NCBI RefSeq assembly: GCF_025736935.1
Contig: NZ_CP107048.1
Span: 1-64,000 of the forward strand
From: Qipengyuania sp. SS22
Lineage (GTDB): Bacteria > Pseudomonadota > Alphaproteobacteria > Sphingomonadales > Sphingomonadaceae
DNA length: 64,000 nucleotides
Reading direction: 5' to 3'
The notes under the pieces are model-generated. The model had not been told where the DNA came from, searched no databases, and saw only the letters and a program-made list of their open reading frames with translations. Of this stretch, positions 1 to 64,000 are shown one piece after another; the stretch's first letter is position 1, and each line of letters opens with the position of its first letter. A program made the position numbers and the translations under genes.

Positions 1-8
1 CGGCAGCG

Positions 9-818
9 TCAGATGGTGGCGAGCCGCTTGGTCAGCAGCTTTTCGGTGACCTGGAACGTCCGCTCGTTGTCGACATCGATGGCGCAGTGCCCGTGGCTCA
101 TCTCGATCGGCACCATTGCAAAGCCGAACCGGCGCGAAACCTGCGCGAAGAGTTTTTCCTTGGTGCCCCAGCCGAGGAAGAAGCGGATCAGGTTGATCAC
201 GCCGAAGGCCTTGGCGATGCGCTTCGGGAATTTCACGAACTGCCCGCCGCCGCGCATGATCTCGGCCGCGGCGAGCGCCTGCGGACTGCCAATCCAGTAA
301 GCGTTGCAGTTCGAATAGCCGCCGTCGGAAAATTCGTAGAACTTCTTCTGCCCTTCGGGATCGGCGGCCTGCACGTCTTCCTTGTGCGCCAATGCCGCGG
401 CGGCGCCCGCACCGCTGGCGATCGCCTTATCGGCAAATTCGGTGAAATCCTCGGGCAACCACAGGCAATTGTCGGCGGTGGTGATGAGGATCGGATAATC
501 CGCGCCCTCGGCCCCGGCGAAGACGCTGTCGACGAGGTTGAACGCGCCGGGCTTGAACACCAGCCGGCCTTCGGCCTGCAGCTTGGCGATCGAGGGAATG
601 GCGGCAATTTCGTCGGCTTCATGCGCCACGACACGGATTTCGCCGATGCGCGGGCTCGCGGCGACATTCATCACCACGCGTTCGATCATCGGCATGCCGC
701 CAACGGGAACGACGCATTTCTGGGCCACATTGGCGCGCTCGGCGAGCGGATCGAGCACGCCCGAACGCTTGCCCGCCATGATCAGCGCGGTGACCTTGCC
801 ATTGTTATCGTGTGTCAT
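9..818 (-). CDS. MobA/IspD-like nucleotidyltransferase family protein
   Basis: A 269-residue protein with the GT-A style nucleotidyltransferase layout. It opens with the nucleotide-binding segment ALIMAGKRSG and a sugar/phosphate-loop region QKCVVPVGGMPMIERV. An acidic metal-site region ITTADNCLWLP follows, in place of the usual D-x-P motif. The open frame extends further upstream, but the ATG at 818 begins directly before the beta-strand leading into the nucleotide loop, so I use it. The classic LAGGxGxRM signature is altered (MAGKRSG), so the nucleotide and acceptor cannot be named. It is transcribed away from the Nmad3-like gene at 883 with 64 bases between them. It is a single gene here, cytoplasmic with no signal peptide. 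Family placement is fairly secure and function unknown. Confidence 0.75.
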   Translation of the reverse strand: MTHDNNGKVTALIMAGKRSGVLDPLAERANVAQKCVVPVGGMPMIERVVMNVAASPRIGEIRVVAHEADEIAAIPSIAKLQAEGRLVFKPGAFNLVDSVFAGAEGADYPILITTADNCLWLPEDFTEFADKAIASGAGAAAALAHKEDVQAADPEGQKKFYEFSDGGYSNCNAYWIGSPQALAAAEIMRGGGQFVKFPKRIAKAFGVINLIRFFLGWGTKEKLFAQVSRRFGFAMVPIEMSHGHCAIDVDNERTFQVTEKLLTKRLATI

Positions 819-882
819 GGCCGCGCAAATAGGACCGAACGGCGCGGTTGTCACTGTTGGCCGGTTAAGGCACGGGGATGGC

Positions 883-1605
883 GTGCGAATTATCTTCTCT
901 CGCAAGGGGTTCGACAGCGCCTCGGGCGGCGGACCGTCGCCGATCGTGGGCGGGCGGCCGGTCAGCTTGCCGATCCCCGCGGGCACCGCCTCGCGTACCA
1001 CCTATGGCGATCTCGGGCTGGGCGAATTGGCAGCGCGGGCCAGCCGCGGACGTGTCGACGCAAAGACATTGTGCCACCACGACCCGATGTTCCTCGCCGA
1101 TGGCACCTGCCTGTTCGGCCAGTGCGGCGCGGCGCAGACGCATCTGGCGAACCGTGGCGTGGGACTGGGGGATGTGTTCCTGTTCTTCGGCCTGTTCCGC
1201 GCCGAAGGCGGCGATCTCCACCACCGGATTTTCGGCTATCTCGAAGTGGCCGAGATTACCGATCTTGCGCGCGGAGCACCCGATTGCCTGGTCGAGCGCG
1301 GCCATCCGCATGCGCTGGCGCTCCATGCCGCGAATGACGTGATTTACGCGGGCCCCGGCGTGGAAGCGCGGCACGCCAGCGATGCGCTGCGGCTCACGGT
1401 CCCCGAGGGACCGCCATCCTTATGGAACCGCCCCGCGTGGCTCAAACACGGCGGGCTGAGCTATCACGACCGCACCGACCGCTGGCTGCGCGGCGGGCGT
1501 CTGAAAAGCGTGGCGCGCGGGCAGGAATTCGTTGCCGATATCGGCCGCCGCACGGCCCCGCGCGAATGGCTCGCGCGGGTGATCGAGGACCTCAAAGCGT
1601 CTTGA
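883..1605 (+). CDS. Nmad3-type putative nucleotide-modification-associated protein
   Basis: A 240-residue protein that reads as the Nucleotide modification associated domain 3 family. Seen in the sequence are an N-terminal RIIFSRKGFDSASGG segment, then GPSPI and SLPIP, and a central LFGQCGAAQTHLANRGVG followed by GDVFLFFGLF, which I recall as hallmarks of that family. I chose the GTG at 883 because it places the RIIFSRKGFD hallmark at the N terminus, where family members begin. The family was proposed by comparative genomics to act with DNA base-modification systems, but its reaction is not known to me. No methyltransferase, TET/JBP or glycosyltransferase partner lies next to it. It overlaps the convergent mmsB by 14 bases. 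Family assignment is from recalled motifs; role is unknown. Confidence 0.7.
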   Translation: MRIIFSRKGFDSASGGGPSPIVGGRPVSLPIPAGTASRTTYGDLGLGELAARASRGRVDAKTLCHHDPMFLADGTCLFGQCGAAQTHLANRGVGLGDVFLFFGLFRAEGGDLHHRIFGYLEVAEITDLARGAPDCLVERGHPHALALHAANDVIYAGPGVEARHASDALRLTVPEGPPSLWNRPAWLKHGGLSYHDRTDRWLRGGRLKSVARGQEFVADIGRRTAPREWLARVIEDLKAS

Positions 1606-2458
1606 TGATCGCCGAGAAGTCGAGCCCGCCGTTGTCCTCGGCGAATTGCTCGTAAAGCTCCTTTGCTTGGCGACCGAGCGGGGTCGAGGCATCGGCGGTC
1701 TCGGCCGCTTCCATCGCCAGCTTGAGATCCTTGAGCATCAGTCCGGTGGCGAAGCCGCCCTGGTAGTCCTTGTCCGCCGGGCTTTCGATGCCGACGCCGG
1801 GCAGGGGGGTGTAAGCATTGAGCGACCAGCAATAGCCCGAGGACTGCGAACTGATCTCGTAGAACTTTTGCGGATCGAGCCCGAGCTTCTCGGCCATTTT
1901 CATCGCCTCGGCAGTGCCGATCATCGAGATGGCGAGCAGCATGTTGTTGCAGATCTTGGCGGTCTGCCCCGCGCCGGCATCGCCTGCGTGGATCACTGCC
2001 TTGCCCATCGCGTTCAGCACCTCTTCGGCGCGCTTGAACGCTTTCTCGGTGCCGCCGACCATGAAGGTCAGCGTTCCGCCATTCGCCGCCGCAATGCCGC
2101 CCGAAACCGGCGCGTCGACCATGTCGTAACCGGCGGCCTCGGCTCTGGCGATGACTTCCTTGGCAGTGGCGACGTCGATGGTCGAGCAATCGAGTAGCAC
2201 CGCACCGGCGGGTGCCTTGCCGATGACGCTGTCTTGATAAACCGACTTCACGATGGCGCCATTGGGCAGCATCGAAACCACTGCGTCGACGCCCTGAACG
2301 GCTTCGGCGGCATCGGTGAAGGGCGTGCAACCATTGTCCTTAGCCGCGGCAAGCGCTTCCTCGCTGAGGTCGAAGGCGTTCACGGCATGCCCCGCCTTGA
2401 CGAGGTTGGCGGCCATCCCGCCACCCATATTGCCGAGGCCGATAAAGGCGATTTTCAT
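1592..2458 (-). CDS. mmsB: 3-hydroxyisobutyrate dehydrogenase
   Basis: A 288-residue NAD-dependent beta-hydroxyacid dehydrogenase that oxidises 3-hydroxyisobutyrate to methylmalonate semialdehyde in valine breakdown. The N-terminus KIAFIGLGNMGGGMA is the Rossmann dinucleotide loop. DAPVSGGIAAANGGTL is the substrate-binding signature (DxPVSGG), and the catalytic lysine lies in GAGQTAKICNN. The ATG at 2458 is preceded by GAGAGGA about six bases upstream, which settles the start over longer frames. Downstream-pathway neighbours (3-hydroxyisobutyryl-CoA hydrolase at 3579, mmsA at 7419) lie on the same strand, supporting the valine role. It is the last gene of the leftward cluster, 229 bases after the enoyl-CoA hydratase gene. 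Confidence 0.93.
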   Translation of the reverse strand: MKIAFIGLGNMGGGMAANLVKAGHAVNAFDLSEEALAAAKDNGCTPFTDAAEAVQGVDAVVSMLPNGAIVKSVYQDSVIGKAPAGAVLLDCSTIDVATAKEVIARAEAAGYDMVDAPVSGGIAAANGGTLTFMVGGTEKAFKRAEEVLNAMGKAVIHAGDAGAGQTAKICNNMLLAISMIGTAEAMKMAEKLGLDPQKFYEISSQSSGYCWSLNAYTPLPGVGIESPADKDYQGGFATGLMLKDLKLAMEAAETADASTPLGRQAKELYEQFAEDNGGLDFSAIIKTL

Positions 2459-2687
2459 GGTGTATCCTCTCGCAAATTGCTGCGCCCGGGCGACACTCGG
2501 GCGACAAAGGCGACAGTGTGTCGCCCCAATCCAACATCGCAAGATGCTGAACTCTCGTGTATTTTTGGGCCGAAGGCGACAGCCTTGCCGATATGACGCC
2601 CCCCGGCCCAGGTGGCGGCGGCCCAGCCGGAAACGGGCTTAACAGTTTTGCGGCGGCGTAGGAAAGCGGTGCATTCGCACCAATGGC

Positions 2688-3470
2688 TTACCGCCCCTTC
2701 CACTTGCCTTCGCGCTTCTCGACGAAGGCGGCCATGCCTTCGGCCTTGTCCTCGCTCGCGGCGAGGATCTGGAAGATGCGGCGTTCGATGATCAGGCCCT
2801 GGTCGAGGCTGGTCTCGAAAGCGGCATTGACCATTTCCTTGTTCGCGATTGCGGCCATCGGCGGCATGCTGGCAATCTGCGCGGCGGTCTTCAGCGCTTC
2901 GTCGAGCAGCGTGTCATGCGGCACGACGCGCGCGACCAGATTGCTGCGCTCGGCTTCCGCGGCATCCATCATCCGGCCCGTCAGGCACATTTCCATCGCC
3001 TTGGACTTGCCCACTGCCTTGGTCAGGCGCTGCGATCCGCCCATGCCCGGCGCAACGCCCAGCTTGATTTCGGGCTGGCCGAACTTGGCGTTTTCCGAAG
3101 CGATGATGAAGTCGGCCATCATCGCCAGCTCGCAGCCGCCGCCCAGCGCGAAGCCGTTGACCGCGGCGATCCAGGGCTTGCGCGTCTTCTTCACGATCTC
3201 GCTGGTCCACGGACTGAAGAAATCCTCGAGATAGAAATCCGCAGCGGCCTTCTCGCTCATTTCCTTGATGTCCGCGCCCGCGGCAAAAGCCTTGTCGCCC
3301 GATCCGGTCAGCACCGCGCAGAGCTGGCTGCTATCGGCCTGATAAGCGGCGAACGCTTCGGTCAATTCCTTCAGGATCGTGCTGTTGAGTGCGTTGAGCG
3401 CTTGGGGGCGGTTGAGCGTGATCAGCGTCACTGCATCGCGCTGTTCGACGGTGATGGTTTCGTAAGCCAA
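2688..3470 (-). CDS. Enoyl-CoA hydratase (crotonase family)
   Basis: A 260-residue crotonase-fold enzyme that hydrates 2-enoyl-CoA; here probably methacrylyl-CoA in the valine pathway. [13 protein letters not shown] is the N-terminal signature. [11 protein letters not shown] supplies an oxyanion-hole segment, and [13 protein letters not shown] and [13 protein letters not shown] carry the two catalytic glutamates of a true hydratase. A GTG at 3482 could start the frame, but I prefer the TTG at 3470, because GGAGAG sits six bases before it and the protein then begins at the usual MAYETI position. It is flanked by REP-like repeats on its upstream side (3482-3574). Substrate is inferred from neighbours; many crotonases are promiscuous. 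Confidence 0.88.
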
Positions 3471-3481
3471 GGTTCTCTCCA

Positions 3482-3574
3482 CGTCGCTCCTGCGAGAGCA
3501 GGAGCCTAGATGACTAACAGGCCGCGCGGAACAACCGCGGCGGCGTATGGGCCTCTGCCTGCGCAGGGGCGACG
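3482..3574. repeat. REP-like inverted repeat pair
   Basis: Two imperfect inverted copies of a short palindromic element sit head to head at about 3482-3509 and 3549-3574, between the hydratase start and the hydrolase end. Each begins GTCG and carries a CCTGC...GCAGG palindromic core; the reverse complement of the right copy aligns with the left copy with a few mismatches. The pattern resembles the longer element at 37601-37680. This is the usual look of intergenic REP/BIME elements, which form hairpins and can stabilise or punctuate operon transcripts. Confidence 0.6.
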
Positions 3575-3578
3575 AATC

Positions 3579-4631
3579 TTAGTTGCCGAGCGGCGTCCAT
3601 TCCTCGCCCTGGGGCAGCGGGGCGAAGATGCTGTCGATCAGTTCCTCGCTTACGCCTTCGGGGGTTGCCGGGTTCCATTGGGGATCGCCGGTCTTGTCGA
3701 CGATCACCGCGCGCACGCCCTCGGCAAAGTCGGGCCGGGTCAGCACGCGGCTGGCGATGCGGTATTCCATGCGCATGTTGTCGGCAAAGCTGCCGAGCTT
3801 GGCGCTGTCCGCCAACTGGCGCAGTGCGACCTTGCAGGTCTGCGGGCTCTTGCTGCGCAGCGTGGCGAGCTCCTTTGCCGCCCAGTCGCTATCGTCTGCC
3901 TCGAGGCTGGCGAGGATGTCCTCGTAGCGATCCGAGGCGAAGTGCTTCTTGATCAGCGCGGCATTCTCTTCCAGCCGCGCGGCCGGCGGGGTGATCGATA
4001 GTTCGGACAGGATACCGCCGATCCGATCGGGATGCTCGATAATGCGCGCCTTGGCTTCGGCGAGTTTCTCGGCGGGCAGGTAATGCGTGGCGATACCCGC
4101 CCAGACGCATTCGGCGCCGTCGAGCCGCGCACCGGTCAGCGCGAGGAACTGGCCGAGCCGCCCGCCCAGCCGCGAGAGGTGCCAGCCGCCGCCCACGTCG
4201 GGGAACAGGCCGATCCCGCTTTCGGGCATGGCGAAGCGCGTGTTCTCGGTCGCGACGCGATACTCGCAGGGCAGCGCAATGCCCACGCCGCCGCCCATGG
4301 TGATCCCGTCCATGAAGGCCACGATGGGCTTGTCATATTCGAACATCTGGTGGTTGAGCTGGTATTCGTCGTGGAAGAACTCGCGCCCGCTTTTACCGCC
4401 GTCGTTAAGCGCGGAATGGCGCAGCAGGTTGATGTCGCCACCCGCGCAGAAGCCGCGGCCTTCGGCATGGTCGAGAATAACGGCCTCGACCGTATCGTCG
4501 CCAGCCCAATCGGCCAGCGCCGCGCTCATCGCGTGGCACATGTCCAGCGTCAGCGCGTGGAGCGCCTTGGGGCGGTTGAGCGAGAGGTGGCCGGTGCGGC
4601 CATGGGTGTGGATGTTCACTTCGTCGGTCAT
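3579..4631 (-). CDS. 3-hydroxyisobutyryl-CoA hydrolase
   Basis: A 350-residue crotonase-superfamily thioesterase that releases 3-hydroxyisobutyrate from its CoA ester in valine catabolism. The longer length compared with hydratases and the motif SGIGLFPDVGGGWHLSRL are typical of this hydrolase subfamily. LSLNRPKALHALT and GRGFCAGGDINLL are the crotonase N-terminal and oxyanion-hole segments, and MGGGVGIALPCEYR follows. The ATG at 4631 overlaps the stop of the VOC gene by four bases (ATGA), which implies translational coupling. Its product feeds MmsB (1592) and then MmsA (7419). Confidence 0.9.
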   Translation of the reverse strand: MTDEVNIHTHGRTGHLSLNRPKALHALTLDMCHAMSAALADWAGDDTVEAVILDHAEGRGFCAGGDINLLRHSALNDGGKSGREFFHDEYQLNHQMFEYDKPIVAFMDGITMGGGVGIALPCEYRVATENTRFAMPESGIGLFPDVGGGWHLSRLGGRLGQFLALTGARLDGAECVWAGIATHYLPAEKLAEAKARIIEHPDRIGGILSELSITPPAARLEENAALIKKHFASDRYEDILASLEADDSDWAAKELATLRSKSPQTCKVALRQLADSAKLGSFADNMRMEYRIASRVLTRPDFAEGVRAVIVDKTGDPQWNPATPEGVSEELIDSIFAPLPQGEEWTPLGN

Positions 4632-5023
4632 GCGGCTTTCTCGTATTCGATCAGGTCCCAGCGATTGCCGAAAGGGTCGTTAAATACGGCGACAGTGCCG
4701 TAGCTCTCGCGGCGCGGGCTTTCTTCGAAAGAAATGCCCGCGTCGCTCAGTTTGCGGTGGGTTGCGGCGAAGTCGTCCGTCTGGAGAAACAGGCCGACCC
4801 GGCCGCCGAACTGGTTGCCGATGGCGGCGCGCTGCTCGTCGCCCTTGGCCTTGGCAAGCAGGATGCGTCCACCCGTCTTGCCGCCGACGACGAGCCAGCG
4901 TTTGCCATCGCCAAGATCGCTGTCCTCGATCAGGTCGAAATCGAGCACCTGGGTGAAGAAGGCCGCGGCTTCGTCGTAATCGGGGATGACCAGCGCCACC
5001 AGTGCAAGGCCGGTCGCGCTCAC
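4628..5023 (-). CDS. VOC (glyoxalase/dioxygenase fold) family protein
   Basis: A 131-residue protein with the two beta-alpha-beta-beta-beta modules of the vicinal oxygen chelate fold. VALVIPDYDEAAAFFTQVLDF opens the first module, and GRVGLFLQTDDFAATHRKL and FNDPFGNRWDLIEY the second. A GTG start at 5023 overlaps the acyl-CoA dehydrogenase stop by four bases, and its own stop overlaps the hydrolase start, so it is embedded in the valine operon. The usual metal ligands of glyoxalase I are not all obvious (the first half has no clear His). It may be a resistance-type or binding member rather than a lyase. Its role in valine catabolism is not evident. Confidence 0.82.
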   Translation of the reverse strand: MSATGLALVALVIPDYDEAAAFFTQVLDFDLIEDSDLGDGKRWLVVGGKTGGRILLAKAKGDEQRAAIGNQFGGRVGLFLQTDDFAATHRKLSDAGISFEESPRRESYGTVAVFNDPFGNRWDLIEYEKAA

Positions 5024-6165
5024 TGGCGCAGCATTTCCCGGCCCACGATCATGCGCATGACCTGATTGGTGCCTTCGAGGATCGAATGGACGCGCAGATC
5101 GCGCCAGAAACGTTCGATGGGGTATTCTTTCAGATAGCCATAACCGCCGAACAGCTGCAGCGCATTGTTGACGACATTGCTGCCGCTGTCGGTCGCCAGC
5201 CGCTTAGCCATGGCGGAGAACTTGCTCTTGTCGGGCGCATTGTCGGTGACCTTCGCAGCCGCCAGATAAAGCAGCGCGCGCGCCGCTTCCAATTCGGTCG
5301 CCATGTCGGCGAGCATGAACTGCGTGTTCTGGAAATCGGCAATCGCCTGGCCGAACTGCTGGCGTTCCTTGGTATAATTCACCGCCTCGTCGAGACAGCG
5401 CTGCGCCCCGCCGAGCGAACAGGCGCCGATGTTCAAGCGCCCGCCGTCGAGTCCCATCATGGCATAGCGGAAGCCGTCGCCTTCGGGGCCGACGCGGTTG
5501 GCCACCGGCACCCGCGCATCCTCGAAGATCAACTGCGCGGTCGGGCTGGCATTCCAGCCGAGCTTCTTTTCCGGCTTGCCGAAGGACACGCCGGGCGTGT
5601 CCTTGTCGATCACCAGGCAGGTGACGCCCTTGGTCTTGTGCTCGCCCGTGCGGACCATGGTGACATAGACATCGTTGAAGCCCGCACCCGAAATGAACTG
5701 CTTGGTCCCGTTGAGGACGTAGTGGTCGCCGTCGAGCCTGGCGCTGGTCTTGAGCCCCGCGGCGTCCGAACCGCTGCCGGGTTCGGTCAGCGCATAGCTG
5801 GCGACCTTCTCCATCGTGACGAGGTCGGGCAGGTACCGCGCCTTCAGTTCCTCGCCGCCGAAGCGGTCGATCATCCAGGCGGCCATGTTGTGGATCGAAA
5901 TGAACGAGCTGGTCGCGGGGCAGCCATAGGCCATGGCTTCCATGATCAGCGCCGCTTCGAGCCGGCCCAAGCCGATGCCGCCCGCTTCCTCGGACACGTA
6001 GATCGCGCCAAAGCCCAGCTCGGCGCTTTGCTTGATCACGTCGATGGGGAAATGCGCCGTCTGGTCCCATTCGCCCGCATGCGGGGTGATGTTGTCGGCG
6101 GTGAAGCGCTGCGCCACTTCCTGGATCGCGAGCTGCTCTTCGGTAAGCTGGAATTGTCCTGTCAT
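5020..6165 (-). CDS. Acyl-CoA dehydrogenase, probable isobutyryl-CoA dehydrogenase
   Basis: A 381-residue FAD-dependent acyl-CoA dehydrogenase that introduces the alpha,beta double bond into acyl-CoA. The motifs run in family order: YALTEPGSGSDAAGL (flavin and substrate loop), FGQAIADFQNTQF, LQLFGGYGYLKEYPIER, and the C-terminal ILEGTNQVMRMI, where the Glu of LEGT is the catalytic base. Length is normal. Context (enoyl-CoA hydratase, HIBYL-CoA hydrolase, mmsB, mmsA) makes isobutyryl-CoA the best substrate guess, although 2-methylbutyryl-CoA is possible. The ATG at 6165 has no competing upstream start. Electrons would pass to ETF. Confidence 0.9.
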   Translation of the reverse strand: MTGQFQLTEEQLAIQEVAQRFTADNITPHAGEWDQTAHFPIDVIKQSAELGFGAIYVSEEAGGIGLGRLEAALIMEAMAYGCPATSSFISIHNMAAWMIDRFGGEELKARYLPDLVTMEKVASYALTEPGSGSDAAGLKTSARLDGDHYVLNGTKQFISGAGFNDVYVTMVRTGEHKTKGVTCLVIDKDTPGVSFGKPEKKLGWNASPTAQLIFEDARVPVANRVGPEGDGFRYAMMGLDGGRLNIGACSLGGAQRCLDEAVNYTKERQQFGQAIADFQNTQFMLADMATELEAARALLYLAAAKVTDNAPDKSKFSAMAKRLATDSGSNVVNNALQLFGGYGYLKEYPIERFWRDLRVHSILEGTNQVMRMIVGREMLRQ

Positions 6166-6213
6166 GTCGAGTGACCTAGCGGTGGTGAGGGGGCGTGAAA
6201 AGGGCTGCGGCAG

Positions 6214-6600
6214 TCAGCCTTCGATGATTGCTTCGGCCTCGATTTCGACTTTCCATTCCGGTCGGCATAGCCATGCCACACCTGCCATCGTTGCGGTGGG
6301 CGGGGCCTCGCCAAAGAAGCGGGCATGGACTTCGCCGACCGCTTCCTGGTCGGCCGGATCGGTCAATAGCATCCGCGTGCGCACGACATCTTTCGCGCTG
6401 CCGCCCAGTTCCTCGATCGCGCGCAGGATGAGCACGAAACAGCGTTCGGCCTCGGCCGCGGCGCCGCCCTGGGTGGAACTGCCGTCATCTTCGATCGGTC
6501 CGGTCCCGGCGACGAGGATGCGATTGCCGTCACGCACTGCGCGGGCGAAGCCGAACTGCGTTTCGAAAGGCGAGCCGGTGAAGGCGCGGCGGCGCGTCAT
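6214..6600 (-). CDS. RidA/YjgF family protein
   Basis: A 128-residue Rid-superfamily protein. RidA enzymes hydrolyse reactive enamine/imine intermediates from PLP enzymes. Seen here are GFARAVRDGNRILVAGTGP at the N-terminus and DVVRTRMLLTD, whose arginine corresponds to the catalytic Arg of active RidA proteins. The C-terminus VAWLCRPEWKVEIEAEAI lacks the textbook RidA IPAVGRLP-type block, so it fits an unclassified Rid subfamily. It starts at the ATG at 6600, overlapping the stop of the I78-like gene by four bases. Lying inside the amino-acid catabolic cluster is consistent with a detoxifying role, but that is inference. Confidence 0.85.
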   Translation of the reverse strand: MTRRRAFTGSPFETQFGFARAVRDGNRILVAGTGPIEDDGSSTQGGAAAEAERCFVLILRAIEELGGSAKDVVRTRMLLTDPADQEAVGEVHARFFGEAPPTATMAGVAWLCRPEWKVEIEAEAIIEG

Positions 6601-6905
6601 CCGCAGGTAATCTTGGTGATCAGCTGCGCTTCGTCATAGCGTACGTTCACGCGATCGGTGCGGTAATCCATCGTCCACGCCGAATTGGGCGGGCCCCAGC
6701 GCAGTACTTCGGCGCCGCTGTCCGCCAGGATTGCGGCACCCGCTTCCTCGGTCGCTTCACGGCCGACATGCACCCGCGCCGAAGCTGCGTCGCAGACCCT
6801 GACCATGGCATCGCGGGGCGGTTCCGAGGGTGCAGGTGCGGGTTCGGTATAGCCGGCGCAAGCTGCCAGCGGCAGGGCAAGCGCGGTAAGGATCAGGATA
6901 CGCAT
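6597..6905 (-). CDS. I78-family peptidase inhibitor-like lipoprotein
   Basis: A 102-residue protein with a lipoprotein signal peptide: hydrophobic RILILTALALPL followed by lipobox LAAC at residues 13-16. The mature part matches the peptidase inhibitor I78 layout: a conserved cysteine (VCDA), the GREATEEAG helix, a SGAEVLRWGPP strand, TMDYRTDRVNVRYDE and a final ITCG. Family members inhibit subtilisin- or elastase-like proteases, but inhibition by this one is untested. It is probably membrane-anchored in the periplasm. It follows the lipoprotein gene at 6917 by 11 bases and overlaps ridA-like 6214, so the three form one transcription unit. Confidence 0.8.
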   Translation of the reverse strand: MRILILTALALPLAACAGYTEPAPAPSEPPRDAMVRVCDAASARVHVGREATEEAGAAILADSGAEVLRWGPPNSAWTMDYRTDRVNVRYDEAQLITKITCG

Positions 6906-6916
6906 GGTAACACTCC

Positions 6917-7387
6917 CTATTCACATTTCTTGAGCGGCATCGGTTCGAACTGCTCTTCACCGACAGGCATGGAAGTGAGCGTGCGTCCACCTTCCGTCAG
7001 CGTGAAGCGGCGTGCCATCTCCCATGTTTCGCCTTCGCCTTCCATTGCCAGCGAAACGACGATGTCCTGCGGGCTGCCGACTTCGATCCGCGTCACATCG
7101 CCATGCGATTCGTAGAACTGCATGGTCTCAGGGCCGATATCGACACGCATGTCGGATGCCGGGTCGCAGCTTCCCTCGACATAGTCCCATACGCCGCGGA
7201 ACGCAGCGGGGATTGTCTCGGCGACCACCGGTTCGGGCGATCCGGCCCCGTCGCCAATCCCGCCATCGGGTTCGACCGGCATCATCGTTTCGGCAGGTTC
7301 TGGCTCGGCCGCGTTGTCGGACGCGCCCGAACAGGCGGCAAGCAGGATGACCAGCGACAAGGTGGCGGGGAACAGTGTGCGTTTCAT
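6917..7387 (-). CDS. Hypothetical lipoprotein
   Basis: A 156-residue predicted lipoprotein of unknown function. The ATG at 7387 is preceded by GGAGAGAG and opens a lipoprotein signal peptide: KR, then LFPATLSLVILLAAC with the lipobox cysteine near residue 20. A low-complexity Pro/Glu/Gly-rich linker (about residues 25-55) follows. The globular domain begins FRGVWDYVEGSCDP and ends in MPLKKCE, with two cysteines that could form a disulfide. A GVWD...C...M...F pattern followed by beta strands resembles small lipocalin-like envelope proteins. I do not recognise a named family. Confidence 0.78.
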   Translation of the reverse strand: MKRTLFPATLSLVILLAACSGASDNAAEPEPAETMMPVEPDGGIGDGAGSPEPVVAETIPAAFRGVWDYVEGSCDPASDMRVDIGPETMQFYESHGDVTRIEVGSPQDIVVSLAMEGEGETWEMARRFTLTEGGRTLTSMPVGEEQFEPMPLKKCE

Positions 7388-7418
7388 CGTCTCTCTCCAG
7401 ATTTGCGTGCCGCGGCGT

Positions 7419-8915
7419 TTATCCCATCGTCGGAATAACGAAGGCGTTCGATCCATCGCCGCCGCCATCGGGCCAGCGCTGGGTGACCTTCTTGGCCTTG
7501 GTCCAGAACTTCAGGCCTTCCTGGCCATACTGGTCGGTGTCGCCGAAGCCCGAACGTTTCCACCCGCCGAAGCTGTGATAGCTGACCGGCACGGGAATCG
7601 GAACGTTGATCCCGACCATGCCGACATTGACACGGTGCGCGAATTCGCGCGCCGCATGGCCGTTGCGCGTGAAGATCGCGACGCCATTGCCATACTGGTG
7701 TTCGCTCGGCAGCCGGACGGCGTCCTCGAAATCCTTGGCGCGCACGATCTGGAGGACCGGGCCGAAGATTTCCTCGCGGTAGCTTTCCATGTCGGTGGTG
7801 ACGCGGTCGAGCAGCGTCGGGCCGACGAAAAAGCCTTTCTCGTGGCCCTGCAGGGTGAAACCGCGTCCGTCGATGACCACCTCGGCACCTTCCTGTTCGG
7901 CAGTGTCGATCCACTGTTCTACCCGCGCCTTGTGCTCGGGTGTGACGACCGGGCCGTAATGCGCGTCGGGATCGGTCGAGACGCCGATGCGCAGCGCATT
8001 GATCGCAGGGATCAGCTTCTCGCGCAGCCTGTCCGCCGTGTCCTCGCCAACGGGCACGACCACCGGCAGCGCCATGCAGCGTTCACCCGCGGACCCGAAG
8101 GCAGCCCCGGCGAGATCGCCCACCACCTGGTCGAGATCGGCATCGGGCATGACGATGCCGTGGTTCTTCGCGCCGCCCATGGCCTGCACACGCTTGCCCG
8201 CAGCGACACCGCGCTTGTAGACGTAATGCGCGATATCGCTCGACCCGACGAAGCTGACCGCGGCGATGTCCTCGTGATCGAGGATCGCATCGACCATTTC
8301 CTTATCGCCGTGGACGACCTGCAGCAGCCCCTCGGGCGCGCCGGCCTCGACGAACAGTTCGGCCAGCCGGATCGGCACGCTGGGATCGCGTTCGGACGGC
8401 TTGAGGATGAAGGCATTGCCCGCCGCGATCGCCATGCCGAACATCCACATCGGGATCATCGCGGGGAAGTTGAACGGGGTGATGCCCGCCCCGATGCCGA
8501 GCGGCTGGCGCATCGAATAAACGTCGATGCCGGGACCCGCGCCTTGCGAATATTCGCCCTTGAGCGCCTGCGGGATGCCGCAGGCATATTCGATCACTTC
8601 GAGCCCGCGCTGCACATCGCCGTGCGCATCGTCGACGACCTTGCCGTGCTCGCTGGCAAGCAGCTCGGCCAGTTCCTGCTTGTTGGCTTCGACCAGCCGT
8701 TTGAATTCGAACATCACCCGCGCGCGGCGCTGCGGGTTGGTCGCCGCCCATTCGGGCTGGACCTTCCTGGCGGCGGCGACCGCGCGGTCGAGCAAGGCGG
8801 CGTCGCCCAGCGGAACCTCGGCCTGGACTTCGCCCGTCGAGGGGTTCCAGATCTTGTGGGTGCGGGCCGTGGGAGCGCTCGCTCCGCCGGCGATGAAATG
8901 GTCAAGCTGACGCAT
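7419..8915 (-). CDS. mmsA: Methylmalonate-semialdehyde dehydrogenase (CoA-acylating)
   Basis: A 498-residue aldehyde dehydrogenase of the CoA-dependent MMSDH class, which converts methylmalonate semialdehyde to propionyl-CoA in valine (and thymine) breakdown. GIGAGITPFNFPAMIPMWM is the cofactor-binding Phe-Asn motif. GSAGERCMALPVVVPVG holds the catalytic cysteine in the GERCMAL context of the CoA-acylating subfamily. GNGVAIFTRNG and NVGMVGINVPIPVPVSYHSF are further subfamily marks. The start at 8915 has GAGAGGAA seven bases upstream; longer frames lack any family sequence. It is the first gene of the leftward valine cluster (8915 to 1592). Promoter region 8916-9003. Confidence 0.95.
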   Translation of the reverse strand: MRQLDHFIAGGASAPTARTHKIWNPSTGEVQAEVPLGDAALLDRAVAAARKVQPEWAATNPQRRARVMFEFKRLVEANKQELAELLASEHGKVVDDAHGDVQRGLEVIEYACGIPQALKGEYSQGAGPGIDVYSMRQPLGIGAGITPFNFPAMIPMWMFGMAIAAGNAFILKPSERDPSVPIRLAELFVEAGAPEGLLQVVHGDKEMVDAILDHEDIAAVSFVGSSDIAHYVYKRGVAAGKRVQAMGGAKNHGIVMPDADLDQVVGDLAGAAFGSAGERCMALPVVVPVGEDTADRLREKLIPAINALRIGVSTDPDAHYGPVVTPEHKARVEQWIDTAEQEGAEVVIDGRGFTLQGHEKGFFVGPTLLDRVTTDMESYREEIFGPVLQIVRAKDFEDAVRLPSEHQYGNGVAIFTRNGHAAREFAHRVNVGMVGINVPIPVPVSYHSFGGWKRSGFGDTDQYGQEGLKFWTKAKKVTQRWPDGGGDGSNAFVIPTMG

Positions 8916-9003
8916 GAAAGTTCCTCTCTTTTCTTTGCAACGGCCCATACGCGCGCAAGGTCCGAAAGCAACCGGTATCGGGTGAAACCTTTGCCGCGCG
9001 CGG

Positions 9004-10218
9004 CTAGCCGACGGCCGCCATCATCTGCGCGCACAGGATCGCGCCATAGGTCCCCAGCGCATAGCCCAGCACGGCCAATAGTACGCCGACCGGGGCCAGC
9101 GCGGGATGGAACGCCGCCGCCACCACCGGCGCCGAGGCCGCGCCGCCGATATTGGCCTTGCTGCCCACCGCGACGAAGAAGAACGGCGCCTTGATGAGCT
9201 TGGCGACCGCGAGCAGCAGGATGACGTGGAACAGCATCCAGATGAAGCCGATCGCCATGAAGGCGGGCGCATCGGCGATCTTGGTCACATCCATCCGCGT
9301 GCCGATCACCGCCACCAGCAGGAAGATGAACAGAACGCCGAACTTGCTGGCGCCAATACCTTCGAGCTTGCGGGCGCGGGTGAAGCTGGCGGCCAGCCCC
9401 GCGGTGGTGGCGATCACCACGACCCAGAAGAATTCGCTCGCCAGCGTGGCGTCCTCGCCCTGCGCCGCGGCGAACCAGCCGCCCAGCCAGCCGCCGAGCA
9501 GATGCGCGAGACCGACGATGGCGAAGGTCACCCCGAACAGCAGGACATAGTCATTGGCCTTGGCGACGCGTTCGATGCTGGCGGTGTAATCGGCCATCGT
9601 GTCTCGCAGCCGGGCGATCGACGAACTGTCCGCGCCCAGCCATTTGTCGACGCGTTCATGCGCGCCCGCGCCATAGAGCAGGAAGACCATCCAGATTTCC
9701 GCCACGATGATGTCGACCGCCAGCAGCGCGGCGAAGCCTTCGAGCGGATAGCCATATACTTCGAGCATGGCGGTCTGGTTGGCACCGCCGCCGATCCAGC
9801 TTCCTGCCAGCGTCGCCAGCCCGCGCCAGGCGGCGGTGTCGCCCGCACCGATGATCGAAGGTTCGAACTGCGCCACGATCCACAGCGCCAGCGGCCCGCC
9901 CAGCACGATGCCGACCGTCGCGGTCAGGAACATGACGATCGCCTTGTTGCCGAGACCGAGGATACCCTTGATGTCGATCGACAGCGTCATCAGGAACAGC
10001 GCGGCGGGAAGGAAATAGTCCTTCGCCACCGGCCACAGATTGCTCTCGGATACGTCGATCAGCCCGAAGGTCGTCATCAGGCTGGGGACGAGATAGCAGA
10101 CCAGGATGATCGGTACGAAAACGTAGAACCGCTGCCATCCGGGCCGGTCGCGCGTCGCAAATACGAAGCCCAGAACCAGGGCCAGAAGCCCGAAGATAAT
10201 CCTGTCGTCACTGATCAT
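9004..10218 (-). CDS. DUF819 family integral membrane protein
   Basis: A 404-residue polytopic inner-membrane protein of the DUF819 (YjcL-like) family, with roughly ten or eleven hydrophobic segments. Seen are LPAALFLMTLSIDIKGIL, the glycine-rich LAGSWIGGGANQTAM (the family's most conserved stretch) and the C-terminal KANIGGAASAPVVAAAF. The fold and repeated Gly/Asn motifs recall ion-coupled carriers, but the substrate is unknown. It lies alone, 88 bases downstream of nothing on its own strand and upstream of mmsA. It could belong to the amino-acid catabolic region only by proximity. Confidence 0.85.
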   Translation of the reverse strand: MISDDRIIFGLLALVLGFVFATRDRPGWQRFYVFVPIILVCYLVPSLMTTFGLIDVSESNLWPVAKDYFLPAALFLMTLSIDIKGILGLGNKAIVMFLTATVGIVLGGPLALWIVAQFEPSIIGAGDTAAWRGLATLAGSWIGGGANQTAMLEVYGYPLEGFAALLAVDIIVAEIWMVFLLYGAGAHERVDKWLGADSSSIARLRDTMADYTASIERVAKANDYVLLFGVTFAIVGLAHLLGGWLGGWFAAAQGEDATLASEFFWVVVIATTAGLAASFTRARKLEGIGASKFGVLFIFLLVAVIGTRMDVTKIADAPAFMAIGFIWMLFHVILLLAVAKLIKAPFFFVAVGSKANIGGAASAPVVAAAFHPALAPVGVLLAVLGYALGTYGAILCAQMMAAVG

Positions 10219-10340
10219 GGGTGTCGCGGCCTGTCCTTCAGATATGCGTTTGCGCGCGGCCTAGCGCGGCGGCGGGGGAAAGCCAATCGGGGCGCCGGGA
10301 TCGTGCCCGACTGCACCGCATTCCCGAACGCTCGCCCCTC

Positions 10341-10356
10341 GTTAGCGCAAGCTAAC
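10341..10356. promoter_or_regulatory. TTAGC-N4-GCTAA palindrome (FNR-box architecture)
   Basis: A perfect 16-base dyad GTTAGCGCAAGCTAAC, 146 bases upstream of the GTG at 10502. Its inner 14 bases are 5-4-5 half-sites (TTAGC, four bases, GCTAA), which is the spacing of FNR/Crp-type operators (TTGAT-N4-ATCAA in FNR). Half-site-like copies occur before both Crp/Fnr genes nearby (13375 and 15028). It may be an operator for one of them. It could instead be a short RNA hairpin with a GCAA tetraloop. Confidence 0.4.
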
Positions 10357-10501
10357 GCATGTCAGTCTCGGATCAACGAGCGCGCAAGCGCGTTTGGCCG
10401 GTAGTGATATGCGCGTCCGACCGGGCGCGCGGTCGCATACGTGGGGTTTGCGCAGCGCGCCGATCCTGCGGCCTTCTGTTGGGTTTATCGCGAGGTTTCC
10501 A

Positions 10502-10741
10502 GTGTTCACGCAACTCAATCCGCCGCTTCCGGTGCTGGTAACCGACAAGGGTGCGGGGCTGGCTTTTGCGGTGATCGACTACGGGGTCGAGCACAATCTG
10601 ATCTGGGTCACCGCGCTCGACGGGTCGGGCGAGATCTGGTGCGCGCCCAATCCCAAGGTACGCCTGCAGGCAAACTGGTCGATGGGCCGCACGAAAGACA
10701 CCAGCCTGCAATTTGTGCCCGAGGGGGTGTCGTCGCAATGA
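10502..10741 (+). CDS. Small conserved-looking hypothetical protein, first gene of GntA-like operon
   Basis: A 79-residue protein of unknown function. The GTG at 10502 has GAGG seven bases upstream and gives a product beginning VFTQLNPPLPVLVTDKG. The sequence alternates short hydrophobic beta-strand-like stretches (AFAVIDYGVEHNLIWVTAL, EIWCAPNPKVRL) and ends in a polar tail. No signal peptide or membrane span is visible. Its stop overlaps the next start (ATGA at 10738), so it is translationally coupled to the haem N-oxygenase gene and probably works with it. I recognise no family; it could be a small accessory subunit. Confidence 0.72.
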   Translation: MFTQLNPPLPVLVTDKGAGLAFAVIDYGVEHNLIWVTALDGSGEIWCAPNPKVRLQANWSMGRTKDTSLQFVPEGVSSQ

Positions 10742-11439
10742 AGCCCGGCGTTCTGGCGGTCGACGATAGCGTCGCCCGCGACATCGAAGCGCAGTTTCGT
10801 GCGCATATCGCCGATACGGCGTTCCCCTGCGTCGGCGCGAAATCGGCGCAGGCGCGCGACCTGCTCGACGTGCTCGTCGCGCACGACATGCGCAGCGGGT
10901 GGGACGATCTGCGGATCCACGACCGGCTCATCGAATGGGCCGAGCAATATCGCAACGACCCCGCAGGGCTGCGCAGCATGGCGGTGGTGTTCGAACAACC
11001 CGGTTCGCTCGACGAGAACGAATATGAAAACCTGCTGTGGGAACGGCTCCAGTCCTTTGCTGAAAAGGACAATTGGCTCGGCCAGAGCTACGATCCCAGC
11101 GTCAGCCCCGACCCCACCGATCCGCATTTCTCGCTCAGCTTCGGCGGCGAAGCCTATTTCGTCGTCGGCCTGCACCCGCATGCCTCGCGCCCGGCGCGGC
11201 GCTTTGCCTATCCGACGATGGTCTTCAACCTGCACAACCAGTTCGAGGCGTTGCGTGAGGACGGGCGGTACGAACGCATGCGCGAGGCGATCCTTGATCG
11301 CGACCGCACGCTGGCGGGCGATATCAATCCCATGCTCGCCCGCCACGGCGAAAGCAGCGAAGCGCGCCAATATAGCGGCCGGGCCGTCGACGACGACTGG
11401 ACCTGCCCGTTTCGCGATCCCCGATTGGAGAAGCAATGA
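10738..11439 (+). CDS. GntA-like (YqcI/YcgG family) haem-dependent N-oxygenase
   Basis: A 233-residue protein of the YqcI/YcgG family, whose characterised member GntA N-hydroxylates the guanidine of pre-guanitoxin using haem. The family landmarks are present in order: FPCVGAKSA (about residues 29-37), MAVVFEQPG, the region SPDPTDPHFSLSFGGEAYFV, GLHPHASRPARRF, MVFNLHNQFEALRE, then NPMLARHGESSEARQYSGR and a final DWTCPF. The conserved histidines in GLHPHA and NLHNQ are candidates for haem or substrate contacts. It overlaps both neighbours by four bases. By family, it should hydroxylate a nitrogen of a guanidino or similar compound; the actual substrate is unknown. Confidence 0.85.
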   Translation: MKPGVLAVDDSVARDIEAQFRAHIADTAFPCVGAKSAQARDLLDVLVAHDMRSGWDDLRIHDRLIEWAEQYRNDPAGLRSMAVVFEQPGSLDENEYENLLWERLQSFAEKDNWLGQSYDPSVSPDPTDPHFSLSFGGEAYFVVGLHPHASRPARRFAYPTMVFNLHNQFEALREDGRYERMREAILDRDRTLAGDINPMLARHGESSEARQYSGRAVDDDWTCPFRDPRLEKQ

Positions 11440-12023
11440 ACCGCATAGAACCACGCAGCGGCGTGGCGTTCGAACTGCCCAAAGGCGCGCAGCTCACCGT
11501 CTGCGATCCCGAAGGCAGCCAGGTATCCGACCTGCTGGCCTATAATGCGCAGGATGTCCGCGAAGTCATCTCCAACGGGCGCACCTTCGATTACGAAGAG
11601 ACGATCCGGCTGGGCCGCGGGCACCGCCTGTGGTCGAACCGGTCGAACCCGATGCTGTCGATCACGTCGGACACGGTCAAACGGCACGATTTCCTGCTGA
11701 CGCCGTGTTCGGAAGACACCTTCAAGCACTTCTATCCCGACAAGCCGCTCCATCGCGGCTGCTTCGGCAATCTGGTCGAGGCGCTGGAGCCGTATGGCAT
11801 CGGGCCGGACGATATTCCGACCGCGTTCAACCTGTTCATGAATGTCCCCGTCGATGGCGACAGCGGTGTCCTGACGGTCAAGCCGCCGCTGAGCGAGCCG
11901 GGCGATACGATCGTAATGCGGGCCGAGATGGATTTGATCATCGGCCTGACCGCCTGTTCGGCCTACGATTCCAACGGCGGGTCGTTCAGGCCGATCGACT
12001 ATCAGGTGAGCACGAGTGGCTGA
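11436..12023 (+). CDS. DUF1989 / urea carboxylase-associated family protein
   Basis: A 195-residue protein of the DUF1989 family. Members occur as the paired subunits beside urea/guanidine carboxylases and are implicated in carboxyguanidine deimination. Seen are GAQLTVCDPEGSQVSDLLAYNA, a central LTPCSEDTFKHFYPDKP, HRGCFGNLVEAL, TAFNLFMNVPVDGDSG, PLSEPGDTIVMRAEMD and a final ACSAYDSNGG. The Cys, His and acidic residues in these blocks are family-conserved and could bind metal or form the active site. No carboxylase or allophanate hydrolase gene is adjacent. The pairing with the GntA-like gene upstream suggests it processes an N-hydroxylated nitrogen compound (inference). Overlaps 10738 by four bases. 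Confidence 0.85.
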   Translation: MNRIEPRSGVAFELPKGAQLTVCDPEGSQVSDLLAYNAQDVREVISNGRTFDYEETIRLGRGHRLWSNRSNPMLSITSDTVKRHDFLLTPCSEDTFKHFYPDKPLHRGCFGNLVEALEPYGIGPDDIPTAFNLFMNVPVDGDSGVLTVKPPLSEPGDTIVMRAEMDLIIGLTACSAYDSNGGSFRPIDYQVSTSG

Positions 12024-12561
12024 GGCGCTGAACCTCTGGTCCGGCTGGGCCAGAATGCTCGAAATCGCCGGCAATGCCTTTCTCTTCTATGTCCTGATCA
12101 TCATCATGGTTCGCGTGGTCGGCAAACGCACGACCAGCGAACTCAACAATTTCGACTGGATCATCAATGTCGCGGTCGGCAGCTTGGCGGCCAGCGGTAT
12201 CCTGCTGCGCAATGTCGCCACGCTCGATGCGGTCACCGCGATCATCGTGCTGGCCGCCTGCCAGTATCTGACCACAAAAATGGTCCAGAAGAGCGGGACC
12301 GCCGCCGATGTGGTCAAGGCGGAGCCGACCCTGTTGACGCATAAGGGCGACTATCTGCGTGACGCGATGGAACGTACGCGGATTTCGGAGGAAGAGATCA
12401 AGACCGCGCTGCGGCAAAGCGGTATCACGGCCAATGCCGATGCCAATTGGGTAGTGCTGGAAACCAATGGCGAGCTGTCGGTGATCCCGCGCCAGGACGT
12501 TCGCTGGGGCGAGGCCGACGCGCTGTCGGGTGTTCACTGCCCGGACGATCTCGAAGACTAG
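12016..12561 (+). CDS. DUF421 (YetF-like) membrane protein
   Basis: A 181-residue protein with an N-terminal membrane part (about residues 15-35, 48-66 and 70-85) and a soluble C-terminal domain. The motifs YVLIIIMVRVVGKRTTSELNN and IINVAVGSLAASGIL are characteristic of DUF421. The C-terminal TRISEEEIKTALRQSGI block is the YetF-type cytoplasmic domain. The GTG at 12016 overlaps the DUF1989 stop by eight bases, so it is coupled to that operon. It ends with a four-base overlap with the convergent Crp/Fnr gene. Function is unknown for the family; envelope stress and spore roles have been suggested for Bacillus relatives. Confidence 0.85.
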   Translation: MAEALNLWSGWARMLEIAGNAFLFYVLIIIMVRVVGKRTTSELNNFDWIINVAVGSLAASGILLRNVATLDAVTAIIVLAACQYLTTKMVQKSGTAADVVKAEPTLLTHKGDYLRDAMERTRISEEEIKTALRQSGITANADANWVVLETNGELSVIPRQDVRWGEADALSGVHCPDDLED

Positions 12562-13331
12562 TCCCAGTCTTCCTTCACCTTCAGCGGCCCGTCGCCATAG
12601 AGGTAGTCGGGGTCGAACTGCGCATAGCGCTTCAGCGCGGCCCAATCATTGGTGTACAGGTCGCCGCGCCGGATTTCGGCGATACCCAGCTCGCGTAACT
12701 TGCCCACCGCGCGGTTGGCGTGGATCGCGCTCACCCCGCACATATCGGCCATGTCGAACTGGGTGAAAGGCGTCCGCAGCGCGCGCGTTACGCCGCGCCC
12801 GACCAGCTCCAGCCGCGTGTGTAATTCGGCATAGAGATGCGCGATCCGCTGCGGCGCATCGAGCTGTTCGAGCGTCTGGATCCACTTGCGGTGTATCGCC
12901 GCGTCGAGCAGCGTGGCGAACCACATCGCGCGCGCCACGCCCGGCCGGTCGCGCATCACCTTGCGCAGCGTCTCGTGGCTGACCGAACCGACTTTTACCT
13001 TGCCCGCCGCGTCGATATTGTGATCGAGCCGCTTGAGCGCGAAGGCATGCAGATCGACGAAATCGCCCGGGACATGGACGCCGGTGATATAGCGCTTCTT
13101 CTCGCTCTCGATCGTGCGGAAGATATAGCCGTCGATCAGGATCATGCTGCGGTCGGTCTTCACGCCGCGAGCGAGCAGGCGCGCGCCGTCATCGTGCTCA
13201 TCGACCGCCTCCACGAGCCCTTCGATATATTGCAGATCGTCGAGACTGAGATTCTGCCGCAGGCGACCCGCGAGGAAGTTGCCGGTCAGCGGGAAACTTG
13301 CCGTTCCCAAGAGTTCGGTGGTCCCGTTCAT
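12558..13331 (-). CDS. Crp/Fnr family transcriptional regulator (paralogue 1)
   Basis: A 257-residue regulator with an N-terminal cyclic-nucleotide-binding-like beta barrel (about 20-140) and a C-terminal winged helix (about 165-235). The barrel contains VHVPGDFVDLH, and the recognition region is FDMADMCGVSAIHANRAVGKL. No N-terminal Cys cluster is seen, so it is not a classic oxygen-sensing FNR, and its ligand is unknown. It is convergent with, and touches, the DUF421 gene that ends the GntA-like operon. It is about half identical by eye to the regulator at 14205, including a shared C-terminal tail DPDYLYGDG. The ATG at 13331 is the only convincing start. Confidence 0.9.
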   Translation of the reverse strand: MNGTTELLGTASFPLTGNFLAGRLRQNLSLDDLQYIEGLVEAVDEHDDGARLLARGVKTDRSMILIDGYIFRTIESEKKRYITGVHVPGDFVDLHAFALKRLDHNIDAAGKVKVGSVSHETLRKVMRDRPGVARAMWFATLLDAAIHRKWIQTLEQLDAPQRIAHLYAELHTRLELVGRGVTRALRTPFTQFDMADMCGVSAIHANRAVGKLRELGIAEIRRGDLYTNDWAALKRYAQFDPDYLYGDGPLKVKEDWD

Positions 13332-13374
13332 CGGGCGCCGTAAAGCAACTTGTGCAAACAGCGTCTATTAACGG

Positions 13375-13385
13375 ATGTTAGCTTT
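13375..13385 (-). promoter_or_regulatory. Shared 11-mer AAAGCTAACAT upstream of Crp/Fnr paralogue 1
   Basis: Read on the minus strand, AAAGCTAACAT lies 44 bases before the start of the regulator at 12558-13331. The same 11 bases occur before the paralogue at 14205-14966 (15028-15038). It contains GCTAA, the half-site of the palindrome at 10341-10356. Possible autoregulatory operator half-site or promoter element. Confidence 0.35.
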
Positions 13386-13407
13386 CTGTTCTTTTTGTGC
13401 CGGGCGA

Positions 13408-14208
13408 TCATTTTTCGTCCGATCGGCAAGTCAGCAAGTGCTCGGTCGTCTCTTGTATTCTCCGCAAGGGGTGCGTGCAGTGCGGGGTGAAATCGGACAC
13501 TTTTCCGCCGGGGAGATAGCCCCAGGTTTGCAGCCGCTTGGCCAGGTCGCCGCTTGCGCGGTGCGCGGTGCGATAGTCGGCATTGCCATCGCGCAATTCG
13601 ATGCCCGGGTCGTGATCCTCGAGATCGAGAAATGCGAACAGCGCCTGCCGCGTTACATCGGGGCGGGCGACGAGATCCTCGTAGCGGATGACCAGTGAGG
13701 CATGCAGGTATGGCAGGTCCGCGGCAACGATATCATAGGCATCGAGCGCATAGCGGATGAGCGTATCGGGCTCGTCATCGACCCATTTGGCCAGCGCTGC
13801 CGCCATTATTTCGGGGTGGCGCAGGATCACGATGAATTGCGAGGTGGGAAACAGCTGCTGGTACAAGCGCATGCGGGTCAGGTTCACCGGCGATTTTTCA
13901 AGCCACCATGGTTTGGCCCGGTCCAGCCACTGCGACCAGTCCGACAGCATGCGCTGCTGCGTCTCCAGCGTATTCCAGCGCGATGCCTCGGTATGATGCT
14001 GGTGCGGATCGGTCGCATAATGCCCCGGTCGGCCATCGCGCGCGGTATGCGGGATACCGCCCTGCAGATAGCAGCCTTCGTTCTCGGGGACCGGCGCGCC
14101 TTCGATCCCGCCGACCGCCGGATGCGCGCCGAGAATGCGTGCCAGCAGGCTTGTCCCGGTGCGATGCAGCCCGGCGACGAACACGAACCGGTTGTGGCGG
14201 TGGCTCAA
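13408..14208 (-). CDS. Sulfotransferase family protein
   Basis: A 266-residue PAPS-dependent sulfotransferase-like protein. The 5'-phosphosulfate loop is VAGLHRTGTSLLARILGAHP near the N-terminus (about residues 9-28). The 3'-phosphate-binding segment is SQFIVILRHPEIM about 120 residues later, and EKSPVNLTRMRL lies between them. The start is inferred as the TTG at 14208, which overlaps the stop of the upstream Crp/Fnr gene (TTGA). Longer frames are not sulfotransferase-like, since they read the regulator in another frame. No strong ribosome-binding site is seen, so translational coupling is likely. Acceptor unknown; nearby glycosyltransferases suggest a saccharide or glycolipid. Confidence 0.82.
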   Translation of the reverse strand: MSHRHNRFVFVAGLHRTGTSLLARILGAHPAVGGIEGAPVPENEGCYLQGGIPHTARDGRPGHYATDPHQHHTEASRWNTLETQQRMLSDWSQWLDRAKPWWLEKSPVNLTRMRLYQQLFPTSQFIVILRHPEIMAAALAKWVDDEPDTLIRYALDAYDIVAADLPYLHASLVIRYEDLVARPDVTRQALFAFLDLEDHDPGIELRDGNADYRTAHRASGDLAKRLQTWGYLPGGKVSDFTPHCTHPLRRIQETTEHLLTCRSDEK

Positions 14209-14966
14209 GCGAATTCGCGCAGCGACAGCGCGCCGTCGCCGTAGAGGTAATCTGGGTTGAAGCCGGCGTAGGCCTCGAGCCTTTCGCGATCGGCAATCCG
14301 TACCTTGCCGCGCTGGAAATCGGCCAGGCCGTTCTTCCTCAGGTCGGCCAGTGCGCGGTTGGTATGGATCGAGGTCGCGCCGCACATATCGGCAATGTCG
14401 CTCTGCCGCAGCGGAGTTTCGAAGCCATCGGCATAGCCAAGGCCGACCATTTCGAGCCGCCGCCAGATCTCGGCGAAGATATGCGCAATGCGCTTGGGCG
14501 CGGTCAGTTGCTCGAGCTTCATGATCCATTCGCGGTGCATCGCCGCGTCGAGCAGGGTCGAGAACCAGAACAGGCGCGCCAGATGCGGGCGGTTCGCCAT
14601 TACGTCGGCGATCGCCGCATGCGGCACCTGACCAAGCTTCACCGAACCCACGCAATCGATGTTGTGATCGAGCCGCTTGAGCGCAAAACAGTGCAGGTCG
14701 ACGAAATCTCCCGGCACATGGAAGCTCACGCCATAGCGCCGGTCCTCGCTTTCCAGCGTGCGCAGGATGAAGCCGTCGATCAGCAGCGTGGAGCAATCGC
14801 ATACATCGCCGCGCGCGATCAGCCGCTCGCCATCTTCCAGCGTCAGGGTCCGCGAGACCAAACCTTCGAGTTCGGACTTCTCGGCATCGGTCATGTCGTG
14901 CCGCAAGCGCCCGGTCAGGAACCGTCCGGTCATGGGATAGCGGTCCAGCTCGTCGGTGAGCGCCAT
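14205..14966 (-). CDS. Crp/Fnr family transcriptional regulator (paralogue 2)
   Basis: A 253-residue Crp/Fnr regulator. It has a nucleotide-binding-like barrel containing FHVPGDFVDLHCFALKRLDH, a long dimer helix and a winged-helix region QSDIADMCGATSIHTNRALADL. AGGAGG lies just upstream of two tandem ATGs (14969 and 14966); the second has the better five-base spacing and is used. It is clearly a paralogue of 12558-13331, one gene away. The sulfotransferase gene is coupled to its stop. It is divergent from the glycosyltransferase at 15098, so the 131-base gap probably holds two promoters. Effector unknown. Confidence 0.9.
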   Translation of the reverse strand: MALTDELDRYPMTGRFLTGRLRHDMTDAEKSELEGLVSRTLTLEDGERLIARGDVCDCSTLLIDGFILRTLESEDRRYGVSFHVPGDFVDLHCFALKRLDHNIDCVGSVKLGQVPHAAIADVMANRPHLARLFWFSTLLDAAMHREWIMKLEQLTAPKRIAHIFAEIWRRLEMVGLGYADGFETPLRQSDIADMCGATSIHTNRALADLRKNGLADFQRGKVRIADRERLEAYAGFNPDYLYGDGALSLREFA

Positions 14967-15027
14967 CATTTCCTCCTGTCGAGAGAATGCAATGCGATGC
15001 CGGCCGTTCCGGTAGCACACTGTATAA

Positions 15028-15038
15028 ATGTTAGCTTT
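15028..15038 (-). promoter_or_regulatory. Shared 11-mer AAAGCTAACAT upstream of Crp/Fnr paralogue 2
   Basis: The identical 11-mer found before paralogue 1, here 62 bases before the ATG at 14966 and in the divergent gap facing the GT4 gene at 15098. Adjacent sequence on the same strand continues TTATACAG, which has a -10-like look. Could be an operator half-site or a shared promoter element. Confidence 0.35.
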
Positions 15039-15097
15039 GCGGAGCGGCGGCAGATGGCGCGTTTGCCTGACATGTCTCGCAATTGCCTGATCCGCCC

Positions 15098-16219
15098 ATG
15101 AAAATCGCGGTCCTCGCCCATATCCGCCATGCCATCGCCGAACCCTTCGGGGGCGGGATGGAGGCGCATTGCGACATGCTGTGCCGCGGGCTTCGCGCGG
15201 CGGGTCACGAGGTCGATCTCTTCGCCGCCGAAGGATCGCATGACGAGAACCTCGTGCCGATCTGCGCCGCGCCCTATGACGAGGTGCTGCCATGGCGCGT
15301 TTATCGCGGGACCAGCGAACTCGCCGCCTATCAGCGCGCCGCTTTCGAACGCGTGTTGCTCAAGATCGGCGGCGGCGGGTATGATGTGGTCCACAACAAC
15401 TCGCTCTTTCCCGAAATCATCGCCTGGTGCGCGCAAGCGGGTATCCCCTGCGTCACCTCGCAGCACGTGCCGCCCTTCGGCACGATGTTCGATGCGGTGG
15501 AAGCGGCACGTGCGCAGCCGCACATCGGCTTCACTGTGACCTCGCATGACCAGCAATCGCTATGGGCCGATCGCGGCTGCCCTGGTCTCGATGTGATCTC
15601 CAACGGTATCGATACCGACCGCTGGGTGCCGGCGGGCGAGCCGGGCGACTATTTGACATGGGTGGGCCGTATCGTCCCCGACAAGGGGCTGGCCGAGGCG
15701 ATCCAGGCGGCGCGCAAGGTGCGGGCCCGGTTGAAGATCTTCGGACCGGTCGAGGATGCCGCGTATTTTACTGCGAAGGTCGAACCCTTCCTGTCCGAGG
15801 GCATCGAGTTCCACGGGCACCGCTCGACTGAAAGGCTACGTCAGGAGGTCGCGCAGGCCCGGGGCGCGTTGGTCACGCCCCTGTGGGACGAACCGTTCGG
15901 TCTGGTGGCAGCGGAAGCGCTGTCCTGCGGCACGCCCGTCGCCGGGTTCAATCGCGGGGCGCTGTCCGAAGTGGTCGGCGACTGCGGCATCCTGGTCAAA
16001 GGCGGCGATGTCGGCGCGCTGGCGCACGCCATCCGCCGACTTGACTCGATCGACCGAACCGCGTGCCGCGAGCGGGCGACGAGCATGCTCTCGATCGAGG
16101 CGATGATCGCGGGGTACGAGCGGTGCTACGCCAAGGTCATCGCCGGGGCGCGGCTCGCTTCCTTGCCGCGGCTTGCCTGGGCCTCGAGCTGTTCGAGCAC
16201 CACCGAACTGCTCGCATAG
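15098..16219 (+). CDS. Family 4-like glycosyltransferase
   Basis: A 373-residue GT-B retaining glycosyltransferase. The N-terminal acceptor domain starts KIAVLAHIRHAIAEPFGGGM (glycine-rich loop). The linker and donor domain include YLTWVGRIVPDKGL and the E-x7-E motif EPFGLVAAEALSCGTPV that binds the sugar nucleotide. The ATG at 15098 gives the usual MKIAVL start; the TTG at 15083 is possible. The last 30 or so residues (Ser/Leu-rich) run into the convergent GT2 gene, overlapping it by 94 bases, and look non-homologous to the family. Acceptor and sugar are unknown. Confidence 0.85.
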   Translation: MKIAVLAHIRHAIAEPFGGGMEAHCDMLCRGLRAAGHEVDLFAAEGSHDENLVPICAAPYDEVLPWRVYRGTSELAAYQRAAFERVLLKIGGGGYDVVHNNSLFPEIIAWCAQAGIPCVTSQHVPPFGTMFDAVEAARAQPHIGFTVTSHDQQSLWADRGCPGLDVISNGIDTDRWVPAGEPGDYLTWVGRIVPDKGLAEAIQAARKVRARLKIFGPVEDAAYFTAKVEPFLSEGIEFHGHRSTERLRQEVAQARGALVTPLWDEPFGLVAAEALSCGTPVAGFNRGALSEVVGDCGILVKGGDVGALAHAIRRLDSIDRTACRERATSMLSIEAMIAGYERCYAKVIAGARLASLPRLAWASSCSSTTELLA

Positions 16220-17067
16220 GGCTGGTGTTCCTGTTGCCGGGTGAGCGCGAAATGCGCCTCGCCCGGTTCGCGCAGCTTGATCCAGCCGCCGCGTCCGTCG
16301 GGCTCGATCAGCCCCATCAGGCGGAACGCACGCAGCCAGTGCTGCATCGTCGGTTCGCCCCATTTCTCCGCAAAGATCTGTGCATTGGCGACGACGCTGT
16401 CGAGATGGTGCACCGGCGGCATGTGGTGCTTATGATACTGGTGATAGGCCTTCGCCCCGCGCGCCCACCACAGCGGGACGTCATGCGCCGCAATGGTGCG
16501 CCCGAAATCGGTATCCTCGCCGCCATAGCCGACATAGCGCGGATCGAACCCGCCCAGTTCTTGGAAGGTCTTGGTCCGAAGCGCAAAATTGAGCGACCAG
16601 AAGCAGCGGTAATCGCCGCAATGGCCGACCATCCCGCGCGGTGGTCCGGCCCGGTCGGAATGCTTGACCGCCAACCGTTCGAACTTCGTATAGTCGATAC
16701 CGTCCTCGGTCGCGCCCTGCGGAAGATAGCCGACTTCGCCCATCAGCACGCCTTCATTGAAGGCAGAGGCGGCGGCATAATCCTCGATCAATCCCGGCGC
16801 GGGGATGCAGTCGACATCGAGGAAGACCAGCAATTCGCCGCGCGCATGTTCGGCGGCGGTGTTCCTCGCTTCCGCGAGGCAAATGTCCCCGCTGCCGAGC
16901 AACACCTGCCGGATCGGGAAGCTGGTGCTGGGTAGCTCGTAACGGTGGTCCTGCATGACCGCGATCACCAGTTCGCAAGGCGGGCGGCGCGAATGGTTCA
17001 GTCCGCTGACCAGATTGCGCAGATGGTCTTCGCGTCCATGCGCGAGCGTGCATACCGAAATCGTCAT
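16126..17067 (-). CDS. Family 2 glycosyltransferase
   Basis: A 313-residue GT-A inverting glycosyltransferase. SVCTLAHGREDHLRNLV opens the nucleotide-binding half. LLVFLDVDCIP carries the DxD metal motif, and GGFDPRYVGYGGEDTDFGRT holds the ED acceptor/catalytic signature near residue 200. It then has HHMPPVHHLDSVV, a His-rich loop. The ATG at 17067 overlaps the stop of 17064 by four bases, so it is the third gene of the SPS-like operon. It is cytoplasmic with no membrane span. The C-terminus overlaps the convergent GT4 gene by 94 bases. The sugar transferred cannot be told. Confidence 0.87.
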   Translation of the reverse strand: MTISVCTLAHGREDHLRNLVSGLNHSRRPPCELVIAVMQDHRYELPSTSFPIRQVLLGSGDICLAEARNTAAEHARGELLVFLDVDCIPAPGLIEDYAAASAFNEGVLMGEVGYLPQGATEDGIDYTKFERLAVKHSDRAGPPRGMVGHCGDYRCFWSLNFALRTKTFQELGGFDPRYVGYGGEDTDFGRTIAAHDVPLWWARGAKAYHQYHKHHMPPVHHLDSVVANAQIFAEKWGEPTMQHWLRAFRLMGLIEPDGRGGWIKLREPGEAHFALTRQQEHQPYASSSVVLEQLEAQASRGKEASRAPAMTLA

Positions 17068-18203
17068 GCCACGACCTCCAGCGCGGGCTTGCTGTCCATT
17101 CCCTGCCACAGCTCGGTCGCGAGCGTGTCCAGCCATGCCGCGGCCGCTTCGGCCGGGTGTGGTTCGATGATCGCCCGCTGCTGTTCGACATCGATCAGCG
17201 CCGCGGCCGACCACAGCCGCTGCCACGCGGCGGGGTGCGAAGGCCAGTGGCGCGACACCGCCGCCAGCCCTTCGCGATCGAGCACTTCGGCCTTGCAGAA
17301 CTGCTCGTCGAAATAGCGCCATTCGGGAATGACTACCCATGGCTTGCCCGCCGCCAGCACCATGTGCACGGTAGTATTTCCGCAGGACGAAACCACGCGA
17401 TCCGCTGCGGCGATCCAGTCGCGCGGATTCTCGACCCAGCCGCGATGGTCGAGATTGCCCGGCGGGGTCTCGTGCCATTCGCTGCGGACCTTGCCGATGG
17501 TGATCCAGCGGGCCTCGGGTTCGGCGCGCGCGCCCAGCGTCAGCGGGGTCGACGGAGTGCCTTCACCACCGCCGCCGGCAATGACCAGCACGATTTCGTC
17601 TTCCCCGCCCAGTCCGAGTTTGCGCCGCGCTTCGCGCTTGGTGGGAAACTGCGTGCAGTCGATCCCCACGCCCGAGGCATAATGCGTCTTCCGGCGCAGA
17701 TAGGCCGGGCGGTCATGCTGTTCGATCTGCTCCGAATAGGGGGCGAGCAGGCCGACCGCGCTATCATAGGCGGCGAGATGCCCCGGATCGCCGCGTTCGC
17801 CATGCTGGAGCACCGCGACATGCGGCACCGAACACAGCCGCGCCAACTGGCCAAGTTCGGCGGAGACATCGGTTACGAAGAGGCTGGGTCGTGCCTGCGC
17901 GAACCACCCCGAAATCGTTGCGAACGCATCGGTGATCGTTGGCCAGCCGAGCGGGGCGCAATGAACCGTCTCGGGCATCGGAAGCGCGGCCATGGCAGGC
18001 GCTTCCCGTCCGGTCGGCTCGAACAGCGAGGGGATCGTGCGGATTTCGATCCGCTCGTCGAGCGCCGGGAAGATGTCGTCCCGTGCGCAGAACAGCGTCA
18101 CGCCGCGCGACCCGATCAATTCATTGGCGATCGCCGCCGCGCGCTCGGCATGGCCGCGCCCCTGGTGGTGGACGAAATAGCCGATGGGGCCGGTCATGCT
18201 CAT
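17064..18203 (-). CDS. GT-B glycosyltransferase (MurG/UGT-like fold)
   Basis: A 379-residue glycosyltransferase. GYFVHHQGRGHAERAAAIA near the N-terminus is the glycine-rich acceptor-side loop typical of MurG-like and related enzymes. LVIAGGGGEGTPS begins the donor domain, and RVVSSCGNTTVHMVLAAGKP is the C-terminal nucleotide-sugar binding block. The ATG at 18203 has AAGGA seven bases upstream, and it overlaps the upstream gene stop by four bases. It lies between the SPS-like gene and the GT2 gene, so all three probably build one product. Substrates unknown. Confidence 0.83.
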   Translation of the reverse strand: MSMTGPIGYFVHHQGRGHAERAAAIANELIGSRGVTLFCARDDIFPALDERIEIRTIPSLFEPTGREAPAMAALPMPETVHCAPLGWPTITDAFATISGWFAQARPSLFVTDVSAELGQLARLCSVPHVAVLQHGERGDPGHLAAYDSAVGLLAPYSEQIEQHDRPAYLRRKTHYASGVGIDCTQFPTKREARRKLGLGGEDEIVLVIAGGGGEGTPSTPLTLGARAEPEARWITIGKVRSEWHETPPGNLDHRGWVENPRDWIAAADRVVSSCGNTTVHMVLAAGKPWVVIPEWRYFDEQFCKAEVLDREGLAAVSRHWPSHPAAWQRLWSAAALIDVEQQRAIIEPHPAEAAAAWLDTLATELWQGMDSKPALEVVA

Positions 18204-20266
18204 GCTGGAATCCTTGTATCCTGGCGCTCGCGAAGCCGCTGCGCGCGGTGCTGCGCGAGGATGCCCTCGAGCGTGCCGGAGGCGTGGCTACGCCGCGCCA
18301 GATAGACATTGGGACGCCTTGCCAATGCGGCGATCTCCGCCGCGTGATTGCCGACCATGATCGCGTTCTGGCAGGCGGTCAGCATATCCTCGTCATTGCC
18401 GCTGTCGCCGGCCGCGAAGACCTGTTCGACCGGCACATCGAACATGCGTGCGACATGCCCCATCGCCGCTGCCTTGCCAGCCATGGGCGGCAGGACGTCG
18501 AGCAGGCGGTCGTGGCTGAATACGACGCGCGCCGGGATGCCATGGCTGCGCAGCCGATCCTCGACCTGCGCCGCCAAATCGGGCGAGCTGGCGAAATAGC
18601 TGCGCTTGAAGGGGCGTTGCTCGTAGCTCGCCTGCGGGATCAGTCCCGGCAGGTCGCCCAGCGCCTCGTCGATGGCAGTGGGGTGCCATTCATAGCTGAT
18701 GCCATCGGCATAATCGGTATCCAGCACCAACGTGCCGCCGCGCTCGACATAGATCTCGGTCCCGACCGAAGTGATCCAGGCGCGCGGGTCGGGCAGCTTC
18801 CAGTCACGCACCAGTCGGCGCGCTTCGACGATCGAGCGACCGGTGGCGATCACAAAACCGAACTGCGCCTGCCGCTGGAAGAACTGGCCGATGCGCAGCG
18901 CACCGCGGTCGCAGCCGGTGAGCGTGTTGTCGAGATCGCTGACCAACAGGTGAGCAGGCCGCGGACGCAACGGGGTGGCGGGCGCGGTGACCTGCCTGGC
19001 AATCGCCATGAAGCCGCCCGCATAGGCATCCCAATTGACCCCCCGGCTGTTGGCCTGCGCATTATGCGAGCATGTGTCCCACAGTCGGCGATCGGTGACC
19101 AATTGCTCGATCGCCTGGCTTATTTCGCTCTCGCTCCCCGGGTCGACCAGCAAGCCATGCTCGAGTTCGCCGACGATATCCTGCGGGCCGCCGATCTTGG
19201 TGGCGACGACGGGAACGCCATGCGCGGCGGCCTCGACCAGTGTCAGGCCGTAGGGCTCCATCAGCGCGGGATTGACGAACACGCCGCGCGTCCGGGCGGC
19301 GAGGGTATAGAGCTCCTTCACCTGCTGGCGCGTGTGCGACTTGGGATAGGCGACGCTGCCGTAGAGATCATGGCGGTCGACCGCATCGATGAGACCGCGC
19401 AGCACATCCTGCTGCTCCGCTTCGCCCGATTGCAGATCGTCGCGCAGCCCGGCGAGGACGACCAGATTGCATTGCTCGCGCAGCGTAGCCGACTTGCCGA
19501 AGGCTTCGACGAGCCGGACGAGATTCTTCTTGTGGACGGGGCGGGCAATCGCCAGCAGCACCGGCTTCATCGGTTCGCGCAGGAAGGGGGAGATCAGTTC
19601 GATCGCCGAAGAGATTTCGCTGCCCGCGGAACTGCGGTCGATACCCGGGATGAGGCGATGGATCTTGCCGATCCGGGACGAAGGATAGGCCGCCAGCTGC
19701 CGTTCGCATTCGTCGCGTGACGAGCCGATGATGGCGCGCGCACCCGCAATCGCCCGATCCTCTTCCGCGATCCGCGCATCGAGCGGGGCGCTCGGCGCAT
19801 CCATCGCGAGGCGCTTGTCCATGCCGAGCGAATGCGCGGTGTAAATGAAGGGAATGCCCAGCGCGTCTTCGACCTTGCGCGCCACATCCGCTGCATCGGC
19901 AAAATGCGCATGTATCAGGTCGGGGAGCCGCTCGCGCTGTTTGAGCTCCGCGATCAGCGCCTCGGTAAAGGCGGCGCGGTCGGCGCTCAGCGCCTCCTTG
20001 GCCAGATAGCGCCGATTGCCGCTGTCGATCCGCCGTACCACCAGCTTGGGGCCAAGCCATTCCTCGGCCTCGGCATGGATCGCGCCGAGCCGCGGATCGT
20101 CGAACCGCCGCGTAATGATTTCTGTCATTTCCACATCGCCGCGCCGGGCAAGCGCTTCCATCTCGCCCAGGATATAGGTGATGTGCCCCCCCGTATCTTC
20201 GGTGATCCCGTACCGGACCGGCTCGCCTTTCAGGCAGCCGCCGAGTGCGAGCGATACGATATGCAA
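18200..20266 (-). CDS. Sucrose-phosphate-synthase-like GT fused to HAD-IIB phosphatase
   Basis: A 688-residue two-domain enzyme. Residues about 1-435 form a GT-B retaining glycosyltransferase of the sucrose-phosphate synthase type: TEDTGGHITYILGEM (the DTGG loop), ARPVHKKNL, and the donor site NPALMEPYGLTLVEAAAHG. Residues about 440-688 are a HAD-IIB phosphatase like sucrose-phosphate phosphatase, with nucleophile motif LLVSDLDNTLTG and motif GDSGNDEDML. A fusion of this kind can make and dephosphorylate sucrose 6-phosphate or a similar disaccharide phosphate. Sucrose is the default guess, but mannosylfructose- or glucosylglycerate-type products cannot be excluded. The next two genes are coupled by overlaps, so a further glycosylated product is likely. 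Confidence 0.85.
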   Translation of the reverse strand: MHIVSLALGGCLKGEPVRYGITEDTGGHITYILGEMEALARRGDVEMTEIITRRFDDPRLGAIHAEAEEWLGPKLVVRRIDSGNRRYLAKEALSADRAAFTEALIAELKQRERLPDLIHAHFADAADVARKVEDALGIPFIYTAHSLGMDKRLAMDAPSAPLDARIAEEDRAIAGARAIIGSSRDECERQLAAYPSSRIGKIHRLIPGIDRSSAGSEISSAIELISPFLREPMKPVLLAIARPVHKKNLVRLVEAFGKSATLREQCNLVVLAGLRDDLQSGEAEQQDVLRGLIDAVDRHDLYGSVAYPKSHTRQQVKELYTLAARTRGVFVNPALMEPYGLTLVEAAAHGVPVVATKIGGPQDIVGELEHGLLVDPGSESEISQAIEQLVTDRRLWDTCSHNAQANSRGVNWDAYAGGFMAIARQVTAPATPLRPRPAHLLVSDLDNTLTGCDRGALRIGQFFQRQAQFGFVIATGRSIVEARRLVRDWKLPDPRAWITSVGTEIYVERGGTLVLDTDYADGISYEWHPTAIDEALGDLPGLIPQASYEQRPFKRSYFASSPDLAAQVEDRLRSHGIPARVVFSHDRLLDVLPPMAGKAAAMGHVARMFDVPVEQVFAAGDSGNDEDMLTACQNAIMVGNHAAEIAALARRPNVYLARRSHASGTLEGILAQHRAQRLRERQDTRIPA

Positions 20267-20283
20267 AACTGGTCCCCTTGATT

Positions 20284-20310
20284 GGCTTCGCCCAGCTAAC
20301 GGGCGAAGCC
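20284..20310 (-). terminator. Hairpin between mocA-like gene and SPS-like gene
   Basis: Ten-base perfect arms (GGCTTCGCCC at 20284-20293 and GGGCGAAGCC at 20301-20310) enclose a seven-base loop. It lies 59 bases beyond the end of the leftward aldehyde oxidoreductase operon. There is no long T run, so termination efficiency is uncertain. Confidence 0.6.
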
Positions 20311-20368
20311 GCGTCGCCGCCTCCCAACCATCATTGCGTAAGCTGGGAACAGGGGATGGCCGAAGGGG

Positions 20369-20962
20369 TTAGCGGCGCCCGGCGGGGTTCTGCGACGAGA
20401 GCGCGAGCAGGTCTTCGGGCGTATCGATGTCCGCCAGCGTGGCGGCGCTGGCCGGAGCGATCGCACTTGCGTCCGCCAAACCGAGGCTCCGTGCGCCCGC
20501 TTCGCCTTGCAAGGCGCAGAGGCGATCGAAGATGCTGCGTGGAAAGCCCGCCGGGGATCCCTCGGCGCCGCTGGCATAACGCGTGAAGACCGGACCGCCG
20601 GTTTCGGCCAGCAGGCGAAGATGGGCAGGCTCGACGAAGGGCATATCGGCCAGCGCAATGACCACGCGCGAACAATCCTGCGCAGCACGCACGCCTGCCG
20701 CAATCGATGTCCCCATACCCTCGGCGGCGCGGTCATTGGTCACCGCATGCCAGCCGCTCCGCGCCGGGATGGCGGAATGCGGGCCGCTCACAATGTAACG
20801 CTGCGCAAAGCCCGCCTCTTCCGCTGCTAGCGCGACCCATGACCACAGCGGCTGACCGCGGAAGTCCTGGGTGAGCTTGTCGCGGCCGAACCGCTTTCCC
20901 CGGCCCGCAGCGAGGAAGATGAACCCGACCCCGGGGTCAATCGGCGGCACGCAATCGCTCAT
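20369..20962 (-). CDS. MocA-like molybdenum cofactor nucleotidyltransferase
   Basis: A 197-residue GT-A nucleotidyltransferase. FIFLAAGRGKRFGRDKLTQDF is the LAAGxGxRFGxDK nucleotide loop of the MocA/MobA group, and VVIALADMPFVEPAHL holds the metal-binding Asp (ADMP). TLADIDTPEDL is the C-terminal signature. The position directly after XdhC in a molybdo-enzyme operon suggests it makes the cytosine dinucleotide form of the cofactor used by aldehyde oxidoreductases. I start it at the ATG at 20962; an in-frame TTG nine bases earlier is possible. Overlaps xdhC by 26 bases. Confidence 0.82.
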   Translation of the reverse strand: MSDCVPPIDPGVGFIFLAAGRGKRFGRDKLTQDFRGQPLWSWVALAAEEAGFAQRYIVSGPHSAIPARSGWHAVTNDRAAEGMGTSIAAGVRAAQDCSRVVIALADMPFVEPAHLRLLAETGGPVFTRYASGAEGSPAGFPRSIFDRLCALQGEAGARSLGLADASAIAPASAATLADIDTPEDLLALSSQNPAGRR

Positions 20963-21788
20963 ATTCGGCAACGATTTCCGCCAGCGCGGACAGCGCCAGC
21001 GTGGTGGGGGATTTGCAGGAGGGGATCAGTCCGATCGGGCTGCGGATGGAGGCAATCGCCTGCTCGTCCACGCCGCGCGCAGCTAGCGTCAGCGCGCGGT
21101 CCATCCGCGCATTTTCGCCGCCCTGCGCGCCAATGTAGAAAGCCTCGCCCGAGGTTATTTGTTCGAACAGCGCGGCTTCCCATTCGTGGTCGTGGAACAG
21201 CAGCAGCGCGGCAGTCCAGCGGTCGAGTGTGATATGCGGGGCGGGCGAGCCGAGCGTGAGGTGGTCTTTGCGATGGGTCTCGATATGCAGCCTCATCGCT
21301 GCGCCAAGCTGCGCGAAGGCTTCGAGCTCGGGCCCTTCGCCGATAACCGCGATTTTCAGGCGCGGCTGATAGCGGCGCTCAGCCAGCGGGGACGGGGATG
21401 GCAGCGGGAGAACGGCCGGGCGGCGGCTGTCGAGTGCTTGCACGATATCGCGGCAGGCGATGCGCTGGGGTGCAGGGTCGAGCAGGATATCCAGCCCGCC
21501 GCCACAGGGCAGGCGGAAGTCGATCATCGCCGAACCGCTCCCGTAGCGGATGACGCGTGGGCCGGTTTGCGCGTGCAGATCGCTGACAAGTTGCGCTTCG
21601 AGACAGCCATCGGACAGGTTGCCTATGGTTGTCCCATCGGGACGCACTGCCAGTTGCGCGCCCAGCCGCCGCGAAAAGCTGCCTTCGATACCGACGATCG
21701 TACACAGGCCGACCCCGGGTTCGCAGGCGGCGACCAGTGCGGCGTGATCCTCGTCGACATCCTGCCGAAATGTCTGCTCGGCCAGCAT
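20937..21788 (-). CDS. XdhC-family molybdenum enzyme maturation protein
   Basis: A 283-residue XdhC/CoxI-type chaperone that binds and sulfurates the molybdenum cofactor and inserts it in the partner enzyme. The N-terminal domain has GLCTIVGIEGSFSRRLGAQ and GNLSDGCLEAQL, where the cysteine of the SDGCLEAQ motif is the key conserved residue. The C-terminal Rossmann-like domain includes KIAVIGEGPELEAFAQ and IRSPIGLIP. The ATG at 21788 shares one base with the stop of the molybdenum subunit gene (TGATG). It is the fourth gene of the operon, as PaoD is in E. coli. Confidence 0.88.
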   Translation of the reverse strand: MLAEQTFRQDVDEDHAALVAACEPGVGLCTIVGIEGSFSRRLGAQLAVRPDGTTIGNLSDGCLEAQLVSDLHAQTGPRVIRYGSGSAMIDFRLPCGGGLDILLDPAPQRIACRDIVQALDSRRPAVLPLPSPSPLAERRYQPRLKIAVIGEGPELEAFAQLGAAMRLHIETHRKDHLTLGSPAPHITLDRWTAALLLFHDHEWEAALFEQITSGEAFYIGAQGGENARMDRALTLAARGVDEQAIASIRSPIGLIPSCKSPTTLALSALAEIVAEYERLRAAD

Positions 21789-23977
21789 CAATCGGGCATG
21801 GCCGCCAACACGCGGTCGGGGGTCATCGGATAGTCGAACAGCCGTGCGCCGCAGGCGTGGTAGATCGCATTGGCAATCGCCGCCGCCCCGCCGCACATGC
21901 CCAGCTCGCCGATGCCCTTGGCCTGGATCGGGCTAGCAGCGGGATCGCGTTCCTCGACCATGATGACCTCGAGGTCGGGCACATCGCGATGCACGGGGAC
22001 ATGGTATTCGGCGAGATCGCAATTCACCAGATGGCCGTCGCGCGGATCGAATTCGAGCGCTTCGGTCAGCGCCGCGCCGATGCTCCAGGTGATCCCGCCG
22101 AAGCATTGCGAGCGCGCGGTCTTGCGGTTGAGCACGCGGCCGAAGCCAAACGCGCCGAGCATGCGATCGACGCGGGTCTCGCCGGTGTAGTGGTTGACCC
22201 GCACCTGTGCGAAGAACGCGCCAAACCCGGCCGCGGTAAAGTCGTCGTCGATCGCGCCGGGTTCGTAATGGCCTTCCTGCGCGAGTTCGGTGCCATCGAG
22301 CAGTTGCACCAGCGTTTTGCCGCCGACGACCTGGCCATTGGCGAGATCGAGTTCGGTCTCCGCCACGCCGACACGCGACGCCAGTTCCTCGCGCAGCGCC
22401 TTGCACGCCACATAGACCGCCGAACCACTCGAAGCCGCGCCCCAGCTGCCGCCCGAACCCGGTCCGCGTGGATGGCGGGTATCGCCCAGATCGACCAACA
22501 CGTCGGCGGTATCGAGACCGAGCATTTCCCCCGCGATCTGCGCCAGGATGGTATAGGTCCCGGTGCCGATATCGGTCATGTCGGTTTCGACCAGCGCAGT
22601 GCCATCGGGCTTGAGCGTGACGCGGGCATTGGCCTCGCCGACATTGTGGACACGGGCCGCGCTCGCCATTCCGGTCCCCACCCACCATTCACCCTCGCGC
22701 GTCATCCGCGGTTTGCGCGGACCCGCATCCCAGCCAAAGGCATCGGCGCCCTGCCGGAGGCATTCGGCGAGCTTGTGCGACGAGAACGGCAGGCCCTCCT
22801 CGGGATCTTCCTTGGGGATATTGCGCAGCCGCAGTTCGACCGGATCGATACCGACCTCTTCGGCGAGCACGTCCATCGCGCCTTCGAGCGCCGGCATACC
22901 GACCGCTTCGCCCGGTGCGCGGACCGAGCCGGCGGTCATAAGGTGGATGCGCGCGACGTTGAGCATAAGCTCGCGATTATCCCCGCCATAAAGGAAGTGC
23001 GAGGATTGCAGCACGGGCTCGGCGAAGGTTTCGCCCGGCAGGTTCGACACCAGCGCCTCATGGCCAAAGCCGACCAGCCCGCCATCCGCATCCGCTGCCA
23101 GCCGCAGGCGCTGGGTCGTCTCCGACCGGCGCATGATGCATTGAAACACCTGCTGGCGCGACATGACGACACGCACCGGGCGCTCGAGTTCCATGGCAGC
23201 GAGAGAGGCGGCGACGGTCTCCTCGCTGATCCCCAGCTTGGAGCCGAACCCGCCCCCGACGAAGCGCGAAACCAGCCTGACCTTGTCTTCGTCCAGACCC
23301 AGCGAGTCCGCCAGTTCGGAGATGTTATAGTTCAGCATCTGGAGCGATGCATGGACGGTCAGTTTCTCGCCGTCCCATTCGGCAATGGCGGCATGGGGTT
23401 CCATTGCCGCCGAGGCGTGCCCCTTGGTGGTGTAGGTAACGTCGACGCTATGCGCGGCGGTGGACATGGCCTGCGCCAGGTCGCCTTGCCGGACGGTCTC
23501 GTCTTCCTGCTCCTCGGGCTCGACATTGGCCGGAGACAGCGGCGCGCCGGGCTCTTCGCGATATTCGACAACCAGATGCTTCGCTGCGTCGCGTGCCTGT
23601 TCGAACGTCTCCGCCACCACCAGCGCGATCGGCTGGCCCCAATAGCAGACGGTTTGCGGCGATTGCTGCGGTGCCTCGTTCGCGGTGCCCTGCGCGGCGC
23701 GCGTGGTCAGCCGCTGATCGTCGATCACCGCAATGACGCCCGCTCGGCCCAGCACGCTATCCTTGTCGATGCGGACGATCTCGCCGTGCGTGATCGTCGC
23801 CGTGACCAGCACGCCTTCGGCGCAGCCGTCCACCGGGTATTCGGCAGCATAGGGTGCGGTTCCGGTGACCTTGGCCAGCCCTTCGACACGGCTGAGTGGT
23901 TTCCCGATTACGCCCTGCTTCATCGAATCCAGCCGGTTGGCGGTATCGGGTTCGTCCTGCTTGAGATGCGCGCTCAT
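21788..23977 (-). CDS. Molybdopterin-binding subunit of aldehyde/xanthine oxidoreductase (PaoC-like)
   Basis: A 729-residue catalytic subunit of a xanthine-oxidase-family enzyme. Seen are GKPLSRVEGLAKVTG at the N-terminus, FVGGGFGSKLGISEE in the first molybdopterin region and TDIGTGTYTILAQIAGE in the second. The C-terminal GIGELGMCGGAAAIANA contains the invariant catalytic Glu (about residue 691). The set of a separate small FeS, FAD and Mo subunit plus XdhC matches PaoABCD of E. coli, which oxidises aromatic aldehydes. The exact aldehyde is unknown. The ATG at 23977 overlaps the FAD-subunit stop by four bases. Confidence 0.9.
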   Translation of the reverse strand: MSAHLKQDEPDTANRLDSMKQGVIGKPLSRVEGLAKVTGTAPYAAEYPVDGCAEGVLVTATITHGEIVRIDKDSVLGRAGVIAVIDDQRLTTRAAQGTANEAPQQSPQTVCYWGQPIALVVAETFEQARDAAKHLVVEYREEPGAPLSPANVEPEEQEDETVRQGDLAQAMSTAAHSVDVTYTTKGHASAAMEPHAAIAEWDGEKLTVHASLQMLNYNISELADSLGLDEDKVRLVSRFVGGGFGSKLGISEETVAASLAAMELERPVRVVMSRQQVFQCIMRRSETTQRLRLAADADGGLVGFGHEALVSNLPGETFAEPVLQSSHFLYGGDNRELMLNVARIHLMTAGSVRAPGEAVGMPALEGAMDVLAEEVGIDPVELRLRNIPKEDPEEGLPFSSHKLAECLRQGADAFGWDAGPRKPRMTREGEWWVGTGMASAARVHNVGEANARVTLKPDGTALVETDMTDIGTGTYTILAQIAGEMLGLDTADVLVDLGDTRHPRGPGSGGSWGAASSGSAVYVACKALREELASRVGVAETELDLANGQVVGGKTLVQLLDGTELAQEGHYEPGAIDDDFTAAGFGAFFAQVRVNHYTGETRVDRMLGAFGFGRVLNRKTARSQCFGGITWSIGAALTEALEFDPRDGHLVNCDLAEYHVPVHRDVPDLEVIMVEERDPAASPIQAKGIGELGMCGGAAAIANAIYHACGARLFDYPMTPDRVLAAMPD

Positions 23978-24956
23978 GCGGCGTCCTCCGTCGCTTGCGA
24001 CAGCACCGCATGCAGGGTGCGCCGCGCCAGGGGGATCTTGAAGTCGTTCTCGCCATAGCCGCGCGCGCCTTCGAGAAGCACGTCGGCCGCGGCATCGAAC
24101 AGTTCGGTGGACGGGACTTGGCCGATTAGCGTCTCGGCAATCCGCTGATCGTGCCACGGTTTGTGCGCCAGCCCGCCAAAGGCGAGATCGGCGCGTGAAA
24201 TCTTGCCGTCCTTCACTTCGACCACCGCCGCAATCGACACCAGGGCGAAGGCATAGGACGAGCGTTCGCGCACCTTGCGGTAAAGCTGCGTCCCGCCCAC
24301 CGGGCGCGGAAGCGTAACCGCAGTGATCACTTCGCCGGGTTCGAGGACGTTCTCGATCCATGGCGTATCGCCGGGCAGGCAGTGGAAATCGCGCACCGGG
24401 ACCGTCCGTTCGGCATCTTCGCCGGTGGCAATATGGACCGTCGCATCGAGCGCGCTCAGCGCCACAGCCATGTCTCCGGGATAGGTGGCGATGCAGTCTT
24501 CACTGGTGCCGAGGATCGCATGCAGCTTGGCAATCCCGTCGATCGCGCCGCAGCCGCTACCGGGTTCGCGCTTGTTGCACGGCTGGTCGATATTCATGAA
24601 ATAGAAGCAGCGGGTGCGCTGGCACAGATTGCCGCCGGTCGTGGCCTTGTTGCGCAATTGCTGCGTCGCCCCGGCCAGGATCGCCCGCGCGAGCACGGGA
24701 TAGTCCGCGCGGACCCGCGGATGCACCGCGGTCGCGGTATTTGTCGCTAGCGCGCCGATGCGCAGACCGCCATCGTCGGTATCCTCGATTTCCGCAAAGC
24801 CCACCCGGTTGACATCGGCCAGCTGCCCCGGCGTTTCGACCTGCAGTTTCATCAGGTCGAGCAGATTGGTCCCGCCCGCGATTGCAGTGGTTTCGGGTTC
24901 GGCGAGCATCTGCGCCGCATCCGCCAGCGTCCGTGCGCGATTGTATTGGAAAGGCC

Positions 24957-24960
<4 letters not shown>
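23974..24960 (-). CDS. FAD-binding subunit with extra 4Fe-4S site (PaoB-like)
   Basis: A 328-residue FAD subunit of the molybdo-flavoenzyme. TAIAGGTNLLDLMK (residues 25-38) is the FAD pyrophosphate loop and QLRNKATTGGNLCQ the second FAD contact. Four cysteines at residues 113, 118, 128 and 137 form the insertion that binds an additional [4Fe-4S] cluster in PaoB and in 4-hydroxybenzoyl-CoA reductase beta subunits, and is absent from ordinary xanthine dehydrogenases. It passes electrons from the 2Fe-2S subunit to an acceptor. The ATG at 24960 overlaps the next gene's stop by four bases. Confidence 0.9.
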
Positions 24961-25463
<503 letters not shown>

Positions 25464-25542
25464 GGACGCCTCCTTTACCCGATTAACCCTTTCCGGGCTA
25501 AAGGTGTCCGCGTCTCTGAAAATATCCGGTCGGTGCTGCCGC

Positions 25543-28059
25543 CTACAGGTCGGGCAGCCGCTGGTCGGCAAAACCCCAGCCGTGCAGCGATTTCGACTGC
25601 GCGCGATCAAGCAGGGTCTTGGCATCGTCGATAGAATAGGGATGCGCATTGTCCATCCCTTTCAGCTCGTTCCACGCGAGCGGAATGGCGACCGGCGCGC
25701 CCGAGCGAGCGCGCGCCGAATAGGGCAGTACGGCAGTCGAGCCGCGCTGGTTGCGCAGCCAGTCGATGAAGATCCGTCCCTTGCGCTTGGCCTTGCTCAT
25801 GGTGGCGGTAAACCGGTCGGGCTCGGCCATGCTCAGCGCTTCGGCGAACCGGCGCGAGAAATCCTTGTGCTGGTTCCAGTCATGGCCGGGGGTCAGCGGC
25901 ACCACCACATGCACGCCCTTGCCGCCCGTCAGCATGGCAAAGCTGGTCAGCCCGAGATCGGCCAGCTGCGCGCGAATATCGCGCGCCGCCTGTTTGACCT
26001 CGTCGAACCCCAGCCCCTCGTCGGGATCGAGATCGAAGATCATCCGGTCGGGCCGTTCGACCGCATCCGAGCGCGCGCACCAGCCGTGGAACTCAATCGT
26101 ACCCATCTGCACGCATTGAAGCAGCCCGCGCGCCTCGTCGATGAACAGGTAATCCTCGTGCCCACCATCTTTCTCGCGGATCGGTACGTGGTGCACCGCA
26201 TCGCCGAAGCTGCCGCTGTCGTGCTTCTGGAAAAAGCACTTCTTCGCGCGGCCTGACGGGCAGCGCACCAGGCTGATGGGGCGCCGCGCGGCGAAGGGCA
26301 GCATGATCGGGGCGACCGCGTCGTAATAGTCCGCCAGCGCGCCCTTCGTCTGGCCGCTGTCGGGAAAAATCACCCGGTCGCGGCTGGAGATTTTCACCGC
26401 GTCACTGGTTTCGACCGGCTTGGCTGGTGCCTCGGGTTTGACGCTGCTCGCATCCTTGTCATCGCGCAGACCTAGGTAGCTGCCGTGGCGGACATTCCCG
26501 TCGGCGGTAAACTCGGCAAAGGCGATTTCCGCGACCAGCTTGGGCGTGACCCAGGTGACTCCGCGCGAGGATGCCCGATCAACCTCGGCGGGCGGGGTCT
26601 TGCGCTTCAGACGCTTCATCTTGCCAGCTAGATCGTCGAGATCGTCGGCGGAAAAGCCGGTGCCGACATTGCCCTTGTACACCAGGTCGCCGCCTTCATG
26701 CTGCGCCACCAGCAGCGAAGCGAACGGCCGCCCCTTCGCGCTCGACTTCTTCCATCCGATGATCACGAATTCCTGCCGCCGGGTGCATTTGACTTTCACC
26801 CAGGACTTGCTGCGGCGCCCCGCATACTTGCCATCGACCGTCTTTGAGATGATCCCTTCCTGCCCCGCACCGCACATCGTCCGGTAAAGCTTCTCGCCCG
26901 CGCCCAGCACATGTTCGGCGACATGGATCGGCGGATCGGCGGCGTCGAGCAGGGCTTCGAGACGTTCCTTGCGTTCGATATTGGGCAGACCGGTCAGATC
27001 CTCGCCATCGAGTTCGAGCAGGTCGAAGGCATAGAAGGCGAGCTTGTCCTCCTTGCCCTGCGATCCATGCCCGCGCTTAAGCACTTGTTGCAGGGTGGAG
27101 AAATCGGGATTGCCCTTGCTGTCGTAAGCGACGACTTCGCCGTCGATCAGGCACGAGGGCAGATCGAGCGCGGCAATCGCCTCGACCAACGGGCCGAACT
27201 TGTCGGTCCAGTCCTTGCCGTTGCGGGTGAACACGCGGACCGTATCGCGCTTGACCGCCACCAACGTGCGATAGCCGTCGAACTTGATCTCGTGCATCCA
27301 GCGATTGCCGGCGGGCACGTCGTCGACCAGAGTCGCGAGCTGCGGCTTGCGGTAATCGGGCAGCGGGGCAACCTTGCGGCGTTTGGATTTGGATTTGCCG
27401 ACATTGCGGGCGGAGGCCTTCTGCATTTGCGCAAGGAAAGCATCGTCCTTCTTCCCCGCCAGCGGATATTCGCCCTGCTTGTCGCTGGCGATTTCGGCCA
27501 TCGAACGTCCGGTCAGCACGCTGGTCAATTCGCGCTGGACCAGCCCATCGCCCGCTTCGGCATGGTCGTCCTGCAATTTGCGCAGCAGCCAGTTCTCGCG
27601 CTTCTCCCCGGGCTTCTGCTTGAGCCGGATCAGCAGCCATTCGCCCTTCATCCGTTCGCCTTCGAGACAGAAGTGCAGGTGCCCTTCGTCCAGATCGCTG
27701 GCGCTCTTGCCCTCGATCGGCTCCCACGTTCCGCGGTCCCACAGCATCACCGTACCGCCGCCATATTCGCCTTTGGGTATGACCCCTTCGAAATCGGCAT
27801 AGGACATCGGATGGTCTTCGGTCCGCACCGCCAGCCGCTTGATGTCGGGATCGGGGGATGGTCCCTTGGTCACTGCCCAGCTTTTCAGCACTCCGTCGAC
27901 TTCCAGCCGCAGGTCCCAGTGCAGCCGGGTCGCGTCATGCTTCTGGACGATGAAGCGATTGCCGGTCTCGCTGGCGAGCGGCTTGCCTGACGGTTCGGGC
28001 GTAAGCGAAAAATCGCGCTTGGCGTTGTATTCGGCGAGGGGGTCCTTGCGCGCGGCCAT
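25543..28059 (-). CDS. ligD: ATP-dependent DNA ligase D (NHEJ)
   Basis: An 838-residue multifunctional end-joining enzyme with three domains: a 3'-phosphoesterase (about residues 1-170), the ATP-dependent ligase (about 230-520) and a primase-type polymerase (about 555-838). KHDATRLHWDLRLE is the phosphoesterase signature. MHEIKFDGYR holds the nucleotidylated Lys (K259) with EGIISK downstream. The polymerase has DRMIFDLDPDEG, with the metal-binding acidic residues, and GGKGVHVVVP. The order PE-Lig-Pol is that of rhizobial and other proteobacterial LigD. The gene follows ku by three bases and is clearly co-transcribed. ATG at 28059. Confidence 0.95.
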   Translation of the reverse strand: MAARKDPLAEYNAKRDFSLTPEPSGKPLASETGNRFIVQKHDATRLHWDLRLEVDGVLKSWAVTKGPSPDPDIKRLAVRTEDHPMSYADFEGVIPKGEYGGGTVMLWDRGTWEPIEGKSASDLDEGHLHFCLEGERMKGEWLLIRLKQKPGEKRENWLLRKLQDDHAEAGDGLVQRELTSVLTGRSMAEIASDKQGEYPLAGKKDDAFLAQMQKASARNVGKSKSKRRKVAPLPDYRKPQLATLVDDVPAGNRWMHEIKFDGYRTLVAVKRDTVRVFTRNGKDWTDKFGPLVEAIAALDLPSCLIDGEVVAYDSKGNPDFSTLQQVLKRGHGSQGKEDKLAFYAFDLLELDGEDLTGLPNIERKERLEALLDAADPPIHVAEHVLGAGEKLYRTMCGAGQEGIISKTVDGKYAGRRSKSWVKVKCTRRQEFVIIGWKKSSAKGRPFASLLVAQHEGGDLVYKGNVGTGFSADDLDDLAGKMKRLKRKTPPAEVDRASSRGVTWVTPKLVAEIAFAEFTADGNVRHGSYLGLRDDKDASSVKPEAPAKPVETSDAVKISSRDRVIFPDSGQTKGALADYYDAVAPIMLPFAARRPISLVRCPSGRAKKCFFQKHDSGSFGDAVHHVPIREKDGGHEDYLFIDEARGLLQCVQMGTIEFHGWCARSDAVERPDRMIFDLDPDEGLGFDEVKQAARDIRAQLADLGLTSFAMLTGGKGVHVVVPLTPGHDWNQHKDFSRRFAEALSMAEPDRFTATMSKAKRKGRIFIDWLRNQRGSTAVLPYSARARSGAPVAIPLAWNELKGMDNAHPYSIDDAKTLLDRAQSKSLHGWGFADQRLPDL

Positions 28060-28062
28060 GGT

Positions 28063-28893
28063 CTAGGCGGACTTCTTGCCGCGCGATGTCTTCTTGGGCT
28101 TCTCCTCCCCAACCGACTTCTTCAGCGCCGCCATCAGATCGATGACGTTGGAGCCGCTGGCACTGTCGGGATCGTCGACATCCTCGATCACCGCGGTCTT
28201 GCTCTTCGACTTCGCCTTCTTGTCGATCAGCTTGCGCAGCGCCTGACCGTAGCGATCCTGAAACTCGCTCGCATCGAAGGGCGCGCTTTTCTGCTCGATC
28301 AGCGTGTTCGCCAGCTCGAGCAGTTCCTTCTTGGGCTTGGCATCGTCGATGTCGTCGAAGAACGACTGGCCTGCGCGCACTTCGTCGGCGTAGCGCAGCG
28401 TTTCCAGCAGCAGGCCCCGACCGCATGGCTTGATCGCGACCAGTTTCTCGCTGCCGCGCACCGACAGCTGGCCCAGCGCGACCTTCTTGGCCTTGCGCAG
28501 CGCTTCGCGCAGCACGATGAACGCTTCCTCGGCGAGCTCGTCCTGCGGCGCGACGTAATAGGGCTTTTCGAAATACAGCGGGTCGATTTCGCAGGCGTCG
28601 ACGAATTGCACCAGTTCCAGCGTCCGCTTGCTCTCGATCCTGACCGCGTCGATCTCGTCCTCGTCGAGCAGGACGTAATTGCCCTTCGAAACCTCGTAGC
28701 CCTTGATGATTTCGTCGCGGTCGACCGGTCCGATCCCCGGCACGACCTTCTCGTAGGAGATGCGCTTGCCGCTGGGTTCGTGGATCTGGTTGAAGCGGAT
28801 CTTCGCCCCCGACTTGGTCGCGGAATAGATTTCCACCGGGATCGAAACCAGCGCCAGCCTGATCTGTCCCTGCCAATACGCGCGTGCTGCCAT
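28063..28893 (-). CDS. ku: Ku DNA end-binding protein
   Basis: A 276-residue bacterial Ku that encircles broken DNA ends and recruits LigD. AYWQGQIRLALVSIPVEIYSA is the conserved N-terminus, followed by FNQIHEPSGKRISYEKV and YEVSKGNYVLLDEDE. The C-terminal extension is Lys-rich with a predicted disordered tail (KPKKTSRGKKS), typical of DNA-binding tails of this family. The ATG at 28893 has GAAGGGAAGG upstream. It forms a two-gene unit with ligD. The gap 28894-29123 has no gene I can support. Confidence 0.95.
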   Translation of the reverse strand: MAARAYWQGQIRLALVSIPVEIYSATKSGAKIRFNQIHEPSGKRISYEKVVPGIGPVDRDEIIKGYEVSKGNYVLLDEDEIDAVRIESKRTLELVQFVDACEIDPLYFEKPYYVAPQDELAEEAFIVLREALRKAKKVALGQLSVRGSEKLVAIKPCGRGLLLETLRYADEVRAGQSFFDDIDDAKPKKELLELANTLIEQKSAPFDASEFQDRYGQALRKLIDKKAKSKSKTAVIEDVDDPDSASGSNVIDLMAALKKSVGEEKPKKTSRGKKSA

Positions 28894-29123
28894 GTGCCTT
28901 CCCTTCAGGCGAAACAGCGTTCCGGGCGCATATGCGTTCCTGCGCGCGTGGACGGCGGCGCGTCCGGCGCCCCACTCCCTTGCAGGGCGGGAGCCCCTCA
29001 GTCCTGTATTGACCAAATACCGGGGATCGTGGCAAGCGGCCCGCGCATTACAGGCAGCGCGAGCGAGCCGACCGACAACCCTCGTGGTGGCCAGCTCGAT
29101 TTCTCCGCGATTGCCAGTGCCTT

Positions 29124-29197
29124 GCGGGTGTAGCTCAATGGTAGAGCAGCAGCTTCCCAAGCTGACGACGAGGGTTCGATTCCCTTCACCCGCTCCA
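29124..29197 (+). tRNA. tRNA-Gly (anticodon CCC)
   Basis: A 74-base cloverleaf. The acceptor stem is GCGGGTG paired with CACCCGC. A D-arm GCTC-AATGGTA-GAGC, anticodon loop TTCCCAA (anticodon CCC) and T-loop TTCGATT follow. A 3' CCA is encoded. It reads GGG codons. The first base pair of the anticodon stem is a G-A mismatch, which would be unusual. Confidence 0.93.
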
Positions 29198-29210
29198 GCC
29201 CTTCCGCCGG

Positions 29211-29267
29211 CGCGACTATGCGGACTCGGCGCGACTATGCGGACTCGGCGCGACTATGCGGACTCGG
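29211..29267. repeat. Three tandem 19-base repeats
   Basis: The unit cgcgactatgcggactcgg occurs three times without a gap or mismatch (29211-29229, 29230-29248, 29249-29267), between the tRNA-Gly and the end of the cysteine desulfhydrase-like gene. It looks like a minisatellite (slippage) or decayed insertion-junction repeat; no open frame spans it. Confidence 0.9.
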
Positions 29268-29273
29268 CGCTGG

Positions 29274-30347
29274 TTAGCCGGCGGCGAAGGTGCCGGTGTC
29301 GAAGAAATGCGCGATTTTCCTGCGTTCGCGCGCGATATCGAAGCCCTTCTGCGCCAGCCAGCCATCATCGAAGATCGTATCGGCATAGCGCGCGCCGTCG
29401 TCGCACAGGATCGAGACGATCGACCCCTTAATCCCGCGCGCGGCCATCTCGGAGGCGAGCGTCGCGCAGGCCCAGACATTGGTCCCGGTCGAGCCGCCGC
29501 AGCGCCGGCCGAGCCGTTCGCTCACCTCGTGCGTGGCGGCGATCGAACAGGCATCGGTGATGGTTTCCATCCGGTCGACCACATCGGGCAGGAAGCTCGG
29601 TTCGACCCGCTGCCTGCCGATCCCCTCGATACAGCCTGAAGGATGCTCGACCCGCTCGATCGAGCGATCCGCCCAATGGCGGTGGAATACCGAGCCCTCG
29701 GGGTCGGCGACGCAAATCCGCGTGGCATGGCGGTTGTAGCGCGCGAAGCGGCCGATCGTGGCCGAGGTCCCGCCGGTGCCCGCGCCGCAGACGATCCATT
29801 GCGGGACCGGATACGGTTCATACGCCATCTGCGCGAAGATCGATTCGGCGATATTGTTGTTGGCGCGCCAGTCGGTCGCGCGCTCGGCATAGGTGAACTG
29901 GTCGATGTAATGCCCGCCCAGATCGGCCGCGAGCGATTGCGCCGCGCCGTACATTTCCGCCGGATGGTCGACGTAATGGCATTCGCCGCCGTAGAAGGCG
30001 ATCGCGTCGATCTTCGCCTGCGCAGTAGAGCGGGGGACGACGGCAATGAAACGCAGGCCGAGCATCCGCGCGAAATAGGCCTCGGACACGGCGGTCGAGC
30101 CGCTTGAAGCCTCGATCACCGGCGTGCCGTCGCAGATCCAGCCATTGCACAGGCCGTAGAGAAACAATGAGCGGGCAAGCCGGTGCTTGAGGCTGCCCGT
30201 GGGATGGCTCGATTCGTCTTTCAGATAGATCGCGACGTCGGGCAGCGCGGGGACGGGCAGGGGGATCAGGTGGGTGTCGGCCGAGCGGTTGAAATCCGCT
30301 TCGATCCGTCCGATCGCCCAGCTTGCCCATTCGCGCTTCGTCATCAT
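29274..30347 (-). CDS. PLP-dependent cysteine synthase family protein, Cds1-like cysteine desulfhydrase
   Basis: A 357-residue PLP enzyme of the beta-family. RSADTHLIPLPVPALPD near the start, KDESSHPTGSLKHRLARSLF (the Lys of SLKHR binds PLP) and EASSGSTAVSEAYFARMLG match the mycobacterial cysteine desulfhydrase Cds1 closely. The glycine-rich GAGTGGTSATIGR is the phosphate loop. Cds1-type enzymes release H2S, pyruvate and ammonia from cysteine, and this is the best guess here. The start is the ATG at 30347, though an adjacent ATG at 30344 is equally plausible. It stands alone between the tandem repeats and the SDR gene. Confidence 0.88.
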   Translation of the reverse strand: MMTKREWASWAIGRIEADFNRSADTHLIPLPVPALPDVAIYLKDESSHPTGSLKHRLARSLFLYGLCNGWICDGTPVIEASSGSTAVSEAYFARMLGLRFIAVVPRSTAQAKIDAIAFYGGECHYVDHPAEMYGAAQSLAADLGGHYIDQFTYAERATDWRANNNIAESIFAQMAYEPYPVPQWIVCGAGTGGTSATIGRFARYNRHATRICVADPEGSVFHRHWADRSIERVEHPSGCIEGIGRQRVEPSFLPDVVDRMETITDACSIAATHEVSERLGRRCGGSTGTNVWACATLASEMAARGIKGSIVSILCDDGARYADTIFDDGWLAQKGFDIARERRKIAHFFDTGTFAAG

Positions 30348-30412
30348 GGGGCCCTTCTATCGCACAGACGGGGGAGGGGAAGCCCCGTGGGCGAGGCTAT
30401 CCTCCGAACACG

Positions 30413-31207
30413 CTATCTCGGCGGCATGCGGATTGCGCCGTCGAGCCGGAACTGGTGCGCGTTGATATAGCTGTTGCGCGCAATCTCGCAGATGAGGGAG
30501 GCGAATTCCTCCGGATGGCCGAGCCGCTTGGGGAAGGGTACGCTGGCATTGAGCTGGTCCCACATCTGCGGGTTGCGGTCCTTCATGCCGAGCATCAGCG
30601 GCGTTGCGAAAATGCCGGGCATGACCGAGTTTACGCGAATGCCGAGGTCCATCAGATCGCGCGCCATCGGCAGGACGAGGCCGTTTACCCCGGCTTTGCA
30701 ACTGCCATAGATGACCTGGCCGATTTGCCCGTCCTGCGCGGCGACGCTGGCAGTCAGCGTGATGCAGCCGCGCTCGCCATCCTCGTTCAGCGGTTCCGCA
30801 TTGGCCATGCCCAGCGCCGAGAGGCTGGCGATCCGGTAGGACGAAACGAGGATGCCCTCCGCTCCGAATGCGTAATCCTCGGTCGACAGCCGTTTGTAGC
30901 CGCCGCTTGCCTTGTCCCAGCCGAGCGTCTTGCCGCGGCGGCTGGTCATTGCACAATGGACTGTTACGCGCTCCTGGCCATGCGCGCCGCGCGCCTTGGC
31001 GAAACCGTCGATGACCGCTTGTTCGTCGGTGATATCGACATGCGCGAAGGTGCCGCCGATGGCCCTGGCATGCGCTTCGCCGGCTTCGTCATTCACGTCG
31101 AAGATCGTCACCTTGAGCCCCGCATCGGCCAGCGCCTGCGCGCTCGCCTTGCCCAGACCCGATGCCCCGCCGGTGACGACGGCAGCCATGCCCTGTTCCA
31201 GTTTCAC
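30413..31207 (-). CDS. SDR family oxidoreductase, 3-hydroxyacyl-CoA dehydrogenase type II-like
   Basis: A 264-residue short-chain dehydrogenase. MAAVVTGGASGLGKASAQAL is the NAD-binding loop, VDITDE the adenine contact, and the catalytic dyad is Y-x3-K in VIYGSCKAGV. The pattern of the first 50 residues resembles the 17-beta-HSD10/type II 3-hydroxyacyl-CoA dehydrogenase group, which acts in isoleucine and fatty acid breakdown. That substrate is inferred. The ATG at 31207 faces the GDT1-like gene at 31287 across a 79-base divergent gap. Confidence 0.85.
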   Translation of the reverse strand: MKLEQGMAAVVTGGASGLGKASAQALADAGLKVTIFDVNDEAGEAHARAIGGTFAHVDITDEQAVIDGFAKARGAHGQERVTVHCAMTSRRGKTLGWDKASGGYKRLSTEDYAFGAEGILVSSYRIASLSALGMANAEPLNEDGERGCITLTASVAAQDGQIGQVIYGSCKAGVNGLVLPMARDLMDLGIRVNSVMPGIFATPLMLGMKDRNPQMWDQLNASVPFPKRLGHPEEFASLICEIARNSYINAHQFRLDGAIRMPPR

Positions 31208-31286
31208 TCTTGCTCTCCCCTCTATGTTTCCCTTGCGCCCGTGCTATCGCAAGCGGCCGGGTAGAGGAAGGGGAGCCGAGACTGCC

Positions 31287-31850
31287 ATGACATCGCTGCT
31301 GTTTGCCATGGTCGCCAGCTTCCTGACCGCGACGGGAGCGCGCGACCAATTGCTCGTCGCGCGGCTGGCGGGCGTGCTGGGCGCGTCCACCCCATTGCTC
31401 GTCGTGGCGCTGGCCAGTTCGGCCGTCACTGCGGGTATCGCGGCATGGGCGGGGGCCTGGCTGGCCGAGACCATGTCGGAAGATGCGGCGACCATGTTCG
31501 TCGCCATCGCCCTGCTGCTCGCGGCGGCCGAATGCGCGTGGCCCAATCGCGAAAAGACGCCGAGGGAACCGACCCGCTCGCTCGGCGCGATCGCGATCGT
31601 GCTCTTCGCGCGGCAATTGACCGATGCCTCGCGTTTCCTTGTCGCGGCTTTCGCGGTGGTCTTCGCCTACTGGCCGCTCGCGGGGCTGGGCGGGGCGCTG
31701 GGCGGCGGCGGCGCAGTGGCGGTGGGCTGGACGCTCGGATTGGCGCTGGAGGAAAGGCTCCCGCTGCGCGCAATCAGGATCGCGCTGGCGTTGATCCTGT
31801 TTATCCTTGCCGCAGTTACGGGACTGAGCGCACGCGGCATTATCGGATAA
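31287..31850 (+). CDS. Degenerate TMEM165/GDT1 (UPF0016)-like membrane protein
   Basis: A 187-residue hydrophobic protein with about six membrane spans in two inverted-looking halves. Each half starts at a position where cation-transporting UPF0016 proteins have ExGDK[TS]. Here these read TATGARDQL (residues about 12-20) and RQLTDASRF (second half). Thus the glutamate and glycine-aspartate ligands that would bind Mn2+/Ca2+ are missing in both repeats. It is likely membrane-embedded, but cation transport by the usual mechanism is doubtful. The family assignment is from layout only. ATG at 31287; stop 92 bases before dps. Confidence 0.6.
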   Translation: MTSLLFAMVASFLTATGARDQLLVARLAGVLGASTPLLVVALASSAVTAGIAAWAGAWLAETMSEDAATMFVAIALLLAAAECAWPNREKTPREPTRSLGAIAIVLFARQLTDASRFLVAAFAVVFAYWPLAGLGGALGGGGAVAVGWTLGLALEERLPLRAIRIALALILFILAAVTGLSARGIIG

Positions 31851-31942
31851 ACCGATCACTGAGACCGCCCATAATCGAGAAACCCAAGCCGAAGTTTCGC
31901 GTTAGTCTGGTGAATTCCATATTTACGAAGGGGCAAATCATA

Positions 31943-32404
31943 ATGGCAGAAGTTGGCGATAATTCGAAAGCCGGTCTCGTGAGCGCGCTCAATGGCGCGC
32001 TGGCCGATACCGTGGCACTCTATTTCAAGACCAAGAACTTCCACTGGCATGTGGCAGGGCCGCGTTTTCGCGACCTTCACGTCCTGTTCGACGAACAGGC
32101 TGCCCAGCTGGTCGGCACGGTCGACGATCTCGGCGAGCGCGTGCGCAAGAACGACGAATACACGCTCACCTCGATCGGCAGTGTGACGAAGAACACCCGG
32201 ATCAAGGATCAGGACGATGTCACGCTCTCGGCCGACGCGATGGTCAAGGAACTGCGCGATGACAACAAGACGCTCCACAAGCGCCTCGGCGAAGTGAAGG
32301 AGGCGGCCGAAGAAGCGGGCGATAACGCCACCAGCGGCGTGGTCGACGACTGGATCGACGAATGCGAGGAGCGCATCTGGTTCCTCAACCAGACCAGTAA
32401 GTAG
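31943..32404 (+). CDS. dps: Dps-family DNA-protecting ferritin
   Basis: A 153-residue Dps protein that oxidises and stores iron and protects DNA in starvation and oxidative stress. The ferroxidase motif FHWHVAGPRFRDLHVLFDEQ (His, His, Asp, Glu) is complete. A helical bundle is predicted across the sequence and the C-terminus ends WFLNQTSK. A short polar N-terminus without extra Lys suggests weak direct DNA binding. The ATG at 31943 has GAAGGGG eleven bases upstream. A hairpin at 32430-32459 probably ends its transcript. Confidence 0.93.
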   Translation: MAEVGDNSKAGLVSALNGALADTVALYFKTKNFHWHVAGPRFRDLHVLFDEQAAQLVGTVDDLGERVRKNDEYTLTSIGSVTKNTRIKDQDDVTLSADAMVKELRDDNKTLHKRLGEVKEAAEEAGDNATSGVVDDWIDECEERIWFLNQTSK

Positions 32405-32429
32405 GCAACCCGCACCATACAGGTACACT

Positions 32430-32459
32430 GGCCGCCTTTCCCCTTGGGGAAGGGCGGCC
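32430..32459 (+). terminator. Transcription terminator hairpin after dps
   Basis: A near-perfect inverted repeat of 14 base pairs with one G-U pair (GGCCGCCTTTCCCC ... GGGGAAGGGCGGCC), 25 bases beyond the dps stop. It is followed by TTGGTG rather than a long T-run. It lies 18 bases before the 6-phosphogluconolactonase start. Confidence 0.7.
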
Positions 32460-32477
32460 TTGGTGTATCAGGGATGC

Positions 32478-33098
32478 ATGGAAAATGTGACCATCGTCGA
32501 GGGCTGCAATGATGCGGCCATAGCCGACTGGCTGGCAACACGGCTGGGCGAGGCGCTGAGCGCGAGCGCCGGACCGGTAACGATCACCGTGCCGGGCGGT
32601 TCGACCCCGTTCCCGATTATCGAAGCGTTGCTGACGCACGATCTCGACTGGACCCGGCTGGTCGTCTGGCCAGGCGACGACCGGGTGGTGCCCGAAGATC
32701 ATGCTGCATCGAACACCGGCCGGTTGCGCGACCTCTTCGAACCTGCGGGGGCCGAAGTGGTCACGCTGACCGAAATGGAAGCGGTGCCGCCGTTCGCGCT
32801 GGCCTGGCTCGGCATGGGCACCGACGGCCATATCGCCTCGCTCTTCCCCAATACCGATCCGCAGGTCGACGATCCGCGCCGGATCGTGCGCCTGACCCCC
32901 GATCCGCTGCCACCCGAGGCGCCCTTCGACCGGATCAGCCTGACCATGCCTGCGCTGCTCGACAGCGCGGCATTGCTGTTCGTCATCCGCGGTGACCGAA
33001 AGCGTGCCATTTTCGAACAAGCCCTTGTGGGCAAACATGATTTCCCGGTTGCGCGTCTGCTGGGCGCAGCTAAACAGCCGGTCACATGCTTCACCTGA
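32478..33098 (+). CDS. pgl: 6-phosphogluconolactonase
   Basis: A 206-residue hydrolase of 6-phosphogluconolactone in the oxidative pentose phosphate / Entner-Doudoroff pathway. TITVPGGSTPFPIIEAL is the phosphate-binding PGGSTP loop, VWPGDDRVVPEDHAASN the WxxxDER-like region and LGMGTDGHIASLFPNT the GxGxDGHIASLFPG motif with the catalytic residues. At 206 residues it is slightly short. The ATG at 32478 has AGGG upstream; an upstream start is less likely. Overlaps the Nudix gene by 13 bases. No zwf/edd is seen adjacent. Confidence 0.9.
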   Translation: MENVTIVEGCNDAAIADWLATRLGEALSASAGPVTITVPGGSTPFPIIEALLTHDLDWTRLVVWPGDDRVVPEDHAASNTGRLRDLFEPAGAEVVTLTEMEAVPPFALAWLGMGTDGHIASLFPNTDPQVDDPRRIVRLTPDPLPPEAPFDRISLTMPALLDSAALLFVIRGDRKRAIFEQALVGKHDFPVARLLGAAKQPVTCFT

Positions 33099-33556
33099 TA
33101 CCCAAGCCGCTGCATCGGTTGGTACTCCGTCTGGCCCACCGATTGCGCCATCACTGGCGCAAGGCCAGCGGCCGGACGGGTGCGGGGGTGAGCGTGATCG
33201 CGCGCGACCTCGGCGGTCAGATTTTGCTGGTGCGTCACAGCTACGGTCCGCCGGGCTGGTTCCTGCCCGGCGGCGGGATCGGGCGCCGCGAAACTCCCGA
33301 ACAGGCCGCCCATCGCGAAATCCGCGAGGAAATCAGTTGCACCGTCGAAGGGCTGAAACTGCTGGGGGTGATCGAGGAAGAACTCTCGGGCGCTCCGCAG
33401 AGCGCACATATCTTTGCCGGTGTGGTCGATGCGATGCCGCGGGTGGACGGGCGCGAAGTGGTGGAAGCGCGGTTTTTCCCGATCCATTCGCTGCCCGAAC
33501 CGCTCAGCGCGCGCACCGCGGCGCGGCTTGCACTGTGGCAGAACCGCAAGAACTGA
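33086..33556 (+). CDS. Nudix hydrolase
   Basis: A 156-residue Nudix-fold enzyme that cleaves a nucleoside diphosphate linked to another group X. The Nudix box is GGGIGRRETPEQAAHREIREE, with all metal-ligand glutamates of REIREE present; the usual Gly after EE is replaced by Ser (EEISC). It is preceded by LVRHSYGPPGWFLPGG, as in many ADP-sugar/mutT-like enzymes. Substrate unknown. The ATG at 33086 overlaps the pgl stop region by 13 bases, suggesting co-transcription. Confidence 0.88.
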   Translation: MLHLIPKPLHRLVLRLAHRLRHHWRKASGRTGAGVSVIARDLGGQILLVRHSYGPPGWFLPGGGIGRRETPEQAAHREIREEISCTVEGLKLLGVIEEELSGAPQSAHIFAGVVDAMPRVDGREVVEARFFPIHSLPEPLSARTAARLALWQNRKN

Positions 33557-33577
33557 CCTGCGGATTCGGCTCGGGTC

Positions 33578-34696
33578 CTAGAGAAGCGATAGCTGCGCGT
33601 CGGGGCGCTGGTCCTCGTCATCGCCCTCGCGTTCGAGCTTCGACAGCGTCAGCCCCATCAGCCGGATCGGCATGGGCAGCGGCAGCACCTCTTCGAGCAG
33701 CGCGCGGCCGATCGCGGCGAATTCGGCCTTGCTGGCGATCGGCTGGTCGAGAGTTTTCGCGCGGCTGAAAATCTGGAAATCGCTGTATTTCATCTTGAGC
33801 GTGACCGTGCGGCCGCGGGCTTCGGCACGCTCGATATAGCCCCAGACGATATCGATAATGTCTTCCATCGTCTCGCGCAGTTCTGCACCTGCGGACAAAT
33901 CGCGGCTGAAGGTCCGTTCGCCGCCGACCGATTTGCGGATACGGCTCGAGCGGACCGGGCGCAGGTCGATCCCGCGTGCGGCGCGGTAGAGATAGTCCGC
34001 AAAACTGCCGAAATGCGCGCGCAGCCACTCGATCTCCCTGGCCGCGATATCGCCGCCCGTCTCGATCCCCAGCCGCGCCATCTTTTCCGCGCCCTTGGGG
34101 CCGACCCCGTGGAACCGGCGGATCGGCAGTTCGGCAACGAAGGCCGCGCCTTGCCCGGGGCGAATGACGCAGAGCCCGTCGGGCTTGTTCTGGTCGCTGG
34201 CGATCTTGGCGAGAAACTTGTTGTAGCTCACCCCCGCGCTTGCGGTCAGCCGCGTCGTGGCGCGGATTTCCTGCCGGATCAGCTCGGCAATCCGCGTGGC
34301 GCTACCGATACCGAGCTTGTCCTCGGTCACATCGAGATAGGCTTCGTCGAGGCTCAGCGGTTCGACCAGTTCGGTATGGTGGCGGAAGATCGCGCGGATT
34401 TGCTGGCTGACCGCGCGATAGACGTCGAAGCGGCTCTTGCAGAAGATCAGGTCGGGACACAGCCGCTTTGCGGTGACCGAGGGCATGGCGCTACGCACGC
34501 CGAACCGCCGCGCTTCGTAACTGGCGGCGGCGACCACGCCGCGCCCGCTCGACCCGCCCACCGCCACCGGCTTGCCGCGCAGTTCGGGATTGTCGCGCTG
34601 TTCGACGCTGGCGAAAAATGCATCCATATCGACATGGATGATCTTCCGCAGCCCATCGGCTTCGCCTGCCTCCTCCGTGTCTTTCGCGTCACTCAT
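33578..34696 (-). CDS. dinB: DNA polymerase IV (Y-family)
   Basis: A 372-residue Y-family translesion polymerase. IIHVDMDAFFASVEQRDNPEL contains the first catalytic Asp and the aromatic/steric region. LSLDEAYLDVTEDK carries the second and third acidic ligands. The HhH region HGVGPKGAEKMARLGI and the little-finger region ending KLEREGDDED follow, with a short acidic C-terminus DAQLSLL that resembles a beta-clamp binding motif (QLSLL). The ATG at 34696 is chosen over the longer frame, which is non-homologous. It faces the MFS gene across 67 bases. Confidence 0.94.
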   Translation of the reverse strand: MSDAKDTEEAGEADGLRKIIHVDMDAFFASVEQRDNPELRGKPVAVGGSSGRGVVAAASYEARRFGVRSAMPSVTAKRLCPDLIFCKSRFDVYRAVSQQIRAIFRHHTELVEPLSLDEAYLDVTEDKLGIGSATRIAELIRQEIRATTRLTASAGVSYNKFLAKIASDQNKPDGLCVIRPGQGAAFVAELPIRRFHGVGPKGAEKMARLGIETGGDIAAREIEWLRAHFGSFADYLYRAARGIDLRPVRSSRIRKSVGGERTFSRDLSAGAELRETMEDIIDIVWGYIERAEARGRTVTLKMKYSDFQIFSRAKTLDQPIASKAEFAAIGRALLEEVLPLPMPIRLMGLTLSKLEREGDDEDQRPDAQLSLL

Positions 34697-34763
34697 GATG
34701 GACCCCAGATAGGACTGTGGGTTGCAAAGCGGAACCTTGTCCGTCACCTGCCATTTGGTGCAG

Positions 34764-36035
34764 ATGCGAAACGAACCCCTTGCCGGCGGCGAGCGCCCGA
34801 TAGCCCAAGCCGCCCATGGGCGACGGATCGGCGAGCGCGAGCTCATCTGGATGATGGCCCTGCTGATGGCGTGCAACGCCTTTGGCATCGACGCAATCCT
34901 GCCCGCGCTCGACGAATTGGCGATCACGCTGGGCGCGGCGGGGAACGACCGGCAATTCGTGGTCGCGGTCTATCTGCTCGCCGCGGGGATCGGCACGCTG
35001 GTCCCCGGCGCCTTTGCCGATCGCTATGGCCGGCGGCCGGTGCTGTTCACTGCGCTGGCTTTCTACATCGTCCTGTCGCTCGCTTGCGCGGCGGCGACCA
35101 GTTTCTCGCAATTGATCGTGCTGCGCGCGCTGCAGGGGTTCTTTGCCGCAGGCATAATCGCGCTGCCCCCGGCGATCATCCGCGACCGCGTGGGCGGCGA
35201 CAAGATGGCACGGATGATGAGCCTTATCTTCGTGATCTTCCTGCTGGTGCCCGCCGTGGCACCCAGCATCGGGCAGGGCGTCCTGCTGCTCCTGGGCGAC
35301 TGGCGGTGGATCTTCGTGGCGATGGCGGTGCTGGGCGTGGCGATGACCGCCTGGGTCTATGTCCGCCTGCCCGAAACGCTGCACGAGGCCGACAAGCAAG
35401 CAATCGACATCGCGGTCATCGCCAACAACATGCGCAGCGCGGTGACCTTGCGCTCGACGATCGGCTATACGCTGGCCAGCGCGCTGGTGTTCGGCGGGCT
35501 GTTCGGCTTCATCAATTCCTCGCAGCAGCTGATCGGCGAGGCGTTTGGCGCTGGGGACATGTTCCCGCTGCTGTTCGCGATCTGCGCCGGCTGCATGGCG
35601 CTCGCCAACTGGTCCAACAGCCGGATCGTCGAACGCGTCGGTGCGCGGCGGGTGAGCCATACCGCGCTGTTCCTGTTCATCATCATCGCCGGGCTGCAGC
35701 TGTGGTTCGCCATCCAGCCGAACGAAAGCCTGTGGACCTTCCTCCCGCTGATGGCGGCGAATATGAGCCTGCTTGGCTTTATCGGCGCGAACTTCGGGTC
35801 GATTGCGATGCAGCCCTTTCGCCACATCGCGGGTGCCGCATCGAGCGCGCAAAGTTTCCTGCGGATGACCACCGGCGCGCTGCTCGGCGCCGGCGTGGGC
35901 TATGCCTATGACGGCACCGCGCGCCCGCTGGCGCTGGCGCTGCTGGTAACGGCGCTCGCTAGCCTGCTGCTGGTGCTTTATTCGGAGCGCGGCGTGCTGT
36001 TCGGCCCGCCCGAACCCGATATGGACGAAGACTAG
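34764..36035 (+). CDS. MFS transporter, Bcr/CflA-like drug resistance family
   Basis: A 423-residue proton-coupled efflux carrier with about 12 membrane spans. ELIWMMALLMACNAFGIDAILPALDEL is in the DxYLPA position of Bcr/CflA proteins, followed by GALADRYGRRPVL-like motif A (AFADRYGRRPVL) and RALQGFFAAGII. The central linker is LHEADKQAI. The ATG at 34764 is taken by fit to the family; ribosome-binding sequence is weak. Substrate unknown. It overlaps the convergent carboxylase gene by four bases. Confidence 0.85.
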   Translation: MRNEPLAGGERPIAQAAHGRRIGERELIWMMALLMACNAFGIDAILPALDELAITLGAAGNDRQFVVAVYLLAAGIGTLVPGAFADRYGRRPVLFTALAFYIVLSLACAAATSFSQLIVLRALQGFFAAGIIALPPAIIRDRVGGDKMARMMSLIFVIFLLVPAVAPSIGQGVLLLLGDWRWIFVAMAVLGVAMTAWVYVRLPETLHEADKQAIDIAVIANNMRSAVTLRSTIGYTLASALVFGGLFGFINSSQQLIGEAFGAGDMFPLLFAICAGCMALANWSNSRIVERVGARRVSHTALFLFIIIAGLQLWFAIQPNESLWTFLPLMAANMSLLGFIGANFGSIAMQPFRHIAGAASSAQSFLRMTTGALLGAGVGYAYDGTARPLALALLVTALASLLLVLYSERGVLFGPPEPDMDED

Positions 36036-37582
36036 GCTTCGCTTTCCAGCCTGCGCCAGGCAAGCTCGGCATATTCACACAGCAACGGGCGGGTGTCGCG
36101 CGGGTCGATGATGTCCTCGACATTGAAGCGTTCGGCGCTGCGGAAGGGCGAGGTTACCTGGTCCAGCCGCGCGCGGATCGCGGCGAGTTCGGCTTCCGGG
36201 TCCTCGGCGGCTTCGAGATCGGACTTGTAGGCCACTTCCAATCCGCCCGCGATGGGCAGGCTGCCCCAGTCGCCCGACGGCCAGCAGAAGCGGTACTGGT
36301 AGGTCTCGGCATTCGACATGGCGCTGCCGGCAATACCATAGGCGCGGCGCAGCACGACCGAGGCGAGCGGGACGCTGGCCTTGTAGACCGCGTTCATCGC
36401 CTGCACCCCGTAGCGGATCGTCCCTGCCATTTCCGCTTCGCGCCCGATCATGAAACCGGGATTGTCGACCAGATGGACGATCGGAAGGCGGAACTGGTCG
36501 GCCAGCTTGATGAAGCGTTCGACCTTCTCGCTCGATTTTGCATCCCACGACCCGCCGAGATAGGACGGGTCGCTGGCAAGCACCGCCACCGGCCAGCCGT
36601 CGAGCCGGGCCAGCGCGGTGATGCAGGCGCGGCCCCACATGCGGCCGATTTCGAACACGGTGCCCTGGTCGAACACCATCTCCATGCAGCGACGCATCGA
36701 ATAGACCGCCTTGGGATCGCGCGGGACGAGACTCAGCAAATCCTCCTCGCGCCGATGGACCGGATCGGTGCAGTTGGACCGGCGCGCGAGCTGGCCGACA
36801 TGTTCGGGCATGAAGGCGAGGAAATGACGAGCGCGCGCGAAGGCCTCTGCCTCGCTGGCAACCTCGTCGTCGACCACGCCATTGCGCGTATGGATGCCGC
36901 TGCCACCGAGGTCTTCCTTGGCCTGCTGGTGGTCGGTCGACCCCTTGTAGCTTTCGCCCAGTCCGTCGACCACTGCCGGGCCGGCCGCGAAGATCTGGCT
37001 CAGGCCTTTGACCATGACCGAATAATGGCTGGCGACCACACGCGCCGCACCGAGGCCTGCAGTGGGGCCAAGCGCGAGCGCGACCACCGGGATTGTATCG
37101 AGATTGGTTACCACGTCGCCCCAGCCGGGGACCGCGGGAATGTATGTCGCGCCGATCTGTTCGAGCGTCTTGACGCTGCCGCCGCCGCCGGTGCCGTCGA
37201 TCATGCGGATGATCGGCAGCTTGAGCTCGTGCGCCATCTTCTCCGCCTGGACCATCTTGCGGCTGATCCCGGCATCCGCCGCGCCGCCGCGAATGGTGAA
37301 ATCATCCGCCGTGGCGACGACCGGGCGGCCGTTTACGAGCGCCTTGCCGAACAGGAAGGGGGCAGGCAGGACGCTCTCGAGATTGCCGTCTTCGTCGTAG
37401 CTGCCCTTGCCCGCGATCTTGCCGATCTCGCGGAAGGTGCCGTCATCACAGAGCGCGGCGAGCCGGGCGCGGGCATCCATCTTGCCGCGGCCATGCTGGC
37501 GGGCAACCTTGTCGGGCCCGCCCATTTCCTCGGCCAGCGCTTCACGTCGGCGCAGTTCCTCGAGTTCTTTTTCCCAGGTCAT
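36032..37582 (-). CDS. Acyl-CoA carboxylase, carboxyltransferase (beta) subunit
   Basis: A 516-residue biotin-dependent carboxyltransferase that moves CO2 from biotin to acyl-CoA. HGRGKMDARARLAALCDDGTF, FTIRGGAADAGISRKMV, IRMIDGTGGGGSVKT and the second-half DNPGFMIGREAEMAGTIRYGV (oxyanion-hole region) and PSYLGGSWDAKSSEKVERF all fit. The sequence does not clearly match propionyl- or methylcrotonyl-CoA carboxylase, so the acyl-CoA is unassigned. A GTG lies six bases upstream of the ATG used at 37582. It is separated from the alpha subunit gene by a long inverted repeat. Confidence 0.88.
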   Translation of the reverse strand: MTWEKELEELRRREALAEEMGGPDKVARQHGRGKMDARARLAALCDDGTFREIGKIAGKGSYDEDGNLESVLPAPFLFGKALVNGRPVVATADDFTIRGGAADAGISRKMVQAEKMAHELKLPIIRMIDGTGGGGSVKTLEQIGATYIPAVPGWGDVVTNLDTIPVVALALGPTAGLGAARVVASHYSVMVKGLSQIFAAGPAVVDGLGESYKGSTDHQQAKEDLGGSGIHTRNGVVDDEVASEAEAFARARHFLAFMPEHVGQLARRSNCTDPVHRREEDLLSLVPRDPKAVYSMRRCMEMVFDQGTVFEIGRMWGRACITALARLDGWPVAVLASDPSYLGGSWDAKSSEKVERFIKLADQFRLPIVHLVDNPGFMIGREAEMAGTIRYGVQAMNAVYKASVPLASVVLRRAYGIAGSAMSNAETYQYRFCWPSGDWGSLPIAGGLEVAYKSDLEAAEDPEAELAAIRARLDQVTSPFRSAERFNVEDIIDPRDTRPLLCEYAELAWRRLESEA

Positions 37583-37600
37583 CCCCACCCCATAAGCAAA

Positions 37601-37680
37601 CCGTCATCCCAGCGAAAGCTGGGAACGCTTTCCACCGGGCACGACTTCGATGGCGATCCCAGCTTTCGCTGGGATGACGG
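37601..37680. repeat. Long REP-like inverted repeat
   Basis: Perfect 24-base arms (37601-37624 and 37657-37680, core CCCAGCGAAAGCTGGGA) separated by 32 bases. Each arm is itself a palindrome. It fills the gap between the alpha and beta carboxylase genes and abuts the alpha stop. It resembles the shorter pair at 3482-3574. Probably a REP/BIME element. Confidence 0.85.
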
Positions 37681-39552
37681 CTATTCCTCGGTCGGCACTA
37701 CCACGCACAGCACCGCCTCGACCTGCACCTGCCCGCCTTCGTTGGCGGCGAGTTCGGTCACGGTCCCATCGAACGGCGCGGTAAGCGCGTGTTCCATCTT
37801 CATTGCTTCGAGCACTATCAGGCGCTGGCCGGCGGTGACCGCATCGCCCTCGGCCACATCGACCGCGATGACCTTGCCCGGCATGGGGGCGAGGATCGCC
37901 CCGTCGCCAGCTGCAGCGGCCCCGCTGCCGCGGCTTTCGAGCGCGAATTCGAAACTCTGGCCGTCCGCAAAGACCACGGTCCGCGCATCTTCGACGAAGC
38001 CGGTCGCATGCGCGGCATCGCGCTCGCCGGTCACGGCAATGGTCCGGCTTTCGCCCTTGTAGCACAGCGTGGTGGCAACGCGCGGCGCGGCATTGAGGCG
38101 AAATCCGATCGCCGCCGGAGCGGTTTCTTCCAGCGCATCGAGCAAGGTAAAATCGGCTGCGGCCTGCCAGATCGCATCATCGGGTGCGTCGTCGCCGACC
38201 AGCCGGTCGAGCTTGCGTTCGATAAAGCCGGTGTCGAGTTCGGCCTCGACGAAATCGTCTTCGAGCAGCGCGTTGGCAAGGAAGGCGGCGTTGGTCTTGA
38301 CCGGCCACACTTCGACGCTCTCGGCAATGTCGGCCAGTGTCTCGATCGCCCTGTCGCGCGTCTCTTCCCACACCACCAGCTTGGCCACCATCGGATCGTA
38401 ATGCGGAGAAATCATATCGCCCTCGGCGACACCCGTTTCGATCCGTCCCGTGCTGCCGAGGTCGAAATGGTCGAGCGGGCCGGTCGAAGGGAGAAAGCCG
38501 CTGGCCGGATCCTCCGCATAGAGCCGCGCTTCAATGGCGTGGCCGTCTATGCGCAGATCTTCCTGCTTCAGCGGGATCGGCTCGCCGCTGGCGACGCGCA
38601 GCTGCCACTCCACAAGATCCACCCCGGTGATCTCTTCGGTCACCGGATGCTCCACCTGCAGGCGAGTGTTCATCTCCATGAAGAAGATGCGGTCGGCGCG
38701 CAGGCCTTCGCTGGCGTCGGCGATGAATTCGATCGTGCCCGCGCCCTCGTAATCGACCGCCTTGGCCGCGCGCACGGCGGCGGCGCAGATTTCCTCGCGC
38801 GTGCCAGCGTCCATGCCGGGGGAGGGGGCTTCCTCGATCACCTTCTGGTGGCGGCGCTGCAATGAACAGTCGCGTTCGAACAGGTGGACGACATTGCCGT
38901 GGCTGTCGCCGAACACCTGCACCTCGATATGACGCGGCGAGGTGATCCACTTCTCCAGCAGCACTTCGTCATTGGAGAAGCTGGCCTTCGCCTCGCGGCG
39001 GCAGCTTTCGAGCGCGGCTTCGAAATCCTTGGGCGCGTCGACCTTGCGCATCCCTTTGCCGCCGCCGCCTGCGACGGCCTTGATCAGCACGGGATAGCCG
39101 ATCGCGTCGGCTTCGGACTTGAGGCGCGCGACCGATTGGTCTTCGCCTTCATAGCCCGGCGTTACGGGAACGCCCGCTGCGCGCATCAGCTTCTTGGCGG
39201 CATCCTTCAGCCCCATCGCCTCGATGCTCGACGGCTTGGGGCCGACCCAGATCAGCCCCGCGTCGATCACGGCCTGCGCAAAGGCAGCGTTCTCGGACAG
39301 GAAGCCGTAGCCCGGGTGGATAGCATCCGCACCGGTCTGCTTGGCCGCGGCGATGATCTTGTCGCCGACGAGATAGCTTTCGGCGGCGGGCGAGGGGCCG
39401 ATATGCACTGCCTCGTCGGCTTGCCGGACATGCAGCGCCCTGGCGTCGGCGTCCGAATAGACCGCGACCGTCGCCACGCCCATGGCGCGCGCGGTGCGGA
39501 TGATGCGGCAGGCAATTTCGCCGCGATTGGCGATAAGGAGCTTTTGGATCAT
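37681..39552 (-). CDS. Acyl-CoA carboxylase, biotin carboxylase/BCCP (alpha) subunit
   Basis: A 623-residue subunit. The N-terminal biotin carboxylase domain (about 1-445) has KLLIANRGEIACRI, AVAGGGGKGMRKV (ATP loop), HVEVQVFGD-like RHIEVQVFGD and FMEMNTRLQVEHPVTE. The C-terminal biotinyl domain includes LAPMPGKVIAVDV and EAMKMEHAL, where the Lys carries biotin. A middle linker region is present (about 450-540). Its ATG at 39552 gives the usual IQKLLIANRGE start; longer frames add no homology. Partner of the beta subunit at 36032. Substrate undetermined. Confidence 0.92.
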   Translation of the reverse strand: MIQKLLIANRGEIACRIIRTARAMGVATVAVYSDADARALHVRQADEAVHIGPSPAAESYLVGDKIIAAAKQTGADAIHPGYGFLSENAAFAQAVIDAGLIWVGPKPSSIEAMGLKDAAKKLMRAAGVPVTPGYEGEDQSVARLKSEADAIGYPVLIKAVAGGGGKGMRKVDAPKDFEAALESCRREAKASFSNDEVLLEKWITSPRHIEVQVFGDSHGNVVHLFERDCSLQRRHQKVIEEAPSPGMDAGTREEICAAAVRAAKAVDYEGAGTIEFIADASEGLRADRIFFMEMNTRLQVEHPVTEEITGVDLVEWQLRVASGEPIPLKQEDLRIDGHAIEARLYAEDPASGFLPSTGPLDHFDLGSTGRIETGVAEGDMISPHYDPMVAKLVVWEETRDRAIETLADIAESVEVWPVKTNAAFLANALLEDDFVEAELDTGFIERKLDRLVGDDAPDDAIWQAAADFTLLDALEETAPAAIGFRLNAAPRVATTLCYKGESRTIAVTGERDAAHATGFVEDARTVVFADGQSFEFALESRGSGAAAAGDGAILAPMPGKVIAVDVAEGDAVTAGQRLIVLEAMKMEHALTAPFDGTVTELAANEGGQVQVEAVLCVVVPTEE

Positions 39553-39674
39553 GGCGGTGCCGCTAACCCATTTCCAGGGTCTTTGCGAGGGGTTGGCGAA
39601 GCGATCTGCCGCGCCGGGTATCGGCTGAACTCGGGAAGCCATCTCGAGCGGCCCCGAATCCAAATCGCGGGTGC

Positions 39675-40661
39675 CTACCAGCCGGCCACCGGCTTGAAAT
39701 CGTGGCGCGACCAGATGATCGGCTCCTGCGGCTGGGCCGGGCGGTTCCAGATCGCCTCGAAGAAGGCAGCGAACATATGCCACACCTTCTCCAACCCGTT
39801 CACCCGGGTTCGCGTGTCCCAGGCCAACTGCCCGCGATCAAGAACCTTGCGCCCGATCGCGCCATAGATCCGTGCTGCGGCCAATACCGCCCAGCGCTGG
39901 CGGAAGCGCAGGCGCTTGGCACCCAGCTTGGCCGCTGCCTCGTGCTTTTCCATCAACGCGATCAGGCGCGGCATCAGGCTGGCGAGCTTGAAACGGTTTT
40001 CGGGCAGCGCGTGTTCGCCCGCCTGCCAGCCCATCGTATCGAGCCAGGTCCGCGGCAGGTAACAGCGCCCGGCCTCGGCATCCTCGACGATATCGCGCGC
40101 GATATTGGCCATCTGGAATGCCAGCCCGAGGTCGCAGGCGCGATCGAGCGTGTCGCCATCGTCCGGGTGCACCCCCATGATCCGCGCCATCATGATTCCT
40201 ACCGCGCCCGCGACGTGATAGCAGTAGCGCAGCATGTCGGCTTCGGTGGTGGGGCTCCAGCGCGCGGCGTCGAGCGCAAACCCGGCGATCACGTCGTTGG
40301 CCTCGGCCAGCGTCAGCCCGCATTCGTCGGCGACAAGGCCGAAAGCGTCGAAGGCGGCATCGGCGGTCGGCTGTTCCTCGAAGGCCCGCTTGGTGAGGAC
40401 GCGCAGCGCCTGCACCCGGTCCTCGGCATCTTTCAGATTGCCCTGGTCGCCCAGCGGGCCGCCCTTGTCCTGATTGTCGGCAATGTCGTCGCAGCGGCGG
40501 CACCAGGCGTAGAGCAGCCAGCTGCGCTCGCGCGTGGCGCGGTCGAACAGCTTCGAGGCAGCGGCGAAGCTGTGCGAGCCCTGCTCGATCGACTCGAGCG
40601 ATTTGTCGACCAGTACCGCGCGATCGCGGCCACCCCCGGCGCGGGCCGGGGTGGCGCGCAA
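39675..40661 (-). CDS. crtB: Phytoene synthase
   Basis: A 328-residue prenyltransferase that condenses two geranylgeranyl diphosphates to phytoene. The first Asp-rich site is RRCDDIADNQDKG and the second is FQMANIARDIVEDAEAGRCYLP (DxxxD). SHSFAAASKLFDRATRERSWLLYAWC is the family N-terminal block. The start is uncertain: the TTG at 40661 is the first standard start, but a CTG at 40697 (overlapping the LOG stop) would add a short, plausible N-terminus. It is the last gene of the carotenoid operon crtY-crtI-LOG-crtB. Confidence 0.92.
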   Translation of the reverse strand: MRATPARAGGGRDRAVLVDKSLESIEQGSHSFAAASKLFDRATRERSWLLYAWCRRCDDIADNQDKGGPLGDQGNLKDAEDRVQALRVLTKRAFEEQPTADAAFDAFGLVADECGLTLAEANDVIAGFALDAARWSPTTEADMLRYCYHVAGAVGIMMARIMGVHPDDGDTLDRACDLGLAFQMANIARDIVEDAEAGRCYLPRTWLDTMGWQAGEHALPENRFKLASLMPRLIALMEKHEAAAKLGAKRLRFRQRWAVLAAARIYGAIGRKVLDRGQLAWDTRTRVNGLEKVWHMFAAFFEAIWNRPAQPQEPIIWSRHDFKPVAGW

Positions 40662-40693
40662 ATAGCGCGACTGGACGAGGGTGCGCGGCTTGC

Positions 40694-41287
40694 TCAGAGG
40701 TCGTCGGCCTTCATCTGGAAGATCGGGGTGTGCGGTTCATAGGCTGCCATCCGGTCCAGCAGCCCGGCAAGCGTGGTGTCATGCACCAGGATCTTCTGAT
40801 GCACCGGACGCACAAAGCCGACCTGCGCCATCTTGCTGTTGAAGGCGATCAGTTCGTCGTAAAAGCCGAAGGCGTTGAGCAGACCGACCGGATTGCCGTG
40901 ATAGCCCAATTGCGCCCAGCTCATCGCTTCCCACAATTCGTCCATCGTGCCGACCCCGCCGGGAATGGTGACGAAACCGTCGCTGAGATCGGTGAAACGC
41001 TGCTTGCGTTCGTGCATGCCGCCGACGGTGTAGAGCTCGGTACAATCGTGATTGGCGACTTCGCTATTGGCCAGTGCATCGGGGATCACGCCAATCACTT
41101 CGCCGCCCGCTTCCAGCGCGCCGCGCGCGGTCGCGCCCATCAGGCCGAGGCGTCCGCCGCCATAGACCACGCCGATGCCGCGCTCGGCCAGTCCGCGCCC
41201 GACATCATACGCCAGCTGGATATAGCGCGGGTCGCCGGGCGAGGCGGAGCCGCAATAGACGGCGATACGGTTCAGTTTGCGGCTCAT
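40694..41287 (-). CDS. LOG family protein (cytokinin riboside 5'-monophosphate phosphoribohydrolase-like)
   Basis: A 197-residue Rossmann-fold protein of the LOG/TIGR00730 family, which cleaves nucleoside 5'-monophosphates to free base and ribose 5-phosphate. RIAVYCGSASPGDPRY at the N-terminus and the catalytic signature PGGVGTMDELWEAMSWAQLG (PGGxGTxxE) are both intact. Bacterial members are often AMP-hydrolases rather than cytokinin activators. It overlaps the crtI stop by four bases (ATGA), so it is translated with the carotenoid genes, though no carotenoid role is evident. Confidence 0.87.
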   Translation of the reverse strand: MSRKLNRIAVYCGSASPGDPRYIQLAYDVGRGLAERGIGVVYGGGRLGLMGATARGALEAGGEVIGVIPDALANSEVANHDCTELYTVGGMHERKQRFTDLSDGFVTIPGGVGTMDELWEAMSWAQLGYHGNPVGLLNAFGFYDELIAFNSKMAQVGFVRPVHQKILVHDTTLAGLLDRMAAYEPHTPIFQMKADDL

Positions 41288-42834
41288 TCCGCGAGATCCT
41301 CCAGCATCAGTCCGGCAGTCGCCTTGGCGCTGCCCACGACGCCGGGAATCCCGGCGCCGGGATGAGTCCCTGCCCCGACGAGGTAGAAATTGTCCAGCAC
41401 ATCATCGCGATTGTGCCCGCGGAAATAGGCGCTCTGCGTCAGCACCGGCTCGAGACTGAAGGCGCTGCCCATATGCGCGTTCAGATCCATCGCGAAATCG
41501 CGCGGTGCGTAGTGGAACTTGGTGACGATCCGCGCCTGGAGATCGGGGATCAGTCGGCGTTCGAGTTCATCCAGGATGCGCTTCTCGAGCAGCGGGCCCA
41601 TTTCCTCCCAATCGACCGCCAGCTTGCCCATATGCGCGACCGGGACCAGCGCGTAGAACGTGCTCATCCCCTCGGGCGCCATGGTCGGATCGGTCACCGT
41701 GGGATGGTGCAGGTAGATCGAGAAATCCTGCGGCAGCACGCCGTGATCGTAAATATCCTCGAGCAGGCCCTTATAGCGCGGCCCGAACAGGATCATGTGG
41801 TGCGGGATACCCGGCCAGCTGCCCTCGATCCCGAAATGGACCACGAACAGGCTCGGGCTGTAGCTCTTGCGCGACAGGCTGCGGGCATAATCCGCGCCGC
41901 GCTTGGATCCGGCGAGCAGGTCCTTGTAGCTGTGCATGATATCGGCATTGCTGGCCACGGCATCGAAGCGTTCGCGCCAGCCCGAGTGCGTTTCGACCTC
42001 GCTCACCTGCTTGCCCAGCGTGTGGATTTGGACCACCGGATCATGCATCCGCACGGTCCCGCCGAGCCGTTCGAAATGGCGCACCATGCCCGCGATCAGG
42101 CGATTGGTGCCGCCCTTGGCCCACCACACGCCGCCATCCATTTCGAGCTTGTGGATCAGCGCATAGATGCTGCTGGTCTTCATCGGGTTGCCGCCCACCA
42201 GCAGCGTGTGGAAGCTCAGCGCCTCGCGCAGCTTCTCATTGTCGACGAAGCTCGATACCATCGAATAGACGCTGCGCCAGGCCTGCTGCTTGGCCAGTGC
42301 GGGCGCCGCCTTGAGCATCGACTTGAAATCGAGGAAGGGCACATGGCCCAGCTTGACATAGCCTTCTTCGTAAACCGCCGCGGAATATTCGAGGAAGCGC
42401 TGGTAGCCCGCGACATCGGACGGGTTGAGCTGCGCGATTTCGCGGAACAGCTGTTCCTCGTCGTTCGAATAATCGAACTGCGTCCCGTCGGGCCAGGCGA
42501 GCCGGTAGAACGGCATCACCGGCATCAGTTCGACATCCTCGGCAATGTCGTGCCCCGACAGCGCCCACAATTCCTTGAGGCAGTCGGGATCGGTGATGAC
42601 CGTCGGACCCGCATCGAAGGTGAAGCCGTCGCGTTCCCAGAAATAGGCGCGCCCGCCCGGCTGGTCGCGCGCTTCGACCACGGTGGTCTGGATACCGGCG
42701 GATTGCAGCCGGATCGCCAGCGCCAACCCGCCAAAGCCCGCACCGATGACGCAGGCGGTGCGGCCGGTGGCAACGGGCTCGCGCGGTTCGACGGGATCGC
42801 TGGTGGAGAGGGGGGTGACGGTGTCGGGGGTCAT
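41284..42834 (-). CDS. crtI: Phytoene desaturase
   Basis: A 516-residue FAD-dependent desaturase converting phytoene to lycopene (or neurosporene). CVIGAGFGGLALAIRLQSAG is the N-terminal FAD-binding loop after a 27-residue leader. AGPTVITDP, GGGVGSN-equivalent KGGTNRLIAGMV and the C-terminal GAGTHPGAGIPGVVGSAKATA are the crtI signatures. The ATG at 42834 overlaps the crtY stop by four bases. Membrane-associated. Product depth (three or four desaturations) cannot be read. Confidence 0.95.
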   Translation of the reverse strand: MTPDTVTPLSTSDPVEPREPVATGRTACVIGAGFGGLALAIRLQSAGIQTTVVEARDQPGGRAYFWERDGFTFDAGPTVITDPDCLKELWALSGHDIAEDVELMPVMPFYRLAWPDGTQFDYSNDEEQLFREIAQLNPSDVAGYQRFLEYSAAVYEEGYVKLGHVPFLDFKSMLKAAPALAKQQAWRSVYSMVSSFVDNEKLREALSFHTLLVGGNPMKTSSIYALIHKLEMDGGVWWAKGGTNRLIAGMVRHFERLGGTVRMHDPVVQIHTLGKQVSEVETHSGWRERFDAVASNADIMHSYKDLLAGSKRGADYARSLSRKSYSPSLFVVHFGIEGSWPGIPHHMILFGPRYKGLLEDIYDHGVLPQDFSIYLHHPTVTDPTMAPEGMSTFYALVPVAHMGKLAVDWEEMGPLLEKRILDELERRLIPDLQARIVTKFHYAPRDFAMDLNAHMGSAFSLEPVLTQSAYFRGHNRDDVLDNFYLVGAGTHPGAGIPGVVGSAKATAGLMLEDLAE

Positions 42835-44018
42835 GGAGATCTTTCATGGACGAGCGGCCTGCCCTTGCCAAGCAGCGCCCGGATGGCAGCGAATACAGGT
42901 ACGGGCGGTTTGCCCGAGAGGATGCGCAGCTTGTCGAGGCGCGTCGTGCGCCCCGCATAGAAGCGTTCGACCAGCGGTTCGCGCAGGCGATAGAAGCGCT
43001 CGAACACGCGATAGCGTTCCTCGGGCCGCGCCGCATCGAACAGCATCCGGCCAAGGCTGCGGTAAAAACGCATCGCGCGCCAGTGATCGCGCGCGCGCTT
43101 GTCGAACAATGCGGCAAGCTGTTCGCCCGGCAGCCGCGCCTCGCGCGCCAGCGCCAGCGCATTGGCGACCGCGAAGGGCAGGGTATAGCTGGTCAGCGGA
43201 TGGACGAAGCCGCCACGCGCGCCAGCGCGCACCACGCCCGGCGGACCCAGATCGCGGCGATAGGCGGCAAAATCGCCCCCGGTAATGACCGGCAGCACGC
43301 CGGTCTCGCCGCCGAGGATGTCGCCGTGCCAGCCCGCCCTTTCGCAATAGCGGTCGATCCGGCCCGACAGCGCATTGCGATCGAGCACGGGCTCGTCGGC
43401 GTAATAGGTATCCTCGACGAACAGCTCCTCTGCCCCCAGCGGCAGGCTGTAGACGAAGCGGTAGGCGCCGTGTTGCCGGACATGGGCATCCATCACGATC
43501 GGGCGGGTGACATCATGCGGCATGGAGGTGCGCAGATGGCGACCCATGAACACCTGCCAGCCGCCGCGCAGATGCGGCGAAGGCTCGAAGTCGCGGCAAT
43601 CGACCACCACCCGCGCAGGAATGTGCTCGCCATCCTCCAGCGTGACCCCATCGGGGGCAAGCCGGGTGACGCTGGCCTGCGTGCGGATTGCGTCCTGCGG
43701 CAGTTCGCGGCGCAGCGCAGCGTCGAAATCGTGGCTGGCGAGCGAGCGATAGGTCGATGACAGGCGCCGCTCATGGCCGGGGAAGCGCACCGTGTAGCCC
43801 GCATCCCATTCGGTTTTGCGAAATTCAGCAAGCAACGCGGTGCCATCCGCGTCGAGATCGCTGGTGAACCAGCTCCAGCGGTGGTTGCCACCAAGCGTGT
43901 CCTTCGCCTCGAACAGCGCGATGAGCATATGCGGATGCGCGCGATGGACCGCCAGCGCGGCCAGCCCGCCAGCCAGCCCGCCGCCGACGATAGCCAGATC
44001 GATCATGCGCCCGCTCAT
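42831..44018 (-). CDS. crtY: Lycopene beta-cyclase
   Basis: A 395-residue CrtY-type lycopene cyclase forming beta-carotene. DLAIVGGGLAGGLAALAV is the FAD/NAD-binding GxGxxG region, ALFEAKDTLGGNHRWSWF follows. The family block VFMGRHLRTSMPHDVTRPIVMDA and the C-terminal RGGFVHPLTSYTLPFAVANAL are clear. The start is taken as the ATG at 44018; an in-frame ATG at 44006 begins closer to the dinucleotide loop. It is the first gene of the carotenoid operon, divergent from the MipA gene (114-base gap). Confidence 0.93.
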   Translation of the reverse strand: MSGRMIDLAIVGGGLAGGLAALAVHRAHPHMLIALFEAKDTLGGNHRWSWFTSDLDADGTALLAEFRKTEWDAGYTVRFPGHERRLSSTYRSLASHDFDAALRRELPQDAIRTQASVTRLAPDGVTLEDGEHIPARVVVDCRDFEPSPHLRGGWQVFMGRHLRTSMPHDVTRPIVMDAHVRQHGAYRFVYSLPLGAEELFVEDTYYADEPVLDRNALSGRIDRYCERAGWHGDILGGETGVLPVITGGDFAAYRRDLGPPGVVRAGARGGFVHPLTSYTLPFAVANALALAREARLPGEQLAALFDKRARDHWRAMRFYRSLGRMLFDAARPEERYRVFERFYRLREPLVERFYAGRTTRLDKLRILSGKPPVPVFAAIRALLGKGRPLVHERSP

Positions 44019-44132
44019 TGACGCAGGACTTAGGGGTGAAGCGCACATGCGGCAAACGGTTTGGTACAAGCGACGGGAACGTGGCACTGTGACGATAGTT
44101 GGACGACAATTAGATTTACCGAGGGATCCATC

Positions 44133-44975
44133 ATGAAGTCACTGTTCGCCGCAACCGGTTCGCTTGCGCTTATCTGCGCGACACCTGCGCTCGCCCAGAA
44201 TGTCGAGGCACTGCCCGAGGGCGGCGAAGATGTCGTTTACGACGACACCTGGATCTCGATCGGCGCCGGAGCCGTCTATTCCCCCAGCTACGACGGGTCG
44301 GACGATTACGTCGTGTCGGCAATTCCCATCATCCAGGGCAAGATCGGCGGCGTCCGCATCAGCCCGCGCCCCGGCGGCGCAGCGCTCGATTTCGTCAATG
44401 ACGATAGCGACGGCGCGAAAATTTCCGCGGGCGTGGCGGCCAAGCTGAACCGCAACCGGGCCTCGCAGATCGAGGACGAGGTCGTGCTGTCCTACGGCGA
44501 ACTCGACACGGCCTTCGAAGTCGGCCCCACGATCGGCGTCAGCCTGCCGGGCGTGCTCAACCCCTACGACAGCCTCAGCTTCAACATCGACACGTTGTGG
44601 GATGTTGCCGGGGCGCATGACGGCATGACCGTCAATCCCAGCGTCACCTACTTCACCCCGGTCAGCCGCGGTGCGGCGATTTCGCTCTCGGTCAGCGGCA
44701 CCTATGTCGACGACGATTATGCCGAATACTACTATTCGGTCCCTGCTGGCGGCGCGCTGCCAGCCTTCCAGGCCGATGGCGGCTGGAACAGCGTCGGCGT
44801 GAACCTGTTGACCGGCATCGATCTCGATGGCGATTTGACCAATGGCGGTCTCGCCCTCATCGCGCTGGGCGGTTATTCGCGCCAGCTGGGCGATTCCAAG
44901 CGGACCCCGTTCACCGCGATCCGCGGCAGTGCCGATCAGTGGATGGGCGCACTCGGGATCGGCTATACTTTCTGA
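44133..44975 (+). CDS. MipA/OmpV family outer membrane beta-barrel
   Basis: A 280-residue outer-membrane protein. MKSLFAATGSLALICATPALAQ is a Sec signal peptide with cleavage near AQN. The mature protein alternates amphipathic beta strands and ends in the aromatic pattern LGIGYTF typical of a C-terminal barrel strand. GAGAVYSPSYDGSDDY and PIIQGKIGGVRISPR match the MipA/OmpV opening. The function in this family is scaffolding or osmotic/porin related and undetermined here. GAGGGATCC precedes the ATG. Confidence 0.87.
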   Translation: MKSLFAATGSLALICATPALAQNVEALPEGGEDVVYDDTWISIGAGAVYSPSYDGSDDYVVSAIPIIQGKIGGVRISPRPGGAALDFVNDDSDGAKISAGVAAKLNRNRASQIEDEVVLSYGELDTAFEVGPTIGVSLPGVLNPYDSLSFNIDTLWDVAGAHDGMTVNPSVTYFTPVSRGAAISLSVSGTYVDDDYAEYYYSVPAGGALPAFQADGGWNSVGVNLLTGIDLDGDLTNGGLALIALGGYSRQLGDSKRTPFTAIRGSADQWMGALGIGYTF

Positions 44976-45005
44976 TATGGCTTGATACGCGCGGGCCGTG
45001 CGGGC

Positions 45006-45029
45006 ATCCCCTTGCGAAACCAAGGGGAT
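45006..45029 (+). terminator. Hairpin between mipA-like gene and amidohydrolase
   Basis: Perfect 9-base-pair hairpin (ATCCCCTTG at 45006-45014, CAAGGGGAT at 45021-45029) with a 6-base loop. Its 3' arm ends five bases before the amidohydrolase ATG, so it contains the likely ribosome-binding purines (AAGGGG). It may both terminate the mipA message and mask translation initiation of the next gene. Confidence 0.55.
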
Positions 45030-45034
45030 AGAGA

Positions 45035-46303
45035 ATGAGAACCACCGCACTGCTCGCGCTCGCCGGAGCGCTGATCGCCACGCCCGCACTGGCCGACACC
45101 ACCGTCATCCATGCGGGGGCGGTGATCGTCGATGCCGACAGCGCCCCGCGCGGGGCGTCCACCATTACCGTGACCGATGGACGGATCGTCTCGATCACCG
45201 ATGGTTTCGACATCGGCCCCGCGGATGCGAAGACGGTCGACCTCAAGACCAAGACGATCGCCCCCGGCATGATCGACCTGCATGTCCATCTGACCGGCGA
45301 CCCCGGCGGCGACTTCTGGAAAGGCGCGGTCGAACCCGATGAATGGGATGTCGTCGTCGGCGCCAAGAATGCCCGGCTGACCGCGCTCGCCGGGTTCACC
45401 ACCGTACGCGAAGCGGGCAGCGGCCCCGCCAGCGCCTTCTCGCTGCGGCGCGGAACCGCAGAAGGATTCATCGACGGTCCGCGCATCATCGCCGCTGGGC
45501 CCGCGCTTGCGATCGTGGGCGGGCATGGCGATGTCAGCGGCTTCCGCCCCGAGGTCAACGAACTGCTCGACAGCGGGTTCACCTGCACCGGCGCGGTCGA
45601 ATGCGCCGAGAAGGTCCGCCTCGCCAGCCAGAATGGCGCGGATATTATCAAGATCACCGCCACAGGCGGCGTGCTCAGCCAGCAGGGCCGCGGGCTCGAA
45701 GCGCATTTCACCGATCCCGAGATGAAGAGCATTGCCGATACCGCGCATTCGCTCGGCCTCAAGGTCATGGCGCATGCGCATGGCGCACGCGGGATCGAGG
45801 CTGCCAGCCGCGCGGGTATCGATTCGATCGAACACGGCACCTATCTCGACGAAGCTGCCGCGCGGGCGATGAAGGCGAATGGCACTGTGCTGGTGCCCAC
45901 GCTGATGGCGTTCAAGGGGGTCACCGAACGGCTGGGCCAGGGCGTCTATACGCCAGTGGTCGAAGCCAAGATCCGCGACGTCGCCGATACCGCACGCGTG
46001 TTCATGGGCAAGGCGCTGCGCTGGGGGGTGCCGATCGCTTTCGGCACCGATGCAGGCGTGTTCGGCCATGGCCGCAATGCAGGCGAATTCGCGCTGATGG
46101 TCGAACAGGGCATGAGCCACCGTGATGCCTTTGCCTCCGCGACGACCAATGCTGCGAAGGTGCTGGGCATGGAAGGCCAGATCGGCCGGCTGGCACCGGG
46201 CTATTCCGCCGACATCATCGCGGTCGACGGCAACCCGCTGGACGATACCGCCACGCTTGAAAACGTTGGCTGGGTAATGGTTCGCGGGCGGGTCATCGAC
46301 TGA
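45035..46303 (+). CDS. Secreted metal-dependent amidohydrolase (prolidase-like)
   Basis: A 422-residue amidohydrolase-superfamily enzyme with a Sec signal (MRTTALLALAGALIATPALAD). APGMIDLHVHLTGDPG holds the first HxH metal motif. IIKITATGGV places the carboxylated/metal-bridging Lys-like residue, VMAHAHG and DSIEHG give the second pair of histidines, and FGTDAGVFGHG carries the final Asp. These are the Xaa-Pro dipeptidase/imidazolonepropionase-type marks common in sphingomonads; the substrate is unknown (peptide or small amide). It precedes the DUF885 gene by 136 bases. Confidence 0.88.
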   Translation: MRTTALLALAGALIATPALADTTVIHAGAVIVDADSAPRGASTITVTDGRIVSITDGFDIGPADAKTVDLKTKTIAPGMIDLHVHLTGDPGGDFWKGAVEPDEWDVVVGAKNARLTALAGFTTVREAGSGPASAFSLRRGTAEGFIDGPRIIAAGPALAIVGGHGDVSGFRPEVNELLDSGFTCTGAVECAEKVRLASQNGADIIKITATGGVLSQQGRGLEAHFTDPEMKSIADTAHSLGLKVMAHAHGARGIEAASRAGIDSIEHGTYLDEAAARAMKANGTVLVPTLMAFKGVTERLGQGVYTPVVEAKIRDVADTARVFMGKALRWGVPIAFGTDAGVFGHGRNAGEFALMVEQGMSHRDAFASATTNAAKVLGMEGQIGRLAPGYSADIIAVDGNPLDDTATLENVGWVMVRGRVID

Positions 46304-46439
46304 TCGAACGCGGCACTGCGCGCGGCGGCGCCGCGCATGGCGCTGGTCGAACACTGTCACGCTTTCGTCGCACCGCGCGCTTGCGTGCGGGCGCGGAAGC
46401 GTGTTTTAACAAAGTAATACAGGTAGCAGGGGAATTACC

Positions 46440-48263
46440 ATGAAACTCGTCCGCCACGCACTCGCTTCGGGTGCCGCTCTTTCGCTCGCGCTGGCCGCCA
46501 ATCCGGCCTTCGCGCGCGATCACCATGCCGAGACCGAAACCGCCGCCGAACCGACCGAGCATGACAAGCTGGTCGCTTTGTTCGCCGAATCGGATGCGCG
46601 CAGCCTCGAGCTCAACCCGCTTGGCCGCCTGTTCCGCGGCGATGATCGCAATGCCGACCGGCTGGGTGATTTCCTGACCGATTCGTCTTTTTATGCCAAC
46701 CGCCTCGACACGCAGCTCAATCTTGCCAAGCTGGCGCTGATCGACCGCAGCGAGCTGAGCGACACCGACCAGCTCGCCTATGACGTGTTCAAATATAACC
46801 AGGAATCGGCGCTGCGCGGGCAGACCGATGAAATCCGCGCGCTCACCGAAGTGCGGCCGGTCAACCATTTCACCGGCTTCCACACCTTCTATCCCAATTT
46901 CGCGAGCGGCGATTCCGCGGCGCAGTTCAAGACGCTGGCCAATTACGAGGACAACCTCTCGCGCCATGACGACTATATCGAAATAGGCGAGCGCGCGATC
47001 GGCAAGTTCCGCGAAGGCATGGAAAGCGGGGTGGTCGAGACCAAGCTCACCATCGGCCTCGTGATCAAGCAGCTCGACACGCTGCTGGCGATCCCGATCG
47101 AGGATTCGCAGTACATGAAGCCGGTGAAGAACTTCCCCGAAGACTTCTCCGAGGCAGACAAGGCCCGCCTGACCGAGGCCTATGCCGCCAAGACTGCCGA
47201 ACTCTATGCGGCCGATAGGGCGATGCGCGATTTCCTGCGTGACGAATATCTGGCGGTGGCACGCGAAAGCGTGGGCCTCAGCCAGATGAAGGGCGGGGAC
47301 AAGCTCTATGCGCAGATGATCGAGAACACGACCACGCTGCCGCTTACCGCCGATTACCTGCACGATCTCGGCCTCAGCGAAGTCGCCCGGATCAAGCAGG
47401 GCCTGGAAGAGATCAAGCAGGAGGTCGGCTTTACCGGCACGCTTGGTGAGTTTTTCGACTACGTTCGCACCGACGAACAGTTCAAGCCGGAAAGCCGCGA
47501 GGCACTGACGCAGAGCTATTACGATATCGGCAAGGAAGTGGACGCCAAGATCGGCGAGTATTTCTCGCTGGTCCCCAAGACCCCGCTCGAGATCAAGCCT
47601 TACGACCCCTCGATCGAGCAGTTCCAGGCGGGCGGTTCCTACCAGTCGGGCGCGCCCGACGGTTCGCGCCCCGGCACCTTCTATTTCAACGCCTATGACC
47701 TGCCCAGCCGCCTCACCACGGGCAATGTCACGCTCTACCTGCACGAAGGTGCGCCCGGGCATCACTTCCAGATCAGCCTCGCGCGGGAAAACGAGGCGCT
47801 GCCCGCATTCATGCGCTTTGGCGGCAACACTGCCTATGTCGAAGGCTGGGCGCTCTATTCGGAGACGCTGGGCTATGAAATGGGCTTCTTCGACGATCCG
47901 TGGAACCGCTATGGCACGCTGCAGGACGAACAGCTTCGCGCCATGCGGCTGGTGGTCGATACCGGGCTCCACGCCAAGGGCTGGAGCCGCGAGCAGGCGA
48001 TCGAGTTCATGCTCGCCAATTCGGGCATGACCCGCACCGAAGTGGTCGCCGAAGTGGAGCGCTACATCGCCATCCCGACGCAGGCGCTCGCCTACAAGGT
48101 TGGCGCGCTCAAGATCCAGGAACTGCGCGAGAAGGCCGAAGCGCAGCTCGGCGACAAGTTCGACATTCGCGAATTCCATGCCGAAGTGCTCGATACGGGT
48201 AGCCTGCCGATGCCGGTGCTCGAATCCAAGATCGACCGCTGGATCGCATCGAAGGCGAGCTGA
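46440..48263 (+). CDS. DUF885 family secreted metallopeptidase-like protein
   Basis: A 607-residue exported protein with a signal peptide ending near ALAANPAFARD. The DUF885 hallmark LHEGAPGHHFQISLA resembles an HExxGH zinc site (His, Glu, Gly, His), with YVEGWALYSETLGYEMGFF, where the Glu would complete it, about 40 residues on. The long N-terminal helical region (about 40-280) is typical. The family is thought to be oligopeptidase-like, but the substrate is not known. It may act with the amidohydrolase upstream. A hairpin follows the stop. Confidence 0.87.
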   Translation: MKLVRHALASGAALSLALAANPAFARDHHAETETAAEPTEHDKLVALFAESDARSLELNPLGRLFRGDDRNADRLGDFLTDSSFYANRLDTQLNLAKLALIDRSELSDTDQLAYDVFKYNQESALRGQTDEIRALTEVRPVNHFTGFHTFYPNFASGDSAAQFKTLANYEDNLSRHDDYIEIGERAIGKFREGMESGVVETKLTIGLVIKQLDTLLAIPIEDSQYMKPVKNFPEDFSEADKARLTEAYAAKTAELYAADRAMRDFLRDEYLAVARESVGLSQMKGGDKLYAQMIENTTTLPLTADYLHDLGLSEVARIKQGLEEIKQEVGFTGTLGEFFDYVRTDEQFKPESREALTQSYYDIGKEVDAKIGEYFSLVPKTPLEIKPYDPSIEQFQAGGSYQSGAPDGSRPGTFYFNAYDLPSRLTTGNVTLYLHEGAPGHHFQISLARENEALPAFMRFGGNTAYVEGWALYSETLGYEMGFFDDPWNRYGTLQDEQLRAMRLVVDTGLHAKGWSREQAIEFMLANSGMTRTEVVAEVERYIAIPTQALAYKVGALKIQELREKAEAQLGDKFDIREFHAEVLDTGSLPMPVLESKIDRWIASKAS

Positions 48264-48269
48264 ACCACG

Positions 48270-48300
48270 GTTCGGGCGGGGGATTGGCTCCCGCCCGAAC
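48270..48300 (+). terminator. Terminator hairpin after DUF885 gene
   Basis: Inverted repeat of 11 bases (GTTCGGGCGGG at 48270-48280, CCCGCCCGAAC at 48290-48300) with a 9-base loop, seven bases after the stop. A strong G+C hairpin without a T run, likely a terminator for the 46440 gene. Confidence 0.65.
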
Positions 48301-48365
48301 TGGCTCCCTCTCGCTTGGCGCGCTACCTCGGTCGCGAACTGACGCGATGTGAGGGGTGAGCGGCG

Positions 48366-49520
48366 ATGGACTGGCTGCGCCGGGCGGACTGGCTGACCCG
48401 CGAGCGGGTGCGCGGTTATGCGCTGCTGCTGGCGCTCGCCAGCCTTGCGCTGCTGGCCAATTCCTATCTCAAGGCAATGGGCCCCGCAGGGACCGATTTC
48501 CTGGCCTTCTGGGGCGCCGGCCAGGTCACCGCCGAGGGCGCGCCCGCAGCGGCCTATGACCTTGCTGTGCAGCAAAGGGTGCAGACCGGCACCGGCAGCG
48601 AAGGCTGGTTCGCTTTCGTCAATCCGCCACCGTTTCTCTTTATCGCCGCGCCGTTCGGAACGCTGCCGTTCCCGATCGCGTGGATCGCGTGGGTAGCGGT
48701 CACCTGGGGCCTGTGGGCCTGGGCGAGCATCCACGCCTTCCCGCGTCTGTGGCCGCTGGTGATCGCCTATCCCGGCGCGCTGCTCGCTGCGGGGCATGCG
48801 CAGACCGGCCTGCTGACCGGGGCCTTGCTGGTGCTGGCGGCACAGCATCTCGGGCGGCGACCAATCCTCTCGGGTGCAGCCATCGGTGCGTTGATGATCA
48901 AACCCCATCTCGCGCTGCTTGCGCCGTTCTGGTTTGCCGCTGCCTGCAAATGGCGCGCCTTCTGCGCGGCTGGCGTCACCGCGCTGATGCTGGGCGCGGC
49001 CTCGTGGCTTGCCTTCGGCACCGAGTCCCTTGCCGCCTACACGACCAGCTGGCGCGCCAGCGGCTTGCTGATGGAGGGGATCAATCCGGACTTCCTGCTG
49101 CGCATGACGACATTCTATTCGCAGGCGCGGCTGCTGCTGGGTGACAGCGCGGCGATAGCAGCGGGCGGGGTGTCCGGCCTGCTCGGTCTCGCGGTCGCGC
49201 TGGGGGCATGGCGGCGCTTTGGCGGCGACGCGCGGGCTACGGGCGCGGCGGTCCTGGCCGCGACTGCGCTCGCATCGCCCTATCTGTTCAATTACGACCT
49301 GCCCTTCCTGATCTTCCCGACGCTGTGGCTGGTCGGACAGGGTCTCGAGCGCGGCTTTCGCCCTTATGAGAAGCTCGTGCTAATACTGCTCTATCTTGCG
49401 CCCTACGCCACGCGCGCACTGGCTTTTCCGCTCGGGGTCAATCTGATGCCGCTGGCGGCGCTGGCGCTGCTGGCGCTGGTATGGAGCCGCGGCGGCCAGC
49501 CAGGCCAGCCGGTAGAGTAG
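48366..49520 (+). CDS. GT87/DUF2029-like integral membrane glycosyltransferase
   Basis: A 384-residue polytopic protein of the GT-C glycosyltransferase type (DUF2029). About ten membrane spans are seen. DFLAFWGAGQ near residue 45 carries the Asp that usually is the catalytic base of this family. IKPHLALLAPFW and LASPYLFNYDLPFLIFP are the family motifs. It probably transfers a polyprenyl-linked sugar (often mannose) in the envelope, but the acceptor is unknown. The ATG at 48366 is 102 bases after the DUF885 stop. Confidence 0.82.
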   Translation: MDWLRRADWLTRERVRGYALLLALASLALLANSYLKAMGPAGTDFLAFWGAGQVTAEGAPAAAYDLAVQQRVQTGTGSEGWFAFVNPPPFLFIAAPFGTLPFPIAWIAWVAVTWGLWAWASIHAFPRLWPLVIAYPGALLAAGHAQTGLLTGALLVLAAQHLGRRPILSGAAIGALMIKPHLALLAPFWFAAACKWRAFCAAGVTALMLGAASWLAFGTESLAAYTTSWRASGLLMEGINPDFLLRMTTFYSQARLLLGDSAAIAAGGVSGLLGLAVALGAWRRFGGDARATGAAVLAATALASPYLFNYDLPFLIFPTLWLVGQGLERGFRPYEKLVLILLYLAPYATRALAFPLGVNLMPLAALALLALVWSRGGQPGQPVE

Positions 49521-49564
49521 CCGCGCGCGTGTCCGGGCGTCACCGAGCGCCCATCCGCCATAAG

Positions 49565-49603
49565 AAAAGGGGCCGGAGGTCATATCGACCCCCGGCCCCT
49601 TTT
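49565..49603. terminator. Bidirectional terminator between GT87 and AGCS genes
   Basis: Twelve-base perfect arms (AAAAGGGGCCGG at 49565-49576 and CCGGCCCCTTTT at 49592-49603), 15-base loop, A-tract on one side and T-tract on the other. Lies between two convergent genes ending at 49520 and 49624. Confidence 0.85.
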
Positions 49604-49623
49604 CTGTGCCGCTTGAGAGCCGC

Positions 49624-51147
49624 TTAGTACTCTTCAGGCTCTTCCGGCGTGTCGGCGGTATGCGTCGGACCGGCATCGCGCTGGCCGCGGGCCAGCTTGA
49701 ACACCACGCCGCTGAGCAGCGCCAGCGCCAGCAGGTTGGGCAGCACCATGGTGGCATTGGAAATGTCGCCAAGACGCCAGACCAGCTCGCTCGGCTGCGC
49801 GGCGCCGATGAAGATCACCACGCACCACAGGACGCGCCAGGCCATATGCAGCTTCTTCTCGCCCTCGCGCGTCGATCCCTTCATCCGGTCGTACAGGAAG
49901 GTGATCGCGCGTTCGCCGTAATAGCTCCACGTCAGCAGTGTGGTGAAGACGAACAGGATCAGCGCAATCGAGGCAATCAGCGTGCCGATCGGGACCGCTG
50001 CAATCTCGACCGGGAACGCCGCCGCAAAGGCGCCGCTGGTCATTTCGAAACCGACCCGGTCCGACTGCCATGCATGCGCCACCGCTTCACCGCCCGCAGT
50101 GAAATCGCCGCGTACGGTTAGGATCACCAGCGCGGTCATGGTGCAGATCACGATGGTGTCGATGAACGTGCCGAGCATGGCCATGCGGCCCTGCTGTTCG
50201 GGATCGTTGGTCTGTGCGACCGCATGGGCGATCGGGGTCGAACCCTGGCCCGCCTCGTTCGAGAACAGCCCGCGTGCAACGCCTGCGCGGATCGCCATGA
50301 TGATCGCCGCGCCGGTAAAGCCGCCGACTGCGCTCTGCGGGTTGAAGGCACCGTGGAAGATCAGCGCGAAGGTTTCGCCCAGATCGCTGAAGTTCAGGAT
50401 CAGCGCGATCACAGCCATGACGATATAGGCTGCCGCCATGAACGGGATCACGCTTTCGGCCACCTTGCCGATCGACTTGATGCCGCCGATGATGACGATG
50501 AAGACCAGTCCCGCGGTCAGCAGGCCGCCCAGCCATTCGGGCATGCCGAACAATTCGTTCATCCCGTCGGCCATGGCATTGGCCTGGATCGAATTGCCCG
50601 TCACCAGCGCGCTGAACAGCGTGCCGAGGCAGAAGACCACTGCGAGCCAGGTGAACCGGGGGCCGAGACCCATCATGATGTAGCTCATCGGGCCGCCGCG
50701 ATAGACGCCGTCGCTGGTCTTTTCGCGATAGCGGATCGCCAGCGAACCTTCGGCGAAGGCCAGCGCCATGCCGAATAATGCAGTGATCCACATCCAGAAG
50801 ATCGCGCCCGGTCCGCCCAGCGCGATGGCCGTGGCGACGCCCGCGAGGTTACCGGTGCCAACCTGGCCCGACAGCGCGGTCGAGAGCGCGGCGAAGGGCG
50901 AAATCTCGCCCGCACCGCTGCCCTTGCGTCCGGCGAACAGGCCCTTGATCGCGCTGCCCAGCCGGACGATCGGATAAAAGCGCAGTCCGACCATGAACCA
51001 CAGGCCCACCCCAAGCAGGATGATCGCCAGCGGCGGGAAGGGAATCACCGCCTCGCCGTTCCACGTCCCGCCCCAGATGAAATCGGATATGTTGGTGACC
51101 GGCTGGATTAGCCGCTCGCCCAGACTCGGAGCCTGGCCAGTTGCCAT
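49624..51147 (-). CDS. Sodium:alanine symporter (AGCS family)
   Basis: A 507-residue transporter with about eleven membrane spans. The AGCS signatures are GEISPFAALSTALSGQVGTGNLAGVATAI (Na+ and substrate region), YRGGPMSYIM, and SNEAGQGSTPIAHAVAQT. It imports alanine or glycine with sodium. The first ATG (51165) is possible, but the second ATG at 51147 has a good AGGGGA nine bases upstream and is used. It faces secE across a 251-base gap. The C-terminus is acidic and lacks hydrophobic residues. Confidence 0.92.
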   Translation of the reverse strand: MATGQAPSLGERLIQPVTNISDFIWGGTWNGEAVIPFPPLAIILLGVGLWFMVGLRFYPIVRLGSAIKGLFAGRKGSGAGEISPFAALSTALSGQVGTGNLAGVATAIALGGPGAIFWMWITALFGMALAFAEGSLAIRYREKTSDGVYRGGPMSYIMMGLGPRFTWLAVVFCLGTLFSALVTGNSIQANAMADGMNELFGMPEWLGGLLTAGLVFIVIIGGIKSIGKVAESVIPFMAAAYIVMAVIALILNFSDLGETFALIFHGAFNPQSAVGGFTGAAIIMAIRAGVARGLFSNEAGQGSTPIAHAVAQTNDPEQQGRMAMLGTFIDTIVICTMTALVILTVRGDFTAGGEAVAHAWQSDRVGFEMTSGAFAAAFPVEIAAVPIGTLIASIALILFVFTTLLTWSYYGERAITFLYDRMKGSTREGEKKLHMAWRVLWCVVIFIGAAQPSELVWRLGDISNATMVLPNLLALALLSGVVFKLARGQRDAGPTHTADTPEEPEEY

Positions 51148-51306
51148 GTCGATTATTCCCCTCATGCGTCCCGGAATTGGAAAGCGCGCAGGCTAGTCGC
51201 GCTGCGGTCGCTTGCAAAGGGGGAGAATGGGGCACGTCCCCGGCTTGCCTTTTGCGCCGCGCGGGACTAGATGCAGCGCCGTCTTCCGACATTGGGATCG
51301 ATAAAA

Positions 51307-51331
51307 GCCCCTCCCGGACTTGAACCGGGGC
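51307..51331 (-). terminator. Hairpin with T-tract, tRNA T-arm-like, upstream of secE
   Basis: Read on the minus strand, GCCCCGG-TTCAAGT-CCGGG followed by AGGGGC and TTTTAT. It has a 5-base-pair stem with a 7-base loop matching TTCRANY, and ends in a short T run. It could end antisense transcription coming from the secE side. Its T-arm appearance is probably coincidental because no cloverleaf fits. Confidence 0.45.
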
Positions 51332-51398
51332 GGCGAAAGACCCTACCTGAAAGGGACGTGGCGGAAGGCGGCACGATTTTTACGCGAGAGACGTGAGC

Positions 51399-51602
51399 AT
51401 GGCAGACGAGAAGAAGACCAGTCCGGCGGAATTCCTCCGGCAGGTGCAGGCCGAAGGGCGCAAGGTCGTATGGCCGACGCGCGAGGAAACGGTACGCACG
51501 GCTATCTTCGTGTTCATCATGATGGTCATCCTCTCGCTTTTCTTCCTCGGCGTCGATTCGCTGTTCAGTGCCGTGGTGCGCTGGCTGCTGACGCTCGCCT
51601 GA
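51399..51602 (+). CDS. secE: Preprotein translocase subunit SecE
   Basis: A 67-residue single-span SecE, the small essential subunit of the SecYEG channel. A conserved cytoplasmic amphipathic helix PAEFLRQVQAEGRKVVWPTREE is followed by one membrane span FVFIMMVILSLFFLGVDSLF. The sequence KVVWPTREE is the SecE signature. The ATG at 51399 gives the shorter product; a GTG six bases earlier is possible. It is followed by nusG after 29 bases, the standard gene order. The tRNA-Trp often found upstream in alphaproteobacteria is not seen. Confidence 0.95.
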   Translation: MADEKKTSPAEFLRQVQAEGRKVVWPTREETVRTAIFVFIMMVILSLFFLGVDSLFSAVVRWLLTLA

Positions 51603-51631
51603 TCCGCATTTCGACAGGGTAACGAGAACAC

Positions 51632-52168
51632 ATGGCACGCTGGTACATCATCCACGCCTATTCCGGCTTCGAGAACAAGGTCCGCGACGCGATTATCGCC
51701 GAGGCCGAACGCCTTGGTCTGTCCGAGGGCGTCGAGGAGGTCGAGGTTCCGACCGAGACCGTCACCGAGATCAAGCGCGGCAAGAAGGTGCAGATCGAAC
51801 GCAAGTTCATGCCCGGCTACGTGCTGGCCAAGCTGAACATGACCGACGATGTCTATCACCTGGTCAAGAACACGCCCAAGGTGACCGGCTTCCTCGGTAA
51901 CAACAACAAGCCGCAGCCGATCTCCGAAAAGGAAGCGGCGCGCTATTTCGGCGGAGTCGAGGAAGCGCGTTCGGCACCGAAGAAGGAAATCAGCGTCGAT
52001 TACGAAATCGGCGACCAGGTCAAGGTGCTCGACGGCCCCTTCGCCAGCTTCAACGGCCTTGTCGAGGAACTCGATTTCGACAAGCAGAAGGTCAAGGTTT
52101 CGGTCTCGATCTTCGGTCGTGCGACGCCGGTCGAACTCGATTTCGAACAGGTCGAACTGGTCAAGTAA
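51632..52168 (+). CDS. nusG: Transcription termination/antitermination protein NusG
   Basis: A 178-residue NusG binding RNA polymerase, Rho and the ribosomal S10. The N-terminal NGN domain begins WYIIHAYSGFENKV and includes KFMPGYVLAKLNMTDDVYHLVKNTPKVTGFLG. The C-terminal KOW domain has GDQVKVLDGPFASFNGLVEEL. Full length. The usual next genes rplK-rplA do not follow; a hairpin at 52176-52199 ends the unit. Confidence 0.97.
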   Translation: MARWYIIHAYSGFENKVRDAIIAEAERLGLSEGVEEVEVPTETVTEIKRGKKVQIERKFMPGYVLAKLNMTDDVYHLVKNTPKVTGFLGNNNKPQPISEKEAARYFGGVEEARSAPKKEISVDYEIGDQVKVLDGPFASFNGLVEELDFDKQKVKVSVSIFGRATPVELDFEQVELVK

Positions 52169-52175
52169 GACGCTC

Positions 52176-52199
52176 TTTGCCCGCTCAGGTGCGGGCAAA
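52176..52199. terminator. Bidirectional terminator after nusG
   Basis: Nine-base arms TTTGCCCGC (52176-52184) and GCGGGCAAA (52191-52199) around a 6-base loop, with an A-rich left flank. The stop codon of the opposing regulator gene (52185-52187) lies in the loop, so both genes end in one hairpin. Confidence 0.8.
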
Positions 52200-53864
52200 T
52201 TTCCCGGCGATGAAATCCATGACGGGTTCCGGCTGGTCGAACAGCAGGAAGCTGCCCGCATCGGCGATGATGCGCGGTTCGGGTAGCCCGAAGCGCTGCG
52301 CTGTCAGCCGTGCGAATTGCGGGGAAATGTTCGCGTCGTCATCGCCCTGCAGCAGTTCGATCGGGACCGCCGCGTCCTTCAGCAGTGGCGACCATTCGAC
52401 GGACCAGTTGAGCATGGTGTCGATCGGGCCCTTGGTTCCGGATTGCAACATATAGGCAGCGGCGCGGCGCATTCCCCGCACTGTTTCGGGAGCCTGGAAG
52501 GCGCGCAACTCGCGCGGGCACCCCTCGTAGAAATCCTCGACGAAGCGATAGAACTCGCCAGTGCCCATGCTCGCCAGCATTGCGCGCATATGGACTTTCG
52601 CGAATGTCGGAGCGCTGCGGCTGATGCGGAAATGTATCCGCTGGCGTCTCGACAGGAAATCGTAGTCGGACGATCCGATCAGCGGCAGGAATGCCCCCAC
52701 TCCGACAGCCGCGATCAACCGGTCGGGACAGCTGGCTGCCAGCCCCGCGAGCCATGGCATCCCGGCCTGCGCTGCCATGCCGACTACCCTCTCGATACCG
52801 AGATGATCGAGAAATGCGGGAATGCGACGCGCGAATTCACGCGGCGACCCGCGCCCGTGTGCCTTGCCGGTGGTCGCCCCGTGAAACGGGCGCCAGGGTG
52901 CAATGATGCGCAGTTTCGCACGGCGCGCGGCAGCCTGCGCACCGCTGCTCAGGAACAGGCCTTCGAGGGGGTGGCAATAGAGAACCGGCTGGCCGTTGGG
53001 GTCGCCGAACTCCTCCCATGCGATGGTATTGCCATCGGTCTGGGTGAAAATATTCCCGCACTGGTAACTTTCAGCCGCGTCCTCGTCGCCGGGCGGATCG
53101 AGCGAATGGACGAAGCCTGCATAGAGCAGGAGCAGGTCCGCTTGCGAATTGATCGCCAGTTTTCGCTGCAATGCTTTCAGCTGGTTGCGCGCCGTGCCCA
53201 CCGCTCGCCCCCGCTGCTCGGCGAACTCCCTCAAGCTGCCGCCCTTGACCAGGTGACCGGTCAGCGCGAGTTCGGTCTTGGTCAGGCCAAGCGCCTCGCG
53301 GAAAACCTCGCCGACCTTTTCGGTCCATCGCAGCCGTACCGCGTGAAGCGCGATCCCGGTCGTGTCTTCGGTCGCTATCGGCCAGGCGCGAAACCAGCGT
53401 CCGTTTTCGTCCTCGGGAGAGGTGAACAGCCGCAGGAACAGGCGCGGGTTCTCCCGCTTGCCCGCGACGAGGGACCGCAGACGTGTGCGATCGCGCTTGT
53501 CGCTGACGGGGTCGAGCAGCCATTCGGGAATGCCGTCCCCGATATGGACGGAACCGTTCGGGAACAGGCGCTGGTTGCAGGAAACGACGGTTAGATTGGT
53601 ATCGAGTTCGAGGTCGCATTCCACGGCCTGTTCGCGCCGGGTCGTGAGCCCGCTGTAGTCGGTGTCTTGCAGCGGATACATCTTGTCGAAAATCGCAAAG
53701 GCGTTCTCGAAATGCAGCTCGGTCGCCTCTTCGAACCCGGCGAGCTCGGTATCCGCTTCGACCATCTCCGAGAGCAGGGGGACAAAGCCTTCGGGGTTCG
53801 CGATGGCTGCATAGGCCTTCGCGACAACCTCGTTCAGCTGTGCATTCCTGTCGTCGCTGCCCAT
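52185..53864 (-). CDS. LuxR-type regulator with C-terminal non-catalytic alpha/beta-hydrolase domain
   Basis: A 559-residue fusion. Residues about 1-180 form a PAS-like or helical sensor region, about 185-255 a LuxR-type helix-turn-helix (FREALGLTKTELALTGHLV ... SLREFAEQRGRAVGTARNQLKALQRKL), and about 280-559 an alpha/beta-hydrolase fold (VLYCHPLEGL, DRLIAAVGVGAFLP, IELLQGDDDANISP). The nucleophile elbow reads GMAAQAG instead of GxSxG, and the catalytic His position reads AGSFLLFD, so hydrolase activity is not expected. The fold may bind a small ligand that controls DNA binding. Ligand and targets are unknown. ATG at 53864. Confidence 0.82.
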   Translation of the reverse strand: MGSDDRNAQLNEVVAKAYAAIANPEGFVPLLSEMVEADTELAGFEEATELHFENAFAIFDKMYPLQDTDYSGLTTRREQAVECDLELDTNLTVVSCNQRLFPNGSVHIGDGIPEWLLDPVSDKRDRTRLRSLVAGKRENPRLFLRLFTSPEDENGRWFRAWPIATEDTTGIALHAVRLRWTEKVGEVFREALGLTKTELALTGHLVKGGSLREFAEQRGRAVGTARNQLKALQRKLAINSQADLLLLYAGFVHSLDPPGDEDAAESYQCGNIFTQTDGNTIAWEEFGDPNGQPVLYCHPLEGLFLSSGAQAAARRAKLRIIAPWRPFHGATTGKAHGRGSPREFARRIPAFLDHLGIERVVGMAAQAGMPWLAGLAASCPDRLIAAVGVGAFLPLIGSSDYDFLSRRQRIHFRISRSAPTFAKVHMRAMLASMGTGEFYRFVEDFYEGCPRELRAFQAPETVRGMRRAAAYMLQSGTKGPIDTMLNWSVEWSPLLKDAAVPIELLQGDDDANISPQFARLTAQRFGLPEPRIIADAGSFLLFDQPEPVMDFIAGKFART

Positions 53865-54091
53865 CGCGCCCCTCCCCCGGCAGGGTCATAGAGGGCAATC
53901 GCGCTGAAACAAGGCCGCGGTGCAGCTTGGTCGAGATGATGCGGGCGGGGCGGCGCAATGCCTCCCCACCCGCATCGCCGTCTGTCCTCGTGCGCGGGTC
54001 GCGAGCGCATGGAGGACCGACGGATTTAACCGGGCTGGATGCTCGAGATCGCCATGGGACGTGAGCAGAGCCTTTCCAAACCCGGGATGCC

Positions 54092-54907
54092 TCAGCGCGA
54101 GCTGGCGCTTCTGCGATAGGCGAAGGCGACGACGCTCTTGCCCGACGCCTCGTTGTAATACTGGCAATAGAAGTCGGTGCCCTTGTCCGTGTGCAGATTG
54201 GGCATGTTGAAGCCGAGCATATGCATGCCGCGCCGTTCCAGATCCGCATCCCACGCCCCCGAACGGCTCGAATTGCTGCCCGAAGCGGTCGGCGTGTAAC
54301 CCAGCGAATTGCCGGTGTGCAGCATGACGTCCTTGCCCGAGACATTGCTCCAGCTGGGCAATGCCGAGGGGTTGGCGTTCTGCCCGGTGGCCATATCGAC
54401 GCACTGCATTCTCCAGCCGCCCTTCATGGCCGCCCATTGCTTGGCGGGGACCTCGATATACAGCACGTCGCCGCTGCCCATGCTGGGCATGAAGCAGCCG
54501 TTGCTGGCGTTGACCGGCTCGCGGTCGATCACGCCGCTGCGCGACTCCTGCGAGAGACCTTTCTGGAAAGTGTAATCGCCCCATTTGCCAATGAAGGCAT
54601 TGTCGATCGGCAACCCGGCACATTGAGTGAGCGAAGCGTATTTGGCAGGCACCGGACCTGCGCGGCCCCCGCCGCCGGTCGCGGTGGCGACGGTGCGGCC
54701 GCCCACAGCCGCACCGAGCAGGCTGCGGCCATTGGTGCGCTGCGCATTATCGACCGTATCGACGACGTCTCTGGCATCCTCTGCGGTCTTCTCGACCTTC
54801 TTGACGGCCTTCTTGAGCTTGTCGAACGGGCCGGCTTCGGCCGGAACAGCGGCCAGACCGACCGCAGCAATGGTCAGCGAGGCTGCTGTAATCAAAAGAT
54901 GTTTCAT
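54092..54907 (-). CDS. Hypothetical secreted protein
   Basis: A 271-residue protein with a Sec signal peptide (KHLLITAASLTIAAVGLAAVPAEAG). Residues about 28-50 are a Lys/Asp-rich helix (LKKAVKKVEKTAEDARDVVDTV), followed by a glycine-rich linker. The C-terminal part has four cysteines in CAG, NGCF, MQCVDM and YCQYY, suggesting disulfides and a folded periplasmic or surface domain. I recognise no family. The ATG at 54907 fits a signal-bearing start. The gap 53865-54091 to its left holds no convincing gene. Confidence 0.7.
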   Translation of the reverse strand: MKHLLITAASLTIAAVGLAAVPAEAGPFDKLKKAVKKVEKTAEDARDVVDTVDNAQRTNGRSLLGAAVGGRTVATATGGGGRAGPVPAKYASLTQCAGLPIDNAFIGKWGDYTFQKGLSQESRSGVIDREPVNASNGCFMPSMGSGDVLYIEVPAKQWAAMKGGWRMQCVDMATGQNANPSALPSWSNVSGKDVMLHTGNSLGYTPTASGSNSSRSGAWDADLERRGMHMLGFNMPNLHTDKGTDFYCQYYNEASGKSVVAFAYRRSASSR

Positions 54908-55020
54908 GGAGCACGATCCACTGGTTGACTGGTTCGTGCCGACTAGCGGGGACGGGAGCGGGCGATAATGTCCCATATGGGCCAAACGGTCGCGATTAAT
55001 GCGGTCCCGCTGGCCGCCGG

Positions 55021-55049
55021 AGCCCTGCCCGGACGATCCGGGCAGGGCT
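55021..55049 (-). terminator. Inverted-repeat terminator beyond outer-membrane protein gene
   Basis: Perfect 13-base arms (AGCCCTGCCCGGA at 55021-55033 and TCCGGGCAGGGCT at 55037-55049) around a three-base loop. It starts eight bases beyond the end of the gene at 55058 and is G+C-rich, with no T run. Confidence 0.7.
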
Positions 55050-55057
55050 GGCGTGGT

Positions 55058-56170
55058 TCAGAAGGTTTGGCTCAGCGAGACCGAAGCGCGCCAATCCTCG
55101 GGCAGTTGGATGCCGTTGAGGTCCTGGTAGAGCGGCACACCGACTTCCATCCCGATCTGCGGACGATGACGCCCGCCCACGGGTAGTGCGATGTTTGCCC
55201 CGAAGCCGGCCAGCACCCTGTCGCCGCCATAATTGGCCTGGATGTCGGACGGGGTGCGGTGGTTGTGGGGGCCGTTGTAATGGCCGAGGATCTGCCCCTC
55301 GTGCTCCCACGTCAGGCGGCTCGTCAGGCTGAATCCGCTATCGACCAGATAGCTGACCCAGCCACTCGCCTGCGCCTTGTCGCCGAAGGCAAAGCCGCTT
55401 TCATTTGCATCGTCGGTGCGCCAGCGATAGCTCGCCTGCGCGCCATAGCCGATCATGCCCGACTGGCCGGTGACGGTCAGCGCCGGTTCGATGTCCCATG
55501 TCCCGCTGCCCGACTGCATCATGTAATGGACGAAGGTGCCATCCGCGTTCTTGCGGTCGACCTTGCCCGTCGGGGCCCAGACGCCCAGCGTCGCATGCGC
55601 CTTGAACCCCGGCGTGTTGGCGAGGCGGTAGCTCACCGAAACCAGCGTATCGCCAAAACCCTGCGTCGAATGGGTCATGCTCTGGCCGAAGGCCATTCCG
55701 TGATGGCCATGGTCCATATCGCCCATGTCCATGCCGTCCATCGGCATGCCGGTGTTGCTCGGATCGATCCCGACCATGGTCATTTCGTGCCGCATCCAGT
55801 GCGGCATGAGCATGAAGGTGAGCGTGTCGTTGGGGGCGTACATCAGGTCGAGCATGACCATATCCATGCTCATTTTGCTCGCCGCAACGGTGTACCCCGC
55901 AGCAAGTACCTCGGCATCGGACACGGTATCGGTGCCCGACTGGTTGGCGCCCGAATAGCTGTTGCGGGTGTAGCGCAGCCCGATCATGAACTCGCCCCCG
56001 TCGTGGGTATGGCCGTTCATCAGCCCGGCGGCGGGATAGACCGCCACCGGCGTGACGACGATCGGTTCTTCCGCTGCGGGCGGGCCTTCGGGAGCCTCCT
56101 GGGCATAGGCGGGATAGGCGGCGAGGAGCGGCAGCGACGCCAGGACGGCGCGCGCAAAAGCGTGTTTCAT
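55058..56170 (-). CDS. Outer-membrane transporter-like beta-barrel with Met/His-rich loop
   Basis: A 370-residue outer-membrane protein. MKHAFARAVLASLPLLAAYPAYAQ is the signal peptide. The barrel contains the Phenol_MetA_deg-like repeats (FMIGLRYTRNSYSG, YAPNDTLTFMLMPHWMRHEMTM) and ends WRASVSLSQTF. A striking loop MPMDGMDMGDMDHGHHG (about residue 155) is rich in Met, Asp and His, which suits copper binding. It shares a transcription unit with the DUF2946 gene upstream (70-base gap). Its exact transport role is unknown; metal is inferred from composition and context. Confidence 0.75.
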   Translation of the reverse strand: MKHAFARAVLASLPLLAAYPAYAQEAPEGPPAAEEPIVVTPVAVYPAAGLMNGHTHDGGEFMIGLRYTRNSYSGANQSGTDTVSDAEVLAAGYTVAASKMSMDMVMLDLMYAPNDTLTFMLMPHWMRHEMTMVGIDPSNTGMPMDGMDMGDMDHGHHGMAFGQSMTHSTQGFGDTLVSVSYRLANTPGFKAHATLGVWAPTGKVDRKNADGTFVHYMMQSGSGTWDIEPALTVTGQSGMIGYGAQASYRWRTDDANESGFAFGDKAQASGWVSYLVDSGFSLTSRLTWEHEGQILGHYNGPHNHRTPSDIQANYGGDRVLAGFGANIALPVGGRHRPQIGMEVGVPLYQDLNGIQLPEDWRASVSLSQTF

Positions 56171-56239
56171 TGTGTATTCCTGTCGTGAAATGGGGTTTGC
56201 CGAGATTGCGGCGCTCCCCAAGGCGACGGGAAACGCCGG

Positions 56240-56617
56240 TCAGACGACGACAGGAGGTCCGCGACCGGGCGGCAGCAGGAACGCGGTGCGCTGAAGCAGC
56301 AGCGCCGCGAGGACGGCGACGGGTTGCTGTTCCACCGGCGGCGCGGCGACGAGCGCGAGGTCTGCGGGTGCCAGCGGCGCATCGCCCGCGAAACCGGCAA
56401 ACAGGCAGGTCCCGCTTTGATGCGCGGCGCTGTCGTCGGGCGTATGGTCGCGGTCGAGCGGGATGGTGACCACCATCGAGGAATTGCACATCTTGGCCAC
56501 GATCACGTCGCTGCCGCTGGCCGTATCGGGCATCCACCCGGCGGGCACCAGCGCGCGCAGGAACAGCGTTGCCGCCAGCAACAGCCATATCGCCCTGGTT
56601 GAACGCACGCCTTCCAT
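56240..56617 (-). CDS. DUF2946 family protein
   Basis: A 125-residue protein with an N-terminal hydrophobic segment (RAIWLLLAATLFLRALVPAGWMP) that is a signal or membrane anchor. VPAGWMPDTASGSDVIVAKMCN is the typical DUF2946 beginning. Central cysteines in KMCNSS and GTCLFAG could coordinate metal or be linked. A C-terminal hydrophobic helix follows. DUF2946 genes often sit next to copper-handling outer membrane proteins, as with 55058. Function unknown. Confidence 0.72.
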   Translation of the reverse strand: MEGVRSTRAIWLLLAATLFLRALVPAGWMPDTASGSDVIVAKMCNSSMVVTIPLDRDHTPDDSAAHQSGTCLFAGFAGDAPLAPADLALVAAPPVEQQPVAVLAALLLQRTAFLLPPGRGPPVVV

Positions 56618-56669
56618 GGCCCGCGCCTTTAAGCGCGCTGCGGCGACGGTGCAATGATGGTTTCGCGGC

Positions 56670-57695
56670 TTAGCTGCACGCGGTCGATCGGTCCGCCCGC
56701 AAACGCGATGCGATCGTGGTGGTGCGCAGGACCAGCGAAGTGGCTTTGCATTTCTTCAACTGGAAACGTACCTTGCGGTCCTTGAAATCGAGCGACACCC
56801 GGCGGAAGTTCTCCATCAGATCGGTGCCCAGCAGCAACGAGGGTTTGTCCTCCAGTCCGAAGACCTCGAACGGCGGAATATCCGCAAAGGCGATCGGCAC
56901 ATTGCGCAGCATGATCGGACCCAGCTTCATCTCTTTCACCAGCATGAAGTCGATTTCCATTTCCTTGCCGGTAACGCCAAAGACCTTGATCTTGCTGAAA
57001 TTGCCCGCGCGTTTCAGCGCCAGCCTATCCCGCAATGCGCGGTTGCCGATGGTGATTTCCGACCCGGTATCGACCACGGCCTCGACCGTCTGCCGCCCGA
57101 CCTTGACGGCCGTCAGGATCAGTTGGCCGCGCTGGAGGCGGCCACGCACCACGATCACGCCGTCCATTACCGGTTCGGGGGTGAAGCCATCGTCCACGCT
57201 GATATGACGTTTCTCGAAATCGAGCAGCAGACGTTGTTCGACCAGCGCGTCGAGCCCGATCATCCCGTCTCCGCCAAGATCGCGCTCATCCAGCACCGGT
57301 AGTTCGAGATCGGTCGTCGCCGTCGGGCCAAGCACGATTTCATCGACCAATACGCGGTCGACGAGCTTGCTCTCGGTCACCCCGTGCAGCATCGCCGGGG
57401 ACCCGGCAGGCATGGCCAGCCGCCCGGCAAGCCTTTCGCCCACCACCGAGCTGTCCGCCCCGCTGTCGACGACGAATTTGTGCGGGCCCGTACCATTGAC
57501 CATGACATCCACGGTCATCCGGCTGCGCAGCTTGCGCGCGCCGATTTCCTCGCCGCCGATCGCCAGCGTTTCGTCGAACTCGGCAGATGGCAGTTCGGGC
57601 ATGCGAACGGTTGCCGCTGACGGGTCCTGGGCGGAGGAAGCGGACGCCATGCTCAGCAGCGCGGCAAGAGCGATCGAGGTCAGAGCTTTGCTCAT
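56670..57695 (-). CDS. Two-domain retropepsin-like aspartyl protease family protein
   Basis: A 341-residue exported protein (signal peptide MSKALTSIALAALLSMASASSAQ). It has two copies of an aspartyl-protease-type domain with catalytic triplets: VVDSGADSS (about residue 75) and VVDTGSEIT (about residue 210). Each is followed by strands typical of clan AA (for example DGMIGLDAL and LLGTDLMENF). A single-chain pair of retropepsin-like domains would make a pepsin-like active site, so a periplasmic protease is possible. A pseudo-protease or binding role is not excluded. Lys-rich C-terminus (RVRFQLKKCKATS). Substrate unknown. Confidence 0.82.
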   Translation of the reverse strand: MSKALTSIALAALLSMASASSAQDPSAATVRMPELPSAEFDETLAIGGEEIGARKLRSRMTVDVMVNGTGPHKFVVDSGADSSVVGERLAGRLAMPAGSPAMLHGVTESKLVDRVLVDEIVLGPTATTDLELPVLDERDLGGDGMIGLDALVEQRLLLDFEKRHISVDDGFTPEPVMDGVIVVRGRLQRGQLILTAVKVGRQTVEAVVDTGSEITIGNRALRDRLALKRAGNFSKIKVFGVTGKEMEIDFMLVKEMKLGPIMLRNVPIAFADIPPFEVFGLEDKPSLLLGTDLMENFRRVSLDFKDRKVRFQLKKCKATSLVLRTTTIASRLRADRSTACS

Positions 57696-57785
57696 GATCC
57701 GTAGCCATAGACGATAACGCCGCGCCGCGCGAACGCAGGTCGATCAGGGGCGCACCTCGCCCGACCGGCGCGCCGGGTTCTGCGT

Positions 57786-58949
57786 CTAATCGTCGTCGAA
57801 ATTCTCGTCGACGAGCCGCGCGGCGAGCGCGGCCGCTTCGGTATCGGCAGGATCGGCGAGCACGGCGGATGCAGGCGCCTCAAGGCGGTATTCGAGCATG
57901 CCATCCGCAAGCGTACGCACCGCGGTTCCGCGCAGCACCCGCGGGACGATCCGCGTCAGCAGAGTAGTCCCGAACCCGCCCTGTTCGGCAGAGGGTTCGG
58001 CGGCTGTGCCACCACCGGGGAGGTTTTCGCGCCAGGTGAACGTGAACAACTGACCTTCGTCGCGATCCTCGACCGTCCAGGCAATCGCCACGCGGGCGTC
58101 GGGGTCCTGCGAGAAGCTGTATTTCTGCGCATTGGTAGCCAGCTCGTGGATCGCAAGCGAGATCTGTTGCGCGGCTTCGCTGATGATCTGGGTGGACGGA
58201 CCCTGGATGTCGATCCGCTCGCCATAGGTCAGCAGGACGGGTTCGAGCTGCAGTTTCACGATCGTCGCAAGGTCGCCCGAATAATTGTCGTCCCCGCGGA
58301 TCACAGTGGAGGTGGCGCGGGCCAGCGAATGGATGCGGCCCAGCAGCGTGTCGACGAATTCGTCGGTCTTCTCGTGTCCGCGCGCGGTCTGCCGGGTGAG
58401 CGAGGTGACGACCGAGAGCAGATTGGCGCTGCGGTGCACCGCCTCGCGTGCCTGGACGGCGAGATTGGCATTGGCCACACGCAATTCCTCGGTCCGTTCG
58501 GCGACGAGTTCCTCCAGCTTGGCCAGCGTCTCGTTATGCGCGTCGGCCTCCGCCTCGAGCTTGGTGTTGGCTTCGGCCAGCTGCGCGGGCGAGGGCAGTG
58601 CCGCCAGCGTCGGGATCAGCCGGAACAGGACCACCGCGGTTGCCGCCGACACGAGGCCCGTCGCCAGCTTGAGCATTCCGACCCAGGGATAGATCGGATA
58701 CCACAGCGTGACGATACCCACCAGATGCGTGAGTCCGCACAGCAGGATGAAGCTCGCGAACAGCACCACGAGACCGGAGAAGGGAATATCTTCGCGCTTG
58801 CGCAACACCGTCAGCAGCGCGAAGGGAATGGCGGTATAGGACAGGAAGATCAGCAGGTCGCTGCCGGCCCACAATGCCACCAGCCAGGGTTGCCACAGCA
58901 GGCACATGCCATGCGGCATATATTGCCAGATTTCGATGAAGTTCTGCAT
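57786..58949 (-). CDS. HWE-family sensor histidine kinase with ethylene-receptor-like membrane domain
   Basis: A 387-residue sensor kinase. Residues about 20-115 have three membrane spans matching the ethylene-binding domain of plant ETR1: SDLLIFLSYTAIP gives D31, Y38, I41 and P42, and FILLCGLTH gives I68, C71 and H75. The spacing equals that of ETR1 residues D25, Y32, I35, P36, I62, C65 and H69. A coiled-coil linker (about 130-180, LAEANTKLEAEADAH) leads to the HWE kinase: phosphoacceptor EAVHRSANLLSVVTSLTRQT, N-box HELATNAQKYSF and the WxE in FTFTWRENLPGGG. The ATG at 58949 has GGAG upstream; earlier frames lack homology. No response regulator is adjacent. It probably binds a Cu(I)-coordinated ligand. 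Confidence 0.88.
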   Translation of the reverse strand: MQNFIEIWQYMPHGMCLLWQPWLVALWAGSDLLIFLSYTAIPFALLTVLRKREDIPFSGLVVLFASFILLCGLTHLVGIVTLWYPIYPWVGMLKLATGLVSAATAVVLFRLIPTLAALPSPAQLAEANTKLEAEADAHNETLAKLEELVAERTEELRVANANLAVQAREAVHRSANLLSVVTSLTRQTARGHEKTDEFVDTLLGRIHSLARATSTVIRGDDNYSGDLATIVKLQLEPVLLTYGERIDIQGPSTQIISEAAQQISLAIHELATNAQKYSFSQDPDARVAIAWTVEDRDEGQLFTFTWRENLPGGGTAAEPSAEQGGFGTTLLTRIVPRVLRGTAVRTLADGMLEYRLEAPASAVLADPADTEAAALAARLVDENFDDD

Positions 58950-59158
58950 GTGCGCTCCACTTGCGGGAACTTGTGGTAGCATGGTGGGCGGCCCGCGATA
59001 GCAGGGCACCTCCCTTATACCCGCTCTTGAAGGCCCCGCGAGCGGGCGAATCGCTTGCATTCGGAGGCCAGATCGCTATGTGCGCGCCTTCCCAGGTCAT
59101 CCTCGGGATACCCGTGCGGGAGGTTCGCCAAAGCGGACCGCTGGACCGCTTACCATGA

Positions 59159-59182
59159 GCCACGGTTCGAAAGTGCCGTGGC
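59159..59182 (+). promoter_or_regulatory. Leader hairpin upstream of rplK
   Basis: GCCACGG (59159-59165) pairs with CCGTGGC (59176-59182) around a 10-base loop, 23 bases before the rplK ATG and right before the AAAGGAGG ribosome-binding site. Another dyad, AAGCGG...CCGCTT, lies about 20 bases upstream. A ribosomal-protein autogenous control leader is possible but not shown. Confidence 0.45.
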
Positions 59183-59205
59183 AACAGTGAGAAAGGAGGC
59201 CATTC

Positions 59206-59637
59206 ATGGCCAAGAAGATCGACGGCTATATCAAGCTGCAGGTGCCTGCCGGCACCGCCAATCCCTCGCCGCCCATCGGCCCTGCGCTGGGTCAGCGCGG
59301 CGTGAACATCATGGAATTCTGTAAAGCCTTCAATGCCGCGACCGACGGCTTGGAAAAGGGCATGCCGATTCCGACCACGATCACGGTTTATGCCGACCGT
59401 TCGTTCAGCTTCACCACCAAGAGCCCGCCGGCCAGCTTCCTGATCAAGAAGGCCGCCAAGCTCAAGTCGGGCTCGAAAGAGCCGGGCAAGGTTTCTGCCG
59501 GGTCGATCAAGCGTTCGGCGCTGACCGAAATCGCCGAGCAGAAGATGAAGGACCTGAACGCGAACGACATCGAACAGGCCACCAAGATCATCGAAGGCAG
59601 TGCGCGTTCGATGGGCCTCGACGTGGTGGAGGGCTAA
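59206..59637 (+). CDS. rplK: 50S ribosomal protein L11
   Basis: A 143-residue ribosomal protein of the GTPase-associated centre. [34 protein letters not shown] is the conserved N-terminus (proline-rich hinge), and [41 protein letters not shown] the RNA-binding C-terminal domain. Full length with a strong AAAGGAGG ribosome-binding site. It is unlinked from nusG by 7 kb; rplA follows after four bases. Confidence 0.98.
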
Positions 59638-59641
59638 GACC

Positions 59642-60334
59642 ATGGCAAAGCAGACCAAGAAGCAGCAGACTGTCGCCAAGCTCGACAGCGAGAAGCTCTA
59701 CAGTGTGGACGAGGCCATCGCCACGCTGCGCGAACACAAGGCGAAGTTCGACGAAACCGTCGAAGTCGCGATGAACCTCGGCGTCGATCCGCGCCACGCC
59801 GACCAGATGGTCCGCGGCATGGTGTCGCTTCCGAGCGGTACCGGCAAGGACGTCAAGGTTGCCGTCTTCGCCAAGGGCGACAATGCCGAGAAGGCTACTG
59901 CCGCCGGAGCCGACAAGGTCGGTGCCGAAGACCTCATGGAAGACATGCAGAACGGCAATCTCGATTATGACCGCGTGATCGCCACGCCGGACATGATGGG
60001 TGTCGTCGGCCGCCTCGGTAAGCTGCTGGGCCCCAAGGGCCTGATGCCGAACCCGAAGCTGGGCACCGTCACCCCGAACGTGGAACAGGCCGTGAAGGAC
60101 GCCAAGGGCGGCCAGGTCGAATTCCGCGTCGAGAAGATGGGCATCATCCACTCGGGCATCGGCAAGCTTTCGTTCAAGGACGAAGACCTGAAGGCGAACT
60201 TCAAGGCCATCACCGATGCGATCGTCAAGGCGAAGCCGTCGGGGTCCAAGGGCAAGTATGTCCAGAAGGTCACGCTGACTTCGTCGATGGGTCCCGGCCT
60301 CAAGGTCGACCTCGCCGAAGTCGAAGGCGCCTGA
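59642..60334 (+). CDS. rplA: 50S ribosomal protein L1
   Basis: A 230-residue L1-stalk protein that binds 23S rRNA and, in many bacteria, represses its own operon. [42 protein letters not shown] and [22 protein letters not shown] are diagnostic. The ATG at 59642 is four bases after the rplK stop. The upstream part of the open frame reads only rplK sequence. A terminator follows at 60398. Confidence 0.98.
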
Positions 60335-60397
60335 CGCTTTTACGGACGTAGCGGCGGCGCGGGAACGCGGCGCTTTCTACGCCCGAATGCATTTCTG

Positions 60398-60429
60398 AAG
60401 GGCCGGCGGGTGCAAACCTGCCGGCCCTT
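60398..60429 (+). terminator. Terminator after rplKA
   Basis: A 14-base-pair stem with one G-U pair (60398-60411 with 60416-60429) and a four-base loop, followed by TTTTG. It is 63 bases beyond the rplA stop. Confidence 0.85.
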
Positions 60430-60497
60430 TTGCATGGGCGAACGGAAAGATCGCCGTGCTGGGGCGTTGATGGGGCAAGATACGCAGGAGAATTTCC

Positions 60498-60677
60498 ATG
60501 GAAGCCATCCTTCCCATCGCCACCGTCCTTGGCCCGATCGTCCTTCTCGCAGCGTTGGTCTATGCTTGGCTGCGCAATCGCAAGGCGCCGAAATCGGTCG
60601 ACCGTGCTGCCGAACGCGGCGCGCGTGAATTACGCGAGGAAGTGGCCGAACGTCCGCAGAAGAATATCGACCTTTAA
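60498..60677 (+). CDS. Small single-span membrane protein
   Basis: A 59-residue product starting at the ATG at 60498, with GGAGA eight bases upstream. A hydrophobic span (AILPIATVLGPIVLLAALVYAW) is followed by a very basic, then acidic helix (RNRKAPKSVDRAAERGARELREEVAERPQKNIDL). The N-out/C-in arrangement expected from the positive residues puts the charged tail in the cytoplasm. No family recognised. Its stop overlaps that of the convergent acetyltransferase gene by four bases. Confidence 0.7.
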   Translation: MEAILPIATVLGPIVLLAALVYAWLRNRKAPKSVDRAAERGARELREEVAERPQKNIDL

Positions 60678-61591
60678 CGCAGGAGCCGCCGCAGCGCGGT
60701 CTCCGCGCCGGTTTGCTGCGCGACCCGTTTGCCCGTCGCCACCGTCCGGTCGAACGCCTGCAGGCCGGCAAGCAGCATCCGGTTGATCCAGCTCGGGCGC
60801 AGCATCAGGAAACTGGCGCAGCGGATACTGTCGGTACGAAACAGTGCCTTGTGCGCGCCTTCGCCCTCGGTGAAATCGAAATAGCGAAAGCGGTTTTCGG
60901 CAAACAGGCTTTCGAGCGCCGCCAGTTGCAGCACGGTGCCGGGTGACAGGCCGGCATGGTCGGGATCGTAGCCAAGATGGGCATAGACCAGCGTGTCGCG
61001 CTCGATCGGCAGATAGAGATACGCGGCCGGCTCTCCATCGAGGAACAACAGGAAGGCGCGCACGCGATCCTGCCAGGCGAGCTCGCGCATTTCCGCGCGG
61101 GCGGTTTCGCTTTCGGGCAGGCCCGCATCGAGCAGCCGCGCCTGGTAGGTGCGCTGCGACAGCGGCAGCGCCAGGCGGACGAACTCGTCCATCTCGTCGG
61201 GCGATTGATAAGTGCGCAGGTCGAGCACGCCGCCCGAGGCTTCTTCGAACTTGCGCCGCTTGCGCCGCAGCGTGTTCCGGGTCTTGCCCGAGAACCGCGC
61301 GAGATAATCGTCATAGCCGCGCGCCATGTCGATATAGCTGCGCGCATACTCCTCGCGTCCGCCGATCAGGAAACCCGGCATCGCCTCACGTAGCCGCGCT
61401 TCGCCTGCGGGCGGGGCGGACAATACGCGCAGGCCTTCGACACTGTTGAGCGACGGCACCGCCGGGGTCCGCTCGGAGAGGATATCCCTGAGCGAAAAGG
61501 CCAGCGTGGCGACATCGCGTTCGACCGTCAGCAGGCGACGCGAACCGACGAAGAAGGGAATTCGGTAGGGGGGCATCGAACCGTCGCTCAC
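60674..61591 (-). CDS. FemAB/BioF2-like GNAT acetyltransferase-fold protein
   Basis: A 305-residue GNAT-fold protein of the Acetyltransf_6 (CelD/BioF2) type. GKTRNTLRRKRRKFEEASGG (about residue 102) is the conserved basic helix, WQDRVRAFLLFLDGEPAAYLYL and the final FDFTEGEGAHKALF are the second-half motifs. Proteins of this family acylate polysaccharide or lipid precursors and are seen with polysaccharide deacetylases. It starts with a GTG at 61591 overlapping the deacetylase stop by four bases. The donor and acceptor are not identifiable. Confidence 0.8.
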   Translation of the reverse strand: MSDGSMPPYRIPFFVGSRRLLTVERDVATLAFSLRDILSERTPAVPSLNSVEGLRVLSAPPAGEARLREAMPGFLIGGREEYARSYIDMARGYDDYLARFSGKTRNTLRRKRRKFEEASGGVLDLRTYQSPDEMDEFVRLALPLSQRTYQARLLDAGLPESETARAEMRELAWQDRVRAFLLFLDGEPAAYLYLPIERDTLVYAHLGYDPDHAGLSPGTVLQLAALESLFAENRFRYFDFTEGEGAHKALFRTDSIRCASFLMLRPSWINRMLLAGLQAFDRTVATGKRVAQQTGAETALRRLLR

Positions 61592-62556
61592 GAGGCCCCG
61601 TACAACGCATTGGAGGCCAATTGTTCGGCGACGCGCGCGGCGCTGCGGATTTCGCTGTGCGGCATGCCCGCCGCGCCGGTGCCATCGCCGATTTGCGGCG
61701 GGCGGCTGGTGAAGGTGGCGCCATGCGCGCCGGGCGTCATGGCAACTGTCTCGCAGAATCTGGCAAACCGGCCGCGCACGATCGCATTGGCGCGCGTGCG
61801 GTCGCGGCTCATCAGTTCGAAGCTGTGGCTGACGATATTGAACATCGCCACGCCCTCACGCACGCAGAAGCGCAGCGCGGCGGCCATTTCCCAATGCGAT
61901 AGCGCGGTGATCTGCGCATGGCGCTGCCCGCTGAAGCTGCGGATCGACCCGACCGGCACCTCGATCGTCCCTTCGCGGCGTACTACCTCGCGGTCGGCTG
62001 GGGTCAGGCCGATGCGGCAGTCCGACCCGGCAATGCCCGGCACATGGCTGCTGTCGTAGCGGATGCCGGTCCGTTGCAGCGCGCGCAGTGTCGCATCGTC
62101 GGCGCCGTAATTCCCCGCGCGAAAGGCAGTGGGGGCAGGCGCGCCCGCCAGCATCAGGTATTCGCGGCCCAGTTCGAGCAGTTCGACCTGCTCGTCCTCG
62201 GTGAAATCGTGCAGGTTCCGCCCCGTGCGGCCGTTCAGCGGATTGGCGTCCCCGGCGATTTCCAGCCATTCCGGATGAAGATGCAATTGCACCTCGTGAC
62301 CCCGCGCAAGGATCGGCTCGACCACCGCGGCAATCGCCTTGATGCCCCAGACCAGCGCGGGCATCGGATCGACGAAGAACACGCCCTTGATCCCATGCGT
62401 ATCCATCACCTCCATCTGGTGCTGGATACCCACCGCGCCATCCGCGGTGCGGCCGGCGATCGACCGGGCGTAGACCTCCTCGCGCGCATCCAGCCCCAGC
62501 TGGATGGCCAGCCCCGCCGAATACTCGGTATCGATGGTGATGTAGACCGCGGTCAT
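61588..62556 (-). CDS. Polysaccharide deacetylase-like (NodB-fold) protein
   Basis: A 322-residue NodB-superfamily protein. VYITIDTEYSAG places an Asp pair in the first metal motif, HEVQLHLHPEWLEI is the second motif with HxxxH-like histidines, and FRAGNYGADDATLRAL follows. The later NIVSHSFELMSR probably contributes a catalytic His. It may remove acetyl groups from an envelope or exopolysaccharide substrate. I use the ATG at 62556; a GTG 21 bases upstream exists. Coupled to the acetyltransferase downstream. Confidence 0.82.
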   Translation of the reverse strand: MTAVYITIDTEYSAGLAIQLGLDAREEVYARSIAGRTADGAVGIQHQMEVMDTHGIKGVFFVDPMPALVWGIKAIAAVVEPILARGHEVQLHLHPEWLEIAGDANPLNGRTGRNLHDFTEDEQVELLELGREYLMLAGAPAPTAFRAGNYGADDATLRALQRTGIRYDSSHVPGIAGSDCRIGLTPADREVVRREGTIEVPVGSIRSFSGQRHAQITALSHWEMAAALRFCVREGVAMFNIVSHSFELMSRDRTRANAIVRGRFARFCETVAMTPGAHGATFTSRPPQIGDGTGAAGMPHSEIRSAARVAEQLASNALYGAS

Positions 62557-62608
62557 CGGCGATACCCTAGCATGCACCCGGCAGTAGCGCGATGACCGTT
62601 CGGTCCGG

Positions 62609-63367
62609 TCAGATGCCGCCGGGGGTGAAGTCGAACCCGGCGGTGGCCAGCCCGTCGCACAGGCTGTCGACGCAGCTTTTCAGATCTTCCGCACTGGTCG
62701 AGCGGACCACGAAATTGGCGCCGACCCGGCCTTCGCGGAAAAACGGATAGCTGCCGATCTGGCAGTCCTGATGTGCCTTTTCGACCTGCCGCAGGATATC
62801 GGCGACCTCGCTTTCGGGGGTCCAGCAGCCGACCGTTTCGGACAGGAGCGGCGCGCCGCCCTCGAGCGTGCCGGTCAGCGCATCGAGCATGCCCGCGGTG
62901 ATATGCGGCACCCCGGCCATCAGATGGATGTTGCCCAGCTTGATCCCCGGCGCGCCCGACATGCGGTTGGGGATCAGCTCGCCCCCTTCCGGAACCCGCG
63001 CCATGCGCAGCCGTGCTTCGGTCAGTTCCTTGTCGATGCTGGCGTAATAGCGCTCGAGCATCGCCTTCGCCTCGGGATGGACGACCACGGGGACACCCAG
63101 CGCCGCGGCCACCGCATCGACCGTGATGTCGTCATGCGTGGGGCCGATCCCGCCGGTGGTGAAGAGATAATCGTATCCTTCGCGCAGGGCATTCACCGCC
63201 TCGACGATCCGCTCGACCACATCGGGTACCACGCGGACCTCGGACAGGCGGATGCCCTGCACCTGCAGCCAGCTGGCGATCTGCGCGATGTTCTTGTCAT
63301 GCGTGCGGCCCGACAGTATCTCGTCGCCGATCACGACAAGGCCTGCAGTGTAGATGCGTTCGGTCAT
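62609..63367 (-). CDS. Molybdopterin-binding (MoaB/CinA-like) protein
   Basis: A 252-residue protein with the MoCF-binding (MogA/CinA N-terminal) domain. GLVVIGDEILSGRTHDKN and YLFTTGGIGPTHDDITVDAV are the molybdopterin-binding motifs, and GAPGIKLGNIHLMAGVP is the last. No C-terminal CinA amidohydrolase domain is present. Possible roles include a competence/damage-inducible-like protein or a nicotinamide-mononucleotide recycling enzyme. ATG at 63367. Confidence 0.88.
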   Translation of the reverse strand: MTERIYTAGLVVIGDEILSGRTHDKNIAQIASWLQVQGIRLSEVRVVPDVVERIVEAVNALREGYDYLFTTGGIGPTHDDITVDAVAAALGVPVVVHPEAKAMLERYYASIDKELTEARLRMARVPEGGELIPNRMSGAPGIKLGNIHLMAGVPHITAGMLDALTGTLEGGAPLLSETVGCWTPESEVADILRQVEKAHQDCQIGSYPFFREGRVGANFVVRSTSAEDLKSCVDSLCDGLATAGFDFTPGGI

Positions 63368-63400
63368 GACGGCTGGCGTAACGCGGTTGGCAGGCGAAAG

Positions 63401-64000
63401 CTACTCCGCAGCTTCGAGCTGCTCGTCGGCGCCGCGGGCATTGGCCCCGTGACGGCGAAACTCGAGCAAGCCGTCGTCGACCGGATCGTCTTTCATGCGC
63501 TTGCGATCGCTGACATATTCCTGGTTGAGCCGCCAGGGATAGGCCACCGCGTTGCGCGGCATGATTGCCTTGCTGCGCTGGATATAGCCCGAGGAGAAAT
63601 CGAAGATGTCGTCCTCCTCGATCGCGGCCTCGGCCTGCTCAGTGAGGATCGGCTCGGTCACGTCGACACCGCGCTTCCTGCTGGTGTTCAGTACGCGGCA
63701 GACATAATCCGAATTGATATCCGCGCGCAGCGTCCAGCTGGCGTTGAGATAGCCGAACACCACTGCCAGATTGGGCACGTTCGAGAACATGCAGCCCTTG
63801 TAGTAGAAGTGCTTGGACAGATCGATCGGCTGGCCTTCCTTCGACAGCGCGATCTTGCCCGCGACCGCCAGCTTGAGACCGGTCGCGGTGACCACGATAT
63901 CGGCGGGGATGAACTGGTCGTCGGTCAGCCGCACGCCGCCCTTTTCGAAGGCCTTGATATGCCCGGTAACGATATCGGCCTTGCCGCTCTTCAGCGCTTT
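63401..64000 (-). CDS. Flavin-containing monooxygenase (partial, 5' end off window)
   Basis: The C-terminal 199 codons of a leftward gene that continues past the window edge; there is no start codon in view. The visible part opens ALKSGKADIVTGHIKAFEKG and contains PADIVVTATGL, the ATG motif of class-B flavin monooxygenases, with FGYLNASWTLRADINSDYVCR and the conserved YKGCMFSNVPNL. It matches Baeyer-Villiger/FMO-type proteins that oxygenate ketones or hydrocarbons. The end is intact: a C-terminal tail of mixed charge and GADEQLEAAE. Confidence 0.82.
   Translation of the reverse strand, partial: KALKSGKADIVTGHIKAFEKGGVRLTDDQFIPADIVVTATGLKLAVAGKIALSKEGQPIDLSKHFYYKGCMFSNVPNLAVVFGYLNASWTLRADINSDYVCRVLNTSRKRGVDVTEPILTEQAEAAIEEDDIFDFSSGYIQRSKAIMPRNAVAYPWRLNQEYVSDRKRMKDDPVDDGLLEFRRHGANARGADEQLEAAE

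Follow-up and report, generated by a model that had tools for sequence, protein, structure and literature searches.

A YqcI/YcgG–DUF1989 gene pair of Qipengyuania sp. SS22, conserved in at least 12 phyla, and its possible role in the turnover of guanidino compounds under stress

The genome of Qipengyuania sp. SS22 encodes a YqcI/YcgG family protein directly followed by a DUF1989 protein, and these two genes stay side by side in at least 12 phyla, the pairing being a property of one YqcI subfamily. With a confidence little above even, we propose that the pair is a two-enzyme module: the YqcI protein would N-hydroxylate a guanidino compound and the DUF1989 protein would cleave the product, serving disposal or turnover of the compound under stress. 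Both families are known already, while the module and its link to stress appear undescribed: the pair was not found in open-access main texts, including the available text of PMC2922099, PMC8976061, PMC3097244, and PMC8313275. Two enzyme families, each with few characterized members, are joined here in one compact module, which raises the question of which guanidino compound would be hydroxylated and cleaved, and why under stress. If true, the proposal adds an O2-dependent, carboxylase-independent branch to guanidine and arginine chemistry and provides a function for DUF1989 proteins outside urea/guanidine carboxylase operons.

Results and Discussion

Organization of the locus

Four ORFs are located in series on the forward strand of the window (the whole 64-kb stretch of DNA analyzed) and overlap by 4, 4, and 8 bases, as the sequence-only reading had described. 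The first ORF (10502–10741, GTG start) encodes a protein of 79 aa with no Pfam or NCBIfam match at E ≤ 1, in agreement with the earlier statement that its family is not recognizable. The core of the operon consists of the second ORF (10738–11439), encoding the YqcI/YcgG protein of 233 aa, and the third (11436–12023), encoding the DUF1989 protein of 195 aa. The fourth ORF (12016–12561, GTG start) encodes a membrane protein of 181 aa with a DUF421/YetF C-terminal domain (Pfam, 4.4e-13, profile positions 2–71 of 129); its score with YetF_N, 24.8 bits, was under the cut-off of 26.5. Pfam agreed with the family names given earlier to the last three ORFs. The genome is a single contig of 2.68 Mb with one copy each of the genes for YqcI, DUF1989, and the 79-aa protein.

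Neighbors of the YqcI gene in the window encode DUF1989, DUF421, DUF819, MMSDH, Crp-family, sulfotransferase, and glycosyltransferase proteins; no guanitoxin gene cluster was found among the neighbors in these 64 kb. The operon is flanked by two Crp-family genes and by genes for a sulfotransferase, glycosyltransferases, a sucrose-phosphate synthase/phosphatase-like protein, a CO-dehydrogenase-type molybdenum enzyme with XdhC, and a DNA-ligase-D-like protein, the ligase D and a small 2Fe-2S subunit near the operon being assigned by eye. A convergent Crp-family regulator gene is located at 12558–13331 on the reverse strand; in some other loci, too, the pair has a Crp-family gene nearby.

Pairing of YqcI and DUF1989

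The proposed pairing of a GntA-type YqcI protein with a DUF1989 protein was borne out in a sample of 298 genomes of the same family as the window, Sphingomonadaceae. Of these, 114 genomes had YqcI homologues (126 places), and 111 had members of the DUF1989 subfamily (profile, E ≤ 1e-40; 116 places). A same-strand YqcI gene was located directly upstream of DUF1989 (gap from −50 to 200) at 113 of the 116 places; conversely, 113 of the 126 YqcI genes had a DUF1989 gene directly downstream on the same strand. Both genes were present in 110 genomes, YqcI only in 4, DUF1989 only in 1, and neither in 183 (Fisher test, 9e-76, uncorrected for relatedness), which is a pairing far beyond chance. The YqcI-only genomes had distant or weak matches (G054, G061) or short ones (G176, G215), and in the DUF1989-only genome (G093) the gene was at the start of a contig. 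Among the 13 unpaired YqcI places, five were extra copies in genomes with a paired copy elsewhere (G008, G194, G187, G213, and G060), two were in genomes with the DUF1989 gene present but apart (G077, G293), and the remaining six were short or distant matches (G176, G178:C11, G215 twice, G054, and G061). The pair was present in two of the five sampled genomes of the genus of the window and missing from three; thus, the module comes and goes.

Two wider samples, drawn from the YqcI side and sharing genomes with the family sample, gave the same picture. YqcI was found in 9 of 289 genomes of the class sample, with DUF1989 adjoining in all nine (in one of them, G341, the YqcI gene of the pair was broken by a stop), and in 22 of 398 genomes of the phylum sample, where 22 of 23 places had a same-strand DUF1989 gene downstream of YqcI; the exception was a second YqcI copy in one genome (G714).

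From the DUF1989 side, a scan of contigs with an alignment of the DUF1989 subfamily headed by a Deinococcus sequence confirmed at least 588 relatives; the 80 best of these were retained. YqcI was present in the locus at 79 of these 80, and at 78 it was adjacent on the same strand, counting a partial YqcI at L125 and a fused ORF at L169; at L133 it was on the opposite strand, and L159 had no YqcI. By record titles, many of which are marked as MAGs and whose genus and family names we take to indicate the phylum, the loci belong to Gemmatimonadota, Acidobacteria, Armatimonadetes, Actinobacteria, Eremiobacterota, Planctomycetes, Verrucomicrobia, Proteobacteria, Chloroflexi, Bdellovibrionales, Nitrospira, and Bacteroidota (Flammeovirgaceae); one "Bacillus" record of doubtful label (L155) was left out of the count. 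On plasmids, among the best 40 of 511 DUF1989 records, the top 14 (49.7–72.6% identity) each adjoined a YqcI match, and the next DUF1989 matches among those listed had at most 39% identity. The paired plasmids include those of Deinococcus, Hymenobacter, Chryseobacterium, Skermanella, and Comamonas; in the Hymenobacter plasmid the DUF1989 match was unannotated and in two pieces. Since both the 80 loci and the plasmid records were ranked by likeness to the paired DUF1989, they describe one subfamily. In two plasmid regions, from Rahnella and one Streptomyces, with YqcI proteins that fall outside this subfamily (33–36% identity class), no DUF1989 was annotated alongside.

In the Nitrospira MAG locus L169, YqcI and DUF1989 are read as a single ORF. 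Comparison with L185 and L187 traced the fusion to a gap of 2 bases where the two genes meet, which could reflect either a recent event or an error in assembly.

The YqcI/YcgG protein

The YqcI protein matched PF08892 over its full length (profile positions 1–211 of 211, 4e-57, 193.9 bits with a cut-off of 27), in line with the earlier remark that all family blocks are present. AglA, GntA, and ChmN, the haem guanidine N-oxygenases, belong to the same YqcI/YcgG family; unlike them, the protein of the window has a DUF1989 partner instead of a biosynthetic cluster. AglA was also its leading structural match, at 17–19% identity, followed by oxygenase domains of nitric oxide synthase (NOS) over much of the remaining list. 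Cys31 was invariant in 70 of 70 YqcI sequences; its position, its conservation, and the shared fold make it the likely counterpart of the haem ligand Cys44 of AglA, and the spacing between C31 and F141 (110 residues) is close to that between C44 and F152 of AglA (108). An older proposal, in which a cysteine anchors a growing peptide (PMC2922099), has given way to the haem-thiolate structure known for AglA. The YqcI protein is likely a thiolate-haem N-oxygenase.

The two aromatic residues between which AglA holds the arginine side chain are retained (F169 in 70/70; F141 in 62/70, with Tyr in 7). Other positions differ: the substrate-contact residues R179 and Q177 of AglA are replaced by His166 (66/70) and Asn164 (70/70), K196 corresponds to Tyr178, and at the position of R200, the second haem-propionate arginine, Arg is found in only 46/70 sequences and Gln in 22/70. 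Consequently, the substrate and some contacts with the haem are unlike those of AglA.

The protein also passed the cut-off of the NCBIfam GntA model NF041366 (247.2 bits against 145). This model does not discriminate, because DUF1989-paired proteins of Bacteroidota and Deinococcota (Hymenobacter, Chryseobacterium, Deinococcus) receive the GntA name too. If the proposal holds, many database entries named "guanitoxin biosynthesis GntA", for example 14 of the best 17 plasmid records, are probably misnamed.

The DUF1989 protein

The DUF1989 ORF matched PF09347 with 3.3e-58 (profile positions 2–168 of 168). C91, C109, and C174 were invariant in 53 of 53 DUF1989 sequences and align with the zinc cysteines of the trimethylamine N-oxide (TMAO) demethylase Tdm; H106 and D32, present besides them, fit the conserved equivalents of Tdm H276 and D198 (PMC12560246). 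These residues make a zinc enzyme likely. At the position of D346, a proposed iron ligand of Tdm (PMC12560246), which corresponds to position 177, Glu was found in 35/53 sequences and Tyr in the protein of the window. Tdm consists of DUF1989 plus a GcvT domain, whereas the protein of the window contains DUF1989 only and scored 80.9 bits with the TMAO demethylase model NF053776 (cut-off 1100).

Scores with the carboxyguanidine deiminase models were likewise far below the cut-offs: 112.3 against 284.7 bits for CgdA (TIGR03424) and 77.7 against 205.95 bits for CgdB (TIGR03425). CgdAB (UAAP1/UAAP2) is also of the DUF1989 family and acts on a guanidine derivative as a carboxyguanidine deiminase, but it is an A/B pair, while the DUF1989 protein of the window is single and without a link to a carboxylase. 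Two CgdB-like matches in Nitrospira without other guanidine genes have been dismissed as likely false positives (PMC12342949); because three Nitrospira-type loci (L169, L185, and L187) carry the pair, these matches may belong to the paired DUF1989 subfamily.

Upstream sequences and the general stress response

The promoter motif of the general stress sigma factor EcfG, which is described as exclusive to Alphaproteobacteria (PMC3892343), has been given as GGAAC-N16-CGTT (PMC7083833) or GGAAC-N17-20-GTT (PMC6599016). We sought GGAAC-N15-18-[CG]GTT in about 300 bases upstream. The first set comprised 61 loci (60 regions hand-picked from the 126 places, plus the window), of which 59 had YqcI in the clustering (L032 and L090 dropped out) and 58 could be placed. 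The motif was found in 14 of the 58 regions upstream of YqcI, with 0.44 expected from mononucleotide shuffles, and was missing from 44; among background genes of the same loci it was found in 16 of 836 (Fisher test, 3e-10). With the longest-ORF start rule used for the background, the YqcI count was 9/59. In the second set, the motif was present in 12 of 32 alphaproteobacterial loci (20 lacked it) and in 2 of 53 others (p 9e-5); the strict motif separated the groups more weakly (5/32 and 1/53, p 0.03). The two sets are not disjoint, L179 and L069 being one place, and sites in relatives do not count as independent observations. Judging from these upstream regions, many alphaproteobacterial pairs appear to be induced as part of the general stress response.

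The exact GGAAC motif was absent upstream of the operon of the window. A weak EcfG-type candidate, GGATC-N16-CGTT, is located at 10370–10394 on the forward strand; this pattern was picked post hoc, and mononucleotide shuffling of the 283 bp upstream reproduced it in 9 of 2000 cases. The candidate breaks the AAC triplet, which is nearly invariant in the Sphingopyxis EcfG motif (3 of 79 mismatched, PMC7083833); in the table for Sphingomonas melonis Fr1, GGATC is found at two sites (#1765 and #2527). The words YqcI, YcgG, and guanid- were absent from the Fr1 EcfG list in the main text. The top of this list includes a cAMP-binding regulator, CoxL/M/S, glycosyltransferases, and Ku, and the surroundings of the operon fit it as a likeness of gene kinds, with no orthology implied. 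Elsewhere, pairs were located near ligD (Chryseobacterium), near xanthine-dehydrogenase subunits and catalase (Comamonadaceae), and near a KGG-domain gene (Deinococcus).

Proposed function and alternatives

In the mechanism that we propose, the YqcI protein would use O2 and electrons supplied by a general reductase to N-hydroxylate a small compound, common in cells, at its guanidine group or a similar N-H group. The DUF1989 protein, a putative zinc hydrolase or lyase, would then act on the N-hydroxyguanidine, yielding a ureido-type or similar product and ammonia or hydroxylamine; hydrolysis is a guess, because the family does several things (carboxyguanidine deiminase, TMAO demethylase). The hydroxylate-then-degrade scheme of the sequence-only reading is kept as the best one. 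The gene pair with its conservation, the predicted folds, and the conserved cysteines are established here; occupancy by haem and zinc, the reactions and their sequence, the substrate, and the role in the cell are inferred. A similar logic is known for the methylguanidine pathway MgdH–MgdL, where an oxygenase makes a hydroxylated guanidine that a second enzyme cleaves; that system, however, combines a 2-oxoglutarate dioxygenase with a lyase, is encoded in a guanidine carboxylase operon under riboswitch control, and hydroxylates carbon, not nitrogen (PMC12508155). The pathway proposed here would need no guanidine carboxylase. Its role would most likely be disposal (or turnover) of a guanidino compound under stress, protection against a compound accumulating under such conditions being the simplest reading.

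The pair could instead serve O2-dependent nitrogen scavenging from guanidine, arginine, or agmatine, with ammonia used for growth. The related CgdAB serves nitrogen assimilation from guanidine (PMC11271267, PMC12508155). In agreement with the sequence-only reading, which saw no urea carboxylase gene, nothing in the genome of the window exceeded the curated cut-off of the urea/guanidine carboxylase model (TIGR02712). Among the 298 genomes, 41 had a match over this cut-off, 20 of the 114 with YqcI and 21 of the 184 without; no genomic link to the pair was evident (p 0.17). Another route would be useful, because 94 of the 114 YqcI genomes lack this carboxylase over the cut-off. However, no guanidine-type transporter or nitrogen regulator was recognized in 10 flank proteins and six pair-bearing plasmid regions. 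Searches of the window and of 12 of the 80 loci for a guanidine riboswitch gave no match that reached the gathering score, and the promoter signal is a stress-type one. We consider assimilation unlikely.

A shade less probable is a different haem reaction, in which for example a non-guanidine amine would be oxidized or peroxide or NO chemistry would take place, and whose product DUF1989 would process. The substrate-contact residues unlike those of AglA leave room for it; the conserved aromatic pair (F169, F141) speaks against it, as does the fact that the DUF1989 family is otherwise associated with guanidine derivatives and with an N-oxide.

NOS N-hydroxylates the guanidine group of arginine with a thiolate haem. 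The pair might act under stress as a functional counterpart of bacterial NOS, making hydroxylamine, nitroxyl, NO, or an N-hydroxy metabolite from arginine for signaling or defense; the NOS domains among the structural matches and the stress-type promoters of relatives are consistent with this, but we regard it as improbable. More doubtful still is its more specific form, a split NOS analogue serving as a stress-response pathway that moves horizontally among a dozen phyla: a haem enzyme unlike NOS in sequence would N-hydroxylate arginine or another guanidine, and a zinc DUF1989 protein would cleave the N-hydroxyguanidine, releasing hydroxylamine or a reactive nitrogen species.

Guanitoxin-type natural-product biosynthesis, with YqcI as a true GntA and the operon tailoring a secreted metabolite, is very improbable: other YqcI proteins do occur within biosynthetic clusters (PMC12866846, PMC10849742, PMC2922099) and the GntA cut-off was passed, but that model also names DUF1989-paired proteins, and neither the window nor the wide loci that were examined showed a recognizable biosynthetic cluster.

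Companion genes

The sequence-only reading had named lack of conservation of the four genes as a unit in other genomes as its refutation. By this test the four-gene operon largely fails, whereas the YqcI–DUF1989 core is conserved much more widely than that reading had known. In 186 loci scanned, several of them repeating a place, the order small ORF–YqcI–DUF1989–DUF421 was shared with the window by two genomes, G146 and G014, the only ones with the small ORF directly upstream. DUF421 was located directly downstream on the same strand in these two and in G131 and G247, and with one small gene between in G178 and G258. The small ORF and DUF421 are thus occasional companions. No third core gene was found among the 10 of 135 flanking ORFs scanned in the diverse set.

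A Crp/FNR operator was considered and rejected. The palindromes TTAGC-N4-GCTAA (10342–10355) and TTAAC-N4-GTTAG (13368–13381, before the Crp-family gene) amount to two matches with 0.86 expected, 20 of 100 shuffles reach two, and none of the 58 regions upstream in relatives contains the pattern.

The flanks of the pair vary. The most widespread clusters in the 61 loci were the Crp family (13) and DUF421 (10), others occurring in at most 7. Genes similar to ExbD, ExbB, and TonB (by eye) recur beyond a helicase-like gene in 6–7 loci. In the diverse set, a protein without a Pfam match overlaps DUF1989 in three loci (L130, L136, and L176), a family-2 glycosyltransferase gene is located just upstream in four loci from Rubrobacter, Chloroflexi, and Eremiobacterota, and a PLD-like gene is present at five Gemmatimonadota loci.

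Naming of the YqcI proteins

Of the 17 best plasmid records with a YqcI match (H1–H17), 14 label their YqcI protein 'guanitoxin biosynthesis ... GntA', even though a DUF1989 partner was present for the best 14 YqcI matches. The cut-off of NF041366, the NCBIfam model for GntA of guanitoxin biosynthesis, seems too permissive.

Genomic surroundings of the operon

The region downstream of the operon (13408–28059) encoded two Crp-family proteins, a sulfotransferase, glycosyltransferases, a sucrose-phosphate synthase/phosphatase-like protein and, together with XdhC, a molybdenum enzyme of the CO-dehydrogenase type; it also contained an ORF resembling DNA ligase D. The same kinds of genes were found in the top list of Sphingomonas melonis Fr1 for EcfG, which belongs to the alphaproteobacterial general stress response. 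Based on this likeness, which is one of gene kind, the region likely represents a stress-response island.

A perfect inverted repeat, CGTTAGC-GCAA-GCTAACG, was found upstream of the operon (10340–10357), and a related sequence, TTAAC-N4-GTTAG (13368–13381), precedes the convergent Crp-family gene (12558–13331, minus strand); the number of such repeats was not in excess of chance expectation.

Searching the plasmid records with the 79-aa protein (10502–10741) gave no match, and a sewage phage record (MW091528) contained one, with 75% identity across 81% of the protein. Relatives of this protein were also encoded close to the YqcI–DUF1989 pair at some sphingomonad loci, in gene arrangements different from that of the window.

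Other settings of YqcI

Sporulation-linked gene lists of Bacillus include ycgG or a YqcI/YcgG gene. This YqcI relative differs from the paired one; its setting is again one of stress or dormancy. A Rahnella plasmid (L108, 4938–10223) carried another kind of YqcI operon, lacking an annotated DUF1989 gene, with genes for an SDR, a 2Fe-2S protein, a LysE exporter, a phenylalanine-tRNA-ligase-beta-related protein, and a MOSC-domain protein.

Mutually related family-2 glycosyltransferase genes lay immediately 5' of YqcI in pairs from Rubrobacter, Chloroflexi, and Eremiobacterota (L116, L123, L141, L143); in some sphingomonads, another family-2 glycosyltransferase adjoined the pair. A SECIS_3 selenocysteine element was located close to the pair in an Oxalicibacterium MAG (L122, 7791–7849). 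In a Nitrospira MAG (L169, 5119–6588), a single ORF spans YqcI and DUF1989, arising via a 2-base gap at their junction relative to related loci.
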